Positions 1-64,000 of a stretch of 64,000 nt of DNA are shown piece after piece (positions within the stretch are counted from its first letter, which is position 1; each line of letters begins with the position of its first letter). This DNA is from Hephaestia mangrovi (lineage in GTDB: Bacteria > Pseudomonadota > Alphaproteobacteria > Sphingomonadales > Sphingomonadaceae). The DNA lies in assembly GCF_019880555.1 (NCBI RefSeq), contig NZ_JAINVU010000004.1, forward strand, positions 1 to 64,000. The letters run 5' to 3'. The notes beneath the pieces were generated by a model. The model made no database searches. It was not told where the DNA came from and was given only the letters and a program-made list of their open reading frames with translations. Made by a program: the position numbers and the translations under genes.

Positions 1-290
1 CCGCCGGTGACGCCCGGCTCGACAACCGCAAGGTAAAGAATGCGCTCGGCGGCCGGCCGCGCATGCTCGGCGTCGACGAGGTCGAGCAGCTGACCGGTCA
101 CCCGGTCGGTGGCGTATGTCCGTTCGGCCTGGCGAGCCCGCTGCCGATCTATTGCGACATGTCGCTGCGGCGGTTCGATGTCGTCTATCCCGCCGCCGGC
201 AGCCGCACCGCGTCGGTGCGGGTCACGCCTGACCGGCTGGTCGAACTGGTTGGCGCCGAATGGGCCGACCTCTGCTCGATCGCCGAGTAG
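1..290 (+). CDS. YbaK/EbsC-type aminoacyl-tRNA deacylase, C-terminal part (truncated by window edge)
   Basis: The reading frame is open from base 3 to a TAG at 288-290, so only about 95 C-terminal residues are present and the start lies outside the window. The visible part (K-V-K-N-A-L-G-G, then G-V-CPFGL, then P-I-Y-C-D) matches the end of the YbaK/prolyl-tRNA-editing fold. Family members hydrolyse mischarged aminoacyl-tRNAs (for example Cys-tRNAPro) in trans in the cytoplasm. It runs toward the mobilisation genes and ends 10 bases before the traD stop codon, so the left edge of the accessory island may lie at or near its 3' end. Family assignment is good; the exact tRNA substrate cannot be judged. 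Confidence 0.75.
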   Translation, partial: AGDARLDNRKVKNALGGRPRMLGVDEVEQLTGHPVGGVCPFGLASPLPIYCDMSLRRFDVVYPAAGSRTASVRVTPDRLVELVGAEWADLCSIAE

Positions 291-300
291 CCCGGCGCGA

Positions 301-507
301 CTATTCCGAGGCGTCGAACGCGCGTCGACCGCGTCGCCGCCACAGTATCAGCAACTGATCCTGTTCGGCGCTGCGCAGCTTCGCCGCCGCTTCGTCGAGC
401 AAGCCGAGAATCACCGCGCGATCGTCGTCCGTCAGCTCGACCAGCCCGGCTTTGGCGACGAGACCGCCAAGCTCGATCAGCTGGCGCGTTCGTTCACGGC
501 GCTTCAC
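301..507 (-). CDS. traD: TraD-family conjugal transfer protein (Ti-plasmid type)
   Basis: This is a short basic protein containing R-Q-L-I-E-L-GGLVAKAGL near its N-terminus, the hallmark of the small Ti-plasmid TraD family. It is thought to be an accessory of relaxosome or coupling function and is not the F-plasmid TraD ATPase. The frame is open further upstream, but that part overlaps traC and shows no family similarity. I therefore place the start at the GTG at 507, which gives 68 residues, close to the usual size. It lies 16 bases downstream of traC in a traC-traD operon divergent from traA. No coupling-protein gene traG follows, because the next gene is the ybaK-like one on the other strand. 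Confidence 0.7.
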   Translation of the reverse strand: MKRRERTRQLIELGGLVAKAGLVELTDDDRAVILGLLDEAAAKLRSAEQDQLLILWRRRGRRAFDASE

Positions 508-523
508 TTGCCACGCGCGCCTG

Positions 524-850
524 TCATGACGCGCCAGCTTTAGCGTCAGTCGGTTGCGGCGCGCCGCTGCCTGGCGCAACGCCCTTGCCGTCGCGCAAAT
601 TGCCGTGAGCAACGGCCTTCGCATCGCCGCGAAAGAATGCCTCGCCTGCGGACCGCCATGCCGCCTTGGTCGCTGCATCGCGCTGCGCAGCGACCGCGAG
701 CAGCGCGCCCGCGAGTTCCTCGACCGGCAATGCGTCGGCGCCGGTGGCCATCACCAGCTCGCCGAGCTGTTGAACCTTGCGCTGCTTGAGCTGTCTCGCT
801 CTGTCGTCGAGTGCCTTTAGTTCGGCATCGAAGTCGCGTGGCTTACGCAT
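524..850 (-). CDS. traC: TraC-family conjugal transfer protein
   Basis: This 108-residue protein begins MRKPRDFDAELKALDDRA, followed by QRKVQQLGELVMATGAD, which is typical of the TraC family of Ti/rhizobial plasmids. TraC assists relaxase processing at oriT. An in-frame ATG five codons upstream exists, but GGAGG stands seven bases before the ATG at 850, so that start is preferred. The first half is predicted coiled-coil or helical with many charged residues. It is the first gene of the traC-traD unit and faces traA across the oriT-containing spacer, the arrangement known from Ti plasmids. Confidence 0.8.
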   Translation of the reverse strand: MRKPRDFDAELKALDDRARQLKQRKVQQLGELVMATGADALPVEELAGALLAVAAQRDAATKAAWRSAGEAFFRGDAKAVAHGNLRDGKGVAPGSGAPQPTDAKAGAS

Positions 851-914
851 GAGTCGGTCCTCCATTGCGATGTGAGGATCGACCAGTTATCGTGGTGCTC
901 GATCACAAACAATG

Positions 915-995
915 CGCTGAAATCTCTTGGGATATCCTCGTCCCGAGATTGATGAAATCTTTCGAGGGCGCGCTTATACGTCGTGCCGACGTCGC
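915..995. other. oriT: Probable Q-type origin of transfer (oriT)
   Basis: The spacer between traC and traA contains GGGCGCGCTTATACGTCG at 966-983. Read on the minus strand this gives TAAGCGCGCCC, one base different from the RSF1010 nic core TAAGTGCGCCC and close to Ti-plasmid oriT cores. Two inverted repeats flank or overlap it: AATCTC..GGGA/TCCCGAGATT at 921-932 and 941-950, and ACGTCG/CGACGT at 978-983 and 987-992. Position between divergent traA and traCD is the Ti-plasmid layout. The exact nick position is inferred by analogy only. Confidence 0.75.
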
Positions 996-1021
996 TTGTT
1001 TGGTGTAGATGGTATGCCGCC

Positions 1022-3919
1022 ATGGCGATCTACCATTTCTCCGCCAAAGTCATCTCGCGCGCTGCCGGCTCGTCGGCGCTGGCGGCTGCTGCCTATCGCT
1101 CCGCCTCGCGGCTGCACGACCAGCGTCTCGATCGCCATCATGACTTTTCCAACAAGGCGGGCGTCGTGCATTCCGAGGTGCTGCTGCCCGACGGCGCGCC
1201 CGAGCATCTGCGCGACCGCGAGCGGCTGTGGAATGACGTCGAGGCGGCGGAGGTGCGCAAGGACGCGCAGCTTGCGCGTGAGATCGAGTTCGCCATTCCA
1301 AGGGAGCTCGACCAGGCGGAAGGTATTCGCCTCGCGCGCGAGTTCGCGAAAGCCGAGTTCGTCGACCGCGGGATGATCGCCGATTTGAACGTGCATTGGG
1401 ATATCGGCAGCGACGGTCTGCCCAAGCCACACGCGCACGTGATGCTGACGATGCGCTCGGTCGATGCCGATGGGTTCGGGCCCAAGGTGCGCGACTGGAA
1501 CCGGACCGATCTTCTCGAGCATTGGCGCGAAGCGTGGGAGCAGCACGTCAACACGCGGCTTGCCGAACTCGACATCGACGCGCGGATCGATCACCGGTCG
1601 CTGGAAGCACAGGGCATCGATCTCGAGCCGCAGCACAAGATCGGCCTTGCTGCGAGCCGGATGGTCGCCGACGGGCTGACTTCCGAACGCCTCGACGAGC
1701 ATCATGCCATTGCTCGCGCCAATGGCGACAAGCTGCTGGCGAACCCGGCGCTGGCGCTCAATGCGATCACCCGCACCCAGGCGACGTTCACCACCCGCGA
1801 TCTCGCCATGTTCGTTCACCGCCATAGCGAGGGGAAAGAACAGTTCGACCGCGTGATGGCGGCGGTAAGTGCGTCGCCCGAGCTGGTGGCGCTGGGCAAG
1901 GACGGGCGCGGGCACGACCGGTTCACCAGCCGCGAGATGATCGCCACCGAGCAGCAGCTCGAGCGGGCCACCGTCCGGCTGGAGGCCGCGCGGCGCCACG
2001 GCGTCGGTGAGCAACACCGCAAGCTCGCACTCGCGCGCGCGGAGATGCGCGGGCTAATGCTATCGAGCGAGCAGCGCAGCGCGTTCGATCACGTCACCAA
2101 AGGACAAGGGTTGGGCGTGGTGATCGGCTATGCCGGGACCGGCAAGTCGGCGATGCTGGGCGTCGCCCGTGAGGCGTGGGAGAGCGTCGGCTACCACGTC
2201 TGCGGCGTCGCGTTGTCGGGCATTGCGGCGGAGAATCTCGAAGGCGGCTCAGGCATTGCATCGCGCACGATTGCGAGCCTGGAGCATCAATGGTCCGAGC
2301 GTCGCGAGCTGCTGACCAATCGCGACGTGCTGGTGATCGACGAGGCGGGAATGGTCGGGACGCGGCAGATGGAGCGCGTTTTGTCCGAAGCCGAGAAACG
2401 CGGGGCCAAGGTCGTGCTGGTCGGCGATCCAGAACAGCTTCAGGCGATCGAAGCGGGGGCGGCGTTCCGCTCGGTCGCCGCGCGGCATGGCGGCGTCGAG
2501 ATCACCGACATCCGCCGGCAGCGCGAGGACTGGCAGCGCGATGCCACGCGGTACCTCGCGACCGAGCGCACCGGCGAGGCGATCAGCCTGTATGAGCGCC
2601 ATGACCGCATCCACGTTGCCGAGACGCGCGATGAGGCGCGCGCCGGACTGATCGAGCGGTGGGACCGCGACCGGCACAGTGCGCCAGGCGCGTCACGCAT
2701 CATCCTGACGCACACCAATGACGAGGTGCGCGCGCTGAATGTTGCCGCGCGTGAACGGCTACGCGCGGGCGGCGAACTAGGTATCGACGTGACGGTCGCC
2801 ACCGAGCGTGGCGAACGCGCGTTCGCCGACGGCGACCGCGTCATGTTCCTGCGCAACGAGCGCAGCCTGGGTGTGAAGAACGGCACGCTCGGCCAAGTGG
2901 ATTCGGTAACGCCGACCCGTATGGCGGTGCTGCTGGACGACGGTCGCGCGATCGCGTTCGACGTGAAAGACTATGCCGCCGTAGATCATGGCTACGCCGC
3001 GACGATCCACAAGGCGCAGGGGGTGACGGTCGACCGCGTGCATGTCCTGGCGACGCCAGGGCTCGATCGGCACGCCGCCTATGTCGCGCTGTCCCGTCAT
3101 CGCGATAGCGTCGACCTCCATTATGGTCGCGATGACTTCGCCGATCGACAGGCATTGACGCGGGGCCTGTCGCGCGAGCGTGGCAAGGACATGGCGTCAG
3201 ACTATACGCGCGCATTTGCCGATCGCCGGCAGATCGAGCCGCCCCAACCACCGCGGAATCGGTTCGCGGGGCTCAAGCTGAGGTCGGTATCCCCGCCACA
3301 GCGGCAACCAGCGACAGTCGAACGCACCATTGCTCCGACGCGCGATCCAACGCCGGCGTTGACGCGCGATCCGCGCCCTTATCTCTCGTCGGCGGTAACT
3401 CGGCATGGGCGCGTCGTGCGGGCGATGCTGTTCGCGCAGTCTCTTGGAGACAAACCCACCGCGGAGCAACGCGCCGAATTGGCCGACAGCCGCTCCCAGC
3501 TCGGCAAGCTGCAACCCGATGGCGCGCGAGATCTTGAAGCTGCGTTTGCCAACGATCGCGACCTGATCACCGAAGCGTCCAGGGGGCAGACTCGCAACGC
3601 CATCCAGGCGATGCAGCTTGAGGCCGAGATGCGGACCAATCCCACCCTCCGCGCCGACGTGTTCGTTCGGCGCTGGCAGGCGCTCGAGCGGCAACGCCGC
3701 TACCTCTTGGACAGGCACGAAACCACACGCGCCAACACGCTGGGCGACCGGATGATTGGCATGGCGACGTCGCTCGAGCGCGATCCGCAGGTGGAATCGC
3801 TGCTACGCAATCGGCGCGTGCAGTTGGGGTTGCCGGCGCACTCGGTCGAGAGCGTCGGCCGGGCGCTTGGCGAGATGATTGGTCGTGGGCGGAGCAGGGG
3901 ACTTGAGATCGGGATGTGA
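1022..3919 (+). CDS. traA: TraA relaxase/helicase (MobA/MobL relaxase fused to RecD-like helicase)
   Basis: This 965-residue protein would nick oriT and unwind the transferred strand. The start MAIYHFSAK at 1022 matches MobA/TraA proteins exactly, including Tyr25 (A-A-Y25-R-S), the position of the catalytic tyrosine in RSF1010 MobA. The open frame extends 13 codons upstream into oriT and is not used. The relaxase domain (about 1-220) has the metal-binding region H-W-D-..-K-P-H-A-H. A superfamily 1 helicase follows, with Walker A GYAGTGKS near residue 370, Walker B V-I-DEAGM near 440, and T-I-HKAQG near 660. The C-terminal 250 residues are charged and helical. Only traA, traC and traD are present, so the element is probably mobilisable or a remnant rather than self-transmissible. 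Confidence 0.93.
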   Translation: MAIYHFSAKVISRAAGSSALAAAAYRSASRLHDQRLDRHHDFSNKAGVVHSEVLLPDGAPEHLRDRERLWNDVEAAEVRKDAQLAREIEFAIPRELDQAEGIRLAREFAKAEFVDRGMIADLNVHWDIGSDGLPKPHAHVMLTMRSVDADGFGPKVRDWNRTDLLEHWREAWEQHVNTRLAELDIDARIDHRSLEAQGIDLEPQHKIGLAASRMVADGLTSERLDEHHAIARANGDKLLANPALALNAITRTQATFTTRDLAMFVHRHSEGKEQFDRVMAAVSASPELVALGKDGRGHDRFTSREMIATEQQLERATVRLEAARRHGVGEQHRKLALARAEMRGLMLSSEQRSAFDHVTKGQGLGVVIGYAGTGKSAMLGVAREAWESVGYHVCGVALSGIAAENLEGGSGIASRTIASLEHQWSERRELLTNRDVLVIDEAGMVGTRQMERVLSEAEKRGAKVVLVGDPEQLQAIEAGAAFRSVAARHGGVEITDIRRQREDWQRDATRYLATERTGEAISLYERHDRIHVAETRDEARAGLIERWDRDRHSAPGASRIILTHTNDEVRALNVAARERLRAGGELGIDVTVATERGERAFADGDRVMFLRNERSLGVKNGTLGQVDSVTPTRMAVLLDDGRAIAFDVKDYAAVDHGYAATIHKAQGVTVDRVHVLATPGLDRHAAYVALSRHRDSVDLHYGRDDFADRQALTRGLSRERGKDMASDYTRAFADRRQIEPPQPPRNRFAGLKLRSVSPPQRQPATVERTIAPTRDPTPALTRDPRPYLSSAVTRHGRVVRAMLFAQSLGDKPTAEQRAELADSRSQLGKLQPDGARDLEAAFANDRDLITEASRGQTRNAIQAMQLEAEMRTNPTLRADVFVRRWQALERQRRYLLDRHETTRANTLGDRMIGMATSLERDPQVESLLRNRRVQLGLPAHSVESVGRALGEMIGRGRSRGLEIGM

Positions 3920-4277
3920 GAGGAAGGGGCGTGGCCTGCGAGACCTGAACCAAAATGTCTTGTCTGTCGGACGAACCGGTAAATCTCGTTTAAGGAGCGC
4001 AGATTGGGATAGCTGACGTTTTGGGTGCGGAGCCGGCGCGCCAGCTTCGCGCTGTAAATTTGCCGGTTTTTCGGATGCTAGTCATCCTGCTCAAATCGAT
4101 TATCGGTTAAGATGATCGCCAAGTTGTTATCCGAACCCTCTGTCCGCTTAGCTTCAACAATCGGCACGCGCTTTCAGATTGTCGCGCGACTATGCTAGTC
4201 ATAAGCCGCCCAGAGCGATCGGCATTGGAGGGTGACTTACCCTATCATAATTGATGGCGGACCCCCTCGGCTGTTTG
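3920..4277. other. Intergenic stretch without a recognised gene
   Basis: These 358 bases lie between the ends of traA and the OYE-like gene, which are convergent. The sequence becomes noticeably richer in A and T than the flanking transfer genes, which marks a change of origin inside the island. I see no tRNA, clear terminator hairpin with T-tract, or ORF with family character. Confidence 0.4.
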
Positions 4278-5306
4278 TCACATAGCACCTAGTGGCAGAG
4301 TTGACGCGTTTCCACCGTCGCCCCAACGCGCGCAACGCAGTGACCCCTCACGCCTCGAGAAATAGTGACACTTGCTGCGATTCTCGCATCCTTGCTCGGG
4401 TTGAGCCAAAAAGAGCGGGTTCGCGATCAAATCGCGGCAGAGCCCAAGATGAAGATTATCTGGAAGCGCCTCGCTGGCGGCGTTCACCGCCCGTCCGGAC
4501 AAAATGAATTTTCGATCAGGGTGGCGTCTGGCGACGTTGATACTCATCGAGTGACGTAAAGCGATCACATCCGGACGGCTCGGATAGATCAATCGCTTGT
4601 CGATGTTGTAAAAGCCGGACGATAGATCGATGAAGTCGAAGGGCAATGCCGCGACGCTGTCTTGGAAGCGTTTGGCGCCTGCCGCGTCGAAGGCGGCATA
4701 CCCCGTCAACAGCGAAATGCGAAGAGAGGTCTCAACCCTAGCAGTCGCTAGCCGCTCAGCAAGCAAAGATAAGCGGTCAAGGGTCTCCTCGCTCCGCGAA
4801 TTGATGCGAGAGTCTATTAGCAGGCTGAGGAGATAGCCGTGCGCACCATGGAGCTGTACATGCCGATATCCATGGCCGATTGCCACGTCCGACGCCTCGT
4901 GAAACGCGTTTATTATGGCTGCGCTGCCATCGGGGCCGAGTTGCTCGACGAGCGCGCGGGCGTCCTCGATCACACTGCCTGGGTCATTCCCTACAAACTT
5001 CCGGGTGCCGACATAACCTGGCCAGCTTGTGGCGAGTTGGATGCCGGCTATGCTCCCGCCCTCAGTAATGGCGGCAGCCACCCTACTCCACACGGGGTCG
5101 CCTGTGAGCGTCGGCGTCACCTCATTACTCCCGTACCCCCCAGGCACCACTACATTCCCGATAATGGCGCAATGCAGACCGTGTGAAGATCGTCGCCGGT
5201 AGAAATCTACATAGCGGCTATCGGGCAAGCCATTTGTGACATAGCCCGTATTTACGCCCAAAAAGAATATGTGCTTACCGCTCGAGTTGGCGATAGCGTT
5301 CGTCAT
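4278..5306 (-). CDS. Old-Yellow-Enzyme-like flavin oxidoreductase (TIM barrel), island-borne
   Basis: About 342 residues with the plan of the NADH:flavin oxidoreductase family. The N-terminus has G-V-N-T-G-Y and Y-V-D-F-Y-R-R-R-S. The family's active-site region appears at about residue 150 as Y-R-H-V-Q-L-HGAHGYLLSLL-I-D-S-R-I-N-S-R-S-E-E. Near the C-terminus C-R-D-L-IANPLFL precedes C-x5-C-x11-C, reminiscent of the cysteine cluster in iron-sulfur members of the family but with different spacing. The start at 5306 is chosen because upstream codons lie inside the MazG gene in another frame; the overlap is 32 bases. It is the last gene of a three-gene unit with MazG and the Dcd-like membrane protein. 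Substrate and role in this context are unknown. Confidence 0.65.
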   Translation of the reverse strand: MTNAIANSSGKHIFFLGVNTGYVTNGLPDSRYVDFYRRRSSHGLHCAIIGNVVVPGGYGSNEVTPTLTGDPVWSRVAAAITEGGSIAGIQLATSWPGYVGTRKFVGNDPGSVIEDARALVEQLGPDGSAAIINAFHEASDVAIGHGYRHVQLHGAHGYLLSLLIDSRINSRSEETLDRLSLLAERLATARVETSLRISLLTGYAAFDAAGAKRFQDSVAALPFDFIDLSSGFYNIDKRLIYPSRPDVIALRHSMSINVARRHPDRKFILSGRAVNAASEALPDNLHLGLCRDLIANPLFLAQPEQGCENRSKCHYFSRREGSLRCARWGDGGNASTLPLGAM

Positions 5307-5628
5307 TACGACTGATTTTCTCCAGAATATCCGCTTCAAGATCTGCGCCGAGCAGCGTCGCAAGCCGAAAGATGTAGATCGCGGCGTCGGCAAGCTCCTC
5401 GCGCAAATATGGGGTGGCCTGCGCGAGCGTTTGCCCCTCATAACCTTGTGTTGTGCGGGCGAGCGTCACCTTTTTCAAGGCGTTCGAAAACTCGCCGATC
5501 TCGCCGAACAGGCCGACTAGGTCGTTGGTGATTTGTTGTTCGCGCGCTGCAAAGTCCTTGAAATCAACCCTGAACCCACGCCGACGATCTCGTTCGATCT
5601 GCTGCTCAATCAGGGCCGACAATTCCAT
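5275..5628 (-). CDS. MazG-like nucleotide pyrophosphohydrolase
   Basis: A 117-residue all-alpha protein with the MazG/dUTPase-2 metal signature: E-I-G-E at about 43-46 and E-E-L-A-D at about 77-81, with helices around them (IYIFRLATLLGADLEADI). Family members hydrolyse NTPs or dNTPs to NMPs plus pyrophosphate using Mg2+. It starts three bases after the stop of the Dcd-like gene and overlaps the OYE-like gene downstream, so the three are almost certainly one operon. The last part, K-I-S-R-N-D-E-R-Y, is typical of MazG-like proteins found in phages and islands. The substrate is not deducible; link to nucleotide-based defence is inference. Confidence 0.8.
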   Translation of the reverse strand: MELSALIEQQIERDRRRGFRVDFKDFAAREQQITNDLVGLFGEIGEFSNALKKVTLARTTQGYEGQTLAQATPYLREELADAAIYIFRLATLLGADLEADILEKISRNDERYRQLER

Positions 5629-5631
5629 AGC

Positions 5632-6405
5632 TCATGGCTTCCGAAAATATGTTACAAAAAAGGTAAGAAGACCAACGATCGCGCTGCTCACCAGGTTGGT
5701 GAGGATAGCATGAAATGCGTCGATCCACCCCCGACCCATCGCGAATAGCGCCCCGGCATTGACAATCATGGCTAGCGCGAGCGCGCCATTGATCCATGCC
5801 TGCGACCGCTCGATCTTCTTGATGATCGTGCGCGTCGCCGCCGGGAGAAGTGCCAGGGCTTCGGACCGTTCCGATTGCACGCGCGGGTCATGCGAGAGTT
5901 CGGCATGGCTTTTCTGAAGTTGGGTTTTGATTGGCCAGATGCCGGCCTGAAAGCCATGCTGCCCGTGGTAAGGCTTTGCTGCTGGGCCAGATAGCCGGGT
6001 GAAATCGGCCTTGGCGATCGGCTCACCTTGCGGGAGCTCGATATATTTATCGCTGATATTTTCGGTGACGATACCGAGATTGCCTTTGAACCCTGGATCG
6101 GCGTAGGTCGCAACCGGGCTCAGTCCAATGCTGAACAGCGATCCCTTCGAAACGATACGAACGAGGACGTCGATTGGAACGTCGAATTCTTCGGCAGTAA
6201 TTAGCACCACGCGATGTCCCGGTTTGAGCAACGCCGTCTCATCCGCGACAAGCGCAAAGCGCCTACCGCCTTCCGTCAGATCATAATAGACATTCCCCAT
6301 CCGAAGTTCGTAGCAGGCGCCACTCAAACTTTTCGTGTCGGCGTTGAGAATCAGCCGACGTCGGCTGATTTCATTCGCAATATCGGCATCGTTCAATGTT
6401 GTCAT
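5632..6405 (-). CDS. dCTP-deaminase-fold (Dcd-like) protein with two C-terminal membrane helices
   Basis: 257 residues. Residues about 1-165 align along their length with dCTP deaminase: LSGACYELRMGN, A-D-P-G-F-K-G-N, and F-T-R-L-SGPAAKPY near the end. By my eye alignment with E. coli Dcd, catalytic Glu138 becomes Val, Arg115 becomes Ser, and the R-S-S substrate motif becomes K-G-S, so deaminase activity is doubtful. Two hydrophobic segments at about 204-224 and 233-254 end the protein, giving a soluble nucleotide-binding-type domain tethered to a membrane hairpin. The start ATG at 6405 has a GGAGGGG ribosome site. It is the first gene of an operon with MazG and an OYE-like protein. A nucleotide sensor coupled to a membrane effector is my inference. 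Confidence 0.72.
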   Translation of the reverse strand: MTTLNDADIANEISRRRLILNADTKSLSGACYELRMGNVYYDLTEGGRRFALVADETALLKPGHRVVLITAEEFDVPIDVLVRIVSKGSLFSIGLSPVATYADPGFKGNLGIVTENISDKYIELPQGEPIAKADFTRLSGPAAKPYHGQHGFQAGIWPIKTQLQKSHAELSHDPRVQSERSEALALLPAATRTIIKKIERSQAWINGALALAMIVNAGALFAMGRGWIDAFHAILTNLVSSAIVGLLTFFVTYFRKP

Positions 6406-6751
6406 GGATTCCCCTCCCGTCCGCGCCACACGAGGCACTAAGCATGTTAATTACATCGTCGGTATAAATTTGCATAAAGCGTGTTTAAAATAGCTGGTTC
6501 GCGCCGTCGACATGGTTGACTGGCTGAGGGTAGATTGCCTTGGATCCGTTGGTCAGACCGCGACTGCAGCAGTCAGGTTGGCTGTCTTCTCCGCGCCCTA
6601 GCCAGGTAATTCACGGAGACTTTGTTCTCACCGGACCTCGGGGTTCGTTCAAGTGCGCATGTTCGAAATCGCGATAAGGTGCCGAGGGTGGACAGATGAC
6701 CTAAACATCCTAAAGTCCCTAACAGGAAACAGACTGCGGGATTGCCATGCC
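6406..6751. promoter_or_regulatory. Divergent promoter region between the Dcd-2TM operon and the methyltransferase operon
   Basis: The 346-base spacer separates two divergent operons and is markedly AT-rich around 6440-6500 (TTAATTACATCG, GTATAAATTTGC, GTTTAAAATAG), a likely site for promoters in both directions. The plus-strand frame of the methyltransferase is open from 6653 but the first hundred bases have no family similarity, so I treat them as leader. No clear operator palindrome was found. Confidence 0.4.
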
Positions 6752-8092
6752 ATGGGGCGGCGTGGCCCCAAGGCGGCGGGGCAAGTGCTGAGTAGCGCGA
6801 TCGTGGCAAATTTTACCTACATGGGCTCAAAAAAGCTTTTGGCTCCGCAAATCGCTGACCTCGTCGCGGACATGGCCGATGGTCCTTTCCTTGATCTCTT
6901 TTCAGGCATTGCCGCTGTGGGGTCGCAGATCAGCACCCAGCGACCTATCTGGTGCAATGATGTGCAAAACTTCTCGACGCTCCTAACTAGTCAGAAGTTT
7001 TGTGCCGCGCGAGCGTTCAAGACAGCGAATGAACTCGTTGAGAGTGCGAAGATACCCTATGCTGTCAACCAGACCAGACTTGAAGAAAAGTTTGGCGAGA
7101 CGCTTGCTCATGAGAGACGAGCGCTTGCCAGCGGGTCCGCGGAAGGTACACGAGAAGTCATCACGATCATGTCGCAAGTGGACAAGCAGATTAGTGCCCT
7201 GCGCCGCCAGCAGGTTCACTGCCTGCTTACCGGCTCACACGGAGCTACTTACTTCGGGGTACGCCAAGCGATCGAACTCGATTCAATACGCTACGCTGCC
7301 GACCATCTTTTGTCCCGGGGTAAGGTGACTGCCGAAGAGCATGGTTGGATGGTACTGGCATTATGCCAGACGCTGTCAACGGTCAGCAATTCCACCGGCC
7401 ACTTTGCTCAATATTTGTCGCCGAGTGACGCAAACATTCGGCGAGTGCTGCGCAAACGACGAATGAATTGCTGGTCAGTATGGTCCGCTGCACTTCGTGA
7501 AAGCCAGCCGATTGGAAATGTTGTCTGGCGACGCGGCAATCGTATCTTCAAGTCGGACGCCATTAGGCTGCTCCAGTCGCTATCGGAAAGAGTGGGGCAG
7601 CCCGCCGTAATTTACGCCGACCCCCCCTACACCAGCGATCAATATTCCCGATATTATCATGTTCTAGAAAATGCAGTTCTCTACGATTACCCGGAGGTTT
7701 CAGGAAAAGGTCAGTATAGACCAGACCGATTTACCTCCGGCTTTTCGCTCAAAGCGGGTGTTGATGCTGCCTTCAAAGAGCTTATCTCGGCCGCTGCGAA
7801 GCTCCCCGCTGTCTTCATCCTCAGCTATCCGACTAATGGTCTGCTGAAAAACTCGACGAAGCGCGTGCTTGAGCTACTAGCGGACCAATTCGCGCACGTT
7901 GAAGCGCCACTTGTCATTCCGCATCTTCATTCGACGATGGGCGGATCGAAAGGTGCGCAGAAGCATGCCGTCGATGAGAACATCTTCGTTGCTTATCAGG
8001 ATCCTGTCGCGCGCTGGCGGGGCAAAGCCGCCGCTACCCTTGCGACGCAACGCACGCAGCCAATCCTCAAGGTCGAGGATATCGCTGCGTGA
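6752..8092 (+). CDS. D12-class DNA adenine N6-methyltransferase
   Basis: The protein has the D12 (Dam-like) order: an N-terminal F-T-YMGSKKLL substrate/AdoMet motif, motif I F-L-DLFSGIAAVG, and the catalytic DPPY motif in V-I-YADPPYTSDQYSRY in the second half. A long helical insertion separates the motifs. Such enzymes methylate adenine in a short target sequence. Start choice is uncertain: GTG 6653 and ATG 6659 are in frame, but the segment before 6752 looks unrelated; from 6752 the protein is 446 residues. It is the first gene of a four-gene chain in which every junction overlaps (GTGA at 8089, ATGA at 9291, TAATG at 11175). No restriction endonuclease gene is adjacent, so methylation may provide self-marking for the downstream genes. 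Confidence 0.85.
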   Translation: MGRRGPKAAGQVLSSAIVANFTYMGSKKLLAPQIADLVADMADGPFLDLFSGIAAVGSQISTQRPIWCNDVQNFSTLLTSQKFCAARAFKTANELVESAKIPYAVNQTRLEEKFGETLAHERRALASGSAEGTREVITIMSQVDKQISALRRQQVHCLLTGSHGATYFGVRQAIELDSIRYAADHLLSRGKVTAEEHGWMVLALCQTLSTVSNSTGHFAQYLSPSDANIRRVLRKRRMNCWSVWSAALRESQPIGNVVWRRGNRIFKSDAIRLLQSLSERVGQPAVIYADPPYTSDQYSRYYHVLENAVLYDYPEVSGKGQYRPDRFTSGFSLKAGVDAAFKELISAAAKLPAVFILSYPTNGLLKNSTKRVLELLADQFAHVEAPLVIPHLHSTMGGSKGAQKHAVDENIFVAYQDPVARWRGKAAATLATQRTQPILKVEDIAA

Positions 8093-9294
8093 CTTCACGC
8101 ACGCTCAAGATTGCCGTGGTGAGCGATCTCCACGTCTTTAATGGCTCGTCGGAAGATTCCAAAAGCCCGTCGACGATTGGAACAGCCGATGCTCAGGACG
8201 CTCCCGAGCGGCATCCGTTACGTGGCCTAGCCCAGATCATCGAACGCGATAAGCTGAGCGCAGACCTGCTGATTTGCCCGGGAGACTTGTCGGATAAGGC
8301 TGATCCCGCAGCCCTGATATTCGCCTGGAGAAAGCTCAATGAGCTCAAGGAACAACTAGGGGCTAAGTATCTTCTGGCCACCGCGGGCAATCATGATGTC
8401 GATTCGCGCAACCAGTACGACGATCATGATCCTAAAGGTAATCTTCAATCCTTGGATCCTATGTTTCCAGGTGTTGAAGAAGCGCTCTGCGATCGCTTCT
8501 GGTCACGCAATTTCGTGATCGTTGAGTTTGACGAAGTGCGGGTCGTGCTGCTCAACTCGTCTGCTTTTCACGGGTATGGACCCGATGCCAAACCCGAATT
8601 TCGTCATGGCAGGATCAGCTCGAAGACACTTTCTGCGCTTCGTATGGCGCTCGCTGGTGGCGAAAAACGGATCAACATCCTAGTCTGTCATCATCACCCA
8701 ATTACGCATAATCCAGTCAATGAAGAAGATTATAGCGAGATGGTGGGAGGCGATCGCCTGATAGATCTGCTCGATTCCGGTGAGTACGGGTCATGGCTGA
8801 TGATCCATGGCCACAAACATTACCCCCGACTCGCCTATGCCTCTGGGGGCGCATCATCGCCGATAATTTTTTCGGCTGGGTCGCTGAGCGCATTCCTGTA
8901 TCAGAAGATTGCCAGTCGTGCGCGCAATCAATTCTACATCCTTGAGATTCCTATAGGTGATCTCGACACGTTGGAACTGGATCTAGCGGGAACGCTGACC
9001 GCTTGGGACTGGATCAATATGTCCGGCTGGCAACCCGCGGGCGCCGGCTCAGGCCTACCGCACCAGGTCGGTTTTGGTTGGCGGGAATCTGCCCGTACGA
9101 TCGCAACGATGATTGCAAAACATTTGGAAGACAAAACGAGCGTTTTGACTGGCGAGGAATTGCTGACCGCTATCCCGAGATTGCGCTACCTGCGCCCAGA
9201 GGAAATTGAAGCCGTCGTGCGGCGATTGGGCTCATCACATGGGATCATCGCTCAACTCAAGGACGGCATTATCTGCGAAGTGGGGCGAACATGA
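8089..9294 (+). CDS. Calcineurin-like metallophosphoesterase
   Basis: 401 residues starting at a GTG that overlaps the methyltransferase stop (GTGA). All motifs of the calcineurin-like fold are present in order: SDLH (Asp13, His15), CPGDLSD near 65, GNHD near 100, HHHP near 202 and IHGHKH near 240, so two metal ions should be bound. The final 130 residues are an extra region ending in a small helix-turn-like segment (L-T-G-E-E-L-L-T-A-I, then R-R-L-G-S-S-H-G-I-I). Members include DNA nucleases of the Mre11/SbcD type and cyclic-nucleotide phosphodiesterases; the sequence does not decide between them. Its place between a methyltransferase and an ATPase suggests the catalytic effector of a defence module, as inference. 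Confidence 0.85.
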   Translation: MTSRTLKIAVVSDLHVFNGSSEDSKSPSTIGTADAQDAPERHPLRGLAQIIERDKLSADLLICPGDLSDKADPAALIFAWRKLNELKEQLGAKYLLATAGNHDVDSRNQYDDHDPKGNLQSLDPMFPGVEEALCDRFWSRNFVIVEFDEVRVVLLNSSAFHGYGPDAKPEFRHGRISSKTLSALRMALAGGEKRINILVCHHHPITHNPVNEEDYSEMVGGDRLIDLLDSGEYGSWLMIHGHKHYPRLAYASGGASSPIIFSAGSLSAFLYQKIASRARNQFYILEIPIGDLDTLELDLAGTLTAWDWINMSGWQPAGAGSGLPHQVGFGWRESARTIATMIAKHLEDKTSVLTGEELLTAIPRLRYLRPEEIEAVVRRLGSSHGIIAQLKDGIICEVGRT

Positions 9295-11177
9295 ATATCC
9301 TCATGTCAGCACCAAGCGTCTTTGAATCCTTCAATGCGCGAAATCTTGATCCAACCCAGGTTGCTCAGCGCTTTATACCACCCCGGCAATTTGACGAACT
9401 GATCCTCCGGAATCACAGCATCGTGGTAGGCCCACGAGGCAGTGGGAAAACCACGCTGCTCAAGATGCTCCAGCTGCCAGCGCTCGCGTCATGGAATCAT
9501 CAGGATGCCGACAGCTTTAGGAAGAAGATCGATTTCACCGGGGTGTTTGTCGCAGCGGACATTAGCTGGGGCGCACAGTTGACGGCGCTCGGCGAAGCTC
9601 GGTTGTCCGATGACCTGCGTACATTGCTCGGCTTTTCGGCGTTTACCACGCATATGCTGTCTGCGCTGGTACGCGCGATGAAGGAAGCGATGAACTCGGC
9701 CCTCGCTGATATTCCGTCGCTTGCCCGCCTATATGTCGATCTAGATCGCGAGACTATAGCTGCGCTTGTCCGGTCGCTCGCGAGAGAATGGGAGCTGACG
9801 CCCGAACTACCGACATTGTTTGCATTGCAGACAGCGCTCCAAGGTCGGCTGTCGAAGATCGCACAGATCGCTAATCAACTGGCCTTGGCCGGCGTGCGAG
9901 AACTCGATCCACATTTGCCCGAAACTCAGTTTCTTTATCTCGACGCGCTTTCGGCGGTTTCTTTCGGCGTCGAGCAGTTCAACACTTATGCTGACCAGCC
10001 GTATCGAAAATGGGCTTTGTTGTTTGACGAGCTTGAAATCGCACCTCAGGCAATTCGTCAGACGCTGCTCAAGGCCTTGCGAAGCACAAACTCGAATCTG
10101 CTCTTCAAACTGTCGCTCAGTCCGTACCATCAAGATGCTGGGCTGCTGAACAGCGCCATCGCGGCGATGCCGGCGCAGGATTATCAGCCGATCGAACTCT
10201 GGTATGCACGCAAGGAGCAGGGCTTCCAGTTCTCACGCGCCCTTCTGGAAGCTATGATCGCGGACGCAGGCTGTAACGGCGTTACGCCGGAGGATATCTT
10301 TGGTACAGCCTCGATAGGCATGCGCGAAGATGTGTCAGGTGTGCAGCCGTCGGCCTACCGCCCAGGTACGGACCTACATAAGCGGTATAAGCGACTGGCC
10401 ATCAAGGACCCGAGCTTTGCTACCTATATCAGCGAGAACCGGGTCGATCTCGACCGGATGCACGAACTTCCCTCTGCGGAGCGGGCCAGCGTCATTCGCA
10501 AGGTCACCTCGATCGTCATGGTGCGCGAAGCATATCGGTCAGAGCCGCAGGCGATCGGCGGCGGTCAACGGCTCGGCCGTAGTCGCAAGAACGCAAACGT
10601 CTATTATGGCGTTGATGCACTGCTCGCGATCGTCGAGGGCAACCCACGCTGGCTGATTGGGCTGATGGGCCCGCTGATCCGGCGATTTAAAAATGATGGG
10701 CAACGCGTACCCCGTGCAATTCAAGCAACCGCGATATCGACCGCCGCAAATCGATTTCGCGCGCTCCTGCGCACCATTCCCTATGTCCCCGACGGCACAA
10801 GCTCATTTCGCCACAAACAGATGGCGTCGCGCGGGTTACTCACGCTGCTGGACGCCCTCGGCGCGCGCTTTCGCCGTCACATCGTCGTTGATGACTTTTC
10901 ACCTGATCCGGTGCTATCATTTACTGTCGACGCAAATACCTCCGACAGTCTTCTGTTGGCGCTTGGCCGGGCACTAAACGCTGGCGCAATCATCCTGGTG
11001 CCCGACTCCGGCGCGGAGGCCATCGCTAGCTCCATCCGTGGAAAGCGCTTCCGTCTCTCCTACATGCTTGCAACTAGCTACGGCCTTCCCTTGCTGCTGG
11101 GGCGCGAGGGCTCGCTTCAACGCCTGCTTACGGACGATCGCGCGAGCTCCGTGCCGCTGTTCAACGGAGACCTGTAA
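9291..11177 (+). CDS. ORC/Cdc6-like P-loop ATPase
   Basis: 628 residues, starting at an ATG overlapping the phosphoesterase stop (ATGA). The N-terminus reads F-N-A-R-N-L-D-P-x-Q-V-A-x-x-F-I-P-P-R-x-F-D-x-L, then Walker A GPRGSGKTT at 47-55; Walker B is WALLFDELE near 241-249. This N-terminal pattern is that of the ORC-CDC6-like AAA ATPases found in bacterial islands. The C-terminal third contains no motif I know and may bind a partner or DNA. It is the third of four coupled genes. It is probably the energy-dependent recognition or loading component, by analogy with ATPases in other phage-defence operons. Confidence 0.75.
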   Translation: MNILMSAPSVFESFNARNLDPTQVAQRFIPPRQFDELILRNHSIVVGPRGSGKTTLLKMLQLPALASWNHQDADSFRKKIDFTGVFVAADISWGAQLTALGEARLSDDLRTLLGFSAFTTHMLSALVRAMKEAMNSALADIPSLARLYVDLDRETIAALVRSLAREWELTPELPTLFALQTALQGRLSKIAQIANQLALAGVRELDPHLPETQFLYLDALSAVSFGVEQFNTYADQPYRKWALLFDELEIAPQAIRQTLLKALRSTNSNLLFKLSLSPYHQDAGLLNSAIAAMPAQDYQPIELWYARKEQGFQFSRALLEAMIADAGCNGVTPEDIFGTASIGMREDVSGVQPSAYRPGTDLHKRYKRLAIKDPSFATYISENRVDLDRMHELPSAERASVIRKVTSIVMVREAYRSEPQAIGGGQRLGRSRKNANVYYGVDALLAIVEGNPRWLIGLMGPLIRRFKNDGQRVPRAIQATAISTAANRFRALLRTIPYVPDGTSSFRHKQMASRGLLTLLDALGARFRRHIVVDDFSPDPVLSFTVDANTSDSLLLALGRALNAGAIILVPDSGAEAIASSIRGKRFRLSYMLATSYGLPLLLGREGSLQRLLTDDRASSVPLFNGDL

Positions 11178-12112
11178 TGCTCGGCATAGAGATCATCGGC
11201 GACGGATCGCTAGACGACCGGTTCGACTTGTTCATCGGAACGCTGGGCTATGAGACGAGGTCTAGCCACCTAGCCCGACACGGCCAGATCAACGCGTGCC
11301 GGAAGATTGCGCTAGCATTTCCAGAGGAAGATTACGCCGCCTATTTGAGCAACCGCGACTTCCTCAACGAGGCCAAATTTGAGATCCTACCAAAAGATAC
11401 CGGAGAGTTCTCAAAGGTTTTGGCAACGTCTATAGAGAATCATCCTACAGATGAGAAACGAGATTTCTCTATCCTCGTCGATATCTCATCGATGTCACGC
11501 CCGATGCTTGCTGACATTGTTTATCAGCTGAGTATGGTCGAACGTGTTGCCGGCATGAGGGTCACGTTTGTCTATCTGCCGGCGGAGTTCGTAAGGGAGA
11601 ATGCCGAACATGCGCCAGTCGCCGTAACCGAACCTGTCACACCCGATTATGCAGGTTGGACCTCAACTCCCGAACGCCCCATCACCGCCGTGGTTGGCTT
11701 GGGTTACGAACATGACCTCGCGCTTGGTACCATCGAGTATCTTGAGCCAACCAGCGTCTGGGTCTTCGTTCCGACTGGAGAAGACCGACGGTATGACGAT
11801 GCCGTCAATCAGGCCAACCGTGATCTGAAGGAAATGCTCAGGGACGAGCGCGTGATGAATTATTACGTAGACGCGCCAGCGCGAGTTCACGCCATACTTG
11901 AAAATCTTGTGTTTGGGCTACTTCAGTCCTCCCGAACAGTTCTCGTTCCCTTTGGCCCTAAAATATTTAGCCTTTGCTGTCTGCTTGTTGCACGCACCTA
12001 CGCGCCGGAGATTACCGTGTGGCGCGTAAGCGGAGAAACCTTCGCCAAACCCGGCGATCGGATAGCCAGCGGAAAGGTTGTCACTTTGCAAACTCGCTTC
12101 GCGCGTCGCTGA
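11177..12112 (+). CDS. Unrecognised two-lobed alpha/beta protein, fourth gene of the methyltransferase operon
   Basis: 311 residues, start ATG overlapping the ATPase stop (TAATG). I do not recognise the family with confidence. The protein looks internally duplicated: FIGTLGYETR at 19-28 and V-V-G-L-G-Y-E-H-D at 172-180 both sit on a predicted strand-turn at the start of a lobe. Each is followed about 80 residues later by a strand ending in a conserved-looking loop (LVDISSMSRPM at 100-110, LVPFGPKIFSL at 256-266). The pattern suggests two Rossmann-like halves, as in CARF-type ligand sensors, but this is inference from sequence appearance. No nuclease or membrane segment is evident. Confidence 0.6.
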   Translation: MLGIEIIGDGSLDDRFDLFIGTLGYETRSSHLARHGQINACRKIALAFPEEDYAAYLSNRDFLNEAKFEILPKDTGEFSKVLATSIENHPTDEKRDFSILVDISSMSRPMLADIVYQLSMVERVAGMRVTFVYLPAEFVRENAEHAPVAVTEPVTPDYAGWTSTPERPITAVVGLGYEHDLALGTIEYLEPTSVWVFVPTGEDRRYDDAVNQANRDLKEMLRDERVMNYYVDAPARVHAILENLVFGLLQSSRTVLVPFGPKIFSLCCLLVARTYAPEITVWRVSGETFAKPGDRIASGKVVTLQTRFARR

Positions 12113-12664
12113 CCAATTACGTGGTGTCGCGACCCCGATGTCCGGCACGCCCAAAGTATACTCCAATGTGTCCGCGACTGACCTAGCCGGCCGTGCGCGG
12201 CCCAGGAGGTGCTATAACTTGCCGCCTGCATAAACGGCCGGTTTCAAGGTGCAATTAAAGCACCGCGAATGTTAGCTAAGTTGGCGGCTGCGGTCGTGGC
12301 GTTGACGCTTTCTGAAGCCGGCGGCTTCCGACCAATTATGGCCTTTCACCGGCGGCGGATTTTGAATGCACCAAGCATGCGACAAACTGTACCCTTGCGC
12401 CGGCGTTAATGCCTTTCACAGCGCTGGAATTAATTTTTTAGCGTTCGACTCTCAAAATGGCGTCGACCTTTTCCATGCGCTTTGCAGCCAAGTTTATTGC
12501 CCGTGGCGTCAACGCAGCGCGGCGACCGAATTTGACAAAATCCAGGGAAATGAGAGATTGGCAATCGGCCGGCGATTGCCGGCACCGATCGCGCGCCTAG
12601 TCGTTCACTATATAATGACGAATTTGCGTGAGACCGGAGAGGTCTAACCAGGCGGAGAGCAACC
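12113..12664. other. Intergenic region between the four-gene operon and the dGTPase unit
   Basis: 552 bases without a convincing gene. Short perfect hairpins occur at 12314-12328 (GAAGCC-GGC-GGCTTC) and 12248-12264 (GGTGC/GCACC), neither followed by a T-tract. A TATAAT stands at 12611-12616. An open frame at 12366-12647 has no ribosome site or family character and is not annotated. Confidence 0.4.
12611..12616 (+). promoter_or_regulatory. Candidate -10 element for the small-protein/dGTPase operon
   Basis: A perfect TATAAT lies 48 bases upstream of the ATG of the 68-residue gene in an otherwise GC-rich context. No good -35 hexamer was found at standard spacing, so support is moderate. Confidence 0.35.
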
Positions 12665-12871
12665 ATGGCCGACAGGGACCCGCAAGATGCCGAAATTCTT
12701 GAGCTAGTTGGTACGGGCGTGAATCCCGACAACCTTATCGCTACGCTCAGTGAAAAATATCCGATGGACAATGTCATTGAAGGGCTACAGCGCGCCATCG
12801 AGCGTGAAAAAATTACTCTCGACCGTGCAGGAATGGTCGTAGCTGTGCGCCAGCTTGCTGAAGCTGCCTAA
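12665..12871 (+). CDS. Small hypothetical protein upstream of dGTPase-like gene
   Basis: 68 residues, mixed charge, predicted mostly helical, without signal peptide or membrane segment. A GGAGAG ribosome site stands seven bases before the ATG. It reads D-A-E-I-L-E-L-V-G-T-G-V-N-P-D-N-L, later N-V-I-E-G-L-Q-R-A-I-E-R, and resembles no family I know. The next gene starts 22 bases downstream on the same strand, so both are probably co-transcribed. A regulatory or inhibitory partner of the dGTPase-like enzyme is possible from the context only. Confidence 0.6.
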   Translation: MADRDPQDAEILELVGTGVNPDNLIATLSEKYPMDNVIEGLQRAIEREKITLDRAGMVVAVRQLAEAA

Positions 12872-12893
12872 GAAACAATATTGGGGGCAGTGA

Positions 12894-14255
12894 GTGTCAG
12901 TTGGGGAAGAGTCGCCTCTTGATAAGGCGAGAATTGGCCGTTGTCATATAGACGATCTCGTACCCTCAATGGACCAGAGAGGCGCATTTGAGCGCGATCG
13001 GGACCGGATACTTTACTCTTCAGCGTTCCATCGCTTGGCTGGCATTACGCAGATCGTACGCGCCGGCGAACTCGACATTTTTCATACCCGCCAGCAGCAC
13101 ACCTACAAGGTTGCCCAGATAGGACGCCGCCTAGCGCAGTACCGCCTATATGCGCAGCCTAAGGCGGCGAAGCTTCAAGGACTGGACGCTGAGGTGGTCG
13201 AGGCAGCTTGTCTCGCGCACGACCTCGGGCATCCACCTTTCGGGCATGCCGCAGAGTACGAGCTTGACAGGCTCGTGCGCGATCCGACCATTTGCGGCGG
13301 CCTTGTGGAGGATGCTGCTCCGGACGGATATGAAGGAAATGCTCAGACGTTCCGCATTTTGACGAAGCTCGCTGTTCGGTACGGTAAAGATAGTCCTGGG
13401 CTCGACCTTACCAGAGCGACGTTAGCGGCGACGCTTAAGTACCCATGGCTGCGCGACCTTTCAAACGACAAAAAGAAAAAGAAGTGGTCAGCTTACACGT
13501 CTGAAAAGACGGCATTTGAATGGGCGCGTGAGCATTGCCGGGGCGACTACAAGACGGCTGAAGCGGAACTAATGGATTGGGCGGACGACATCGCTTATTC
13601 CGTACACGATCTCGAGGATTTCCATCGCGTCGGGATAATCCCTTGGAGTGAGATTTTCTCTGATAAGGCCCGTGATCGGATTATTGACGGAGCGCTCAAA
13701 GATTGGGCTCGAGACCCGAGCAATCCTGCCGATTCCCACGTCCGCCTGAAGCGTGCGATGGACCGCATTAAACTCAGAACCAAGATGTTCCCGAGAGTCA
13801 CGGATGAAGTATACAACGGCGCGCGCGAGCAACGACGTCAGCTTCGAAACTTCACTTCGACGTTAATCGGGGGGTACGTTCGCGCCGTGACATTAGCTGA
13901 AGACCTTAAGGGTGACGCGGTCATCATTGATTCTGACGCCTCGGATGAAGTCCGGCTATTGAAGTATTTTGCGCGCCAATACGTTATCGGACTGCCAGCC
14001 TTGCATGCGCAGCAGTATGGACAGAAGCGAATTGTGCGGGACCTATTTTCGATTTTCCTCACAGAAGGCAAAGCCGGCCATCTTGGCCTGTTCCCCACCC
14101 GCCTCCAGTACATCTGGGAGGATAACTCTGATGACAAGCCCGCGCGGCTGGCGGCAGACTGCGTCGCCTCTCTGACTGAAAACGAAGCGTATCAACTTCA
14201 TGGACGCCTAATGGGCACCGAGAGCGGCTTGGTACTGGACCCCATTGTTCGCTAA
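12894..14255 (+). CDS. dGTPase-like HD-domain deoxynucleoside triphosphate triphosphohydrolase
   Basis: 453 residues from a GTG preceded by GGGGGCAG. The HD-superfamily signature is complete: His in R-Q-Q-H-T-Y-K-V near 68, AHDLGHPPFGHAAE near 107-120, G-Y-E-G-N-A-Q-T near 147, and the metal-ligand Asp in DWADDIAYSVHDLED near 228-240. These enzymes cleave dNTPs to deoxynucleosides and triphosphate. Housekeeping Dgt has this role, and bacterial dGTPases are also established anti-phage enzymes that deplete nucleotides. Its position in an island with other nucleotide-handling genes favours the defensive role; this is inference. It is the last island gene before chromosomal glycosidase genes. Confidence 0.88.
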   Translation: MSVGEESPLDKARIGRCHIDDLVPSMDQRGAFERDRDRILYSSAFHRLAGITQIVRAGELDIFHTRQQHTYKVAQIGRRLAQYRLYAQPKAAKLQGLDAEVVEAACLAHDLGHPPFGHAAEYELDRLVRDPTICGGLVEDAAPDGYEGNAQTFRILTKLAVRYGKDSPGLDLTRATLAATLKYPWLRDLSNDKKKKKWSAYTSEKTAFEWAREHCRGDYKTAEAELMDWADDIAYSVHDLEDFHRVGIIPWSEIFSDKARDRIIDGALKDWARDPSNPADSHVRLKRAMDRIKLRTKMFPRVTDEVYNGAREQRRQLRNFTSTLIGGYVRAVTLAEDLKGDAVIIDSDASDEVRLLKYFARQYVIGLPALHAQQYGQKRIVRDLFSIFLTEGKAGHLGLFPTRLQYIWEDNSDDKPARLAADCVASLTENEAYQLHGRLMGTESGLVLDPIVR

Positions 14256-14688
14256 TCATCAGCCGAGGGGACAACTTGCTATTTCGCGAGCAGGAGGCGT
14301 AAACCCGTCGAGGGTCCGCTCCTGACGAAACAGACTTTGCCCGTCACGCCGGCGAACGGCGGCTTCGTCCCAATGAGCGCTGATCGTGGCGCCGCGGTGA
14401 CACCGTTCTGAAGTGGCAATCTCGCAGCCTACTGGTATAGTTTTCGCTGCTGACCCACGGGTCGAACCAAAGTCAGCTGGGTTCCAAACCCCAGAATCTC
14501 TCGAGTAATGGGGCCTCTTCGGGGGCTCAGTCGACCCTTGGTCGCGGAAAATTGATGTAAAGACAATATTTTTCGCTGTTAGTTTGAGCCCGTCACCGCC
14601 CACCATTTCAGCGTTTAAGCAATGCTAGGCGATCGAGGCTAGGTTCGCATCGCGCCAAAAAGGCGGCGATTGCGGACAACGCGTGGCC
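14256..14688. other. Intergenic region, probable right border of the island
   Basis: 433 bases between the convergent dGTPase-like and GH2 genes. No tRNA, integrase, or clear direct repeat matching the left edge could be found by eye. A minus-strand open frame spanning 14259-14606 lacks a ribosome site and family features. Composition shifts back to GC-rich after about 14640. Confidence 0.35.
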
Positions 14689-16794
14689 TCACTCTCGGAT
14701 GCGCCCCGGCGGCGCGGTGGTGATAGGCGACGCCGGATCGTAGGTCCATATCGCCTCGTCTGTCAGGCCATCCGCCGTGACCATAACAACATTCACTCCC
14801 GGCCGCAGACTGATGTCAGGCCACAATGCGATATGATCCTGAACCGGCGCGTTCCCAAGATTCTCGCCATTGAGCGTCAGATGAACGCTCGTTCTATTGG
14901 TATAGACCTTCACCTGCGCCTTCCTTTTCGTTCGATAACGATAGCGGCTGTCAGCGACGTGGAGCATCGGTCGATTTGACCAATTCGCCTGATACCAGAA
15001 ATAAGCGTCCTTCTTCACGGCGCGGTCATAGGTCACCAACCCCTTGTCGTTGATCCCGTTGCGATCACCTTCGGCACGGCCATCGGATGCCACATCGAAC
15101 GCTACCCAGACGAACGAACCCCAGATATACTTTAAATTGTTGATTTGACGCCAATTATTCTCATGGTAAAGCGTTTGGAATTGTTCGGGATGCCATCCAC
15201 TCGTCGTTACCGGTGGTTTCGGATCCTCTTCCTGGTCGCGAATGCTGCCGCCAGCGCCATATTCGCTGATGGCGAATGCCCGATGCGGAAATTTCGTATG
15301 GAAATCGCGCGCCCATCCGCCGAGCGTACCTACCTGCTCAGGATACCAGCCAAAATAGCGATTGTAGGCGCCGACATCGGAAATCGTCGCCTTGGGGGCG
15401 TCATCAGCCTGACAACAATGGGCGTAAACAGTTCGACGCGATGGATCTGCGGCCTTTGCCGCCTCCTGAACCGCGCGTATGACGCGCAGCACGTCGGGAT
15501 TTTCGGCATAGACCTCATTGCCGAGGCCCCACACGATGACCGAGGGATGATTGAAATTCTGCGCGATCAATTCGCGCATTTGTTGCTCCACATTGTGCTG
15601 GAAGGCGCTCCCCGCGTCGATCGCCCCATTTAGCGGTATCTCGGTCCAGACGAGTAACCCCAGCCTATCGGCGTCCTGGTAGGCACGCTGGGGGTGCTGA
15701 AAATGAACGAAGCGAACGCCTGTCGCGCCCAAGTCGGCGATCACTTGCATATCGGCCGATACTTCCCGGTCCGTCACGGCCGTTCCGCGGCCTGGTCGTT
15801 CGCTGTTGAAAAAGTCCACACCGTGCACGGCGTAGCGCCGGCCGTTGAGGATCAGGCCCTGGTCCGCGGTAATGGCGATCGAACGAATGCCCAGCGGCGT
15901 TTCGACGCGGTCCCGCTCTCGGCCCGTCACATCGATTATCTTGGTGACTACGGAATAAAGGTAGGGATCGGCAACACCGTTCCACAAATGCGGATCGGCG
16001 AGATCGGTTTCGGCTACAACTGAAACGGTGTCGCCCGCTTTCACCGTCACCGCCTTGGTGCTTTGTGCAACTTCCCGGCCTTCGGCATTGCGAATGCTAT
16101 TCACGACGCGCAACGGCTCCGCTCGGCCGCTATCGTTGGTCACCAGCGTTCGTGCACGGATGCGCGCGGTTTTTGCGCTGACGTGCGGGGTCGACACGTA
16201 AACGCCAGGGCCACCGTAATCCATCATGTCGACATGCACGTTATCAGTCGAGACAAGGGAAACCGGGCGGTAGAGCCCACCGAATACCGTGAAATCGCCG
16301 CCAAGCGGCGCGATTTGAGGAACTTTGCTGTTGTCCACCCGCACGGCGATCACGTTCGGCCCAACGGACAATGCGTCCGTGACGTCGAACCTGAAGCGGG
16401 CATAGCCGCCTTCATGCCGACCGACCTTACGCCCATTCACCCATGCGTCTGTAGCGAGCGCCGCGCCATCGAACACGAGATAGTAGCGCCGGCCCGGGTC
16501 TTTTCGCTTCATCTCGATATGGGTCCGATACCAGGCCGGTCCCCGATAGTAATTGCCGCCGTCGTCGCCATCGCCACCGTTGAAAGTATGCGGCAGCGTA
16601 ACGTGGCTCCAACCGCCGTCGTTAAAGGACGGTGCATCGGCACCCGGTGCATCAGCCTTCATGAACGACCAGACAGCGTCGATCGGCGTCGCGCTGCGCG
16701 GCAGAGCCATTGCGGGCGGCAAGCACGTCACCAAGGCCAACATACCGATCAGGCAGAACAACAATCGGCGATACGGTGACAGACCCATCAGCAT
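14689..16794 (-). CDS. Glycoside hydrolase family 2 protein (beta-galactosidase type), exported
   Basis: 701 residues. The ATG at 16794 is preceded by AAGGAGG at six bases, which decides the start over an upstream ATG at 16851. A signal peptide follows (R-R-L-L-F-C-L-I-G-M-L-A-L-V-T-C, cleavage near P-A-M-A). Then come the jelly-roll sugar-binding domain (W-Y-R-T near residue 90, D-A-W-V-N-G near 115), an immunoglobulin-like domain, and the TIM barrel with acid/base Glu in V-I-V-W-G-L-G-N-E-V and a nucleophile Glu in F-A-I-S-E-Y-G-A-G-G. It should act in the periplasm on beta-galactosides or related linkages. It diverges from a GH27 gene, suggesting joint use on galactose-containing glycans. 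Confidence 0.88.
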   Translation of the reverse strand: MLMGLSPYRRLLFCLIGMLALVTCLPPAMALPRSATPIDAVWSFMKADAPGADAPSFNDGGWSHVTLPHTFNGGDGDDGGNYYRGPAWYRTHIEMKRKDPGRRYYLVFDGAALATDAWVNGRKVGRHEGGYARFRFDVTDALSVGPNVIAVRVDNSKVPQIAPLGGDFTVFGGLYRPVSLVSTDNVHVDMMDYGGPGVYVSTPHVSAKTARIRARTLVTNDSGRAEPLRVVNSIRNAEGREVAQSTKAVTVKAGDTVSVVAETDLADPHLWNGVADPYLYSVVTKIIDVTGRERDRVETPLGIRSIAITADQGLILNGRRYAVHGVDFFNSERPGRGTAVTDREVSADMQVIADLGATGVRFVHFQHPQRAYQDADRLGLLVWTEIPLNGAIDAGSAFQHNVEQQMRELIAQNFNHPSVIVWGLGNEVYAENPDVLRVIRAVQEAAKAADPSRRTVYAHCCQADDAPKATISDVGAYNRYFGWYPEQVGTLGGWARDFHTKFPHRAFAISEYGAGGSIRDQEEDPKPPVTTSGWHPEQFQTLYHENNWRQINNLKYIWGSFVWVAFDVASDGRAEGDRNGINDKGLVTYDRAVKKDAYFWYQANWSNRPMLHVADSRYRYRTKRKAQVKVYTNRTSVHLTLNGENLGNAPVQDHIALWPDISLRPGVNVVMVTADGLTDEAIWTYDPASPITTAPPGRIRE

Positions 16795-17189
16795 CCGGCT
16801 CCTCCTTGATTTATGTCGAATCCTTAACCGGGTCAGCGGAGAGCAGCGCAAAAAAGAGACCCGCTGGCGCTAGGCCAGCGGAACCAGCAACGCGAAGTAG
16901 CTTCCCGACAAGGCGGGCTTGAGCGGACGGGGGAGCGTCGATCAGCGAATATTTGCGACATTAAAATTGAAATTGACAACGGCATGGGTTCATGCGGCTT
17001 CTCGCTTTATGAATATGTATTAGTCGCACGCGCGATCTGTTCAACACGAAGGTCCATTTTCGTGCAGTGCACGCGCGGCCATAGGCTTTCCGCGGAGATC
17101 ATTGAAATTACTGCGCTTGATAGCGTTAGCAATATCGCTATTGAGATGAAATTGGCAAGTTGGCAACAGCGGCGGAGGGGAGAGCGAAA
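16795..17189. promoter_or_regulatory. Divergent promoter region for the GH2 and GH27 genes
   Basis: 395 bases between divergent glycosidase genes. It contains TTGACA at 16974-16979, a GCATG-GGTT-CATGC inverted repeat just after it, and TGAATATGTATTAG at 17010-17023. The last differs slightly from the ATACGTAT-centred operators found later in the window and might be a weak or related regulator site. Confidence 0.4.
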
Positions 17190-18377
17190 ATGCGGGTATT
17201 GGTGGCGATCTTGTTGGGATTGTTGCTTGCCGTGCCGGCCCTCGCCGACGATCCGCCTAAGCCGCTTGATGCGAACGGTTTGGCGCTGACCCCGCCGATG
17301 GGCTGGAACAGCTGGAACAAGTTCGGTTGCGACAATAGCGAGAAGACAGTGCGGGCGGCAGCCGACGCAATGGCATCCAACGGCATGCGTGACGCCGGCT
17401 ACAAATATCTCGTCATCGACGATTGCTGGCAGGGCAAGCGTGACGCCAACGGGTTCATCCAGCCCGACCCCGCTAAATTCCCCTCCGGGATCAAAGCGCT
17501 CGCGGATTACGTTCATAGCAAGGGGCTGAAATTCGGGATTTATTCTGACGCGGGTTTCCAGACGTGCGCACATCGCCCCGGCAGCCAGGGACACGAATAT
17601 CAGGATGCGCTGCAATATGCCCGGTGGGGGGTAGACTATCTCAAATACGATTGGTGTTCGACTGGCACGCGCGACGCTCGGGAGGCTTATCGGACGATGG
17701 CTGAGGCTTTGCGTGCCACCGGACGCCCGATCGTCTTCTCGATTTGCGAGTGGGGCACGGCCAAGCCGTGGCTGTGGGCGACGAATACGGGCAATCTATG
17801 GCGCACCACGGGCGACATCTGGGATCATTGGGCTGGGCCGAACTCGAATGGCTATTCGCTCGGTGTGATGGATATCATCGACCTCAACGAGCCGTTATGG
17901 CCGTTCGCCGGACCGGGCCATTGGAACGACGCTGACATGCTGGAAGTCGGCAATGGCGGGATGAGCGAGAACGAATATCGTGCCCATTTCTCGCTTTGGG
18001 CGATGATGGCCTCGCCGTTGATGGCAGGCAACGATCTGGCAAACATGACGCCGGAGATTCGCGCCATCCTGCTCAACAAGGAGGTTATCGCGGTCGATCA
18101 GGACGCGCTCGGCGAGCAGGGGCGACGGATCGACCGGCAGGGCGACATGGAGGTATGGATGAAGCCGCTGACAGGCGGTGCACGCGCGGTGCTGTTCCTC
18201 AACCGCGGCGAGACGCCGGGTACGGTTGGCGTCAAATGGGGCGCGCTCGGCTATCCGAAGCGGCTAAAGGCGACCGTCACCGACCTGTGGAGCAAACAAG
18301 TTTGGCATGGCCAATCAGCCGGGCTGGAACGCACGGTGGCGCCGCACGCGGTCGTCATGCTCCGAATCGAGCCTTGA
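17190..18377 (+). CDS. Alpha-galactosidase, glycoside hydrolase family 27
   Basis: 395 residues. The ATG at 17190 follows GGAGGGGAG and opens a signal peptide (M-R-V-L-V-A-I-L-L-G-L-L-L-A-V-P-A-L-A-D). The GH27 barrel is clear: T-P-P-M-G-W-N-S-W near 30, V-I-D-D-C-W near 75, the nucleophile Asp in Y-L-K-Y-D-W-C, and the acid/base Asp in G-H-W-N-D-A-D-M-L. A C-terminal beta domain ends the protein. It removes terminal alpha-linked galactose in the periplasm. It is divergent from the GH2 gene; nadB follows after 81 bases. Confidence 0.93.
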   Translation: MRVLVAILLGLLLAVPALADDPPKPLDANGLALTPPMGWNSWNKFGCDNSEKTVRAAADAMASNGMRDAGYKYLVIDDCWQGKRDANGFIQPDPAKFPSGIKALADYVHSKGLKFGIYSDAGFQTCAHRPGSQGHEYQDALQYARWGVDYLKYDWCSTGTRDAREAYRTMAEALRATGRPIVFSICEWGTAKPWLWATNTGNLWRTTGDIWDHWAGPNSNGYSLGVMDIIDLNEPLWPFAGPGHWNDADMLEVGNGGMSENEYRAHFSLWAMMASPLMAGNDLANMTPEIRAILLNKEVIAVDQDALGEQGRRIDRQGDMEVWMKPLTGGARAVLFLNRGETPGTVGVKWGALGYPKRLKATVTDLWSKQVWHGQSAGLERTVAPHAVVMLRIEP

Positions 18378-18458
18378 GTCACACTGCCCGGCGAGCGGAT
18401 CGCGGGCGGCACAATCAGGCCTCTACCCAATTGGTCACGCGGCTGTCATAGAGCCGCC

Positions 18459-20048
18459 ATGAGCGACATTCGTTCCGCCGACGTCCTGATTATCGGTTCC
18501 GGTGCAGCCGGCCTTACCGCGGCCCTCAATCTCGCTGACCGCTTTCGCGTCACCGTACTCGCCAAAGGGCAGTTGAACGAAGGCTCGACGGCCTGGGCGC
18601 AGGGCGGGATCGCGGCGGTGCTCGAACCGGGCGATACGTTCGAAAGCCATATCGAGGACACGATGATCGCCGGCGCCGGTCTCAACGACCGCGCGGTCGT
18701 CGAGTTCGTCGTCGAGAATGCGCCCCGCGCGATCGAGCGGCTGGTCGAGCTGGGCGTGCCGTTCAACACGGAAGGTGGCGGCCTGCATCTGACTCGCGAG
18801 GGCGGGCACAGCCACCGCCGCATCGTTCACGTCAACGACGCTACCGGCTGGGCAGTGCAGGAGGCATTGCAGCGCGCCGCCGAAGCGCATCCCAACATCA
18901 CCTTGGTGCCCGACCGCGTGGCGATCGATCTCGCCACCAGCCGTCACGAGGAGCGCTATTCGGGCGCGGGCAACGTGTGGGGCGTCTACGCCGTCAACCG
19001 CGAGAGCGGGCATGTCGAGTTGTTCACCGCGAACGCGACGATCCTCGCGACCGGCGGAGCGGGGCGCACCTACCTCTTCTCGACCGCGCCGCGCGGCGCG
19101 ACCGGCGACGGCATCGCCATGGCGTGGCGCGCGGGCGCACGCATCTCCAACATGGAAATGATGCAGTTCCACCCGACCTGCCTTTATAACGTCGAGGTCA
19201 AGAACTTCCTGATTACCGAGGCGGTGCGCGGCGAGGGCGGGCGGCTGATCAACCCGACCACGCACAAGCGTTTCATGACCTATTATGACCCGGAGCGGAT
19301 GGAACTGGCGCCGCGCGACGTGGTGGCCCGCGCGATCGACGCCGAGATCAAGCGCTACGGGCTCGACTATGTCCATCTCGACATCAGCCATCTCGATCCG
19401 GCTTTCGTGCGCGGGCACTTCCCGACGATCTATGAGAAGTTGCTCGGCCTCGGCATCGACATGACGCGTGAGCCGATCCCGGTGGTGCCGGCGCAGCATT
19501 ATACCTGCGGCGGGGTGCTGATCGACCGCGACGGCCGCACCGATCTGCCGCATCTCTATGCTGCCGGCGAGGTGACGCAATCGGGGCTGCACGGCGCCAA
19601 TCGCCTGGCGTCCAACTCGCTGCTCGAATGTTTCGTGTTCGGCGAGGCATGCGCCAACCATATCGCTGCCAATTGGGCCGACTTGCCGCCACCGCCCGCG
19701 ATCCGGCCGTGGGACGAAAGCCGCGTCACGCATTCGGACGAGGAAGTCGTCATCAAGCAGAACTGGACCGAGATCCGCCGCTTCATGTGGAATTATGTCG
19801 GCATCGTGCGCACCACCAAGCGGCTGGAGCGCGCGGCGCATCGGATCAAGCTGCTGACCGATGAAGTCGCCGATTATTACGGTCATTTCCGCGTCACGCC
19901 CGATCTGATCGAGCTCAGGAACCTCCTGCAGACCGCCGATCTGATCGTCCGGTCGGCGCTTCACCGCCAGGAAAGTCGGGGGCTGCACTACACGCTCGAC
20001 TATCCCGAAACCCTGCCGGAGGCGGTCGATACGATCCTGGTGCCATGA
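18459..20048 (+). CDS. nadB: L-aspartate oxidase
   Basis: 529 residues, the usual length. The FAD site I-I-G-S-G-A-A-G-L-T begins near residue 10, and S-T-A-W-A-Q-G-G-I-A-A near 44 is the NadB signature; H-F-P-T-I and Q-H-Y-T-C-G-G-V occur in the catalytic region, and the helical C-terminal domain is intact. It oxidises aspartate to iminoaspartate, the first step of de novo NAD synthesis. NadA and NadC genes are not adjacent here. Confidence 0.96.
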   Translation: MSDIRSADVLIIGSGAAGLTAALNLADRFRVTVLAKGQLNEGSTAWAQGGIAAVLEPGDTFESHIEDTMIAGAGLNDRAVVEFVVENAPRAIERLVELGVPFNTEGGGLHLTREGGHSHRRIVHVNDATGWAVQEALQRAAEAHPNITLVPDRVAIDLATSRHEERYSGAGNVWGVYAVNRESGHVELFTANATILATGGAGRTYLFSTAPRGATGDGIAMAWRAGARISNMEMMQFHPTCLYNVEVKNFLITEAVRGEGGRLINPTTHKRFMTYYDPERMELAPRDVVARAIDAEIKRYGLDYVHLDISHLDPAFVRGHFPTIYEKLLGLGIDMTREPIPVVPAQHYTCGGVLIDRDGRTDLPHLYAAGEVTQSGLHGANRLASNSLLECFVFGEACANHIAANWADLPPPPAIRPWDESRVTHSDEEVVIKQNWTEIRRFMWNYVGIVRTTKRLERAAHRIKLLTDEVADYYGHFRVTPDLIELRNLLQTADLIVRSALHRQESRGLHYTLDYPETLPEAVDTILVP

Positions 20049-20090
20049 TCTGCGATTGATTCGCACTTTCGGCCTTTTCTTTCGGGCTAG

Positions 20091-20107
20091 TTATTGATAA
20101 TCACTCG
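20091..20107. promoter_or_regulatory. Fur-box-like site in front of feoA
   Basis: TTATTGATAATCACTCG contains the palindromic core TGATAATCA at 20095-20103, matching the centre of the classical Fur consensus. It ends a few bases before the feoA ATG, so binding could block transcription or translation start. Iron control of feoAB is well established in other bacteria; this site is inferred by eye. Confidence 0.45.
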
Positions 20108-20111
20108 CAGC

Positions 20112-20384
20112 ATGGATATGTCGTCGCGCGTGATACTGCCTGTCAGCCTCGAATCGCTGCCGCGCCGGCAGCATGCAACGGTCGCCGCGATCGATTGGGC
20201 GCGACTCGCCGTGCCCGAGGCGCGGCGGCTGCGCGAACTCGGTTTCGACGAAGGTGTCGAGGTTGAAGTGTTGCACCGCGCGCGGCTTGGCAGCGGCCCG
20301 ATCGCGTGCCGCATCGGCCGGATGACGGTCGCGCTGCGCCGGGCGGTCGCTGGCGCGATCCATGTAGCGCCGCTCGCCGGCTAG
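20112..20384 (+). CDS. feoA: Ferrous iron transport protein A (FeoA)
   Basis: About 90 residues forming an SH3-like FeoA domain: R-R-L-R-E-L-G-F-D-E-G-V-E-V-E-V-L near the middle and I-G-R-M-T-V-A-L-R near the end. FeoA helps FeoB in the cytoplasm. A TTG at 20094 would give six extra residues, but the ATG at 20112 is preferred. The feoB start codon follows the stop by a single base, indicating coupled translation. Confidence 0.88.
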   Translation: MDMSSRVILPVSLESLPRRQHATVAAIDWARLAVPEARRLRELGFDEGVEVEVLHRARLGSGPIACRIGRMTVALRRAVAGAIHVAPLAG

Positions 20385-20385
20385 G

Positions 20386-22254
20386 ATGAATGCCACCCCA
20401 CTGGTTGCGCTGGTCGGGAACCCCAATTCCGGCAAGAGCGCGCTGTTCAATGCGCTGACCGGCGCGCGGCAGAAGGTCGGCAATTATCCCGGCGTCACTG
20501 TCGAGCGGCACGCCGGCCGCACCAGTTTCGCCGATGGCCGCCCGGTCGAACTGATCGATCTGCCCGGGGCCTACAGCCTCGATCCGTCATCGCCCGACGA
20601 GCGGGTGACGCGCGACGTCGTCACCGGCGCACAGTCGGGCGAGCGGCTGCCGGACGCCCTGATCGTCGTCGTCGATGCCGCCAATCTCGATAATCACCTG
20701 CGCTTCACGCTGCAGCTGATCGCGCTCGGGCTGCCGGTGGTGGTCGCGCTCAACATGATCGACCTCGCGGCGCGCGACGGGCTGACGCTCGATCCAGCTG
20801 CGCTCGAACGCGAACTCGGCGTGCCCGTCGTCCCCACCGTCGCGGTGCGCCGCCGCGGCATCGATGAACTGAAGGCCGCGCTAGGCGAGGCGGTACGTCA
20901 GGGGCCAGTCGTCGCGCTGCGCGCCGGCGACAACAGCGTCCATGAGGATATCGCGACGCTCCAGCGCCGTGCCCGCGCGATCTCGCTCGCGGCGACCGTT
21001 TCCGAAACACCGGTGCGGCGCTGGACGCACGCGTTCGACGCGGTCGCGCTGCATCCGGTGTTCGGCCTCGCGCTGCTCGGCGCGATCCTGTTCGTCATGT
21101 TCCAGGCGGTATTCGCCTGGGCGCAGGCGCCGATGGACCTGATCCAGGCCGGGTTCGATGCACTCGCCCGCTTCATCACCGCCACCTTCCCCGACAGCAT
21201 CCTGCGCTCGCTGGTGGTCGATGGGGTCATCGCCGGCGTCGGCGCGGTGGTGGTGTTCCTGCCGCAGATCCTGATCCTGTTCTTCTTCATCCTGATGCTC
21301 GAAGCCTCGGGCTACATGGTCCGCGCGGCTTTCCTGATGGACCGCATCATGGCGAGCGTCGGCCTGTCGGGGCGGGCGTTCATCCCGTTGCTCTCGTCAT
21401 TCGCCTGCGCCGTTCCCGGCATCATGGCGACGCGCACGATCGAGGACGAGAAGGACCGGCTGACGACGATCCTGATCGCGCCCCTGATGACCTGCTCGGC
21501 GCGGTTGCCGGTCTATACGCTCATCATCGGCGCGCTGATCCCCGATACCCGCGTACTGCCCTTCGTCGGCCTGCAGGGCCTCGTCATGTTCGCGCTCTAT
21601 GTGATGGGCATCGTCGGTGCGTTCTTCGCCGCGCTCGTGCTGCGGCGGACCGTTACCAAGGGCGCTTCGTCGGGCTTCATGATGGAGATGCCCAAATATC
21701 AGATGCCGCGCGCGCGCGATATCGTGCTGGGCTTGTGGACCCGTGCGGTGATCTTTCTCAAACGCGCCGGCACGATCATCGCGACGACGACGATCATATT
21801 GTGGGCGCTGTTGAGCTTCCCGCAGCCGCCGGCCGGCAGCCACGTCTCGCCAGTCGATTATTCGATTGCCGGGCGGATCGCCAACACCGTCGTCCAGCCG
21901 ATCGTCCAGCCGATCGGGTTCAATCGCGACATTTCGCTGGCGCTTATCCCCGCGATGTCGGCGCGGGAGGTTGCCGTTGCCGCGATCGGCACGGTCTATT
22001 CGGTCGACAATCCGGATAGCGACAACGGCAATCGCGCGATGATCGACAATCTGCGCCACCGCTGGAGCCTGGCCACCGCGCTCGCTTTCCTGATGTGGTT
22101 CGTGTTCGCGCCGCAGTGCATCTCGACGATCGCGATTACCCGGCGAGAGACGAATGGCTGGAAATGGCCGGCGTTCATGGTTGGCTATTTGTTCGTGCTC
22201 GCCTACATCGCTGCGGGGGCGACCTATTGGGTCGCGACAGCAATCGGATTGTAG
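20386..22254 (+). CDS. feoB: Ferrous iron transporter FeoB
   Basis: 622 residues, slightly shorter than E. coli FeoB. The N-terminal G-protein domain has G1 GNPNSGKSALFN at 11-22, G-N-Y-P-G-V-T-V-E, G3 D-L-P-G, and G4 N-M-I-D. The membrane part has the two Gate motifs with conserved cysteines (S-F-A-C-A-V-P-G-I-M and L-M-T-C-S-A-R-L-P-V-Y) and many hydrophobic helices. It imports Fe(II) across the inner membrane. It follows feoA directly; no feoC is seen before ssb. Confidence 0.96.
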   Translation: MNATPLVALVGNPNSGKSALFNALTGARQKVGNYPGVTVERHAGRTSFADGRPVELIDLPGAYSLDPSSPDERVTRDVVTGAQSGERLPDALIVVVDAANLDNHLRFTLQLIALGLPVVVALNMIDLAARDGLTLDPAALERELGVPVVPTVAVRRRGIDELKAALGEAVRQGPVVALRAGDNSVHEDIATLQRRARAISLAATVSETPVRRWTHAFDAVALHPVFGLALLGAILFVMFQAVFAWAQAPMDLIQAGFDALARFITATFPDSILRSLVVDGVIAGVGAVVVFLPQILILFFFILMLEASGYMVRAAFLMDRIMASVGLSGRAFIPLLSSFACAVPGIMATRTIEDEKDRLTTILIAPLMTCSARLPVYTLIIGALIPDTRVLPFVGLQGLVMFALYVMGIVGAFFAALVLRRTVTKGASSGFMMEMPKYQMPRARDIVLGLWTRAVIFLKRAGTIIATTTIILWALLSFPQPPAGSHVSPVDYSIAGRIANTVVQPIVQPIGFNRDISLALIPAMSAREVAVAAIGTVYSVDNPDSDNGNRAMIDNLRHRWSLATALAFLMWFVFAPQCISTIAITRRETNGWKWPAFMVGYLFVLAYIAAGATYWVATAIGL

Positions 22255-22263
22255 GGAGCGAAC

Positions 22264-22794
22264 ATGGCCGGCAGCGTGAACAAGGTGATTCTGGTCGGCA
22301 ATCTCGGCCGCGACCCGGAAAGCCGCACCTTCCAGAATGGCGGCAAGGTGGTGAACCTGCGCATCGCGACCAGCGAATCGTGGAAGGATCGCAATACCGG
22401 CGAACGCAAGGAAAAGACCGAATGGCATTCGGTCGCGATCTTCAACGAAGGCCTTGCCAATGTCGCCGAGCGTTATCTGCGCAAAGGCAGCAAGGTCTAT
22501 ATCGAAGGCCAGCTCCAGACGCGCAAATGGCAGGACCAATCGGGCAACGATCGCTACTCGACCGAGATCGTGCTGCAGGGCTTCAACAGCGTGCTGACCA
22601 TGCTCGATGGCGCGCCGGGCGGCGGCGGCAGCGGTGGCGGCGTCTCCAGCGGACGGGATGATTGGGGCGCCGGCGGCAATGATTTCGGCGGTGGTAACAA
22701 TCGCGGCGGCGGCCAGGGCGGCAGCGGATCGAGCGGGTTCGGCGGCGGTGGCGGCGGCTTTTCCGACGATCTCGATGACGACGTGCCGTTCTGA
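22264..22794 (+). CDS. ssb: Single-stranded DNA-binding protein
   Basis: 176 residues. The OB fold ([19 protein letters not shown] near the start, W-H-S-V, Y-I-E-G-Q-L) occupies about 1-110. A glycine-rich linker follows and the acidic tip D-D-D-V-P-F closes the protein, the docking site for SSB partners. It binds ssDNA as a tetramer in replication and repair. It starts nine bases after feoB. Confidence 0.96.
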
Positions 22795-22805
22795 GCGACG
22801 CGGCG

Positions 22806-23324
22806 ATGAACGATAGCGAAATTGCGCCTGGCTGGCGCATCGATGAGGCCGCGCGGGCGCGCTCCATTGCCGAGCACGATATCGAAGCGGTGCGCGACGA
22901 TCCGGCCCTCATCCGGATTACCGCCTTCGCCGCTGCGTTATGCGACGCGCCGACTGCGCTCGTCAGCATCGTCGAGGAACGGCGGCAAACTTTCCTGGCG
23001 CGAACCGGCCTCGATCAGAGCGAAACGCCGCGCGAGACGAGCTTCTGCCAGTTTGCGATGATCGGGAACGACATCATGGTCGTGCCCGATGCGACGGCCG
23101 ACACCCGCTTTGCCGATAACCCGCTGGTCACCGGCGAGCCCGGCATCCGCTTCTATGCCGGCGCGCCGATCGTCGCGTCCGATGGCACGCCGCTTGGCTC
23201 GCTCTGCGTGATCGATACGCGCCCGCGCGAGGGGCTGACGCCGCTCCAGCGACAGGGGTTGTTGGTGCTGGCTGCCGATGTGATGCAGCGGCTCGACCGC
23301 AACCGCCAGTTCCGCGCGGCTTAG
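22806..23324 (+). CDS. GAF-domain protein
   Basis: 172 residues composed of one GAF domain (about 30-165) with P-T-A-L-V-S-I-V-E-E, F-C-Q-F-A, Y-A-G-A-P-I and L-G-S-L-C-V-I-D, the pattern of stand-alone GAF proteins that may act as small-ligand or redox sensors. No output domain is attached. It follows ssb by 11 bases, and its stop codon overlaps the oppositely oriented metW stop. The ligand is unknown. Confidence 0.8.
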   Translation: MNDSEIAPGWRIDEAARARSIAEHDIEAVRDDPALIRITAFAAALCDAPTALVSIVEERRQTFLARTGLDQSETPRETSFCQFAMIGNDIMVVPDATADTRFADNPLVTGEPGIRFYAGAPIVASDGTPLGSLCVIDTRPREGLTPLQRQGLLVLAADVMQRLDRNRQFRAA

Positions 23325-23908
23325 CGCCGCAGCAGGAACACCGCGTGCTCGGCGCGGAAATTGGCGGCGGCGGCGCCGGTGCGCCGGCCGTTGTTGAGGA
23401 ACCAGGCGTCCTCCACCGTAATCCCGCGCTCCTTCACCAGCGCCCGGAAATCGTCGATCGTGACGTGGTGGATGTTGGGCGTATCATACCAGCGTTCAGG
23501 CAGCAGTTTGGTCACCGGCATCCGGCCACCCCACAACAGCGAGGCGCGGACCCGCCAATGCGCGAAATTGGGGAAGGAAACGAAGGCGCGCCCGCCGATC
23601 CGGAGCAACTGATCGAGCACTAGGTGCGGGTTGCGCGTCGTCTGCAGCGTCTGGCTGAGGATCGCGTAATCGAAGCTTTGATCGGGATAAGCGGCGAGAT
23701 CGGCATCGGCATCGCCCTGCACGACGGAAAGGCCGCGGCCGACGGCGGCGGCGACATTGGCGGGGTCGAGCTCCAGCCCGCGCGCATCGACCTGGCGATC
23801 GTCGCGCAATGCCGCCATCAGCGCGCCATCACCGCAGCCGATGTCGAGCACGCGGCTGCCCGCTGCGACATGATCGGCGATCACCGCGAGGTCTGGACGC
23901 AGGCTCAT
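23321..23908 (-). CDS. metW: Methionine biosynthesis protein MetW
   Basis: 195 residues starting M-S-L-R-P-D-L. The AdoMet-binding motif [11 protein letters not shown] near 20-30 and the MetW-specific S-Q-T-L-Q and [10 protein letters not shown] are present. MetW supports or activates homoserine O-acetyltransferase activity of MetX. The ATG at 23908 overlaps the metX stop (ATGA), so metX-metW form one operon. The frame continues upstream within metX as a shadow. Confidence 0.93.
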
Positions 23909-25017
23909 CCGCCGTTCCTCAGGAAGCCGTGGATCACGCGGTTCATCTCGGGCGAATCGAGCAGGAAGGCATCGTGGCCGAACGGGCTCGACAGTTCGAC
24001 GAAGCTCGCGCGCGCGCCGGCGGCATGGAGCGCTTGCACCACGGCACGCGATTCGCGCGTCGGGTAGAGCCAGTCTGTATCGAAACTGATCAGGCAGAAG
24101 CGCGCCCGCGTCTCGCGAAAGGCGTTGGCCAGCATCCCGCCATGTTCCTCGGCAAGGTCGAAATAGTCCATCGCCCGGGTGATGTAGAGATAGGCATTGG
24201 CATCGAACCGGTCGGTGAAGGCAAGGCCCTGGTGGCGCAGATAGCTTTCGACCTGGAAATCGGCGTCGAAGCCGAACGTCTTGGCGTCGCGCGCCTGAAG
24301 CTTGCGGCCGAATTTCTCGGTAAGGCCGGCTTCGGACAGATAGGTGATGTGCGCCGCCATTCGCGCCACCGCCAGGCCCGCGGCGGGCGCGCTGCCCGAG
24401 CCGTAATAATCGCCATCGCGCCAGTTGGGATCGGCCATGATCGCCTGCCGGCCGACTTCGTGGAAGGCGATGTTCTGCGCCGAATGCCTGGCGGTGGAGG
24501 CGATTACCACCGCGGCTTCGACTCGATCCGGGAAGGTCGCCGGCCATGACAAGGCCTGCATTCCTCCCATCGAGCCGCCGACCACCGCCTTCAGCCGCCC
24601 GATGCCGAGATGGTCGAGCAGCATGGCCTGGGCACGCACCATGTCGCGGATGGTGATGACGGGGAACGCCATGCCATAGGGCTCGCCGGTCGCCGGATCG
24701 ATGCTCGCGGGCCCCGACGAGCCCATGCAACTGCCGATCACATTGGCACAGACGACGAGGTGGCGATCGGTGTCGATCGGTTTGCCTGGGCCGACCATCT
24801 GCAGCCACCAGCCGGGCTTGCCGGTGACCGGATGGCGGCTTGCAACATATTGATCCATCGTCAGCGCATGGCAGATCAGGATGGCGTTGCCGCCGTTCTC
24901 GGCCAACGTGCCGTAGGTTTCGTAAGCGATCTCGACCGGTGCGAGCGCAGCCCCGCTGTCGAGCGCAAGCGGCCCGGCGAGCGTCACGCGGCGGTCGAGG
25001 CCGAAGCGGTTGTCCAT
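23905..25017 (-). CDS. metX: Homoserine O-acetyltransferase
   Basis: 370 residues, alpha/beta hydrolase fold. The substrate pocket motif A-I-L-I-C-H-A-L-T is near 45, the nucleophile elbow is G-G-S-M-G-G-M-Q near 144, and the C-terminal catalytic Asp and His are in S-F-D-T-D-W-L and P-F-G-H-D-A-F-L. It acetylates homoserine for methionine synthesis (succinyl specificity in some species cannot be excluded). The ATG at 25017 is chosen because the frame before it lacks similarity. hisC runs divergently. Confidence 0.93.
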
Positions 25018-25084
25018 TCGCGCGGCGCTAGCGGAGGGCGGCGATTGTTGCAACGAGGCTGCGCGTGGGGCTATGCGCGCGACC

Positions 25085-26185
25085 ATGACCGGTCCCACAC
25101 CCAAGCCCTGGATCATGGGCATCGCGCCCTACATCCCCGGCCGCTCGACCACCGACGACGGCCGCAAGGTCGCCAAGCTGTCGTCGAACGAGAACCCGCT
25201 CGGCACCTCGGCCGCGGCCCGCGAGGCATTCGCGTCCGCCGCGGGGCGGCTCGAACGCTATCCCGACGCCAGCGCCACCGAGCTTCGCGAGACGCTGGCG
25301 GCCAGGCACGGGCTCGATCCGGCGCGGATCATCTACGGCAACGGCTCGGACGAGGTGCTGCACCTTGCCGCCGGCGCCTTTGCCGGGCCGGGCGACGAGG
25401 TGATCTTCGTTCGCTACGGCTTTGCGGTGTACGAGATCGCGGCGCGTCGTGTCGGCGCGACGCCGGTGGTGGCGCCCGACAAGGAGTATGCGACCGATGT
25501 CGACGCGGTGCTCGCCAGCGTCACCGACAAGACGCGCATCGTCTACATTGCCAATCCCAACAACCCGACCGGCACCTATGCGACCAAGGACGAGATCGCG
25601 CGCCTCCATGCCGGTCTGCCCGAACACGTTCTGCTGGTGCTCGACCATGCCTATGCCGAATACATAGACGGCGATGCCGAGGACGGCGGCATGGCGCTGG
25701 CCGAAAGCGCGCCCAACGTGCTGGTGACGCGCACCTTCTCCAAGATGTACGGCCTGGCCGCGGAGCGGATCGGCTGGGGCTATGCGTCGCCGGCGATCAT
25801 CGAGGCGATGCACCGCATCCGGCTACCATTCTCGATCACCATCGCCGGCACGGCGGCGGCGATCGCGGCGCTCGGCGATACCGCGTTCGTCGATCACACG
25901 CGCGCGCACAACGCCGAATGGCGTGCCTGGTTTAGTGATGAGATGGGCAAGCTCGGCAATGCTGGGCTGCGCGCGGTGCCGAGCCAAGCCAATTTCGTAC
26001 TCGTGCTGTTCGAAGGACGGCTCACCGCGGAGGCCGCTTACAAGGGGCTGATGGAGAAAGGCTATATCGTCCGCTGGCTGCCGGGCCAGGGGTTGGCGAA
26101 CGGCCTGCGCATTACGATCGGCACCGCGGACGAGACCAGGGGCGTCGCCACGGCGCTTCGCGAACTGGCCGAATCGGCGGGCTGA
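25085..26185 (+). CDS. hisC: Histidinol-phosphate/aromatic aminotransferase
   Basis: 366 residues of the HisC class I/II PLP family: S-S-N-E-N-P-L-G near 35, Y-G-N-G-S-D-E-V near 85, N-P-N-N-P-T-G-T near 160, and the PLP lysine in R-T-F-S-K-M-Y-G-L. The ATG at 25085 is preferred over an upstream in-frame start, since M-T-G-P-x-P-K-P-W-I is the usual N-terminus. Its stop overlaps the start of the prephenate/arogenate dehydrogenase gene (TGATG), so it may serve aromatic as well as histidine synthesis. Confidence 0.92.
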
Positions 26186-27093
26186 TGCTGCCTTTTTCCC
26201 GCATCACGATCATCGGGCTCGGGCTGATCGGATCGTCGATCGCGCGGGCGGTGCGCGTCCATATGCCGACGGCGCGATTGACCGGCTATGATGCCGATCC
26301 CGACGTCCGCGCGATCGCCGATCGCATCGATCTGTGCGACGACATTACCGATACTGCCGGGGCCAGCGTGATCGACGCCGATCTCGTCATCCTGTGCGTG
26401 CCGGTCGGTGCGATGGGTGCGGCCGCGGCGGAGATCGCCGCCGATCTGCCCGCCGACGCGATCGTCTCCGATGTCGGAAGCTGCAAGGAAGCCATCGCCG
26501 CCGCACTCGCCGACGCGTTGCCGAATGCGACGATCGTACCCGCGCATCCCGTTGCCGGCACCGAGCAAAGCGGCCCCGAGGCCGGTTTCGCGACGCTGTT
26601 CCATGGCCGCTGGTGCATCCTCACGCCGACCGCGCAGACCAGCGCCGCGGCGGTCGAGCGCGTCGCCGAATTCTGGCTCAAGCTCGGCGCGGATGTCGAG
26701 ACAATGGCGCCCGATCATCACGATCGCGTGCTGGCGATCACCAGCCATCTGCCACATCTGATCGCCTATACGATCGTCGGCACCGCCTCCGACCTCGAGG
26801 AGGTGACGCAGAGCGAGGTGATCAAATATTCGGCCGGCGGATTTCGCGACTTCACGCGCATCGCCGCCTCCGATCCGACGATGTGGCGGGATGTATTCCT
26901 GACCAACCGCGAGGCCGTGCTCGAGATGCTGCAGCGCTTTTCCGAGGATCTGACCGCGCTGCAGCGCGCGATCCGCTGGGGCAAGGGCGACGAATTGTTC
27001 GAATTGTTCACCCGCACCCGCGCGATCCGCCGCGGCATCGTCGAACAGGGGCAGGACGACGCCGCGCCCGATTTCGGCCGTAGCCACCAATAA
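26185..27093 (+). CDS. tyrC: Prephenate/arogenate dehydrogenase
   Basis: 302 residues. The NAD(P) site I-I-G-L-G-L-I-G-S-S is at 9-18, V-S-D-V-G-S-C-K near 95, and H-P-V-A-G-T-E-Q-S-G-P near 117 is the TyrA-family signature; the helical dimerisation domain has S-H-L-P-H-L-I-A. It converts prephenate or arogenate to hydroxyphenylpyruvate or tyrosine. Translation is coupled to hisC by a TGATG overlap, and bioF begins directly after its TAA. Confidence 0.93.
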   Translation: MLPFSRITIIGLGLIGSSIARAVRVHMPTARLTGYDADPDVRAIADRIDLCDDITDTAGASVIDADLVILCVPVGAMGAAAAEIAADLPADAIVSDVGSCKEAIAAALADALPNATIVPAHPVAGTEQSGPEAGFATLFHGRWCILTPTAQTSAAAVERVAEFWLKLGADVETMAPDHHDRVLAITSHLPHLIAYTIVGTASDLEEVTQSEVIKYSAGGFRDFTRIAASDPTMWRDVFLTNREAVLEMLQRFSEDLTALQRAIRWGKGDELFELFTRTRAIRRGIVEQGQDDAAPDFGRSHQ

Positions 27094-28215
27094 ATGCCGC
27101 GTCTGGAGTCGCTCCACGCCGATCTTGCCGGCCTTGCCGCGCGCGATCGGCGGCGAACGCTCGCGCCGCGTGCCGGTTTGGACTTCGCCTCGAACGACTA
27201 TCTCGCGCTTGCCGGCTCGCCGCGGCTTGCGGCGGCCGCGGCGCGCGCGCTCGATGCCGGGATAGCGATCGGTTCGGGAGGCTCGCGGCTGCTGCGCGGC
27301 AATCACGCCGAGCACGAGGCGCTGGAAGCCAACGCGGCCCGCTTCTTCGGCAGCGACGCCGCCTTGTTCTTTTCGACCGGCTTCGCCGCCAACGCGTGCT
27401 TCTTCGCGACGGTGCCGCAGCGCAGCGACCTGATCGTTTACGATGCGCTGAGCCACGCCAGCGTTCACGAAGGCCTGCGCCTCGCTCGAGCGGGCCATCG
27501 CGCCTTCGGGCATAATGATGCGCAGGCCGCCGATGACGCGATCGCGGCATGGCGACGCGATGGCGGCACCGGCACGCCGTGGCTCGCGGTCGAGAGCCTC
27601 TACAGCATGGATGGCGATCGCGCGCCGATCGATGATCTCGCTGCCGTTGCGCGACGCCATGACGCAATGCTGGTGGTCGACGAAGCTCATGCGACGGGCG
27701 TGTTCGGCCGCGATGGCCGCGGGCTTGCGGCCGGGGTGCCGCGCGACATTTGCATCACGCTGCACACCTGCGGCAAGGCTCTGGGCGTCGAGGGCGCGCT
27801 GCTCGCCTGCCCGGCGGTTGTGCGCGATTTCCTCGTCAATCGCGGCCGCGCCTTCATCTTTTCGACCGCGCCGTCACCGCTGATCGCCGCGGTGGTGCGC
27901 GAGGCGCTGGACATTCTCGTCGATGAACCCGAGCGGCGCGATCGTCTTCAAGCGCTCGTCGCGCACGCCGAAAGCGCGCTCGCACCGTGTGGCGTCGTGC
28001 CGACCGGTTCGCAAATCCTGCCGCTGGTGCTCGGCGAAGACGCGCGGGCGATGGCGGTGGCTGCAAGACTCCAGGCGCGTGGTTTCGACGTGCGCGGGAT
28101 TCGTCCGCCTACCGTGCCCGCCGGCACCGCGCGGCTTCGCTTGTCGCTGACGCTCAACGTGGCGAGCACCGATGTTGACGCGCTCGCCGAGGCTTTGGCA
28201 GAGGCGCTGGCATGA
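27094..28215 (+). CDS. bioF: 8-amino-7-oxononanoate synthase
   Basis: 373 residues. PLP alpha-oxoamine synthase features include F-A-S-N-D-Y-L-A-L near 31, [23 protein letters not shown], and the PLP lysine in C-G-K-A-L-G-V-E-G. It condenses pimeloyl-thioester with alanine in biotin synthesis. The ATG follows the tyrC TAA without a gap, and the last bases overlap the bioD start, so bioF-bioD-bioA form one operon. Confidence 0.95.
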
Positions 28216-28835
28216 CCATCACGATCGTCACCGGCACCGATACCGATATCGGCAAGACGGTGTTCGCCGCCGGGCTCGCCGGCGCCTTGGCGGCGCATTA
28301 TTGGAAGCCGGTGCAGGCCGGGCTCGACGACGGATCAGACCGCGAGCGGGTGGCGCGGCTCTCCGGGTTACCGGCCGGCAAGCTGCTCGACGAAGCCTAT
28401 CGGCTGACCACGCCCTGTTCGCCCCACCGCGCCGCCGAGATCGACGGCGTGACGATCGATCCGGCCCGCCTCGCGCTGCCGGCGATCGATGGTCCGTTGG
28501 TCGTCGAGGGCGCGGGCGGCGTGCTGGTGCCGGTAACGCGCGACTTGCTGTTCGGCGATCTGTTCGCGCGCTGGGGCAAGCCGGTGGTGCTCGTTGCGCG
28601 GACCGGGCTCGGCACGATCAATCACAGCCTGCTTTCGATCGAAGCGCTGCGCGCGCGCGGCGTGCCGATCCGCGGGATCGCCTTCATCGGCGAAGCGCAG
28701 GAGGACAGCGAGGCGACGATCGCGGCGATCGGCGCCGTCAAGCGGCTCGGCCGCTTGCCGATGCTGCCGGTGCTCGATCGCGACAGCCTTGCTACCGCCT
28801 TTGCCGCGGCATTCGACCTGGAGGATTTCCGCTGA
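28212..28835 (+). CDS. bioD: Dethiobiotin synthetase
   Basis: 207 residues. The P-loop [10 protein letters not shown] is at 6-15, and K-P-V-Q-A-G and [10 protein letters not shown] follow as expected. It uses ATP and CO2 to close the ureido ring. The start ATG overlaps the bioF stop (ATGA) and its own stop overlaps the proposed CTG start of bioA. Confidence 0.95.
28820..28824 (+). promoter_or_regulatory. Ribosome binding site that fixes the bioA CTG start
   Basis: GGAGG lies inside the end of bioD, seven bases before the CTG at 28832. No ATG, GTG or TTG exists in the bioA frame at a suitable distance. Confidence 0.6.
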
Positions 28836-30085
28836 GTTCGCCCGTCTGGCATCCCTTCACCCAGCACGGGTTGGGTGAGCCAATCCCGCTGGTGACACGC
28901 GCCGAGGGGGCAGCGCTTCACACCGCCGACGGGCGACGGATCATCGACGCGATCTCGTCCTGGTGGGTGACGACGCATGGCCATTGCCATCCGCGGATCA
29001 TGGCCGCGATCGCGGCGCAGGCCGCGGCGCTCGACCAGATCATCTTCGCCGGCTGGACGCATGAGCCGGCGGAGGCGGTCGCGCGCGGGCTGGTCGAGAT
29101 CATGCCGCCCGCGCTCGAGCATGTGTTCTTTTCGGACTCGGGGTCGACCAGTGTCGAAGTCGCGCTCAAGATGGCGCTCGGCTATTGGCTCAACCGCGGC
29201 GAGCCGCGCCATCGTGTCCTGGTGCTGGAGCACAGCTACCACGGCGATACGATCGGGGCGATGTCGATCGGCGCGCGCGGCGTGTTCAACCAGGCCTATG
29301 CGCCGTTGTTGTTCGACGTCGGTACGATTCCCTTCCCGGCCGGGGGCGCGGAACAGGCCGCGCTCGACGCGCTCGAAGCCGGCTGTCGCGCGGGCGCCGC
29401 GGCGTTCATCGTCGAGCCGCTGCTGCTCGGTGCCGGGGGGATGCTGATTTACCCGCCGCGGGTGCTGGCCGAGATGCGGCGGATTTGTGCGGCCCATGGC
29501 GTGCTGTTCATCGCTGACGAGGTGATGACCGGCTGGGGCCGCACCGGCACGTTGCTGGCGTGCGAGCAGGCCGATGTCGTGCCGGATATTCTCTGCCTGT
29601 CGAAGGGCTTGACCGGCGGCGCCGTGCCACTCGCCGTGACGATGGCGACCGCGCCGATCTATGCCGCGCACCTATCGACCGATCGCGCGCGGATGTTCTT
29701 CCATTCGTCGAGCTACACCGCCAATCCGATCGCTTGCGCGGCCGCCGCGGCCAATCTCGAGATTTGGCGCGATGAACCCGTGCGGGAGCGGATAGCCGGC
29801 CTCGCTCGCCACCAACAGGATCGGCTAGCGGCGCTCGCCAGCCATCCCAACGTCCGCAATCCGCGCGCGATCGGCACCGTCACCGCGATGGAATTGAGCG
29901 AAGGCGAGGGCGATTATCTCTCGTCGCGCGGCCCGGCCTTGCTCGCCTTCTTCCGCGAGCGAGACCTGCTGCTTCGCCCGCTTGGCAATACGGTGTACGT
30001 GATGCCGCCTTATTGCATCGACGACGGCGATCTCGATGCGATCTACACCGCGATCGCCGCGGCCGCCGACGCGTTGCCAGGCTAG
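28832..30085 (+). CDS. bioA: Adenosylmethionine-8-amino-7-oxononanoate aminotransferase
   Basis: 417 residues, class III aminotransferase. The conserved N-terminus [11 protein letters not shown] directly follows a CTG codon; the first downstream TTG would delete W-H-P-F-T-Q, and no ATG, GTG or TTG is in range upstream. I therefore call a CTG start, supported by GGAGG at seven bases and a CTGA overlap with the bioD stop where an ATGA would be usual. Further motifs are [10 protein letters not shown] near 30, [14 protein letters not shown], and the PLP lysine in L-S-K-G-L-T-G-G. It completes bioFDA. Confidence 0.92.
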
Positions 30086-30090
30086 GAGCG

Positions 30091-30369
30091 TCAGGCCGCC
30101 AGCGCCATCTCGTCGCGGCCATCGTGCTCGACAGTCGCGAGGTCGGTGCCCGCGGCGCGGCGGTTCGGCGCGATCTTGTGCGATACCCACAATGCCGCGC
30201 CGAGGCCGACATAAGTGCCGATCACCGCGACCGGATTCCAGATCATCGGGACGGCGAAGGCGATCCGCAGGATGTTCGGATGAATGCCGAACTCGCGGCC
30301 GATGCCTTCGCAAACGCCGAACATCGTGTCGGGGCGATCGAACAGCTTGGTCGGGGCGGAAGCGGTCAC
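30091..30369 (-). CDS. PspC-domain membrane protein
   Basis: 92 residues with a PspC domain: L-F-D-R-P-D-T-M-F-G-V-C-E-G-I-G-R-E-F-G near 9-28 and a hydrophobic segment (V-A-V-I-G-T-Y-V-G-L-G-A-A-L-W-V) near 47-62. PspC proteins sit in the inner membrane and in some bacteria take part in envelope-stress sensing. There is no pspA or pspB nearby, so it stands alone. It is convergent with bioA. Confidence 0.8.
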   Translation of the reverse strand: MTASAPTKLFDRPDTMFGVCEGIGREFGIHPNILRIAFAVPMIWNPVAVIGTYVGLGAALWVSHKIAPNRRAAGTDLATVEHDGRDEMALAA

Positions 30370-30525
30370 ATCGGGTCTCCTGGTTGCGCCGAGGCGGCGC
30401 GAATGACAGATGTCCGCTGTTTCGCAAACGTCGTGCCAAACCAGTAAAACTGTTGTTTTATAGATTGTTGCGTAAAGAGCGATTAAGCGGGCAGCGCGCC
30501 GATCCCCAACTCTTGGCGCGTTTTG

Positions 30526-31428
30526 CTAGGGCTCGGCGCGGGCGCGGACGAAATCGACGAAAGCGCGAAGCGGCGCCGGCAAGTGGCGTCGACCGGGGTA
30601 ATAGAGGAACGGGCCGGAGAATTGCTGCCACCAGGGCTCGAGCACCGGCACAAGCGTTCCCTCGACGAAATGCGGCTGCAGCCATTCCTCGAACAACTGG
30701 ATGATGCCGACGCCGGCAACCGCGGCCGCCACCGCGAGATCGGTCGCGCCACCTACCCGCACGGTCAGCGGCCCAGTCGGCTCGATCCGAACCACATCAC
30801 CCTGGCGTTCGAATTCCCAGATCGTCACCGCCCCGCTCGCGAAGCGGCCCAGAATGCACGCATGATCGGCAAGCTCGCGTGGATGTCGCGGATGGCCTCG
30901 GCGCGCGAGATAGTCGGGCGAGGCAGCCGTGGCGAAACGTTGCGTCCGCGGGCCGATCGGCACGGCGATCATGTCCTGCTCCAGCCGTTCGTCGTAGCGG
31001 ATGCCGGCATCGCATCCGGCGGCGAGCAGATCGACGAAGCTCTCTTCGGCGATCACTTCGAGTTGCACGTCCGGATAGGTGGCGAGGAAATCGGGGATCA
31101 GGCTGGGCAGGACGAGCCGCGCCGCAACGACAGGCACATTGAGGCGGAGGGTTCCGCGCGGCGTATCGCGATAGCCGTTGACGATATCGAGCGCCGCTTC
31201 GATTTCGCCGAGCGCGGGGCCAAGGCGCCCGATCAACTCCCGGCCCGCCTCGGTGGCGGCGACGCTACGCGTCGTGCGATTGAGCAGGCGGACGCCGAGG
31301 CGTGCTTCGAGACGGCGGACGGCTTCGCTGAGTTGCGATGCGCTGCCGTTGGTGGCGCGTGCGGCCTCGCGGAAGCCACCGGCGGTGGCGACCGTGACCA
31401 GGGCCTTGAGATCGTCGAATTCTGCCAT
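30526..31428 (-). CDS. LysR-family transcriptional regulator
   Basis: 300 residues. The winged helix at 1-60 reads F-D-D-L-K-A-L-V-T-V-A-T-A-G-G-F, then Q-L-S-E-A-V-R-R-L-E-A-R-L-G-V-R-L-L-N-R-T. The rest is a periplasmic-binding-like effector domain. It is divergently transcribed from the aldo-keto reductase gene, and the 93-base spacer between them is the expected operator region, so that gene is its likely target. The effector is unknown. Confidence 0.92.
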   Translation of the reverse strand: MAEFDDLKALVTVATAGGFREAARATNGSASQLSEAVRRLEARLGVRLLNRTTRSVAATEAGRELIGRLGPALGEIEAALDIVNGYRDTPRGTLRLNVPVVAARLVLPSLIPDFLATYPDVQLEVIAEESFVDLLAAGCDAGIRYDERLEQDMIAVPIGPRTQRFATAASPDYLARRGHPRHPRELADHACILGRFASGAVTIWEFERQGDVVRIEPTGPLTVRVGGATDLAVAAAVAGVGIIQLFEEWLQPHFVEGTLVPVLEPWWQQFSGPFLYYPGRRHLPAPLRAFVDFVRARAEP

Positions 31429-31521
31429 TGTCCCGATTTCCGAACAGCCCGTGCGGCCTTCATCTCATTATCAAACAATCGCTGCGGACGCATATGGCGC
31501 GCGACGAAAAGGAGATTGCAC

Positions 31522-32391
31522 ATGACCGATCTGTCCGCCGCTGGCACTTTCACGATGGGCGACCGCAAGGTGAAGCGGCTTGGCTATGGCGCGATGCAAC
31601 TCGCCGGGCCCGGCGTGTTCGGCCCGCCCAAAGATCACGACGCCGCGATCGCCGTGCTGCGGGCGGCGATCGAAGCCGGGGTCGATCACATCGACACCAG
31701 CGATTTCTACGGGCCGCACGTAACCAATCGCCTGATCCGTGAGGCGCTGCATCCCTATGCCGATGATCTCACCATCGTCACCAAGATCGGCGCCAAGCGC
31801 GGCGACGATGCCTCGTGGAACCCGGCCTTTGCGCCCGAGGAGCTGGAAGCCGCGGTGCATGATAACCTGCGCAATCTCGGTATTGAGCAGATCGAAATCG
31901 TCAACCTGCGCGCGATGTTCGGTATTCACGGTCCCGCCGAAGGCTCGATCGAAGCGCCGCTGACCGCGCTGGCCAAATTGCAGCAGCAAGGTCTGATCCG
32001 ACACGTCGGATTAAGTAATGTGACTGCCGCGCAGATTGAGGAGGGGCGCAAGATCACGGAGATCGTCTGCGTGCAGAACCAATACAATGTCGCGCATCGC
32101 GAAGATGACGCGCTGATCGACGCGCTCGCCGCCGATGGCATCGCCTATGTGCCGTTCTTCCCGCTCGGCGGGTTCAGCCCGTTGCAGTCGGACACGCTGT
32201 CGCGGGTCGCGGCGGAACTGGATGCGACGCCGATGCAGGTGGCGCTGGCATGGCTGCTGCAGCGCTCGCCCAACATCCTGTTGATCCCCGGCACCTCGTC
32301 GCTCGGCCATCTGCGCGAGAATCTCGCGGTTGCCGAGATGACGCTGCCCGATGAGGCGGTCGCGCGATTGGACGCGATCGCCTCGTCCTGA
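31522..32391 (+). CDS. Aldo/keto reductase
   Basis: 289 residues, (beta/alpha)8 barrel. The start ATG at 31522 has AAGGAG at seven bases. The tetrad Asp and Tyr are in D-T-S-D-F-Y-G-P near 52 and the Lys in I-V-T-K-I-G near 85. The segment normally carrying the catalytic His reads I-V-N-L-R-A-M, with Arg in the His position, a variant seen in some members. It should reduce carbonyls with NADPH. The LysR gene is divergent. Confidence 0.9.
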   Translation: MTDLSAAGTFTMGDRKVKRLGYGAMQLAGPGVFGPPKDHDAAIAVLRAAIEAGVDHIDTSDFYGPHVTNRLIREALHPYADDLTIVTKIGAKRGDDASWNPAFAPEELEAAVHDNLRNLGIEQIEIVNLRAMFGIHGPAEGSIEAPLTALAKLQQQGLIRHVGLSNVTAAQIEEGRKITEIVCVQNQYNVAHREDDALIDALAADGIAYVPFFPLGGFSPLQSDTLSRVAAELDATPMQVALAWLLQRSPNILLIPGTSSLGHLRENLAVAEMTLPDEAVARLDAIASS

Positions 32392-32395
32392 CGAA

Positions 32396-33823
32396 TCAGG
32401 CCGCCGCTTCCTCGGTCGCATGGCCGGCGCGGGGGCGGCCGTAGACGAAGTAGACGATCAGGCCGAGCGCGTTCCACCCGAGGAAGAACAGCTCGGTCCG
32501 GGTCGGCAGGCTAAAGAACAGATAGATGCAGCCGGCGATCGCCACCGTGCCGACCAGCGGCGCCAGCGGGGTGCGGAACGTGCGCGGCGCATCCGGCGCG
32601 CGACGGCGCATGACCAGCATGCAGACGGAGACCGCGGTGAACGCCGCCAGCGTTCCGGCATTGGCGAGTGCGGCGATCGCGTCAATCGGTGCGAGCCCGG
32701 CGATGACCGCGACCAGGATCGCGGTGATGATCGTGATCCGCACCGGCGAGCCGCGCTTCGACACCACGGCCAGCTTTTCGGGCAGCAGCCCGTCACGCGC
32801 CATGGTGAAGAAAATGCGGCTCTGGCCGAACAGGAAGCCGAGCAGCACCGTGGGCAACGCCACGACAGCGCTGACGGCCAGGATCGTCGCGACGATCGGC
32901 TGGTGGATGTCGCGCAGGATCAGCGCCAGCGGATCGGGGCTGTTGGCGAATTGGGTGAAATGCAGCGCGCCGACTGCGGTGATGCCGATCAGGATGTAGA
33001 TCGCGACGCAGGCAACCATCGATCCGACGATGCCGATCGCGAGGTCGCGGCCCGGATTCTTCGTCTCCTCCGCCGCGGTCGAGATCGCGTCGAAGCCGTA
33101 GAAGGCGAAGAAGATGATCGCGGCCGCCGCCATCACCCCGCGCGCGACGATGGTGCCATCGGGGCCGGCGAGCGACGATTTGGCGAAGCCGTAGGGCATA
33201 AAGGGATGAAGGTTGGCGGCATCGAAATGCGGCAGCGCGATGACGACGAACAGCGCCAGCGCGAGCATCTTGATGACGACGAGGATCGCGTTGAGCGTCG
33301 CTGATTCCTTGGTACCGGCGCTGAGCACGCCAGCGACGACGGCGATGATGAAGATCGCGGGTGCGTTGATGATGCCGCCGAGATCGGGCCCCTGCGTCAG
33401 CGCATGCGGAAACCCGATCCCCTCCAGCAGCGGCGAGGCATAGCCCGACCAACCGACCGCGACGGTGGACACCACCAGCGAATATTCTAGGATCAGGCTC
33501 CAACCGATAACCCAGGCGATGATCTCGCCCAATACGGCATAAGAATAGGTGTAGGCACTGCCTGACGCCGGCATCATCGTCGACATTTCGGCATAAGCGA
33601 GCGCGGCACAGGCGCAGATCACGCCGGCAATGACGAACGACAGGATGACGGCGGGGCCGGCGCGATCGGCGCCGACGCCGATCAGCGTCAGGATGCCGGT
33701 GCCCACGATCGCGCCGACGCCGAGTGCGACGAGATGCGGCCAAGAAAGCGTACGCGCGAGGCGGTGCTCGCTGGGCTGGTCGGCGCCAACCGCGATGATC
33801 TTCTTGCGGAACAGATCGCTCAC
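32396..33823 (-). CDS. APC-superfamily amino acid permease
   Basis: 475 residues with about 12 hydrophobic segments. L-G-V-G-A-I-V-G-T-G-I-L-T-L near 33-46 is the first-helix signature of the APC family, and F-F-A-F-Y-G-F-D-A-I-S-T-A-A-E-E-T is the conserved helix 6-7 region of the cationic amino acid transporter group. The GTG at 33823 follows GGGGG at the right distance; the longer frame upstream has no similarity. It is divergent from the isovaleryl-CoA dehydrogenase gene and might import branched-chain or other amino acids, which is inference. Confidence 0.9.
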   Translation of the reverse strand: MSDLFRKKIIAVGADQPSEHRLARTLSWPHLVALGVGAIVGTGILTLIGVGADRAGPAVILSFVIAGVICACAALAYAEMSTMMPASGSAYTYSYAVLGEIIAWVIGWSLILEYSLVVSTVAVGWSGYASPLLEGIGFPHALTQGPDLGGIINAPAIFIIAVVAGVLSAGTKESATLNAILVVIKMLALALFVVIALPHFDAANLHPFMPYGFAKSSLAGPDGTIVARGVMAAAAIIFFAFYGFDAISTAAEETKNPGRDLAIGIVGSMVACVAIYILIGITAVGALHFTQFANSPDPLALILRDIHQPIVATILAVSAVVALPTVLLGFLFGQSRIFFTMARDGLLPEKLAVVSKRGSPVRITIITAILVAVIAGLAPIDAIAALANAGTLAAFTAVSVCMLVMRRRAPDAPRTFRTPLAPLVGTVAIAGCIYLFFSLPTRTELFFLGWNALGLIVYFVYGRPRAGHATEEAAA

Positions 33824-33959
33824 ATGGTCCCCCAGATAAAGGTCAAGCCCGAACCCCTTGCCGGGGCACGAGCGGTTGGCCATAGCGTAAGGATATGATG
33901 CGACTCCGCAACCTTTGTGGGGGTTCGCCTTCAAGAACAGTGACTTGAGGAGGGATTTG

Positions 33960-35117
33960 ATGGATACCGCGCTCGATTTCGCGCTGGGCGAGACGGCCGA
34001 CATGATCCGGGAAACGACCCGCCGGTTCGCCGCCGACAAGATCGCGCCGAAAGCCGCGGCGATCGATGAGGACAACAGGTTCGATCGCGCGCTGTGGCCC
34101 GAAATGGGCGCGCTCGGCCTGCACGGCATTACGGTCGAAGAAGACTGGGGCGGGCTCGGTCTCGGTTATCTCGAGCATGTCGTGGCGATGGAGGAAGTCA
34201 GCCGCGCTTCGGCCTCTATCGGGTTGAGCTACGGCGCGCACTCGAACCTCTGCGTCAACCAGATCCGGCGCTGGGGAAATGACGCGCAGAAGGCGAAATA
34301 CCTGCCCAAGCTGATCTCGGGCGAGCATGTCGGCAGCCTCGCCATGTCCGAGGCGGGCAGCGGCTCGGACGTCGTGTCGATGAAGCTCAAGGCCGAGGCG
34401 CGGGGCAACGATCGCTACGTGCTCAACGGCACCAAGTTCTGGATCACCAACGCGCCCGAGGCGGACACCCTGGTGGTCTATGCCAAGACCGACGGCGAGG
34501 GCGGCCCGCGCGGCATCACCGCTTTCCTGATCGAGAAGGGAATGGCCGGCTTTTCGGTCTCGAAGAAGCTCGACAAGATGGGCATGCGCGGCTCCGACAC
34601 CGCCGAACTGGTGTTCGAGGATTGCGAGGTGCCGGCCGAGAACGTGATGGGCCCGGTCAACGGCGGCGTCGGCGTGTTGATGAGCGGCCTGGACTACGAG
34701 CGCGCAGTGCTGTCGGCGGGGCCGCTCGGCATCATGCAGGCGTGTCTCGACGTGGTGCTGCCCTATGTTCGCGAGAGGAAGCAATTCGGCAAGCCGATCG
34801 GCAGCTTCCAACTGATCCAGGCCAAGGTCGCCGATATGTATGTCGCGCTCAACAGCGCGCGCGCCTATGTCTACGCGGTCGCGCGCGCCTGCGACATGGG
34901 CAAGACGACGCGGTTCGACGCGGCGGGCGCGATCCTGCTGGCGAGCGAGAATGCGGTGAAGACCGCACTCGAGGCGATCCAGGCGCTGGGCGGCGCGGGT
35001 TATACCAAGGAATGGCCGGTCGAGCGCTTCCTGCGCGATGCCAAGCTCTACGATATCGGCGCCGGGACCAACGAAATCCGCCGCTTCCTGATCGGACGCG
35101 AATTGATCGGCGCTTAG
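33960..35117 (+). CDS. ivd: Isovaleryl-CoA dehydrogenase (acyl-CoA dehydrogenase family)
   Basis: 385 residues, start ATG preceded by GAGGAGGG. Acyl-CoA dehydrogenase signatures are [11 protein letters not shown] near 128 and Q-A-L-G-G-A-G-Y near 340. The catalytic glutamate is in [15 protein letters not shown] near 246, the position used by isovaleryl-CoA dehydrogenases, and [11 protein letters not shown] is also typical of that subgroup. It performs the FAD-dependent step of leucine breakdown. The carboxylase beta gene of the same pathway lies 4.7 kb downstream, with two unrelated genes between. Confidence 0.9.
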
Positions 35118-35201
35118 TCGATCGGCGTCTTTGCGCGATTTGGTTAACGAAATGGTAGCCATGTCCGCCCGATAGAGGGTGGGCAAGGGAGCCATTTGCC
35201 G

Positions 35202-37562
35202 ATGACCAAGACCGTTCGCCCGTGCCAGATCGCGACGCTGCTCGATGATGCGCCCGACGGCATTCGCACGCTGTCGCTCGATTGCTTCGATACGCTGATC
35301 TGGCGTGCGACGCACCTGCCGCAGGACGTGTTCGCCGAATTCGGCTATCCCGGTGGCGGGATCGAGCCGCGCGTGCAGGCGGAGAAGAAGGCGCGGCGCC
35401 ACAATCTGCGGGCCGGGGGAGCGGGCGAGGCCTCGATCGAGGACATTCACGGTCTGCTTCCGGCAGGCGATGCAGGCGTCGCTGCCGAACTCGCGCTCGA
35501 GGCACGTCATTGCTATGCATTCGCGCCGACCGTCGAACTGATCCGCCGCGCGAAGGCGCGCGGGCTGCAGGTCATCATCGTCAGCGACACCTATCTGTCC
35601 GAACCGCAGCTTCGCGCGCTGATCGCCGAAGTTGGCGGCGACAAACTCGCCGACATGATCGATCGCGTCTTCTGCTCGTCCGAGCTTGGCCGGGCGAAAG
35701 CCGGCGGGATGTTCGTGCCCGTGCTCCATGCCTTGCAGGCCTCGCCGCAGACCATCATGCACGTCGGCGACAATCCGATCGCGGACGGCATCGCCGCGAC
35801 CGCCGCTGGCATTCATGCGGTGCAGATCGAGCAATTCGATGTCGCGTCGTCCAGCCGCCTGCGGCTGGAAGCCGCCGCTGCGGCGATCTTCGACCCCGCG
35901 ACACGCGTGTCGCGGCCGGTCTTGCAGCCGCACCGCGCGGCGATCGCGTTGCGGCCCGGCCGCGATCCGGCTTGGGATCTGGGGCATGACGTATTCGGGC
36001 CGTTGCTCGACGCATTCTCGCGCTGGCTGAAGCAAGAGGTCGCCGCGCTGGCGGACGCGACCGGGCGGCCGGTCAAGCCGCTGTTCCTGCTGCGCGACGG
36101 ATTTTTGCCCAAGGCGATGTACGAGGCGATCGGCGGCAGCGGCAGCGCGGTTTCGGTCAGCCGCTTCACCGCGCGGCGCGCCTCCTTTTCCGGCGAAGCC
36201 GCGGTGCGCGACTATCTGGACGAAGAGGAGACCAATCGGGTCGAGGTACTCGCCGCGCAACTCGGGCTGACGGTGGGTGAGGCGCGGAAGATCGGGACGA
36301 CCGGTGCGGCTTTCCGCAAGGCTGCCCTGGCGCCTGACGTCGTCAAGCGGATCGCCTCGCGCAGCGCCGCCTTCGCAAAGCGGTTGGCCGCGCATCTCCG
36401 CCGCGAGGGCCGGATCGAGAAGGGCGACGCGGTAATGCTGGTCGATCTCGGCTATCGCGGCACGGTGCAAGATCTGGCCGGTGCGATCATCGAGGACCAG
36501 TTGGGCGTTACCGTCACTGGCCGATATATGCTGTTGACCGACCATCATGCCGATTCCGACAAGAAGCGGGGCCTGTTCGATTCACGCCATTACGATCACC
36601 GCATGCTGACCGCGCTGAGCCGCCAGATCGCGATCGTCGAACAGGTCGCGACGTCGAATACCGGTTCCGTAATCGATTATGCCGACAACGGCCGGTCGAA
36701 GCACAAGCCGTGCCGGATCAGCGGGGCCCAGGCGGCGGCGCGGGAGGCGATCCAGGAAGGAGCGATCGCTTTTGCCCGAACCGCCGCAGACGCTTTCCAT
36801 CGCGCGCCGGCGTCCGACGACGAGGACGGCCGCCGTCGCATGGCGCTCGCCATCCTCGGCCGCTTGCTGTTCCTGCCGCAGCCCGAAGAAGTCGAGGTCT
36901 TCACGCCGTTCCAGCACGACGTGAATCTCGGCACCGACGATCTCGTTGGCATCGTCGATCACGATCGTGCCAGTGTGGGCCTGCGCCGCCGCGGCCTGTC
37001 CTATCTGCGCGAAGCCGATCGCATGTTCCTGCCGGGCGAACTCCGGCCGCATGGTCTGCCGCTGACGCTGACCAACTGGCTGTCCTGCCGCTTCGAGCTC
37101 GATATCCGCAGCGGCGATTTTGCTGCAAGCAAGATCGACGTGCCGGTGTTCCTAGCGCATCGCGACCAGCAGGTGATGCGCGATTTCGATGCCGTACCCA
37201 CTCATGACGGCTACCACGCCGTCACCATTCCGATCGGCGCTGCCAAGTTCGATGCTGGGGTTCAGCTAGGCGCGCTCGGCGAGATCGTCCAGCTCGAGGA
37301 AGTGGCTTTCTATCGGGTTGGCGAGCTCGGCGCGAAATCGGGCATCGTGCCGACGCCGATCGTCGCCGAGCCGGTATTCGATGAAATGGAGCAGGTTGCC
37401 GACGGCTTGTGGCGGTGCGGCGATCGCAGCTTGCTGTTCGTGCCGCCGCCGAGCGCGGCCACCGAGCCGCTGGTATTGCGGGTCGTGTTCCGGTCGATCG
37501 TGCCTGTTTCGGCGGCGCGCCAGGCGATCCCCGCCGATCACGCCGAAGCGGTCAACGCCTGA
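35202..37562 (+). CDS. Large HAD-superfamily protein of unknown role
   Basis: 786 residues from the ATG at 35202 (AAGGGAG at ten bases; a TTG six bases earlier is possible). An N-terminal HAD domain (about 25-215) has motif I L-D-C-F-D-T-L, motif II I-V-S-D-T-Y-L, the lysine in L-G-R-A-K-A-G-G, and motif IV H-V-G-D-N-P-I-A-D. The second HAD half-domain pattern L-F-L-L-R-D-G-F-L-P and V-D-L-G-Y-R-G-T-V-Q-D-L appears near 300 and 420. The C-terminal 250 residues look like a beta-rich domain that I cannot name. It interrupts the leucine-degradation genes. Similar long HAD proteins often lie in cell-surface glycan loci, but nothing here proves that role. Confidence 0.7.
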   Translation: MTKTVRPCQIATLLDDAPDGIRTLSLDCFDTLIWRATHLPQDVFAEFGYPGGGIEPRVQAEKKARRHNLRAGGAGEASIEDIHGLLPAGDAGVAAELALEARHCYAFAPTVELIRRAKARGLQVIIVSDTYLSEPQLRALIAEVGGDKLADMIDRVFCSSELGRAKAGGMFVPVLHALQASPQTIMHVGDNPIADGIAATAAGIHAVQIEQFDVASSSRLRLEAAAAAIFDPATRVSRPVLQPHRAAIALRPGRDPAWDLGHDVFGPLLDAFSRWLKQEVAALADATGRPVKPLFLLRDGFLPKAMYEAIGGSGSAVSVSRFTARRASFSGEAAVRDYLDEEETNRVEVLAAQLGLTVGEARKIGTTGAAFRKAALAPDVVKRIASRSAAFAKRLAAHLRREGRIEKGDAVMLVDLGYRGTVQDLAGAIIEDQLGVTVTGRYMLLTDHHADSDKKRGLFDSRHYDHRMLTALSRQIAIVEQVATSNTGSVIDYADNGRSKHKPCRISGAQAAAREAIQEGAIAFARTAADAFHRAPASDDEDGRRRMALAILGRLLFLPQPEEVEVFTPFQHDVNLGTDDLVGIVDHDRASVGLRRRGLSYLREADRMFLPGELRPHGLPLTLTNWLSCRFELDIRSGDFAASKIDVPVFLAHRDQQVMRDFDAVPTHDGYHAVTIPIGAAKFDAGVQLGALGEIVQLEEVAFYRVGELGAKSGIVPTPIVAEPVFDEMEQVADGLWRCGDRSLLFVPPPSAATEPLVLRVVFRSIVPVSAARQAIPADHAEAVNA

Positions 37563-37563
37563 T

Positions 37564-37600
37564 CATGCAGCGTCACGCCACGCGGGCCTGACGCTGCATG
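37564..37600. terminator. Perfect hairpin between convergent genes (probable bidirectional terminator)
   Basis: CATGCAGCGTCA at 37564-37575 pairs perfectly with TGACGCTGCATG at 37589-37600 around a 13-base loop. It fills the short gap between the convergent HAD and M13 peptidase genes. No T-tract follows on either side, so its termination role is inferred from position and stem strength. Confidence 0.55.
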
Positions 37601-37607
37601 CCGGGGC

Positions 37608-39692
37608 TTACCAGATGCGCACGCGCTGGTCGGGCGTCAGGTAAAGTTTTTGGTTCGGCTCGACGTTATAGGCCTTGTACCAGTCATCGAGGTTGCGCAC
37701 CGTGAGCGCACGATAGCTGCCCGGCGCATGGCCGTCGGTGGCGATCTGCTGCTTCAACGCCTTGTCGCGGGTCTTCGTTCGCCAGCTCTGGGCGAAGGCG
37801 AGGAAGAATCGTTGGTCGCCGGTCAGCCCGTCGATCACCGGTGCGGGCTTGCCGCCCAGCGAGGCGTGATAGGCATCGAGCGCGGCATTGAGGCCAGCGA
37901 GATCGGCGATATTCTCGCCCAGCGTCTGCTCGCCGTTGATATGGATGCCCGGTAGCGGCTCGTAAGCATCGAACTGCTTGGCCAGCGCCGCACCCGCTGC
38001 TTCGAAATGCTTGAGATCGGCCGGCGTCCACCAGTTGCGCAGGCGGCCCTCGGCATCGAACATCGCGCCGTTGTTATCGAAGCTGTGGCTGATCTCGTGG
38101 CCGATCACCGCGCCGATCGAGCCGTAATTGGCGGCCGGATCTGCGTGCGGATCATAGAACGGCGCTTGCAGGATCGCGGCCGGGAAGTTGAGCGCGTTCT
38201 GCAACGGCAGGTTGACGGCATTGACAGTCTGCGGTGTCATCCACCATTCGCCGCGGTTCACCGGCTTGCCGATCTTGGCGACCTGATGATGATATTCGGC
38301 GAGCTGAGCATTGCGGAAATTGGCGACCGGATCATCGGCGCTCACCTGCATGCCCGAATAGTCGCGCCAGGTTTCAGGATAGCCGATGCCGACTTTCAGC
38401 GTCTCAATCTTCTTGCGCGCTTCCGCCTTGGTCGCGGGCGCCATCCAGTCGATTGCCGCGACGCGTTTGTCGAACGCCGCCAGAATACCCTTCACCATAT
38501 TCTGGATGTCGGCCTTCGATGAGGCCGGGAAATATTGCTTCACGTAAAGCTGGCCGACCGCGTCGCCCAGCGCCGACTGCACCGCGGCGATCGCGCGCTT
38601 GTCACGCGTGCGCTGCTCGGGCGTGCCCGACAGCGTCGTGCCGTAAAAGGCGAAATGCGCGTCGTCGAACGTCTTGGGCAGCACCGAGGCGACCTGGTTG
38701 ATGCGATGGAAGGTCAGCCAGTCCTGCCACGTCTGCAGCGGTTCGGAAGCGACCAGAGCAGCCTCGCCGGTGATCGCCTGCGGTTGCCAGGCGATGAAAT
38801 CCTGCTGGTCGGGAAGGCCGGCGGCCTGCCAATAAGCGTTCCAGTCGATGCCCGGAGCCTTCTTCGCGAAATCGGCCTTGGTCCAGGGATCGTGACCCTT
38901 TGACATCTGTTCGGTATCGGTCAGCGTCGCATGCGCCTTCGCGAGCTTGGTTTCGAGATCGAAGATGCGCTGGGCGCGGGCCTGCGCATCGCTGATCCCG
39001 GCGAGCGTCAGGATCTGCGCGATATATTTCTTATAGGCATCGCGGATCGACGCCATGTCGGCCGAGGACGAGAGGTAATAATCGCGATCGGGCAGGCCGA
39101 GGCCGCCTTGCAGGACGTACGGCACGGTCTTCGATGGGTCGGTCAGCGCCTGCGTCACGAACAGGCCGAACAGATTCTCGGTGCCGAGGTTGGTGGCGTT
39201 GATCGGGTCTTCATCGGCGCGCATGTTGGCGCCGAGCATCGATGCGAGCTGCGTCTTGTCCTTCAACGCGGCGATCGCATCGAGATCGGGCTGGATCGGA
39301 GCGAGCCCGCGCCGCTCGATGCCCTGCGTGTCCATATAAGCGGTGTAGTAATCGGCGATTTTGCGTTGGTCGCTGCCCGGCGCGGCATTGGCCTTGAGCG
39401 CGGCGTCGATGATCGCCTTGTTGTTCGCTTCGGCCTTGTTGAACACTTCGAGGAAGACGCCGGTCGAGGAGCGGTCGGCGGGGATTTCGGTCTTGGCGCG
39501 CCAGCCGCCATTGGCATATTCGTCGAAATTGTCGCCCGGCTTCACTGACTTGTCGAGACCGGTGAGATCGACGCCGACCTCGGTTCCGGTGGCCGCCGAC
39601 TGCTCGGCGGCGGTGCTGTTGCTGCCGCCGCTATGGCCGGTGCAGGCAGTGGTGGCGAGCAGGGTCGCCGTCAGGATCGCGATACGCTTCAT
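37608..39692 (-). CDS. M13-family metalloendopeptidase (PepO/neprilysin-like)
   Basis: 694 residues. The signal peptide M-K-R-I-A-I-L-T-A-T-L-L-A-T-T-A-C ends in a cysteine, so it may be a lipoprotein, though the lipobox is imperfect. The neprilysin N-terminal domain fills the first two thirds. The zinc site is V-I-G-H-E-I-S-H-S-F-D near 527, with the third ligand in G-E-N-I-A-D-L-A-G near 590. Such enzymes cleave oligopeptides in the periplasm. It is convergent with the HAD gene and divergent from mccB. Confidence 0.93.
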   Translation of the reverse strand: MKRIAILTATLLATTACTGHSGGSNSTAAEQSAATGTEVGVDLTGLDKSVKPGDNFDEYANGGWRAKTEIPADRSSTGVFLEVFNKAEANNKAIIDAALKANAAPGSDQRKIADYYTAYMDTQGIERRGLAPIQPDLDAIAALKDKTQLASMLGANMRADEDPINATNLGTENLFGLFVTQALTDPSKTVPYVLQGGLGLPDRDYYLSSSADMASIRDAYKKYIAQILTLAGISDAQARAQRIFDLETKLAKAHATLTDTEQMSKGHDPWTKADFAKKAPGIDWNAYWQAAGLPDQQDFIAWQPQAITGEAALVASEPLQTWQDWLTFHRINQVASVLPKTFDDAHFAFYGTTLSGTPEQRTRDKRAIAAVQSALGDAVGQLYVKQYFPASSKADIQNMVKGILAAFDKRVAAIDWMAPATKAEARKKIETLKVGIGYPETWRDYSGMQVSADDPVANFRNAQLAEYHHQVAKIGKPVNRGEWWMTPQTVNAVNLPLQNALNFPAAILQAPFYDPHADPAANYGSIGAVIGHEISHSFDNNGAMFDAEGRLRNWWTPADLKHFEAAGAALAKQFDAYEPLPGIHINGEQTLGENIADLAGLNAALDAYHASLGGKPAPVIDGLTGDQRFFLAFAQSWRTKTRDKALKQQIATDGHAPGSYRALTVRNLDDWYKAYNVEPNQKLYLTPDQRVRIW

Positions 39693-39807
39693 TGCCAGGG
39701 TCTCTCCGAAATCCGGTGTATGAGCGCGGAGCTACACCTGCGGCGCGGCGATTGCCAGTGGCTCCGCGAAACCCTAGTCACACATGCAACCAAGAGAGGA
39801 GTCCTGA

Positions 39808-41409
39808 ATGAGCGCGCCCGTGCTCGACACCAAATTGTCGGTTGATAGCGAGACGTTTCGGACCAGTGTGGCGCACAATCGCGCCCTGGTCGAGCGCCTG
39901 CGCAATGATGTCGCCAAGGCAGCGCTCGGCGGCTCCGAGCGCTCGCGCGAACGCCATACCAGTCGCGGCAAGCTGCTGCCGCGCGAGCGCGTCGAACGGC
40001 TGCTCGATCCGGGCTCGCCGTTCCTCGAGATCGGCCAGCTCGCCGCCTGCGACATGTACGAGGGCGACGTGCCCGGCGCCGGGCTGATCTGCGGGATCGG
40101 GCGCGTATCGGGGCGCCAGGTGATGATCGTCTGCAACGACGCCACGGTGAAGGGCGGCACTTATTATCCGATGACGGTGAAGAAGCACCTCCGCGCGCAG
40201 GAGATCGCCGAGGCCAACCTTTTGCCGTGCATCTATCTGGTCGATTCGGGCGGCGCGAACCTGCCGCATCAGGCCGAGGTCTTTCCCGATCGCGATCATT
40301 TCGGCCGCATCTTCTTCAACCAGGCCAACATGTCGGCGCTGGGCATCCCGCAGATCGCCTGTGTGATGGGCAGTTGCACCGCCGGCGGCGCCTATGTGCC
40401 GGCGATGAGCGACGAGAGCGTGATCGTGCGCAACCAGGGCACGATCTTTCTCGCCGGCCCGCCGCTGGTGAAGGCGGCGACGGGCGAAGTGATCTCGGCC
40501 GAGGAACTGGGCGGGGCGGAGACCCACGGGCGCAAGTCCGGGGTGGTCGATCACGTCGCCGAGAATGACGAGCACGCGCTGACGATCGTGCGCGACATCG
40601 TCTCGACACTGCCCACCAACCGCACGCCGGATATCGCGCTCAAGGAGCCGCGCCCGCCGAAGTTCGACGCCGAGGAGCTTTACGGCATCATCCCCGACGA
40701 CGTCCGCGCGCCCTATGATGTCCATGAAGTGATCGCGCGGCTGGTCGACGGCAGCGAATTCGCCGAGTTCAAGGCGCTCTACGGCACCTCGCTGGTGTGC
40801 GGCTTCGCGCATATATGGGGCATGCCGGTGGCGATCCTCGCCAACAATGGCGTGCTGTTCAGCGAAAGTGCCGTGAAGGGCGCGCATTTCATCGAGCTCG
40901 CTTGCCAGCGGCGCATCCCGCTGCTGTTCCTGCAGAACATCTCGGGCTTCATGGTCGGCGGCAAATATGAGGCGGAAGGCATCGCCAAGCACGGCGCCAA
41001 GCTGGTGACGGCGGTGGCGACCGCCAGCGTGCCCAAGATCACATTGCTGATCGGCGGCAGCTTCGGCGCCGGCAATTACGGCATGTGCGGCCGGGCCTAT
41101 AGCCCGCGCTTCCTGTTCACCTGGCCCAACAGCCGCATTTCGGTGATGGGTGGCGAGCAGGCGGCGAGCGTGCTGGCGACGGTGCATCGCGACGCCGATG
41201 GCTGGAGCGACGAACAGGCCGAGGCATTCAAGGCGCCGATCCGCCAGAAATATGAGGACGAGGGCAATCCCTGGCACGCCACCGCGCGGTTGTGGGATGA
41301 CGGGATCATCGATCCGGCGCAGACCCGCGACGTGCTCGGCCTTGCTTTCGCGGCGACGCTCAACGCGCCGATTCCCGAAAATCCGCGGTTCGGCGTGTTC
41401 CGGATGTGA
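39808..41409 (+). CDS. mccB: Acyl-CoA carboxylase carboxyltransferase beta subunit (methylcrotonyl-CoA type)
   Basis: 533 residues, carboxyltransferase family, start ATG with GAGGAG. Conserved segments are [13 protein letters not shown] near 50, [11 protein letters not shown] near 140, [11 protein letters not shown] near 188, and Q-N-I-S-G-F-M-V-G near 380, the last three typical of methylcrotonyl-CoA carboxylase. With ivd upstream it points to leucine catabolism. The biotin-carrying alpha subunit is not encoded next to it, which is unusual, since an amylase gene follows immediately. Confidence 0.9.
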
Positions 41410-41410
41410 G

Positions 41411-41424
41411 CCCATACGTATTCA
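41411..41424. promoter_or_regulatory. ATACGTAT operator, copy 1 (amylase gene)
   Basis: CCCATACGTATTCA, core at 41414-41421, lies directly after mccB and 26 bases before the amylase start. The half-site ATACGTATTCA is shared with copy 3, and copy 2 is its inverted form. It is a likely LacI-family binding site, inferred from repetition in front of co-functional genes. Confidence 0.6.
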
Positions 41425-41449
41425 TCGTGACGGCGCGGGCTCGCTGGGC

Positions 41450-42856
41450 ATGATGGCGGCCATGAGAGGATATCTGAAACGTGCGATCGCGGCCGCGGCA
41501 GTGGCTGCGACTGTTGCTGGTTCGGCCCCGGCGAGCGCGGCGATCGCAGATCGCTACACGCCCAGGCCCTATGTCGAGATCAAGCATCCCGACTGGTCGA
41601 AAACCGCCGTGCTCTACGAGCTCAATACGCGGCAGTTCACGCACGAGGGCACGTTCAACGCCGCCGCCAGGCAATTGCCGCGGCTGAAGACGCTCGGTGT
41701 CGGCATCATCTGGCTGATGCCGGTGCAGCCGATCGGCGAGGTCCATCGCAAGGGTACGCTCGGCAGCCCCTATTCGGTGCGCGATTATGAGGCGGTCAAT
41801 CCCGAGTTCGGGACGATGGCCGATCTCAAGGCGTTCGTCGCCGCTGCCCATAAGCTGGGAATGCACGTCATCCTCGATTGGGTCGGCAATCACACAGCGT
41901 GGGACAATCCGCTGCACAGCCAGCATCCCGACTGGTACGAGCATGATTGGAAGGGCGCCAACCGGCCGACGCCGTGGTGGGACTGGTCCGACATCATCGA
42001 CCTCGATTATTCGAAGCCGGGCCTGCGCCGATATATGACGGAGGCGATGAAATTCTGGGTGCGGGAGGCTGATGTCGACGGCTTCCGCTGCGACGTGGCG
42101 GGTTATGTGCCGCTCGATTTCTGGGAAAATGCGCGCGCCGAGCTCGACGCGATCAAGCCGGTCTTCATGCTCGCCGAATGGGACCAGCGCGATGTCCACA
42201 AGGCCGCGTTCGACGCCAGCTATGCGTGGAAATGGAACAACGCGATGGCCGATATCGCCGCGGGCAAGGCCGACGTCAGTGCACTGTTCGGCTATTATTC
42301 GGAAAACCAGAGCGCCTGGCCCGACGCGGCGATGCGCATGGTCTATACCGAAAACCACGATCAGAATGCCTGGGAAGGAACCGAATACGAGCGTTTCGGC
42401 AAGGCGCGGATCGATGCGATCGTGCTGTCGTTCGTGGGCGAGGGCATCCCGCTGATCTACAACGGCGAGGAAGCGGGCAACCGCAAGCGGCTCGCTTTCT
42501 TCGAGCGTGATCCGATTGCGTGGCGCGACGATCCCAACAACGCGCTGTTCACCAGGCTGATCGCGTTCCGCACCGCGCATCGCGCGCTGTGGAATGCGCC
42601 ATGGGGCGCGCGGATGATTCCAGTCGTGAACAGCGCACCGGCCAAGGTGCTGTCGTTCGTGCGCGAGAAGGGCGGCGACAAGGTGTTCGCGCTGTTCAAT
42701 CTGTCGGATGCCCCGCAGACGATCACCTTCAGCGATGGCCCGGTGGCCGGACGTTATACCGATTTCGACGATGGCAATGCGATGACGATCGACGCCGCGA
42801 CGCAGATGACGTTGGCGCCGTGGAGCTATCGCGTGCTGGCAGGACGTGGGCCCTGA
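41450..42856 (+). CDS. GH13 alpha-amylase-family glycosidase, exported
   Basis: About 468 residues. Two ATGs at 41450/41453 and a third at 41462 are possible; all precede a signal peptide (R-A-I-A-A-A-A-V-A-A-T-V-A-G-S-A-P-A-S-A). The GH13 motifs are D-W-V-G-N-H near 143, the nucleophile Asp in D-G-F-R-C-D-V-A-G, the acid Glu in M-L-A-E-W-D and Asp in T-E-N-H-D-Q-N. A short beta domain ends the protein. It should hydrolyse alpha-glucans or maltodextrins in the periplasm. It heads the glucan-use locus and carries the operator copy 1; the DUF6445-type gene overlaps its stop. Confidence 0.9.
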   Translation: MMAAMRGYLKRAIAAAAVAATVAGSAPASAAIADRYTPRPYVEIKHPDWSKTAVLYELNTRQFTHEGTFNAAARQLPRLKTLGVGIIWLMPVQPIGEVHRKGTLGSPYSVRDYEAVNPEFGTMADLKAFVAAAHKLGMHVILDWVGNHTAWDNPLHSQHPDWYEHDWKGANRPTPWWDWSDIIDLDYSKPGLRRYMTEAMKFWVREADVDGFRCDVAGYVPLDFWENARAELDAIKPVFMLAEWDQRDVHKAAFDASYAWKWNNAMADIAAGKADVSALFGYYSENQSAWPDAAMRMVYTENHDQNAWEGTEYERFGKARIDAIVLSFVGEGIPLIYNGEEAGNRKRLAFFERDPIAWRDDPNNALFTRLIAFRTAHRALWNAPWGARMIPVVNSAPAKVLSFVREKGGDKVFALFNLSDAPQTITFSDGPVAGRYTDFDDGNAMTIDAATQMTLAPWSYRVLAGRGP

Positions 42857-43557
42857 GCGCGGCGAGCGCCTCTGCAGGCTGGTCGCTTTCGCTCGTCGAA
42901 CATGGCGCCGAGCGCGAGCCGGTCGTCGTCATCGACAATTTCGCCCCCGCGCCCGATCGCTTGATCGACGATGCCGGCTTCCTGTCGTTTCAACCGATCG
43001 GCCCGCATTATCCCGGCATTCGCGCGGTGGTCGCCCCGGCGATGCTGCACGACCTGATGGTGGCGCTCGAACCGGTCGTTGCCGAGGCGTTCGGCTGCCC
43101 GGCGTTCGAGGTGATCGATGCCTTCTATTCGCTGGTGACCACGCGCCCGTCCGCGCTGGCGCCGATCCAGCGGTTGCCGCATTTCGATGGCGTCGAGCGC
43201 GAGCGGCTGGCCTTGCTCCATTTCCTTGCTCGCGACGAACGCAGTGGCACAGCCTTCTACCGCCACCGATCGACCGGATTTGAAACCGTGACGGCCGAGC
43301 GGCTGCCCGCTTACCGCCGGTCGCTCGATGCCGATATCGGCACGCACGGCTTGCCGCCGCCCGGCTATATCGACGGCAATACCCCGATCTTCGACCGGAT
43401 CGCGCGATACGAGGGGCGGTTCAATCGCGCGATCCTCTATCGCAGCAACACGCTGCATTGCGCCGCGATTCCCGAGGACATGGCGTTCGTTGCCGATCCC
43501 CGAGCCGGGCGGTTGACCGTCAACACCTTCCTGATGGCGGAAACGCGAGGCCGCTGA
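42853..43557 (+). CDS. DUF6445-like protein of TonB-receptor/halogenase loci
   Basis: About 234 residues, with E-P-V-V-V-I-D-N-F-A-P near 22 and L-P-H-F-D-G-V near 110, and a late segment Y-R-S-N-T-L-H. This looks like the family I know as DUF6445, found beside TonB receptors and halogenase-like flavoproteins. The fold resembles a double-stranded beta helix of 2-oxoglutarate oxygenases, which is a guess. The start is unusual: in this frame there is no ATG near, only CTG at 42853 forming CTGA with the amylase stop, or a GTG at 42820 inside the amylase gene. The function is unknown. Confidence 0.6.
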   Translation: MSAASASAGWSLSLVEHGAEREPVVVIDNFAPAPDRLIDDAGFLSFQPIGPHYPGIRAVVAPAMLHDLMVALEPVVAEAFGCPAFEVIDAFYSLVTTRPSALAPIQRLPHFDGVERERLALLHFLARDERSGTAFYRHRSTGFETVTAERLPAYRRSLDADIGTHGLPPPGYIDGNTPIFDRIARYEGRFNRAILYRSNTLHCAAIPEDMAFVADPRAGRLTVNTFLMAETRGR

Positions 43558-43609
43558 GCGCTGTTGCAATTCGGCAACGGCGGGGTCACGCCGCAGCGTG
43601 ACAGTCATG

Positions 43610-43623
43610 TGAATACGTATGTC
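43610..43623. promoter_or_regulatory. ATACGTAT operator, copy 2 (TonB receptor gene)
   Basis: TGAATACGTATGTC, core at 43613-43620, stands about 100 bases upstream of the TonB-receptor ATG, in the position of a promoter operator. It is the inverted equivalent of copies 1 and 3. Confidence 0.6.
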
Positions 43624-43725
43624 GCTTTCTTCACACTAGGCCCGCCGCGGGAATAATCGAGCCTGCAATCGATCGCGCCGTTCAGCGCGACGACCGGCGC
43701 ATGTCGCGCAAAGGGGAGGCTATTG

Positions 43726-46659
43726 ATGATTTCTCGCAACCACACCTATTCCGTGCGCACGCGGCTCGCGTTGCGCGCCAGCATGATTGCATTGGGTGGC
43801 GCGGCGCTGATCGCCGGCGCGCCTGCCTTCGCGCAGGACCAGTCGACGCTGCCGACCAACGATACCGCGCAGCCGGCCGCCGAGGCCGCGACCGCCGTTT
43901 CCACGCAACCGACGCCGGCGCCTGACAACACGACCGCGCAGACGGCTGATGCGGCCCAGGCGGCCGGCAGCGATATCGTCGTCACCGGCATCCGCGCGGC
44001 GCTCGATTCGTCGGCCCGCATCAAACGCAATTCGACGCTGATCGTTGATTCGGTCTCGGCGGAAGACATCGGTAAGCTGCCCGATGTCTCGATCGCCGAC
44101 TCGCTCGCGCGTCTCCCCGGCGTCACCGCGCAGCGCCTCGAGGGGCGTGACCAGCGCCTGTCGATCCGCGGCCTCGGCCCCGATTTCTCGACCACGCTGC
44201 TGAACGGCCGCGAGCAAGTCACTGTCGGGGACAATCGCGGTGTCGAATACGACCAGTATCCGGCCGAATTCTTCAAGAACGTCAATGTGTACAAATCGGC
44301 GGACGCGTCGCTGATCGCGGCCGGCATCGCCGGCACCGTCGATCTGCGCATGCTGCGTCCGCTCGATACCGGCAAGCGCGTCCTTTCGGTCGCGGCGCGC
44401 GGCGAGATGAACAGCATCGACAAGCTGACGCCAGAGGGCAGCCGCTACGGCTATCGCGCGTCGGCGACCTATGTCGATCAGTTCGCCGACGATACGTTCG
44501 GCGTCGCGCTGGGCTTCTCGGCGTCGCGCATCCCGTCGCAGGATCAGCGCTACAATGCGTGGGGCTATTCGACCGACGCCAACGGCAATCTCGAGCTCGG
44601 CGGCGCCAAGCCTTATGTCCAGTCGAACCTGCTCGATCGCTATGGCGCGGTCGGCACCTTCGAATGGCAGCCGAGCGACAGGTTCCACTCGACTCTCGAC
44701 GTGCTCTATTCGCATTTCGAGGAGACCCAGCACCTCAAGGGCATTGAGTTCCCGCTCGGCTATGGCGGCGTCAACAACGATCCGGCCAGCGACGGCTACG
44801 ACACGGCGGTTCACACCAGCAATTTCACCACCGTCGACGGCTTTGACACCCAGGAGACGTTCAGCAACGTCCATGCCGTGCAGCGCAACGACATGAACCG
44901 CCGCCGGGCGCAGAATCTCTCGATCGGGTGGAACAACGTCGTCAGCCTGAACGACAAGCTGCGTTTCATCGTCGATGCCAGCTGGTCGCACGCCAAGCGC
45001 ACCGATTTCCTGCTCGAGACCTATACCGGCACGGGCTATAACAAGAGCGGCCCGGGCGACACGATCAATGTCAGCCAGAACAAGAACGGCACTTACACGA
45101 TCGTGCCGACGCTCGATTACACCGATACCGGCATCTTCTCGATCACCGATCCGCAGGGCTGGGGTTATAACGGCACCCAGGCGGTCATCCAGTCGGGCTT
45201 CCTCAACAAGCCGCGCTTCAAGGACGATCTCAAGGCGCTGCGCGCCGATCTCGAAGGCGATATCGACAACAGCGTGCTGAAGAGCTGGGCGATCGGTGCC
45301 AATTACAGCCGCCGCGAAAAGACCAGCGCCTATACCTCATACTTCCTGTGCCCGCCGGGCGGCGCCGGCGATTGCACCGTCAGCGGCGGCACGCCTACCT
45401 CTATGCCGGTGCCGGACGATGCGTTGCTCGGCCAGAATGTTCCGCTCGATTATCTCGGCGTGCCGGGCGTGCTCGGGCTCAATCCGATGTATCTCTACAA
45501 GAACGTGTTCCACGCCGCTTATGACAACCGGCCGGACTCGCTGGCGCGCGACAACACCGTCACCGAAGACGTGATCACCGGCTATGCCAAGCTCAATGTC
45601 GACGGCGTGGTCGGCGGCAAGGCGCTCAAGGGATCGATCGGTGTCCAGGTCGTCCACACCAAGCAGCAATCGTCGGGTGAGATCGCCAGCCTGCTCGACG
45701 GCGTGGTCACGGTCGCGCCAGCCCATGACGAGACGACCTATACCAACTTCCTGCCCAGCGCGACGATGTCGCTCGAGCTGATCCCGGCGGGCTATATCAA
45801 GCTGGGTGCATCGCAGACGATGGTGCGCCCGCGCCTCGATCAGGAGCGCGTCACCCAGGCGGTGAGCGTGACGCCGGGCAACATCGGCAAGGATCCGATC
45901 CTCAACCCGGTGTTCAGCTCGACTGGCGGCAACGTCCAGCTACGGCCGTATCAATCGACCAATGTCGACGTGTCGTTCGAGAAATATTTCGCCGGCGGCG
46001 GCTATGTCGCGCTGACGGGCTATTTCAAGCACCTCACCGATTTCGTCGATCCGAACAACAGCTACGCTTATGATTTCTCCGCCCTGCTCGGCGCACTGAC
46101 GCCCGCCCAGCAGCAGGAAGTCATCAAGGACGGCGCGACGATCGGGCCGGTTTCGGCGCCCGCCAACACCGGCCGCGGCGAGCTCATGGGCGTCGAGGCG
46201 ACGCTGTCGCTGCCCTTCTCGGACATCAGCCACGCGCTTGACGGCTTCGGCATCTTCGCCAGCGGCACCTATAGCGACAGCTCTATCAAATATGGCAACA
46301 ACCAGACGCCCATCACGTTGCCCGGCCTGTCGAAATGGGTTGGTTCGGCCGAGGTCTATTACGAAAAGCACGGCTTCCAGTTGCGTGCCTCGTATCGTTA
46401 TCGCTCGACCTTCCTTGGCGAGGTTGCCGGCCTGTCGGCGGCGCCGACCTATCGCCAGGTCAGGCCGGAAGGCATTCTCGACGCGCAGATCGGCTACGAA
46501 TTCCAGTCCGGTCCGCTTCAGGGTCTTTCGATCCTCGTCGAGGGCAAGAACCTGACCGATCGTCCGTTCATCACCTATCAGAACGATGATCCGCGCCAGG
46601 TGATCGATTACCAGCGTTATGGCCGCGACTATTATGTCGGGCTGACCTACAAGTTCTGA
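43726..46659 (+). CDS. TonB-dependent outer-membrane receptor, probably for maltodextrins
   Basis: 977 residues. The ATG at 43726 has GGGGAGG at six bases; the frame also opens with a TTG one codon earlier. A signal peptide ends near A-P-A-F-A-Q. The TonB box region (D-I-V-V-T-G-I-R) near 85, the plug domain with L-P-D-V-S-I-A-D-S-L-A-R-L-P-G-V near 115, and R-G-L-G-P-D-F follow; the protein ends in Y-V-G-L-T-Y-K-F with the terminal aromatic residue of beta-barrels. This plug type is common in Caulobacter and Sphingomonas carbohydrate receptors. Its neighbours and operator copy 2 suggest import of alpha-glucan oligosaccharides. Confidence 0.92.
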   Translation: MISRNHTYSVRTRLALRASMIALGGAALIAGAPAFAQDQSTLPTNDTAQPAAEAATAVSTQPTPAPDNTTAQTADAAQAAGSDIVVTGIRAALDSSARIKRNSTLIVDSVSAEDIGKLPDVSIADSLARLPGVTAQRLEGRDQRLSIRGLGPDFSTTLLNGREQVTVGDNRGVEYDQYPAEFFKNVNVYKSADASLIAAGIAGTVDLRMLRPLDTGKRVLSVAARGEMNSIDKLTPEGSRYGYRASATYVDQFADDTFGVALGFSASRIPSQDQRYNAWGYSTDANGNLELGGAKPYVQSNLLDRYGAVGTFEWQPSDRFHSTLDVLYSHFEETQHLKGIEFPLGYGGVNNDPASDGYDTAVHTSNFTTVDGFDTQETFSNVHAVQRNDMNRRRAQNLSIGWNNVVSLNDKLRFIVDASWSHAKRTDFLLETYTGTGYNKSGPGDTINVSQNKNGTYTIVPTLDYTDTGIFSITDPQGWGYNGTQAVIQSGFLNKPRFKDDLKALRADLEGDIDNSVLKSWAIGANYSRREKTSAYTSYFLCPPGGAGDCTVSGGTPTSMPVPDDALLGQNVPLDYLGVPGVLGLNPMYLYKNVFHAAYDNRPDSLARDNTVTEDVITGYAKLNVDGVVGGKALKGSIGVQVVHTKQQSSGEIASLLDGVVTVAPAHDETTYTNFLPSATMSLELIPAGYIKLGASQTMVRPRLDQERVTQAVSVTPGNIGKDPILNPVFSSTGGNVQLRPYQSTNVDVSFEKYFAGGGYVALTGYFKHLTDFVDPNNSYAYDFSALLGALTPAQQQEVIKDGATIGPVSAPANTGRGELMGVEATLSLPFSDISHALDGFGIFASGTYSDSSIKYGNNQTPITLPGLSKWVGSAEVYYEKHGFQLRASYRYRSTFLGEVAGLSAAPTYRQVRPEGILDAQIGYEFQSGPLQGLSILVEGKNLTDRPFITYQNDDPRQVIDYQRYGRDYYVGLTYKF

Positions 46660-46684
46660 TCTCCTTCCCGATCAGATCCTCGCT

Positions 46685-46721
46685 GGCCGTCGTCGCACGC
46701 GCGACGGCGGCCATTTTGTTT
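46685..46721 (+). terminator. Rho-independent terminator after the TonB-receptor gene
   Basis: GGCCGTCGTCGC at 46685-46696 pairs with GCGACGGCGGCC at 46701-46712, one mismatch, with a four-base loop and ATTTTGTTT behind it. It lies 26 bases after the receptor stop. Confidence 0.8.
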
Positions 46722-46730
46722 CCCGAACAT

Positions 46731-46825
46731 CCGTTCACCCCGAGCTTGTCGAAGGGCGACCGAGCGCCATACCCTGATCTGCCCGGCGCCGCGTGATCGT
46801 GCTTCGACACGCTCAGCACGAACGG
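46731..46825. repeat. Interspersed inverted-repeat element (sphingomonad intergenic repeat)
   Basis: The arm CCGTTCACCCCGAGC with TTGTCGAAG at 46731-46754 is repeated in inverted orientation at 46802-46825 (CTTCGACACGCTCAGCACGAACGG), with about four mismatches in 24. The wording T-T-C-G-A-C-A-x-G-C-T-C-A-G is the familiar intergenic repeat of sphingomonad genomes. The right arm ends just before the halogenase ribosome site, so it could shape the leader RNA. Confidence 0.65.
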
Positions 46826-46851
46826 AGGAATAGGCAGGAGGAGTCGAAGCG

Positions 46852-48360
46852 ATGACCGATCAGCCGCCGACCACGATCGTCATTGCCGGCGGCGGTACCG
46901 CCGGCTGGATGACGGCGGCGGCGCTCGCGCGTTTTCTGGAGAATGGCTTCCGGATCCGGCTGATCGAATCCGAAGAGATCGGCACGGTCGGCGTCGGCGA
47001 GGCGACGATTCCGCAACTCCGGCTCTATCTCGAAGCGCTTGGGCTCGACGAGGATGCCTTCATCCGCGCTACGCAGGCGACCTTCAAGCTCGGCATCGAA
47101 TTTACCGGCTGGCGCGAGCCGGAGCACAGCTACATGCACGCGTTCGGCGGCGTGGGCCGCGATGTCGGGCTGATCCCGTTCCAGCATTATTGGGCGCGAG
47201 CCCGCGCGCTCGGCGTCGCCAGGCCGCTCGACGCCTATTCGCTCAACGAGATCGCCGCGCGCGCCGGCAAGATGCACCGCGGCGGGCCGATCACCGCCAA
47301 GTCGATCCCGCCGATGCCTTATGCCTTCCACTTCGATGCGTCGTTGTTCGCGGCCTATCTGCGCAAGTTCGCGGAATTGCGCGGCGTCGAGCGGATCGAG
47401 GGACGCATCGCCGATGTCGTACGCGACGGCGAGAATGGAGACGTCACGGCGCTGACGCTTGTGTCTGGCGAGACGGTTGCGGGCGACCTGTTCATCGATT
47501 GCTCTGGGTTTCGGGGTGTGCTGATCGAGCAGGCACTGGAAACCGGCTACGAGAGCTGGACGCACTGGCTGCCGTGCGATCGCGCGCTCGCGGTGCCCAG
47601 CGCGCGTCAGGCCGATCCATTGCCCTACACCCGCGCGATCGCCCACGGTGCCGGCTGGCAATGGCGCATCCCGCTGCAGCATCGCACCGGCAACGGCATC
47701 GTCTATTGCAGCAGCATGTGGAGCGACGATGAAGCCGCCGCGGCCTTGCTGGCCAATCTCGACGGCGAGCCCCAAGCCGATCCGCGCCCGCTGCGCTTTA
47801 CCACGGGGCGACGACGCAAGGCGTGGAATCGCAACGTCGTCGCGATCGGACTATCGTCAGGGTTTCTGGAACCGCTCGAATCGACCAGCATCCATCTGGT
47901 CCAGTCGGCGATCTCGCGGCTCCTCAAGCTCTTTCCCGCTCGCATCATCCACAATGCCGAGCGCGACGAATATAACCGCCAGACCGATTTCGAGATCGAG
48001 CGAATTCGCGATTTCCTTATCCTGCATTATTGGGCAAATCGCCGATCCGAGCCATTCTGGCAGGCATGCCAGTCGATGACATTGCCCGAGACGCTCGCCC
48101 ACAAGATCGATCTGTTCCGCACGGTGGGCGCGATTACCCGCGAGCACGAGGAATTGTTTACCGAGGTCGGCTGGCTGCAGGTGCTGGCGGGGCAGGGGAT
48201 CTTGCCGGAGAGCCATCATCCGCTCGCCGACCAGATCGCCGAACGCGACCTCGCCGAATATATGGAGACGCTCGAACTCCTCTACCGCCGCGAGGCCGGC
48301 CGGATGCAGGGCCATGCGGCGTTCATCGCCGCTCATTGCGCAGCGCCGCCAGCCAATTAG
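46852..48360 (+). CDS. Tryptophan-halogenase-family flavoprotein
   Basis: 502 residues, start ATG after AGGAGGAG. The FAD site I-A-G-G-G-T-A-G-W-M-T-A is near 10, the conserved lysine is in T-F-K-L-G-I-E-F near 79, and the family signature W-x-W-x-I-P appears as W-Q-W-R-I-P-L near 267; G-F-L-E-P-L-E-S-T-S-I-H near 340 completes the fold. Characterised members chlorinate tryptophan with reduced FAD, but homologues beside TonB receptors have no proven substrate. It follows the receptor gene and belongs to the same locus. Confidence 0.88.
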   Translation: MTDQPPTTIVIAGGGTAGWMTAAALARFLENGFRIRLIESEEIGTVGVGEATIPQLRLYLEALGLDEDAFIRATQATFKLGIEFTGWREPEHSYMHAFGGVGRDVGLIPFQHYWARARALGVARPLDAYSLNEIAARAGKMHRGGPITAKSIPPMPYAFHFDASLFAAYLRKFAELRGVERIEGRIADVVRDGENGDVTALTLVSGETVAGDLFIDCSGFRGVLIEQALETGYESWTHWLPCDRALAVPSARQADPLPYTRAIAHGAGWQWRIPLQHRTGNGIVYCSSMWSDDEAAAALLANLDGEPQADPRPLRFTTGRRRKAWNRNVVAIGLSSGFLEPLESTSIHLVQSAISRLLKLFPARIIHNAERDEYNRQTDFEIERIRDFLILHYWANRRSEPFWQACQSMTLPETLAHKIDLFRTVGAITREHEELFTEVGWLQVLAGQGILPESHHPLADQIAERDLAEYMETLELLYRREAGRMQGHAAFIAAHCAAPPAN

Positions 48361-48421
48361 CGGGATTGCCGTCGCTTGACATTCGATCGGGCGGGCGCCA
48401 GCCCTCGACGTCCCCCGCGAG

Positions 48422-50770
48422 ATGAGTTCGATGGACGTTCACGCCGGCCGGCCGTTTCCTGCATTCCTCGCTTCGGGCAGCACGGTTGCCCGGATGATCG
48501 CCGATCGTGACTGGTCGGCGACGCCGCTGGGCCCGATCGAGCAATGGCCGCCGGCGCTGACTCATGCGCTGGCGCTCGCCCTGCGGTCGGTTGTGCCGAT
48601 GGCGCTGCTATGGGGCCGGGAGGGCATCCTGCTGTATAACGATGGTTACGCCGCGTTTGCGGGGCGTCGGCACCCGGACGTGCTCGGCATGCCGATCCGC
48701 GAGGCGTGGCCTGAGGCCGCCGATTTCAACGACCGGGTCGTCAAGCGCACCCTGGCTGGCGAGCAACTCACCTTCACCGACCAACCGTTCGAACTCGATC
48801 GCGACGGCGAACCGGCGCGCACCTGGATCGATCTCGATTATTCGCCGCTCGTCGACGAGAATGGCGTGCCGACGGGGGTTTTCGCGATTGTCGTCGAAAC
48901 CACGGCCGGGGTCGAGGAACGGCGCCGTATCGTGGCGCTGCAGCAGCTTTCCGACGCAATCCGCCCGCTTGCCGAGCCGCGCAGCATCGTCATGGCTGCT
49001 GCTCGCGTGCTGGGCGAGCATCTCGGCCTGTCGCGGGTCGGCTATGCCGAAGCGCATGATGGCGCATTGTCGGTCGAGACCGACTGGTTGGCCGATGGCA
49101 TGGCGCCGATCGCCGGCCGGCATCGCATCGCCGAATATGCCGAGCCGCTGATGGCGGCGCTCGCCGCCGGCCAAGACGTCGTGATCGACGATGCCGACAG
49201 CGACCCGCGAACGCACGACAATATCGAAACCTATCGAACGATGCAGATCGGCGCGCAGGTGGTGCTGCCGCTGGTCAAGGACGGCGAACTGGTGGCGACG
49301 CTGTTCGCCCATGATCGCCAGCCGAGGCGCTGGAGCGATGCCGAACTGAGCTTCCTGCGCGATGTCGCCGAGCGCGTATGGGCCTCGGTCGAGAGCGCAC
49401 GGGCGCAGCAGGCGCGTCTTCAAAGCGAGGAGCGGCTGCGCCTCGCGCTGGTCGCGGGCGGCTTCACCGACTGGTATTGGGATGCCAGGACCGACCGCAT
49501 CCGCTTTTCGCCGCTCGCCGCGGAAAAGCTCGGCATTCCGCCTGACTACCAGCCGAGCAGCGGCGATATCGCGGCGCTCGTGCTCGAAGAGGCGCGCGAT
49601 GCGGTGGTTGCCGCCGGCGAGCGCGCGTTGGAAACCGGTGAATCGTATCGCATCGAATATCCGATGCGCCAGCGCGACGGCAGCATAGGCTGGATCGTCA
49701 CTTTCGGCCAGCCGGTCATCGATAGTCGGGGCCAGGTGACCGGCGTGATCGGCATCAGCCAGGAGATCACCGAGCGCAAGGCCGCCGAGGACGTGCTGCG
49801 CAACAACGAGGAAAGCCTGCGGCTCGCCACGGAGGGCGCGGGCATGGCGACCTGGGATCTTGATCTCGAGACCATGACCGGGCGCTGGTCGGGAACGCGC
49901 TTCGCGTTGCTGGGCTTGCCGCGCCCGCCCGGCGACGCGGCGGGCGTCGACGAGTGGCTGGCCCGAATTCATCCCGAGGACGTCGAGGCCGTCAATGCGG
50001 CGCTTCAGCGCTGTTTTGCCGAGGGAGAGCCGTTCCACGCCGAATATCGCATCCGCCGCGCCGATAACGGCGAAGAGCATTGGCTGCAGAGCCACGGCAA
50101 TCGCATCGAGCCCGCGGGGCCGGGCAAGGGCCGTCGTTTCGTCGGCGTGTCGTTCGACATCACCCAGCGCAAGCAATGGGAACGGCGGCAGCGGCTGCTG
50201 ATCAACGAGCTCAACCATCGCGTCAAGAACACGCTGGCGATCATCCAGTCGATCGCGCACCAATCGTTCCGCGCCGGCGTCGATCCCTTGGTTGCGCGCG
50301 CCGGGTTCGAAAGCCGGCTGGCCGCGCTGTCGGCGGCGCACAATCTGCTTACCGAGCAGAATTGGGAAGCGGCGTCGCTGCGCCAGGTGGTCGCCGATGC
50401 GCTCGCGGCGGTGCCGCAACAGCAGCGGATCGCGATCGACGGGCCAGACCTGTCGCTGGCGCCCAAGACGGCAGTGTCGCTCGCCATGGCGCTGCACGAG
50501 CTCGGCACCAACGCGATGAAATACGGCGCCTTGTCCAACGACAGTGGCACGGTCGCCATCCGCTGGTCGACCGACGACGAGCGGCTGCGCCTCGAATGGC
50601 GCGAAACCGGCGGGCCATCGGTTTCGCCGCCATCGCGGCGCGGCTTCGGCTCGCGCATGATCGAACGCGGGCTTGCCGCCGAATTGTCGGGAACGGTGAC
50701 GATCGATTTCGCGCCGGCCGGGTTGATCTGCACCGTCGATGCACCGCTGCCGGCCGGGAGTGCCTCGTGA
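48422..50770 (+). CDS. HWE-family sensor histidine kinase with PAS and GAF domains
   Basis: 782 residues, no membrane segment, so cytoplasmic. Order: PAS-like (about 45-155), GAF (about 165-320), PAS (about 335-455 with a C-terminal PAC pattern G-V-I-G-I-S-Q-E-I-T-E-R-K), PAS (about 460-580), then the kinase core with the phosphorylated His in E-L-N-H-R-V-K-N-T-L near 600. The ATPase part has H-E-L-G-T-N-A-M-K-Y-G and the W-x-E motif L-E-W-R-E-T-G-G. Its stop overlaps the receiver gene start (GTGA). The signal is unknown. Confidence 0.93.
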   Translation: MSSMDVHAGRPFPAFLASGSTVARMIADRDWSATPLGPIEQWPPALTHALALALRSVVPMALLWGREGILLYNDGYAAFAGRRHPDVLGMPIREAWPEAADFNDRVVKRTLAGEQLTFTDQPFELDRDGEPARTWIDLDYSPLVDENGVPTGVFAIVVETTAGVEERRRIVALQQLSDAIRPLAEPRSIVMAAARVLGEHLGLSRVGYAEAHDGALSVETDWLADGMAPIAGRHRIAEYAEPLMAALAAGQDVVIDDADSDPRTHDNIETYRTMQIGAQVVLPLVKDGELVATLFAHDRQPRRWSDAELSFLRDVAERVWASVESARAQQARLQSEERLRLALVAGGFTDWYWDARTDRIRFSPLAAEKLGIPPDYQPSSGDIAALVLEEARDAVVAAGERALETGESYRIEYPMRQRDGSIGWIVTFGQPVIDSRGQVTGVIGISQEITERKAAEDVLRNNEESLRLATEGAGMATWDLDLETMTGRWSGTRFALLGLPRPPGDAAGVDEWLARIHPEDVEAVNAALQRCFAEGEPFHAEYRIRRADNGEEHWLQSHGNRIEPAGPGKGRRFVGVSFDITQRKQWERRQRLLINELNHRVKNTLAIIQSIAHQSFRAGVDPLVARAGFESRLAALSAAHNLLTEQNWEAASLRQVVADALAAVPQQQRIAIDGPDLSLAPKTAVSLAMALHELGTNAMKYGALSNDSGTVAIRWSTDDERLRLEWRETGGPSVSPPSRRGFGSRMIERGLAAELSGTVTIDFAPAGLICTVDAPLPAGSAS

Positions 50771-51117
50771 CGATACGCGTGCTGGTCGTCGAGGACGAGC
50801 CGATCGTCGCGATGCTGCTCGAGGATTATCTGATCGAGCTCGGCCATTGCGTGGTGGGACCGGTGTCGACCGTCCGCGGCGCGCTCGAACAGGTCGCCGA
50901 GGGGCAGTTCGATCTCGCCGTGCTCGACGTCAATCTTGGTGGCGAGCGTAGCGATACCGTGGCGGCGGCGCTCGATGAGATCGGGCGGCCCTATATCTTC
51001 GCCACCGGCTATGGCCGGCAGGGGCTGGGTGAGCAGGACACGCGGATCGTGCTGCAAAAGCCCTATCAGATCGGCCAGATTGCCGATGCCCTGGCCCGCG
51101 CCCTCGGCGGGGACTGA
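50767..51117 (+). CDS. Single-domain response regulator (receiver only)
   Basis: 116 residues, start GTG overlapping the kinase stop. The receiver fold has acidic residues E-D-E at 9-11, the phosphoacceptor Asp in L-A-V-L-D-V-N-L-G near 54, and the lysine in V-L-Q-K-P-Y near 98. No DNA-binding domain is attached, so it must act by protein contact or phosphotransfer. It is the partner of the upstream kinase. Confidence 0.92.
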   Translation: MTIRVLVVEDEPIVAMLLEDYLIELGHCVVGPVSTVRGALEQVAEGQFDLAVLDVNLGGERSDTVAAALDEIGRPYIFATGYGRQGLGEQDTRIVLQKPYQIGQIADALARALGGD

Positions 51118-51124
51118 AGCGCGA

Positions 51125-52612
51125 TCAATCGGCGCGCAGGCGCAGCATCGCCAGCGCCGCGATCGCCATCACCGCGGCAGCGATCAGCATCGTCCAGGCG
51201 GGGTCGCCGGGGAAATATTGCTTGATGATCGCCCCCATCAGCGTCGCCACGATCAACTGCGGCAGCACGATGAAGAAGTTGAATATGCCCATATAGACGC
51301 CGAGCTTGGCCTGCGGCAGCGCGTTGGCGAGCATCACATAGGGCATCGACAGGATCGACGCCCAGGCGATGCCGATCCCGATCATCGGTACGATCAGCAC
51401 ATTGGCGTCGCGGATGACGAACAGCCCGGCGAACGACGCCGACCCGATCGCCAGGCAGGCGAGATGAGTGCGCCCGGCGCCGATCATGCGAGCGACACGC
51501 GGCAGCGCCATTGCGGCGACGGCGGCGACGCCCGAATAGATTGCGAACAGGATGCCCACCCAATTGCCGGCATCGTTGTACGCCGCCGAAGCGGCGTCGG
51601 TGGTATGCCAGGCGCGTTCGGCGACGACCGGGGTGGTATAAACCCACATGATGATCAGCGCGCCCCAGGTGAAGAACTGGACGAGCGCGAGACGCCGCAT
51701 CGTCTCCGGCATGGTGGCGAGATCGCTGACGATCTGGACCAGGGCGCCATCGCGCCGGCCCCCCGCGATCATCGTGCGCGCGGCAAGCTGGGCAATGCCG
51801 TAAGCGCATCCGCCGGCGGCGACAAAATAGGCTTCGTTGGCCGATGCCAGCCAGCCCGATTGTTCGGCGATGAAGATCAGCGCCGCCAGCGCCAGGCCGC
51901 CGGCGATCCAGCGCCAGCCGGTCGTCGGCGCGACGATCTCGTGGTCGGCGGTCTCGGTGGTTTCGCCGAACGCTGCCATCTCGGCCGGCGAGAATTCGCG
52001 CGTCGTCAGCACCGTCCACAGCACGGCCGCGAGCAGCATCGCGCCGCCGAAATAGAAGCCGTAGCGCACCGTATCCGGCGTCTCCCCCGGCGGGGCGACG
52101 TTGGCGACGCCGAACCAATGCTGCATTGCCCAGGGCGCGACGCTGGCGACGACGGCGCCGGCGCCGATGAACGCGGTCTGGAAGCCATAGCCGGCGGGGC
52201 GCTGGCGCGTATCGAGCATGTCGCCGACGAACGCGCGGAACGGCTCCATCGAGATGTTGAGCGAGGCGTCGAGCAGCCACAGTGTGATCGCCGCGACCCA
52301 GATCGCCGGCGCATTGGGCATGACGAACAAGGCGATCGTCGAGAGGATCGCGCCGGCGAGGAAATAGGGCCGGCGGCGGCCGAGCCGGCCCCACGTGCGA
52401 TCGCTGTAATGGCCGACCAGCGGCTGCACGAGCAGGCCGGTGAGCGGCGCGGCGATCCACATCAGGGCGAGGTGATCGATCGGAGTGCCGAGCGACTGGA
52501 AGATGCGGCTGGCATTGGCATTCTGCAGCGCGAAGCCGATCTGAATGCCGAAGAAGCCGAACGAGATGTTCCACAACCCGGCAAAACCGCGTGTCGGTCG
52601 CCTCGCCGTCAT
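51125..52612 (-). CDS. MFS sugar transporter (SLC45/maltose-permease type)
   Basis: 495 residues with 12 hydrophobic segments. N-terminal F-G-F-F-G-I-Q-I-G-F-A-L-Q-N-A-N and the loop G-H-Y-S-D-R-T-W-G-R-L-G-R-R-R-P-Y-F mark the GPH/SLC45-like group that takes up maltose or sucrose with protons in sphingomonads and relatives. It stands upstream of nothing on its strand; it is the third gene of the minus-strand unit amylase, alpha-glucosidase, transporter, and would carry oligosaccharides across the inner membrane. Confidence 0.88.
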   Translation of the reverse strand: MTARRPTRGFAGLWNISFGFFGIQIGFALQNANASRIFQSLGTPIDHLALMWIAAPLTGLLVQPLVGHYSDRTWGRLGRRRPYFLAGAILSTIALFVMPNAPAIWVAAITLWLLDASLNISMEPFRAFVGDMLDTRQRPAGYGFQTAFIGAGAVVASVAPWAMQHWFGVANVAPPGETPDTVRYGFYFGGAMLLAAVLWTVLTTREFSPAEMAAFGETTETADHEIVAPTTGWRWIAGGLALAALIFIAEQSGWLASANEAYFVAAGGCAYGIAQLAARTMIAGGRRDGALVQIVSDLATMPETMRRLALVQFFTWGALIIMWVYTTPVVAERAWHTTDAASAAYNDAGNWVGILFAIYSGVAAVAAMALPRVARMIGAGRTHLACLAIGSASFAGLFVIRDANVLIVPMIGIGIAWASILSMPYVMLANALPQAKLGVYMGIFNFFIVLPQLIVATLMGAIIKQYFPGDPAWTMLIAAAVMAIAALAMLRLRAD

Positions 52613-52625
52613 GCCCCTCTCCCCA

Positions 52626-54236
52626 TCAGCCGCGACGCGCGATCATGCCGGACCATGCGCCGATCGTGCCGCCGTCGATGCTGCCGGTCGAGACGATCGG
52701 CGTCCAGCCCGCCGGCGTCCACTCGATCGTGTCGCCGCCGAGGTTGAAGGCGCATAACAGCCGTTCGTCGCCTTCGACACGCTCGAAGGCAAGAAGTTCG
52801 TGCGGGGTTTCGACCGGAATCAGCGCGCCGCCGCGCAGCGCCGGATGCCGGTTGCGCAGATCGAGCATCGCCCGCGTCCAGTGGAGCAGTGAGCGGGGAT
52901 CGCCCTCCTGCACGTCGATCGCGCGGCCGATATTGTCGTCACCGAACGGCAGCCAGGGCGTGCCGTTGGTAAAGCCGTGGCCGGCCTCGTCCCGCCGCCA
53001 CGGCATCGGCGTCCGCGCGCCGTCGCGCGACAGGGTGAGCGGCCAGTTGGCGATCGCTTCGGGATCCTGCAGTGCCTCGAACGGGATATCGACCTGGCCG
53101 AGGCCGAGCTCCTCGCCATTGTAGAGGATGATGTTGCCGCGCAGCGTGGCGAGCAGCAGCAGCTTCATCCGCGCGAAGGCGTCGTGCGCTTCGGGCGGCG
53201 CCCAGCGCGAAACGGCGCGGGGCGCATCGTGGTTCTCGAACGCCCAGCTCGGCCAGCCGGTATCCGGCGTAGTCGGCCATTTCGCCATCGCGCTGCGCAC
53301 CACATTTGCGGTCAGGCGGTCGGCATAAAGGAAATCGAAGCCATAGGCGCTGTCGAGCCGGCGGCCGGGCAGCGTGAACAATTTCATCTCGCGCTCGGCC
53401 TCGGCGCCGCCGACCTCGGCGACGGTGAAGCGCGCGCCATAGTCGTCCATCAGCGCGCGGACACGCTCCAGGAACGGCAGGATGTCGGCATGGCTCTGGT
53501 TGTAGCGGTGGAGCTGGAAATCGAACGGGCGCGTGCGCGGGCTGCCGTCGTCGGGCGCGGGCGGATTATCGGTCAGCGCGGGATCGTGCATCGCGAAGTT
53601 GATCGCGTCGAGCCGAAAGCCGTCGACGCCGCGGTCCAGCCAGAAGCGCGCGGTATCGAGCAGCTCGTCCTGCACCGCCGGATTGCGGACGTTGAGCTGC
53701 GGCTGCTGCTTCAGGAAATTGTGGAGATAATATTGGCCGCGCCGCGCGTCCCACGTCCAGGCCGGGCCGCCGAACACCGACTGCCAGTTGGACGGCGGGC
53801 TACCATCGGGCTTGGCATCGGCCCAGACGTACCAATCGGCGTGCGCGCCGTCGCGCGATGAGCGGCTGTCGGCGAACCAGGGATGCTGGTCCGAGCTGTG
53901 CGACCACACCTGATCGATGATGACCTTCAGGTCGAGGGCATGTGCGCGCTCCACCAGCGCATCGAAATCGGCGAGCGTGCCGAAGATCCGATCGACATCG
54001 CGATAGTCGGCCACGTCATAGCCGAAATCGGCCATCGGCGAGGTGAAGAAGGGCGACAGCCAGATCGCGTCGACGCTGAGGCTGGCGACATAATCGAGAT
54101 GCTGGGTGATTCCGGGCAAGTCGCCGATGCCGTCGCCGTTCGAATCGGCGAAGCTGCGCGGGTAAATCTGGTAGATCGCGGCACCGCGCCACCATTCGGC
54201 GGCTCGCGTCATCGGCTGGGGGGATTGGTCGTTCAC
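52626..54236 (-). CDS. Cytoplasmic alpha-glucosidase (GH13_23 type)
   Basis: 536 residues, no signal peptide. The N-terminus R-G-A-A-I-Y-Q-I-Y-P-R-S-F-A-D-S-N-G-D-G is typical of alpha-glucosidases/oligo-1,6-glucosidases. The GH13 motifs are D-Q-V-W-S-H-S near 113, D-G-F-R-L-D-A-I-N-F with the nucleophile near 220, V-A-E-V-G near 290, and F-E-N-H-D-A-P-R near 348. It cleaves maltodextrins from the non-reducing end. The start is GTG at 54236, directly behind the amylase stop TGA, so both are co-translated. Confidence 0.93.
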   Translation of the reverse strand: MNDQSPQPMTRAAEWWRGAAIYQIYPRSFADSNGDGIGDLPGITQHLDYVASLSVDAIWLSPFFTSPMADFGYDVADYRDVDRIFGTLADFDALVERAHALDLKVIIDQVWSHSSDQHPWFADSRSSRDGAHADWYVWADAKPDGSPPSNWQSVFGGPAWTWDARRGQYYLHNFLKQQPQLNVRNPAVQDELLDTARFWLDRGVDGFRLDAINFAMHDPALTDNPPAPDDGSPRTRPFDFQLHRYNQSHADILPFLERVRALMDDYGARFTVAEVGGAEAEREMKLFTLPGRRLDSAYGFDFLYADRLTANVVRSAMAKWPTTPDTGWPSWAFENHDAPRAVSRWAPPEAHDAFARMKLLLLATLRGNIILYNGEELGLGQVDIPFEALQDPEAIANWPLTLSRDGARTPMPWRRDEAGHGFTNGTPWLPFGDDNIGRAIDVQEGDPRSLLHWTRAMLDLRNRHPALRGGALIPVETPHELLAFERVEGDERLLCAFNLGGDTIEWTPAGWTPIVSTGSIDGGTIGAWSGMIARRG

Positions 54237-56063
54237 TCAATGAGCCTTTGCGGCGCACACGGCATAGCCGAACGGCGCGAGGGAGAGATGCAGGCTGCCG
54301 GGCGCGGTCGCGGTTGCCGCGCAGCCGTTGCCGGCGAGCGTGTCGAACGCGGTCGAGCCGGTCTCGATCAGCACATTAGCGTCGAGCGGTGTGGCGGCGG
54401 TGTTGAAAGCGATCAGATATTCCGCGCCGGTATCCGGATCGAAGCGCGAGACGGCAAACAGGCCGGGCGCGTCGCCGGCGTAGCGGACGATCTGGCGCCC
54501 GCGAGTCAGCGCGGGGTGCGATGTGCGCAGCTTTGCCAGCATGGCGATTTCGCGGAACAGCGGCTGGTCCTCGTCGAAATTGTCGATTGCGGTGGTGGCG
54601 TTGCTGCCGATCAGGCTGTCCGCGTTATAGCTCGCTACCTTGCTGGCGAACATATCCTGCCGCGCATCCTGATCGCCGCCCGCGCCGGCAAAGCCCTGCT
54701 CGTCACCCGAATAGATCGTCGGCACGCCGCGCAGCGTGAGCAGCATGGCGTGGGCGAGCAGGTCGCGCTTGAGAATCTCGTCAGGCGAGGCCTTGGGCAG
54801 CGCGGTGCGCAGGAACATGCCGACCCGGCCGAAATCGTGGTTGCCGAGGAAGGTCGGTAGCGTCATCGCCGCGTCCGCCCCGCCCGCGTAGAGCGGATCG
54901 GCGGCGAACAGGCGGGCCAGCTCCTCGGTCCCCGCCTTGCCCTCGACGACGTCGTTCACCGCACGGGCAAAGGCGAAATCGAGCACCGCGGGAATGCCGT
55001 CGGTGCGGGTGTGCTCGGCGAGGTGCGCCGGGTCCATGTCGCCGGTCGCTACTTCGCCGAAAATGTGGAAATGCGGGATGCCGTCAGCCTTGGCGCGCGC
55101 CAGCATCGCGGGGACGAAGCGGCGCCAGAAGGCCGAATTGACGTGCTGCTCGGTATCGATGCGGAAGCCGTCGATGCGGAAATCGTCGATCCACTTGCCG
55201 AAGATGTCGATGAAGCCCTGCACGACACGCGGGTTCTCGGTCATCAGATCGTCGAGCCCGGCGAAATCGCCCATCGTCGAACTCTCGCCCTTGAAGGTCG
55301 AGTTGCCGCGATTGTGGTAATAGATCGGATCGTTGAGCCAGTCGGGCACCTTCTCATGCGCCTCGGCCTTGGGGATGACGACCTGATAGGCGTAATTCGG
55401 ATCGGTGAGCTTGGCGAAATTGTCCGCGGTCATCACCTGATCGCCGGCGAAACCGGGATTGATCGGCTTGCCGTGGACGCCACCCTGGCGTTGATAAGGA
55501 TAGTCAGCGATGCTGCGATAGGCGCACCCGCTCTCGGGGCAATCGCGATACTGGATCACGTCCGCGGTGTGGTTCACCACGATATCCATATAGACCTTCA
55601 TGCCGCGTGCGTGCGCGGCATCGACCAGCGTCTTGAAATCGGCATTGGTGCCGAAATGCGGATCGACGCGCGTGAAATCGGTGATCCAATAGCCGTGATA
55701 GCCGGCTGATTCGTGCCCCGGCGGCCCCTGCACGGGTTTGTTCTTGAAGATCGGCCCCACCCAGATCGCGGTCGCGCCGAGCGCCTGGATGTACGGCAGC
55801 TTTTCGGTCAGCCCTTTCAGGTCGCCGCCGTGATAGAAGGCCTTATCGGCAGGATCGAAGCCGGTGACGAGGCGGCCGCCGGTCAGGCCGCCTTTGTCGT
55901 TCGACGGATCGCCGTTGGCGAAGCGATCAGGCAGCAGGAAATAGATCACCTCGTCCTGCGGCAGGCGCGCGGTGACGGTGGCTGGCGCCGCATCGGGCGC
56001 GGCGGCGGCAGGCATCGCGATCGTGGCCGCGAGCGCGGCGGCGAGCCATGTGCGCCTCATCAT
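54237..56063 (-). CDS. Secreted GH13 alpha-amylase
   Basis: 608 residues. The ATG-ATG at 56058-56063 is preceded by GGAGGGG, and the signal peptide R-R-T-W-L-A-A-A-L-A-A-T-I-A-M-P-A-A-A-A follows. The catalytic sites are D-I-V-V-N-H-T near 150, D-G-F-R-I-D-T-E-Q-H with the nucleophile near 300, I-F-G-E-V-A-T-G-D, and F-L-G-N-H-D-F-G-R. The N-terminal E-V-I-Y-F-L-L-P-D-R-F-A-N-G-D is typical of bacterial alpha-amylases and cyclomaltodextrinases. It is the first gene of the minus-strand sugar unit; operator copy 3 lies upstream. Confidence 0.93.
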   Translation of the reverse strand: MMRRTWLAAALAATIAMPAAAAPDAAPATVTARLPQDEVIYFLLPDRFANGDPSNDKGGLTGGRLVTGFDPADKAFYHGGDLKGLTEKLPYIQALGATAIWVGPIFKNKPVQGPPGHESAGYHGYWITDFTRVDPHFGTNADFKTLVDAAHARGMKVYMDIVVNHTADVIQYRDCPESGCAYRSIADYPYQRQGGVHGKPINPGFAGDQVMTADNFAKLTDPNYAYQVVIPKAEAHEKVPDWLNDPIYYHNRGNSTFKGESSTMGDFAGLDDLMTENPRVVQGFIDIFGKWIDDFRIDGFRIDTEQHVNSAFWRRFVPAMLARAKADGIPHFHIFGEVATGDMDPAHLAEHTRTDGIPAVLDFAFARAVNDVVEGKAGTEELARLFAADPLYAGGADAAMTLPTFLGNHDFGRVGMFLRTALPKASPDEILKRDLLAHAMLLTLRGVPTIYSGDEQGFAGAGGDQDARQDMFASKVASYNADSLIGSNATTAIDNFDEDQPLFREIAMLAKLRTSHPALTRGRQIVRYAGDAPGLFAVSRFDPDTGAEYLIAFNTAATPLDANVLIETGSTAFDTLAGNGCAATATAPGSLHLSLAPFGYAVCAAKAH

Positions 56064-56142
56064 ATCCCCTCCCTGTGCGGCCGATATGAGCCGCTCTTTC
56101 GCGCCTTGTCTGGATTTGCGCCGCCCGGAAGCCAAGCCCCCG

Positions 56143-56156
56143 ACATACGTATTCAA
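56143..56156. promoter_or_regulatory. ATACGTAT operator, copy 3 (amylase/LacI divergent region)
   Basis: ACATACGTATTCAA, core at 56145-56152, lies between the divergent amylase operon and the LacI-family gene, 80 bases from one start and 68 from the other. It is the same motif as copies 1 and 2, and is well placed for repression of the operon and autoregulation. Confidence 0.65.
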
Positions 56157-56223
56157 GCACTTTTGCGGCCCCGCTTTCCTTCGCCGCGCGGTTGGGATTA
56201 AGACAGACGCTGAAGGAGAGGAC

Positions 56224-57243
56224 ATGTCGGCCGAAAAGCCAACGTCGTTCGACATCGCCGCATTGGCCGGGGTTTCACAGCCCACCGTGTCGCGCGCGTT
56301 GCGTGGTGATCGTTCGGTCAATCCGGCGACGCGGATGCGGATCGAGGCGATCGCGCGGCAGCTCAATTATACCGTCGATCGCAATGCCTCGGCGCTGCGC
56401 CGCGGCCAGAGCAACACGATCGCGCTGCTGTTCTTCGAGGATACCGCGCCCGACGGCTCGGCGATCAATCCGTTCTTCCTGTCGATGCTCGAATCGATCC
56501 TGCGCACCTGCGCCGCGCGCGGTTACGACCTGCTCACCTCGTTCCAGCGGCTGTCGGGCGATTGGCATATGGATTACGAGGATGCGCGCAAGGCCGACGG
56601 CATCATCCTGCTGGGCTATGGCGATTACGAACTGTATCGCTCGCGACTGGAGCAATTGCGCTCGCAAGGGACGCATTTCGTCCGCTGGGGCTCGGTCGAA
56701 CCCGATAGCGGTGGGGCGACGATTGGCTGCGACAATATCGCGGGCGGCACGGCGGCGGGGCGGCGGCTGGTCGACCAGGGGCGCCGCCATATCGCCTTCC
56801 TCGGCGATGCCTCTGGCCATTATCCCGAATTCCGCGATCGCTATCGTGGCCTGTGCGGTGTGCTGCGTGACGCCGGCCTCGCGGTCGATCCCGGCCTGCA
56901 AGCCGATGCGCTGTCGGCCGAGGAATCGGGTTATGAGGCGACGCGGCGGCTGCTGGGACGCGACATCGCCTTCGACGCGATCTTCGCCGCATCCGACATG
57001 ATCGCGATCGGCGCGCTGCACGCGCTGGAAGAGGCCGGCCTGCGGGTGCCGGACGACGTTGCGCTGATCGGTTTCGACGACATTCCGGCGGCGAGCCTCA
57101 GCCACCCGCCGCTTACCACCGTCGCCCAGGATTATCGCCGTGCCGGCGAGGTGCTGGTCGATACGCTGATCGCGCGCATCGCCGGCAAATCGACCGACAC
57201 GATGCTGCTGCCCCCGCACCTTGTGGTAAGAAAATCGGGCTGA
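56224..57243 (+). CDS. LacI-family transcriptional regulator of the glucan locus
   Basis: 339 residues, start ATG after AAGGAGAGG. The HTH at about 10-55 reads [20 protein letters not shown] with hinge-helix R-N-A-S-A-L-R-R-G. The effector domain has the usual [10 protein letters not shown] and [10 protein letters not shown]. It is divergent from the amylase operon and most probably binds the ATACGTAT sites, with maltose or a maltodextrin as the likely effector (inferred from neighbours). Confidence 0.93.
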
Positions 57244-57303
57244 GACGTTGCCCGACGGATCGACCGCCTTATGTTGGGCGTTCCTGATGAAAGGGAGCTT
57301 CGC

Positions 57304-57936
57304 ATGGAGCGATCGGGAATCTTCGATATGTCACGACGCGGCGTTCTTGCCGGCAGTGCTGCAACGGCAGCTGTTACCACCATGCCGCGCGCGGCGCAGG
57401 CCGCGCCGGCGCCGGCCGAGCCTGCCACCGGGCACGTATCGCTGACGGTCAATGGCGAGCGCCATGATCTGACGCTCGATACGCGTACCACGCTGCTCGA
57501 TGCGCTGCGCGAGCACCTCCAGCTCACCGGCACCAAGAAGGGCTGCGATCACGGCCAGTGCGGCGCGTGCACGGTGATCGTCGACGGGCGGCGGATCAAT
57601 TCCTGCCTCAGTCTTGCGGTGATGCACGACGGCGACGAGGTGACGACGATCGAGGGACTGGGCACGCCCGACAAGCTGCATCCGATGCAGGCGGCGTTCG
57701 TCAAGCATGACGGCTATCAGTGCGGCTATTGCACGCCGGGGCAGATCTGCTCCGCCGTCGCCACGCTCGGCGAGATCGCCGACGACGTGCCGAGCCACGT
57801 CACCCAGGACCTCACCGCCAAGGCACGGTTGACCAACGACGAGCTGCGCGAGCGGATGAGCGGCAACATCTGCCGCTGCGGCGCCTATTCGAACATCGTC
57901 GAGGCGATTACCGAAGTGGCGGGAGAAAAGGCATGA
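57304..57936 (+). CDS. paoA: PaoA-like 2Fe-2S subunit of periplasmic aldehyde oxidoreductase
   Basis: 210 residues from the ATG at 57304 (AAGGGAG). A Tat signal is present ([11 protein letters not shown] near 10). The first [2Fe-2S] cluster cysteines are in [10 protein letters not shown] near 80 with a fourth in N-S-C-L; the second cluster is in C-G-Y-C-T-P-G and G-N-I-C-R-C-G. It passes electrons from the molybdenum subunit. It overlaps paoB by ATGA. An alternative name would be YagT-type or xanthine-dehydrogenase-family small subunit. Confidence 0.9.
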
Positions 57937-58883
57937 GGCCGTTCACCTACGAACGCGCTGCCTCGCCCGCCGCCGCTGCCAAGGCCGCCGCGGCGACGCC
58001 GGGCGCCAAGTTCATCGCCGGCGGCACCAATCTGCTCGACCTGATGAAGCTCGAGATCGAGGCGCCCGCGCACCTGATCGACGTCAACGGCCTCAAGCTC
58101 GACACGATCGAGGAAACCGATGAGGGCGGCTTGCGGATCGGTGCGCTGGTCCGCAACACCGATCTCGCCGCCGACCGGCGCGTGCGGCGCGATTACGGCG
58201 TGTTGACCCGCGCGATCGTCGCCGGTGCCTCGGGGCAGTTGCGCAACAAGGCGACCACCGGCGGCAACCTGATGCAGCGCACGCGGTGCCCCTATTTCTA
58301 CGATCCCAACATGCCGTGCAACAAGCGCAAGCCGGGTTCGGGGTGCGCCGCGATCCAGGGCTTCAGCCGCTCGCTGGCGGTGATCGGCGGGTCGGAGGCG
58401 TGTATCGCCACCTATCCCGGCGACATGGCGGTGGCGATGCGCGTGCTTGATGCCGGGGTGGAGACAGTGAAGCCCGACGGCGAGACGCGCACGATTCCGA
58501 TCGCCGACTTCCATCGCCTGCCCGGCGACACGCCCGACGTCGAGACCGCGCTCGATCCGGGCGAGCTGATCACCGCGGTCACGCTGCCCAAACCGGTCGG
58601 CGGTGCGCATTTCTATCACAAGGTGCGCGATCGGGCGTCTTACGCCTTCGCGCTCGTCTCGGTTGCCGCGATCGTGCAGAAGGACGGCAGCGGGCGCGTC
58701 GCGTTCGGCGGGGTCGCGCCGAAGCCGTGGCGGGTCGAAGCGGCGGAAGCCGGCATGTCGCAAGGCGCGAAGGCGGTCACCGCACAAGCCTTTGCCGATG
58801 CCAACCCCACGCGCGAGAACCGTTTCAAGCTGCCGCTTGCCGAGCGCACGCTCGATGCGGTGTTGGCGCAAGCGAGGGCCTGA
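57933..58883 (+). CDS. paoB: PaoB-like FAD subunit of aldehyde oxidoreductase
   Basis: 316 residues. FAD contacts are in [10 protein letters not shown] near 30 and T-T-G-G-N-L-M-Q near 110. The insertion [14 protein letters not shown] and G-C-A-A-I matches the cysteine-rich loop that holds a [4Fe-4S] cluster in PaoB. It receives electrons from PaoA. It has no own export signal and should travel with PaoA. It starts inside the paoA stop, and paoC follows after three bases. Confidence 0.9.
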
Positions 58884-58886
58884 GCC

Positions 58887-61079
58887 ATGAAGTTCGACAC
58901 CCCCGCCACCACGAACCCGATCGACCGGATGACGGTCGTCGGCCGCCCGACGCCGCGGATCGACGGCAAGTACAAGACCACCGGCACCGCGCCTTATGCC
59001 TATGAACGGCACGATGTGAACGCCGATCCGGCCTATGGCTATATGCTCGGCGCGGCGATCGCCAAGGGCACGATCCGCTCGATCGACACCAGCGAGGCCG
59101 AGGCGGCGCCCGGCGTGCGCGCGATCGTGACCTACAAGAATTCGGGGCCGATCGCGGTCGGCCGGTTCAACACTGCCAAGCTGCTCGGCGGGCCGGAGAT
59201 CGAGCATTATCACCAGGCGGTCGCCATCGTCGTCGCCGATACGTTCGAGCAGGCCCGCGCGGCGGCGCGGCTGATCCGCGTCGATTATGCCCGCGCCGAG
59301 GGGCAATATGATCTCGCCCAGGCCAAGGCCTCGGCGACGATGCCCAAGGGCAATGCCGACGTGCAGCACGGCGATTTCGCCACGGCTTATGCGGCCGCAC
59401 CAGTCACGCTGGACGAGACCTACACCACGCCCGATCAGTCCCATGCGATGATGGAGCCGATGGCGTCGACGGCGGTGTGGGATGGCGACGAGCTTATCCT
59501 CTACACATCGAACCAGATGATCGATTGGGGGCGCGGCGACGTCGCCAAGACGCTGGGCATACCCAAAGAGAAGGTGCGGCTGGTGTCGCCTTATATCGGC
59601 GGCGGTTTCGGCGGCAAATTGTTCGTTCGCGCCGAAGCGATCCTCGCGGCGCTCGGCAGCCGCGCGGCAAAACGGCCGGTCAAGATTGCGCTGGCGCGGC
59701 CGGAGATTTTCAACAACACCACCCACCGCCCGGCGACGATCCAGCGCATCCGCATCGGCGCGACGAAGGATGGCAAGATCACCGCCACCGCGCACGAGGC
59801 ATGGTCGGGCAACCTGCCCGGCGGCGATCCCGAAGGTGCGACATCGCAGAGCAAGCTGTTCTACGCCGGCGCCAATCGCTCGATCGCCGAGCGGCTGGCG
59901 ACGCTCGACCTGCCAGAGGGCAATGCGATGCGCGCGCCGGGCGAGGCGGCGGGGCTGATGGCGCTCGAAATCGCGATGGACGAGATGGCCGAGAAGCTGG
60001 GCATGGACCCGGTCGAGTTTCGCGCGATCAATGATACCCAGGTCGATCCGATGAAGCCCGAGCGGCCGTTTTCGCAGCGCCATTTCGTCGAGTGTCTGCG
60101 CACCGGCGCCGCCAAATTCGGCTGGAGCCGCCGTAACGCCCGGCCCGGCGCGGTGCGTGACGGCCAGTGGCTGACGGGGCTGGGCATGGCGGGGGCGTTC
60201 CGCAACAATATCGTGCTCGATTCGGGCGCGCGGGTGCGGCTCGATCGCGCCGGGCGGGCGATCGTCGAGACCGACATGACCGACATCGGCACCGGCAGCT
60301 ACACGATCATCGCGCAGACCGCGGCCGAGATGCTCGGCCTGCCGCTCGATCAGGTCGACGTGAGGCTGGGCGATTCGGCATTCCCCGTCTCGGCCGGATC
60401 AGGTGGCCAGTTTGGCGCGAATTGCTCGACCGCGGGCGTTTATGCCGCTTGCGTCAAGCTGCGCGAGGCGATCGCGGCCAAGGCCGGGCTAGACCCCGCG
60501 GCGGCCGAGTTCGCCGATGGCCATGTCGCGGTCGGCAATCGCAAGGTGCCGCTCGCAGGGCTCGCCGACGCCGGCGATCTGATCGGCGAGGACACGATCG
60601 AGTTCGGCGATCTCGACAAGCGATATCAGCAATCGACCTTCGGTGCGCATTTCGTCGAGGTCGGCGTCAACGCCTTTACCGGCGAGGCGCGCATCCGCCG
60701 CATGCTCGCGGTGTGCGATGCCGGGCGTATCCTCAATCCCGTCTCGGCGCGCAGCCAGGTGATCGGCGCGATGACGATGGGCGCGGGCGCGGCGCTGACC
60801 GAGGAGCTGGTGGTCGACAAGCGCTTCGGCTTCTTCGCCAACCACGATCTCGCCCAATATGAGGTGATGGTCCATGCCGACATTCCGCACCAGGAGGTGA
60901 TCTTCCTCGACGGCGCGGACCCGATATCGTCGCCGATGAAGGCGAAAGGTGTCGGCGAGCTCGGCATTTGCGGCATCGCGGCGGCGGTCGCCAACGCGAT
61001 CTACAACGCCACCGGCGTGCGCGTGCGCGATTATCCGATCACGCTCGACAAATATCTCGATCGCTTGCCGGTGGCGTGA
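58887..61079 (+). CDS. paoC: PaoC-like molybdopterin-binding catalytic subunit
   Basis: 730 residues, close to the E. coli length. Molybdenum-cofactor motifs G-G-G-F-G-G-K-L near 236 and G-S-G-G-Q-F-G-A-N-C near 506 are present, and the active-site Glu is in K-G-V-G-E-L-G-I-C near 690. It oxidises aldehydes, probably aromatic ones, in the periplasm with PaoA and PaoB. A MocA-type cofactor maturation gene (paoD) is not seen in the next genes. Confidence 0.92.
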   Translation: MKFDTPATTNPIDRMTVVGRPTPRIDGKYKTTGTAPYAYERHDVNADPAYGYMLGAAIAKGTIRSIDTSEAEAAPGVRAIVTYKNSGPIAVGRFNTAKLLGGPEIEHYHQAVAIVVADTFEQARAAARLIRVDYARAEGQYDLAQAKASATMPKGNADVQHGDFATAYAAAPVTLDETYTTPDQSHAMMEPMASTAVWDGDELILYTSNQMIDWGRGDVAKTLGIPKEKVRLVSPYIGGGFGGKLFVRAEAILAALGSRAAKRPVKIALARPEIFNNTTHRPATIQRIRIGATKDGKITATAHEAWSGNLPGGDPEGATSQSKLFYAGANRSIAERLATLDLPEGNAMRAPGEAAGLMALEIAMDEMAEKLGMDPVEFRAINDTQVDPMKPERPFSQRHFVECLRTGAAKFGWSRRNARPGAVRDGQWLTGLGMAGAFRNNIVLDSGARVRLDRAGRAIVETDMTDIGTGSYTIIAQTAAEMLGLPLDQVDVRLGDSAFPVSAGSGGQFGANCSTAGVYAACVKLREAIAAKAGLDPAAAEFADGHVAVGNRKVPLAGLADAGDLIGEDTIEFGDLDKRYQQSTFGAHFVEVGVNAFTGEARIRRMLAVCDAGRILNPVSARSQVIGAMTMGAGAALTEELVVDKRFGFFANHDLAQYEVMVHADIPHQEVIFLDGADPISSPMKAKGVGELGICGIAAAVANAIYNATGVRVRDYPITLDKYLDRLPVA

Positions 61080-61085
61080 ACCGCC

Positions 61086-61289
61086 TCAGGCGTTACCGCT
61101 TTCCATCCAGCGCAGCAGCGGTTTGAGCGGCGTGATCCAGATGAGCCCGGCGACGACGTAAAAGACCAGCTGCGCCGGCCAGGGCCAGCCTCCGACGATG
61201 CCCGACAGGCTGGCGACCAGCACCGCCCAGATCGTGATGATCGCGAGGATCAGCAGCATGCCGACCGGTTTGCGCCAGTTCGGCGTCAT
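61086..61289 (-). CDS. DUF2842 small membrane protein
   Basis: 67 residues with two hydrophobic segments (about 10-30 and 38-54) and the end W-I-T-P-L-K-P-L-L-R-W-M, typical of the DUF2842 family of alphaproteobacteria. Its ATG overlaps the stop of the formyl-THF cyclo-ligase gene, so they are one unit. The function is unknown. Confidence 0.8.
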   Translation of the reverse strand: MTPNWRKPVGMLLILAIITIWAVLVASLSGIVGGWPWPAQLVFYVVAGLIWITPLKPLLRWMESGNA

Positions 61290-61861
61290 GGTTCGGTCCT
61301 TTCAATCCAGCCCTGTTCGGTGATGACGGCGTGGAGCGGGACGTCCCATGGGTCGGCGGGCAGCGGATCGACATGCTGCACCGACCAGGCGACGCCGATC
61401 CGGCGCGCATCGGGCAGCGCCGCGAAAGCGCGATCGTAATGGCCGGCGCCCTGGCCGAGCCGGTGCAGCGCATGATCGTAGCCGACCAGCGGCGCCAGGA
61501 TGATGTCGGGGCGAACCTCGTCGCTCTCGTCATGCGGCTGCTCCAGCCCGAACGGGCCGGGATGCAGCGCATGATCGGGATGCCAGACGAGGAAACGCAA
61601 GGCGCCGTCGCGATCAACAACGTGCGGCAAGGCCAGCGTGCAGCCATGATCGAGCGCGGCCTGGACGAGGCGCGCGGGATCGGCCTCGCTGCCCAGCGGG
61701 CGATACCCCGCGATCGTCAGGCCGGGACGCAACAGCGCGAGGAACGGCGCCGGCGCTTCGATCGCCGGCGGATCGCCCGCGACGAAAGCGTCGCGTGCAT
61801 CGCGCAACCGGCGGCGTAGCGTGCGCTTGTCAGCGCCGGGCGAGGGTGGTGGGACCGCCAT
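61286..61861 (-). CDS. 5-formyltetrahydrofolate cyclo-ligase
   Basis: 191 residues. K-R-T-L-R-R-R-L-R-D-A-R at the start and the ATP-binding G-Q-G-A-G-H-Y-D-R-A-F near 135 define the family. The enzyme turns 5-formyl-THF into methenyl-THF with ATP. It is placed downstream of the 6S RNA and zapA, the order conserved in many proteobacteria. Confidence 0.93.
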   Translation of the reverse strand: MAVPPPSPGADKRTLRRRLRDARDAFVAGDPPAIEAPAPFLALLRPGLTIAGYRPLGSEADPARLVQAALDHGCTLALPHVVDRDGALRFLVWHPDHALHPGPFGLEQPHDESDEVRPDIILAPLVGYDHALHRLGQGAGHYDRAFAALPDARRIGVAWSVQHVDPLPADPWDVPLHAVITEQGWIERTEP

Positions 61862-61864
61862 GAC

Positions 61865-61990
61865 CGTTTGCCTGAATATCCACTGACGCCCAGAACGTCA
61901 GGTGGGCGCCGTATACGTCGGGCCAGGGCCCGGGCAGGGACAGCTCCCGTGGATGTTGAATAGCCTCAGGGATAATCTATCAGCTCGTAT
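61865..61990 (-). ncRNA. ssrS: 6S RNA (approximate ends)
   Basis: On the minus strand the text T-A-T-C-C-C-T-G-A-G-G-C-T-A-T-T-C then GGGAGCTGTCCCTG corresponds to the E. coli 6S segments TCTGAGATGTTC and GGGCCAGTCCCCTG. At the other end GTGGATATTCAGG can pair with CCTGA..ATCCAC to close the long irregular hairpin. The position between zapA and the 5-formyl-THF cyclo-ligase gene is the conserved 6S location. The ends are estimated, and the version seems shorter than in enterobacteria. 6S RNA binds housekeeping RNA polymerase. Confidence 0.65.
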
Positions 61991-62015
61991 CGGGCAGTGC
62001 CCACCGCCGGCCAAT

Positions 62016-62327
62016 CTAGGAACCCGACGCGCTTTGCTCAAGCGCCGCGGCGATCGCTTCGAGCCGATCGGCGAGGCCGGGCGGCAGCGCGGGCGCTGCG
62101 TCCGCCGCCGCTGCCGGGTTGCGCCGCGCTTCATCGAGGTCATCGGCAAGCATCAAGGCGACGAACATCATCGCGCGCTCGGCGCTCAGCCCGCCCGCGG
62201 CGCGATCGGCATCCGCCCAGCGCTCTTCCAGCATGCGGCCAAGCCGCTCGACCTGCGCTTCCTCGCCGTCGCGACACAATACCTGATGGTGGCGGCCACC
62301 AATCGTCAGCGTCACTTCCGCCATCAC
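62016..62327 (-). CDS. zapA: Cell division protein ZapA
   Basis: 103 residues. The globular head A-E-V-T-L-T-I-G-G-R-H-H-Q-V and the helix A-E-R-A-M-M-F-V-A-L-M-L-A-D-D-L are those of ZapA, which bundles FtsZ filaments. The coiled-coil tail is followed by an alanine-rich end. Its start overlaps the stop of the small upstream gene (ATGA). Confidence 0.88.
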   Translation of the reverse strand: MMAEVTLTIGGRHHQVLCRDGEEAQVERLGRMLEERWADADRAAGGLSAERAMMFVALMLADDLDEARRNPAAAADAAPALPPGLADRLEAIAAALEQSASGS

Positions 62328-62509
62328 GCGCCTCCTTCGCGCGCGATCACCTCGTCGAGCGCGGTCAGCGCTTCGGCCATGCGCGATTTGAGCGCGGCGT
62401 GACGTCGGGCCAGCGCCTCGTTCGCCTGCCGGTTGGCGGTCACTGCGCGTTCGATCCGCGTCAGTGCCCGCTCGATCCGGTCGATCTCGTTCGGATCACC
62501 TTCTGCCAT
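62324..62509 (-). CDS. Small coiled-coil protein upstream of zapA
   Basis: 61 residues from the ATG at 62509 (M-A-E-G-D-P-N-E-I-D-R-I-E-R-A-L). The sequence is one continuous heptad-rich helix (L-T-R-I-E-R-A-V, N-E-A-L-A-R-R-H-A-A-L-K). The frame before 62509 lacks any ribosome site. Such coiled-coil genes often precede zapA in sphingomonads. A division-related partner role is only inferred from the ATGA overlap with zapA. Confidence 0.7.
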   Translation of the reverse strand: MAEGDPNEIDRIERALTRIERAVTANRQANEALARRHAALKSRMAEALTALDEVIAREGGA

Positions 62510-62663
62510 CCAATTGGGATAGCACGGCTTGGCGTTGCCGCAAGAATGATTACCTGAGGCCCGGTTGACGCGCGGCACGGGTCACCGCAAAGACCGCGCG
62601 AACCATCGAGTCACCCGCGCCGCTCGCCGCGGCGGCAATATGCGAACAATGGAGGTTTTGGCG

Positions 62664-63674
62664 ATGAGCGTGAAGGTTGCGATCAACGGCTTCGGACGGA
62701 TCGGGCGGCTCGTCGCTCGCGCAATTCTGGAAAACGGCAATGGCGATCTCGATCTCGTCGCGATCAACGATCTTGCCGATGCCAAATCGAACGCCTGGCT
62801 GTTCGAGCGCGATTCGATCCACGGCAAATATCCCGGCACGGTGAAGGCCGAGGGCCAGGATCTCGTCGTCGACGGCAAGCACATCCGCGTCACCGCCGAA
62901 CGTGATCCCGCCAATCTTCCGCACAAGGAACTGGGCGTCGAACTGGTGCTCGAATGCACCGGTTTCTTCACCGATCGCGCGAGCTGCCAGAAGCATATCG
63001 ATGCCGGTGCCAAGAAGGTGCTGATCTCGGCGCCGGGCAAGAATGTCGATCTCACCGTCGTCTACGGCGTCAACGACGACAAGCTGAAGGCGGAAGACAC
63101 GATCGTTTCCAATGCCTCGTGCACCACCAACTGCCTGGCGCCGGTCGCCAAGGTGCTGAACGATTCGATCGGCATCGAGCGCGGCTTGATGACGACGATC
63201 CACAGCTACACCAACGATCAGAAGATCCTCGATCAGATCCACAAGGATCTGCGCCGCGCGCGCGCCGCCGCGATGTCGATGATCCCGACCACCACCGGTG
63301 CCGCGCGCGCGGTGGGCGAGGTGCTGCCCGAGCTGAAGGGCAAGCTCGACGGTTCGGCGATCCGGGTGCCGACCCCCGATGTCAGCCTGATCGACCTCAC
63401 CTTCACGCCGAAGCGCGATACGTCGATCGAAGAGGTCAACGCGATCCTCAAAAAGGCCAGCGAGGAGGGGCCGCTGGTCGGCGTGCTCGATTATACCGAT
63501 GAGCCTTTGGTCTCGATCGACCTGATGCACACGCCGGCTTCGTCGACCGTCGACAGCCTGGAGACCTCGGTGATCGACGGCAAGCTGGTCCGCGTGCTGT
63601 CGTGGTACGACAACGAGTGGGGTTTCTCGAACCGCATGGTCGATACCGCCCGCGCGATGGCCAAGCTGATCTGA
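62664..63674 (+). CDS. gap: Glyceraldehyde-3-phosphate dehydrogenase
   Basis: 336 residues, start at the ATG after GGAGG (eight bases); the frame open before it is not family-like. N-G-F-G-R-I-G-R near 8 binds NAD, and the catalytic cysteine is in [12 protein letters not shown] near 150. It works in glycolysis and gluconeogenesis. The phosphoglycerate kinase gene follows on the same strand. Confidence 0.96.
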
Positions 63675-63796
63675 TCGGGCGTCGTGCGCCGCACAAGCGG
63701 GCCGCCGATCTCCTTACCCGTTCGACATGTCGCGACGGCAGGAGAGGGCGCCCGCTCCGGCGAGACTGACGAAAGACATGTGAGGGATTTGGAACG

Positions 63797-64000
63797 ATGG
63801 CCAAGGCATTCAAGACGCTGGACGATATCGGCGATGTCGCGGGCAGGCGGGTGCTCGTCCGTGAGGATCTGAACGTGCCGATGGCCGATGGCGAGGTGAC
63901 CGACGACACCCGCCTGCGCGCCACGATCCCCACCGTCACGGAGCTCGCGGACAAGGGCGCGATCGTCCTGGTTCTCGCGCATTTCGGCCGCCCCAAGGGC
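63797..64000 (+). CDS. pgk: Phosphoglycerate kinase, N-terminal part (cut by window end)
   Basis: Sixty-eight residues from the ATG at 63797 are visible, including [11 protein letters not shown] near 19-29 and A-H-F-G-R-P-K-G at the end, both PGK signatures. The usual V-R-x-D-L-N has Glu at its third place here. It follows gap in the conserved glycolytic order; the rest lies outside the window. Confidence 0.95.

Follow-up and report, generated by a model that had tools for sequence, protein, structure and literature searches.

A 28-bp Ti-type oriT beside a traA relaxase gene, most likely part of an IME, in a sphingomonad chromosome

Mobilizable elements built around a Ti-like traACD locus are known from Mesorhizobium, for which 25 such IMEs have been described (PMC8627217). 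According to a 2017 review, none of the proteobacterial IMEs described by then combined a canonical relaxase of its own with a complete lack of T4SS proteins (PMC5704250), a gap that, in the terms in which the review names it, appears to be filled by the 2021 Mesorhizobium elements and by the element reported here. The latter lies at the left end of contig C19, of which a stretch of 64,000 nucleotides (the window) was analyzed. Relatives were taken from one TraA scan, in which the best 80 of 480 matches were kept, giving 79 loci with mostly sphingomonad titles. Gene borders beyond the list of open reading frames come from a simple codon-score script, and their start codons are approximate. The features discussed below are as follows.

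3..290, plus strand: end part of a YbaK-like gene, truncated by the contig end; 89% DNA identity to the copy on contig C2, which matches PF04073
301..507, minus strand: traD-like relaxosome gene (PF06412, 3.5e-20, residues 57-123 of a longer open reading frame); relatives at 75 of the 79 loci (best 80 of 480)
524..865, minus strand: traC-like relaxosome gene (Pfam TraD family; PF06412, 1.5e-15); relatives at 77 of the 79 loci (best 80 of 480)
965..992, minus strand: predicted oriT core unit, ATAAGCGCGCCCT (977 down to 965) plus a 6-bp inverted repeat; conserved in relatives
978..992, no strand assigned: inverted repeat ACGTCG-TGC-CGACGT, arms 978-983 and 987-992; perfect in 75 of 78 relatives
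1022..3919, plus strand: traA, Ti-type relaxase-helicase of 965 residues with Tyr25 and a PHAHV motif at 136-140 (TIGR02768; MobQ NF041496)
4278..14255, no strand assigned: low-G+C cargo with D12 methyltransferase, calcineurin-like, ORC-CDC6-like, CARF6-like, dGTPase, and other genes (Pfam and PADLOC; G+C 0.54-0.58)
14590..14608, plus strand: putative attR, 19 bp identical to the tRNA-Val(tac) 3' end with 3 bases beyond it (repeat search)

The conserved oriT unit comprises 28 bp (965-992), made up of a nic core on the minus strand, ATAAGCGCG^CCCT, and the 6-bp inverted repeat, and lies 41 bp upstream of the traA ATG at 1022. Read along the minus strand, the order is ACGTCG-GCA-CGACGT-ATAAGCGCGCCCT, with the repeat first and the core (977 down to 965) after it. 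Positions 965-976 of this strand, TAAGCGCGCCCT, are one base off the RSF1010-type core TAAGTGCGCCCT, as the preliminary description had noted, and the latter core is also found in an IncQ1 plasmid. We take the placement of the nick from RSF1010, which would put it on the minus strand between 969 and 968.

The Ti-type plasmid p42a of Rhizobium etli resembles the window in gene order (traD-traC / traA), in having the repeat before the core, and in 17 of 20 bases; the position of the oriT between traA and traC/traD is thus that of a Ti-type plasmid, as originally proposed. However, p42a is a replicating plasmid that also carries traG and trb genes, and its full order is traG-traD-traC / traA. RSF1010/IncQ1 shares 11 of the 12 core bases and a MobA tyrosine that aligns with that of TraA but has another repeat sequence, agrees at only 13 of 20 bases, and encodes a MobA that is a remote relative (E 2.4e-6). 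Within the 12 core bases the window differs from IncQ1 at one position and from p42a at two; over 20 bases, with 17 matches to p42a versus 13 to IncQ1, the site resembles the Ti type more closely than RSF1010. Neither a close MobA relative nor the IncQ repeat with its core was found, and by sequence the window system is not a member of the IncQ (RSF1010) group, although it would work alike.

TraA scores 922.6 bits against TIGR02768 (cut-off, 590) and 248.4 against the MobQ family NF041496 (cut-off, 200). Its start is set at the ATG at 1022, although the mechanically called open reading frame opens at GTG 983; for the traD-like gene, an open frame likewise runs up to 678. The nearest solved relatives of TraA are 4HT4 (NES; E 7.8e-38) and 2NS6 (MobA; E 2.4e-6). 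Tyr25 aligns with the nicking tyrosine of MobA in 2NS6, which bears out the correspondence first suggested, and the residue is present in 82 of 82 TraA sequences (79 loci from the best 80 of 480, plus the window, C18, and C11 copies); the P, H, and H of the PHxH motif are kept in the same 82 of 82. The Phe that 4HT4 shows at this position is, we presume, probably a catalytic mutation. The locus thus has a TraA-type relaxase with a catalytic tyrosine and an HUH-type motif, and a repeat with a TAA..GCGCCCT core between traA and traC, as in the Ti-type/MOBQ module.

The right part of the window is chromosome-like, with nadB, feoB, ssb, and prephenate dehydrogenase genes, in agreement with the chromosomal setting inferred at the outset, and no tRNA genes were found in the 64 kb. 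The tRNA-Val(tac) gene whose 3' end is repeated at 14590 lies on contig C23 (134295-134370), followed by genes for an integrase, AlpA, ArdC, a sigma-like protein, and an NTase and then by the contig end. This is the one recurrence (at least 13 bp) of the tRNA-Val 3' end in the 326 kb of DNA checked from the same genome, and a separate search also returned the place (C19:14582-14615, 91%, E 7.7e-6). Contig C2 carries a full module, consisting of tRNA-Ser, a tyrosine integrase, AlpA, ArdC, a sigma-like protein, NTase-HEPN, HU, YbaK, and traD. We conclude that C23 and C19 represent two halves of one element of ~19.5 kb, to which C23 contributes 4.3 kb and C19 contributes 14.6 kb, with ~0.57 kb missing between them if the element is built as on C2; the link across the contig break is unassembled, and it is one that we infer.

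So joined, the element would have its own relaxase and oriT, an integrase on C23, and a 19-bp att pair. In a search for two T4SS marker families, PF02534 (coupling protein) and PF03135 (VirB4), neither C19 nor C23 gave a match, as expected of an IME without its own coupling protein or T4SS; an ICE would carry T4SS genes, which for these two families are lacking in the window element; VirB genes are found in an element on C11. The island is thus most likely an IME with a Ti-type MOBQ relaxase, and we consider it probable that the site is the oriT of a ~19.5-kb IME integrated at the 3' end of tRNA-Val(tac) in a sphingomonad chromosome and mobilized by a co-resident T4SS. The preliminary description is supported at the level of sequence as regards the Q-type core, the tyrosine of the relaxase, the Ti-like gene order, the location in a chromosome, and an island that "is, or was, mobilisable"; it is extended here by the integrase, the tRNA-Val att pair, further module genes across the contig break, and elements of the same genome that might act as helpers.

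A less probable reading, to which we still give some weight, is that the oriT and relaxase are intact while the island is stranded, as an integrated mobilizable plasmid or IME that has lost excision, and that any transfer would be Hfr-like. The same module does occur on plasmids, and an empty site was found neither beside nadB (41 genomes searched, 9 neighborhoods examined) nor beside tRNA-Val (61 genomes searched, 12 neighborhoods examined). An ABC gene precedes nadB in 6 of the 9 neighborhoods and is here on C18, which indicates that the chromosome has been rearranged in the nadB region. Low G+C (0.57-0.60) also extends beyond attR, from 14.6 to ~18 kb, so that the right border may be composite, and this suggests later changes. 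The missing empty site, the low G+C past attR, and the unassembled join also weigh against the ~19.5-kb IME. Against loss of excision, traA and the integrase and AlpA genes on C23 each have an open reading frame that matches its family in full, and the att repeat is exact over its 19 bp.

The stretch between attR and nadB (14609-18458) contains low-G+C glycosidase genes (GH2 and melibiase) that are absent beside nadB in nine relatives; it is perhaps a second, older insertion.

It is more doubtful still that the window element joins the right end of C19 itself rather than C23, in which case its integrase would be the one encoded at C19:331831 and the repeat of 19 bp at 14590 would be incidental. 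In favor of this join, the right ends of C19 and C23 both stop at codon 291 of an NTase gene. However, the match at 14590 is the sole one of at least 13 bp to the tRNA-Val end in the 326 kb checked, and a comparison of the integrase region at the right end of C19 with 3901-18600 gave only a 16-bp stretch in common, at 18406 on the other strand.

Inside the element that would join C23, genes for a D12-type methyltransferase, a calcineurin-like protein, an ORC-CDC6-like ATPase, and a CARF6-like protein form a run at 6653-12112, followed by a dGTPase gene (12894-14255). No complete named system was matched at 6653-14255 in one PADLOC scan; the run and the dGTPase gene are possible anti-phage cargo, and the element suggests a route by which defense-like genes could move between chromosomes. 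Further along the window (42520-48360), DUF6445 and tryptophan halogenase genes adjoin a TonB-type receptor gene, and the same set accompanies the traA module of plasmid pNP2-R2 (L185:1-3647).

Taken singly, the oriT core is a weak signal: with at most one mismatch, the 12-mer has one match in the 64 kb versus 0.19 expected, and at least one match occurs in 18 of 100 shuffled sequences. A looser pattern (two mismatches, one N) gave 4 matches in the whole genome versus 12 with the reversed control, whereas exact cores numbered 3 versus 0. Its conservation among traA relatives makes this weak match a strong one. One locus (L078) has no upstream DNA, and upstream counts therefore refer to 78 loci (from the best 80 of 480 relatives). 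The exact 16-mer AGGGCGCGCTTATACG precedes traA in 68 of these, and in the other 10 it is off by one to three bases (seven with one identical single change and three with one, two, or three changes). Its distance from the traA ATG is 41 bp in 63 loci and 42 bp in 15. The 6-bp repeat is perfect in 75 of the 78 (best 80 of 480), among them L042, in which both arms are altered together, and its loop has three or four bases throughout. In an alignment of the 78 loci with the window, columns 965-992 agree with the window in 0.89-1.00 of the rows; agreement falls to 0.23 at 993 on the right, and on the left it is 0.94 at 964 and 0.29 at 963. Although 75 of the 78 upstream regions are distinct, they are akin to one another, and the counts should not be taken as independent events.

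A pattern scan of 151 genomes of one genus with the 16-mer alone found 57 sites in 40 genomes versus 4 sites for the reversed pattern. In all 32 core loci examined among these sites (29 in other genomes and 3 in the same genome), a TraA start lies 41-44 bp from the core. The exact 13-base core is also present on four of five traA plasmids examined (Sphingomonas sanguinis, Sphingopyxis alaskensis, Blastomonas, and Mesorhizobium), and the fifth, from Sphingomonas NBWT7, has it with one base changed. Within 6 kb of the 79 loci (best 80 of 480), relatives of TraC occur at 77, TraD at 75, AlpA at 38, NTase-HEPN at 29, ArdC at 18, and the C2 integrase at 10; these are lower bounds, because some flanks end at contig ends and one integrase type served as query. 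A resemblance to oriT by chance, for which the shuffled windows with a one-mismatch 12-mer might speak, is refuted by the conservation in 78 loci (best 80 of 480) and by the adjacency of all 32 examined core loci to traA, and we give it practically no credence.

The sequence comparisons thus confirm a predicted oriT at 965-992 that is smaller than first described. Of the 915-995 interval originally assigned, the 28-bp unit stands, whereas conservation stops at 993 and no conserved inverted repeat was found at 915-964 (mean longest perfect arm, 4.44 versus 4.18 in shuffled sequences; 73 distinct regions). The latter stretch was therefore dropped from the core, although some of its alignment columns are conserved. 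An oriT delimited to 28 bp, together with the relaxase that matches it, is thereby available for a family of islands that occurs widely within one genus, as judged by the exact core in 40 of the 151 genomes scanned. Directly upstream of the traA start, at 1005-1014, a second patch, GTAGATGGT, is conserved and is perhaps a promoter or ribosome-binding element.

The same genome contains traA on C19, C18, C11, and both ends of C22, giving the window copy four siblings, with a fragment on C20; the C22 copies both break off where their contig stops, at residue 478 of the query frame of 978 residues. NTase copies occur at eight places. On C18, an integrase gene adjoins tRNA-Thr ~5 kb from traA. For the tRNA-Ser of C2, no att partner of at least 12 bp was found on the C22 ends (12.0 and 10.2 kb examined). 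On C11, an integrase gene adjoins tRNA-Glu, the end of which recurs as a 17-bp repeat ~53 kb away, and between the two copies are an exact core, traA, and genes of the VirB4 and VirB2, 6, 8, 9, 10, and 11 families, with no PF02534 coupling protein anywhere on C11. This region (G000:C11:90603-143501; L134, L135, L009, L209) is a candidate ICE of ~53 kb. A second candidate transfer element (G000:C21:12001-41191; L136, L137) is found on C21, which encodes a coupling protein, a VirB4-like protein, an integrase beside tRNA-Leu, and an NTase-HEPN copy and gave no match to TraA. Genome-wide, matches to PF02534 are confined to C21, and those to PF03135 to C11 and C21.

In the mechanism that we propose, the tyrosine integrase, probably assisted in excision by the AlpA-like protein, would cut out and circularize the element by recombining attL (tRNA-Val, C23:134295-134370) with attR (window 14590-14608). 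TraA with TraC and TraD would recognize the repeat at 978-992, and Tyr25 would nick the minus strand at ATAAGCGCG^CCCT, as the conservation of both site and residue suggests. From the polarity of the core, the strand would exit with the traC/traD side first; the YbaK, HU, NTase-HEPN, sigma-like, and ArdC genes would then enter the recipient early, and traA and the cargo later. Leading HU, NTase-HEPN, and ArdC genes would, we assume, fit early establishment (anti-restriction and maintenance). The coupling protein and T4SS would come from a co-resident element, for which the genes seen on C11 (same core, VirB genes) and C21 (coupling protein, VirB4-like protein) make these two elements the candidate helpers. 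More speculatively, sphingomonad chromosomes might hold sets of sibling elements that each occupy a different tRNA gene and share one nearly invariant 28-bp oriT, such that one expressed TraA and one T4SS (here that of the C11 element) could move all of them in trans; cross-nicking or recombination between siblings could then rearrange the chromosome, and the defense-like cargo could spread as a pooled mobilome with a common oriT. We regard this wider scheme as possible but rather doubtful.

Among described elements, the mobilizable plasmid pBSY18_4 of Blastomonas has the same core and, in the same order, genes for AlpA, a zincin-type (ArdC-like) protein, a sigma-like protein, HEPN, traD, traC, and traA, but it is a 40-kb circle. 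The IME-like plasmid pPDL2 of Sphingobium fuliginis, another sphingomonad, has an integrase and an attachment site at a tRNA-Ser 3' end; unlike in the window, its oriT is described beside a Rep-like protein, and the term traA does not appear in the text of that account (PMC3516476). None of the titles and abstracts listed described a TraA-type IME from a sphingomonad, in a literature whose subscription journals were mostly uncovered, so that absence is unproven. The Mesorhizobium traACD IMEs (IMEMl R88B type), as described in PMC8627217, share with the window element an integrative habit, a Ti-like traA with divergent traC and traD, att sites of the tRNA type, mostly tyrosine integrases, and the lack of their own T4SS. 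They differ in belonging to another bacterial order, in having an RDF gene behind traA where the window element has an AlpA gene by the integrase, and in the defense-like cargo found here; their relaxases are classed as MOBF in that account, whereas the window TraA is MobQ by NCBIfam. Because 25 such IMEs have been published, the window element represents a known kind. It is well supported that the element, from a different bacterial order and with different cargo, is of the same kind as the Mesorhizobium traACD IMEs and is thus a new example of a kind already known.
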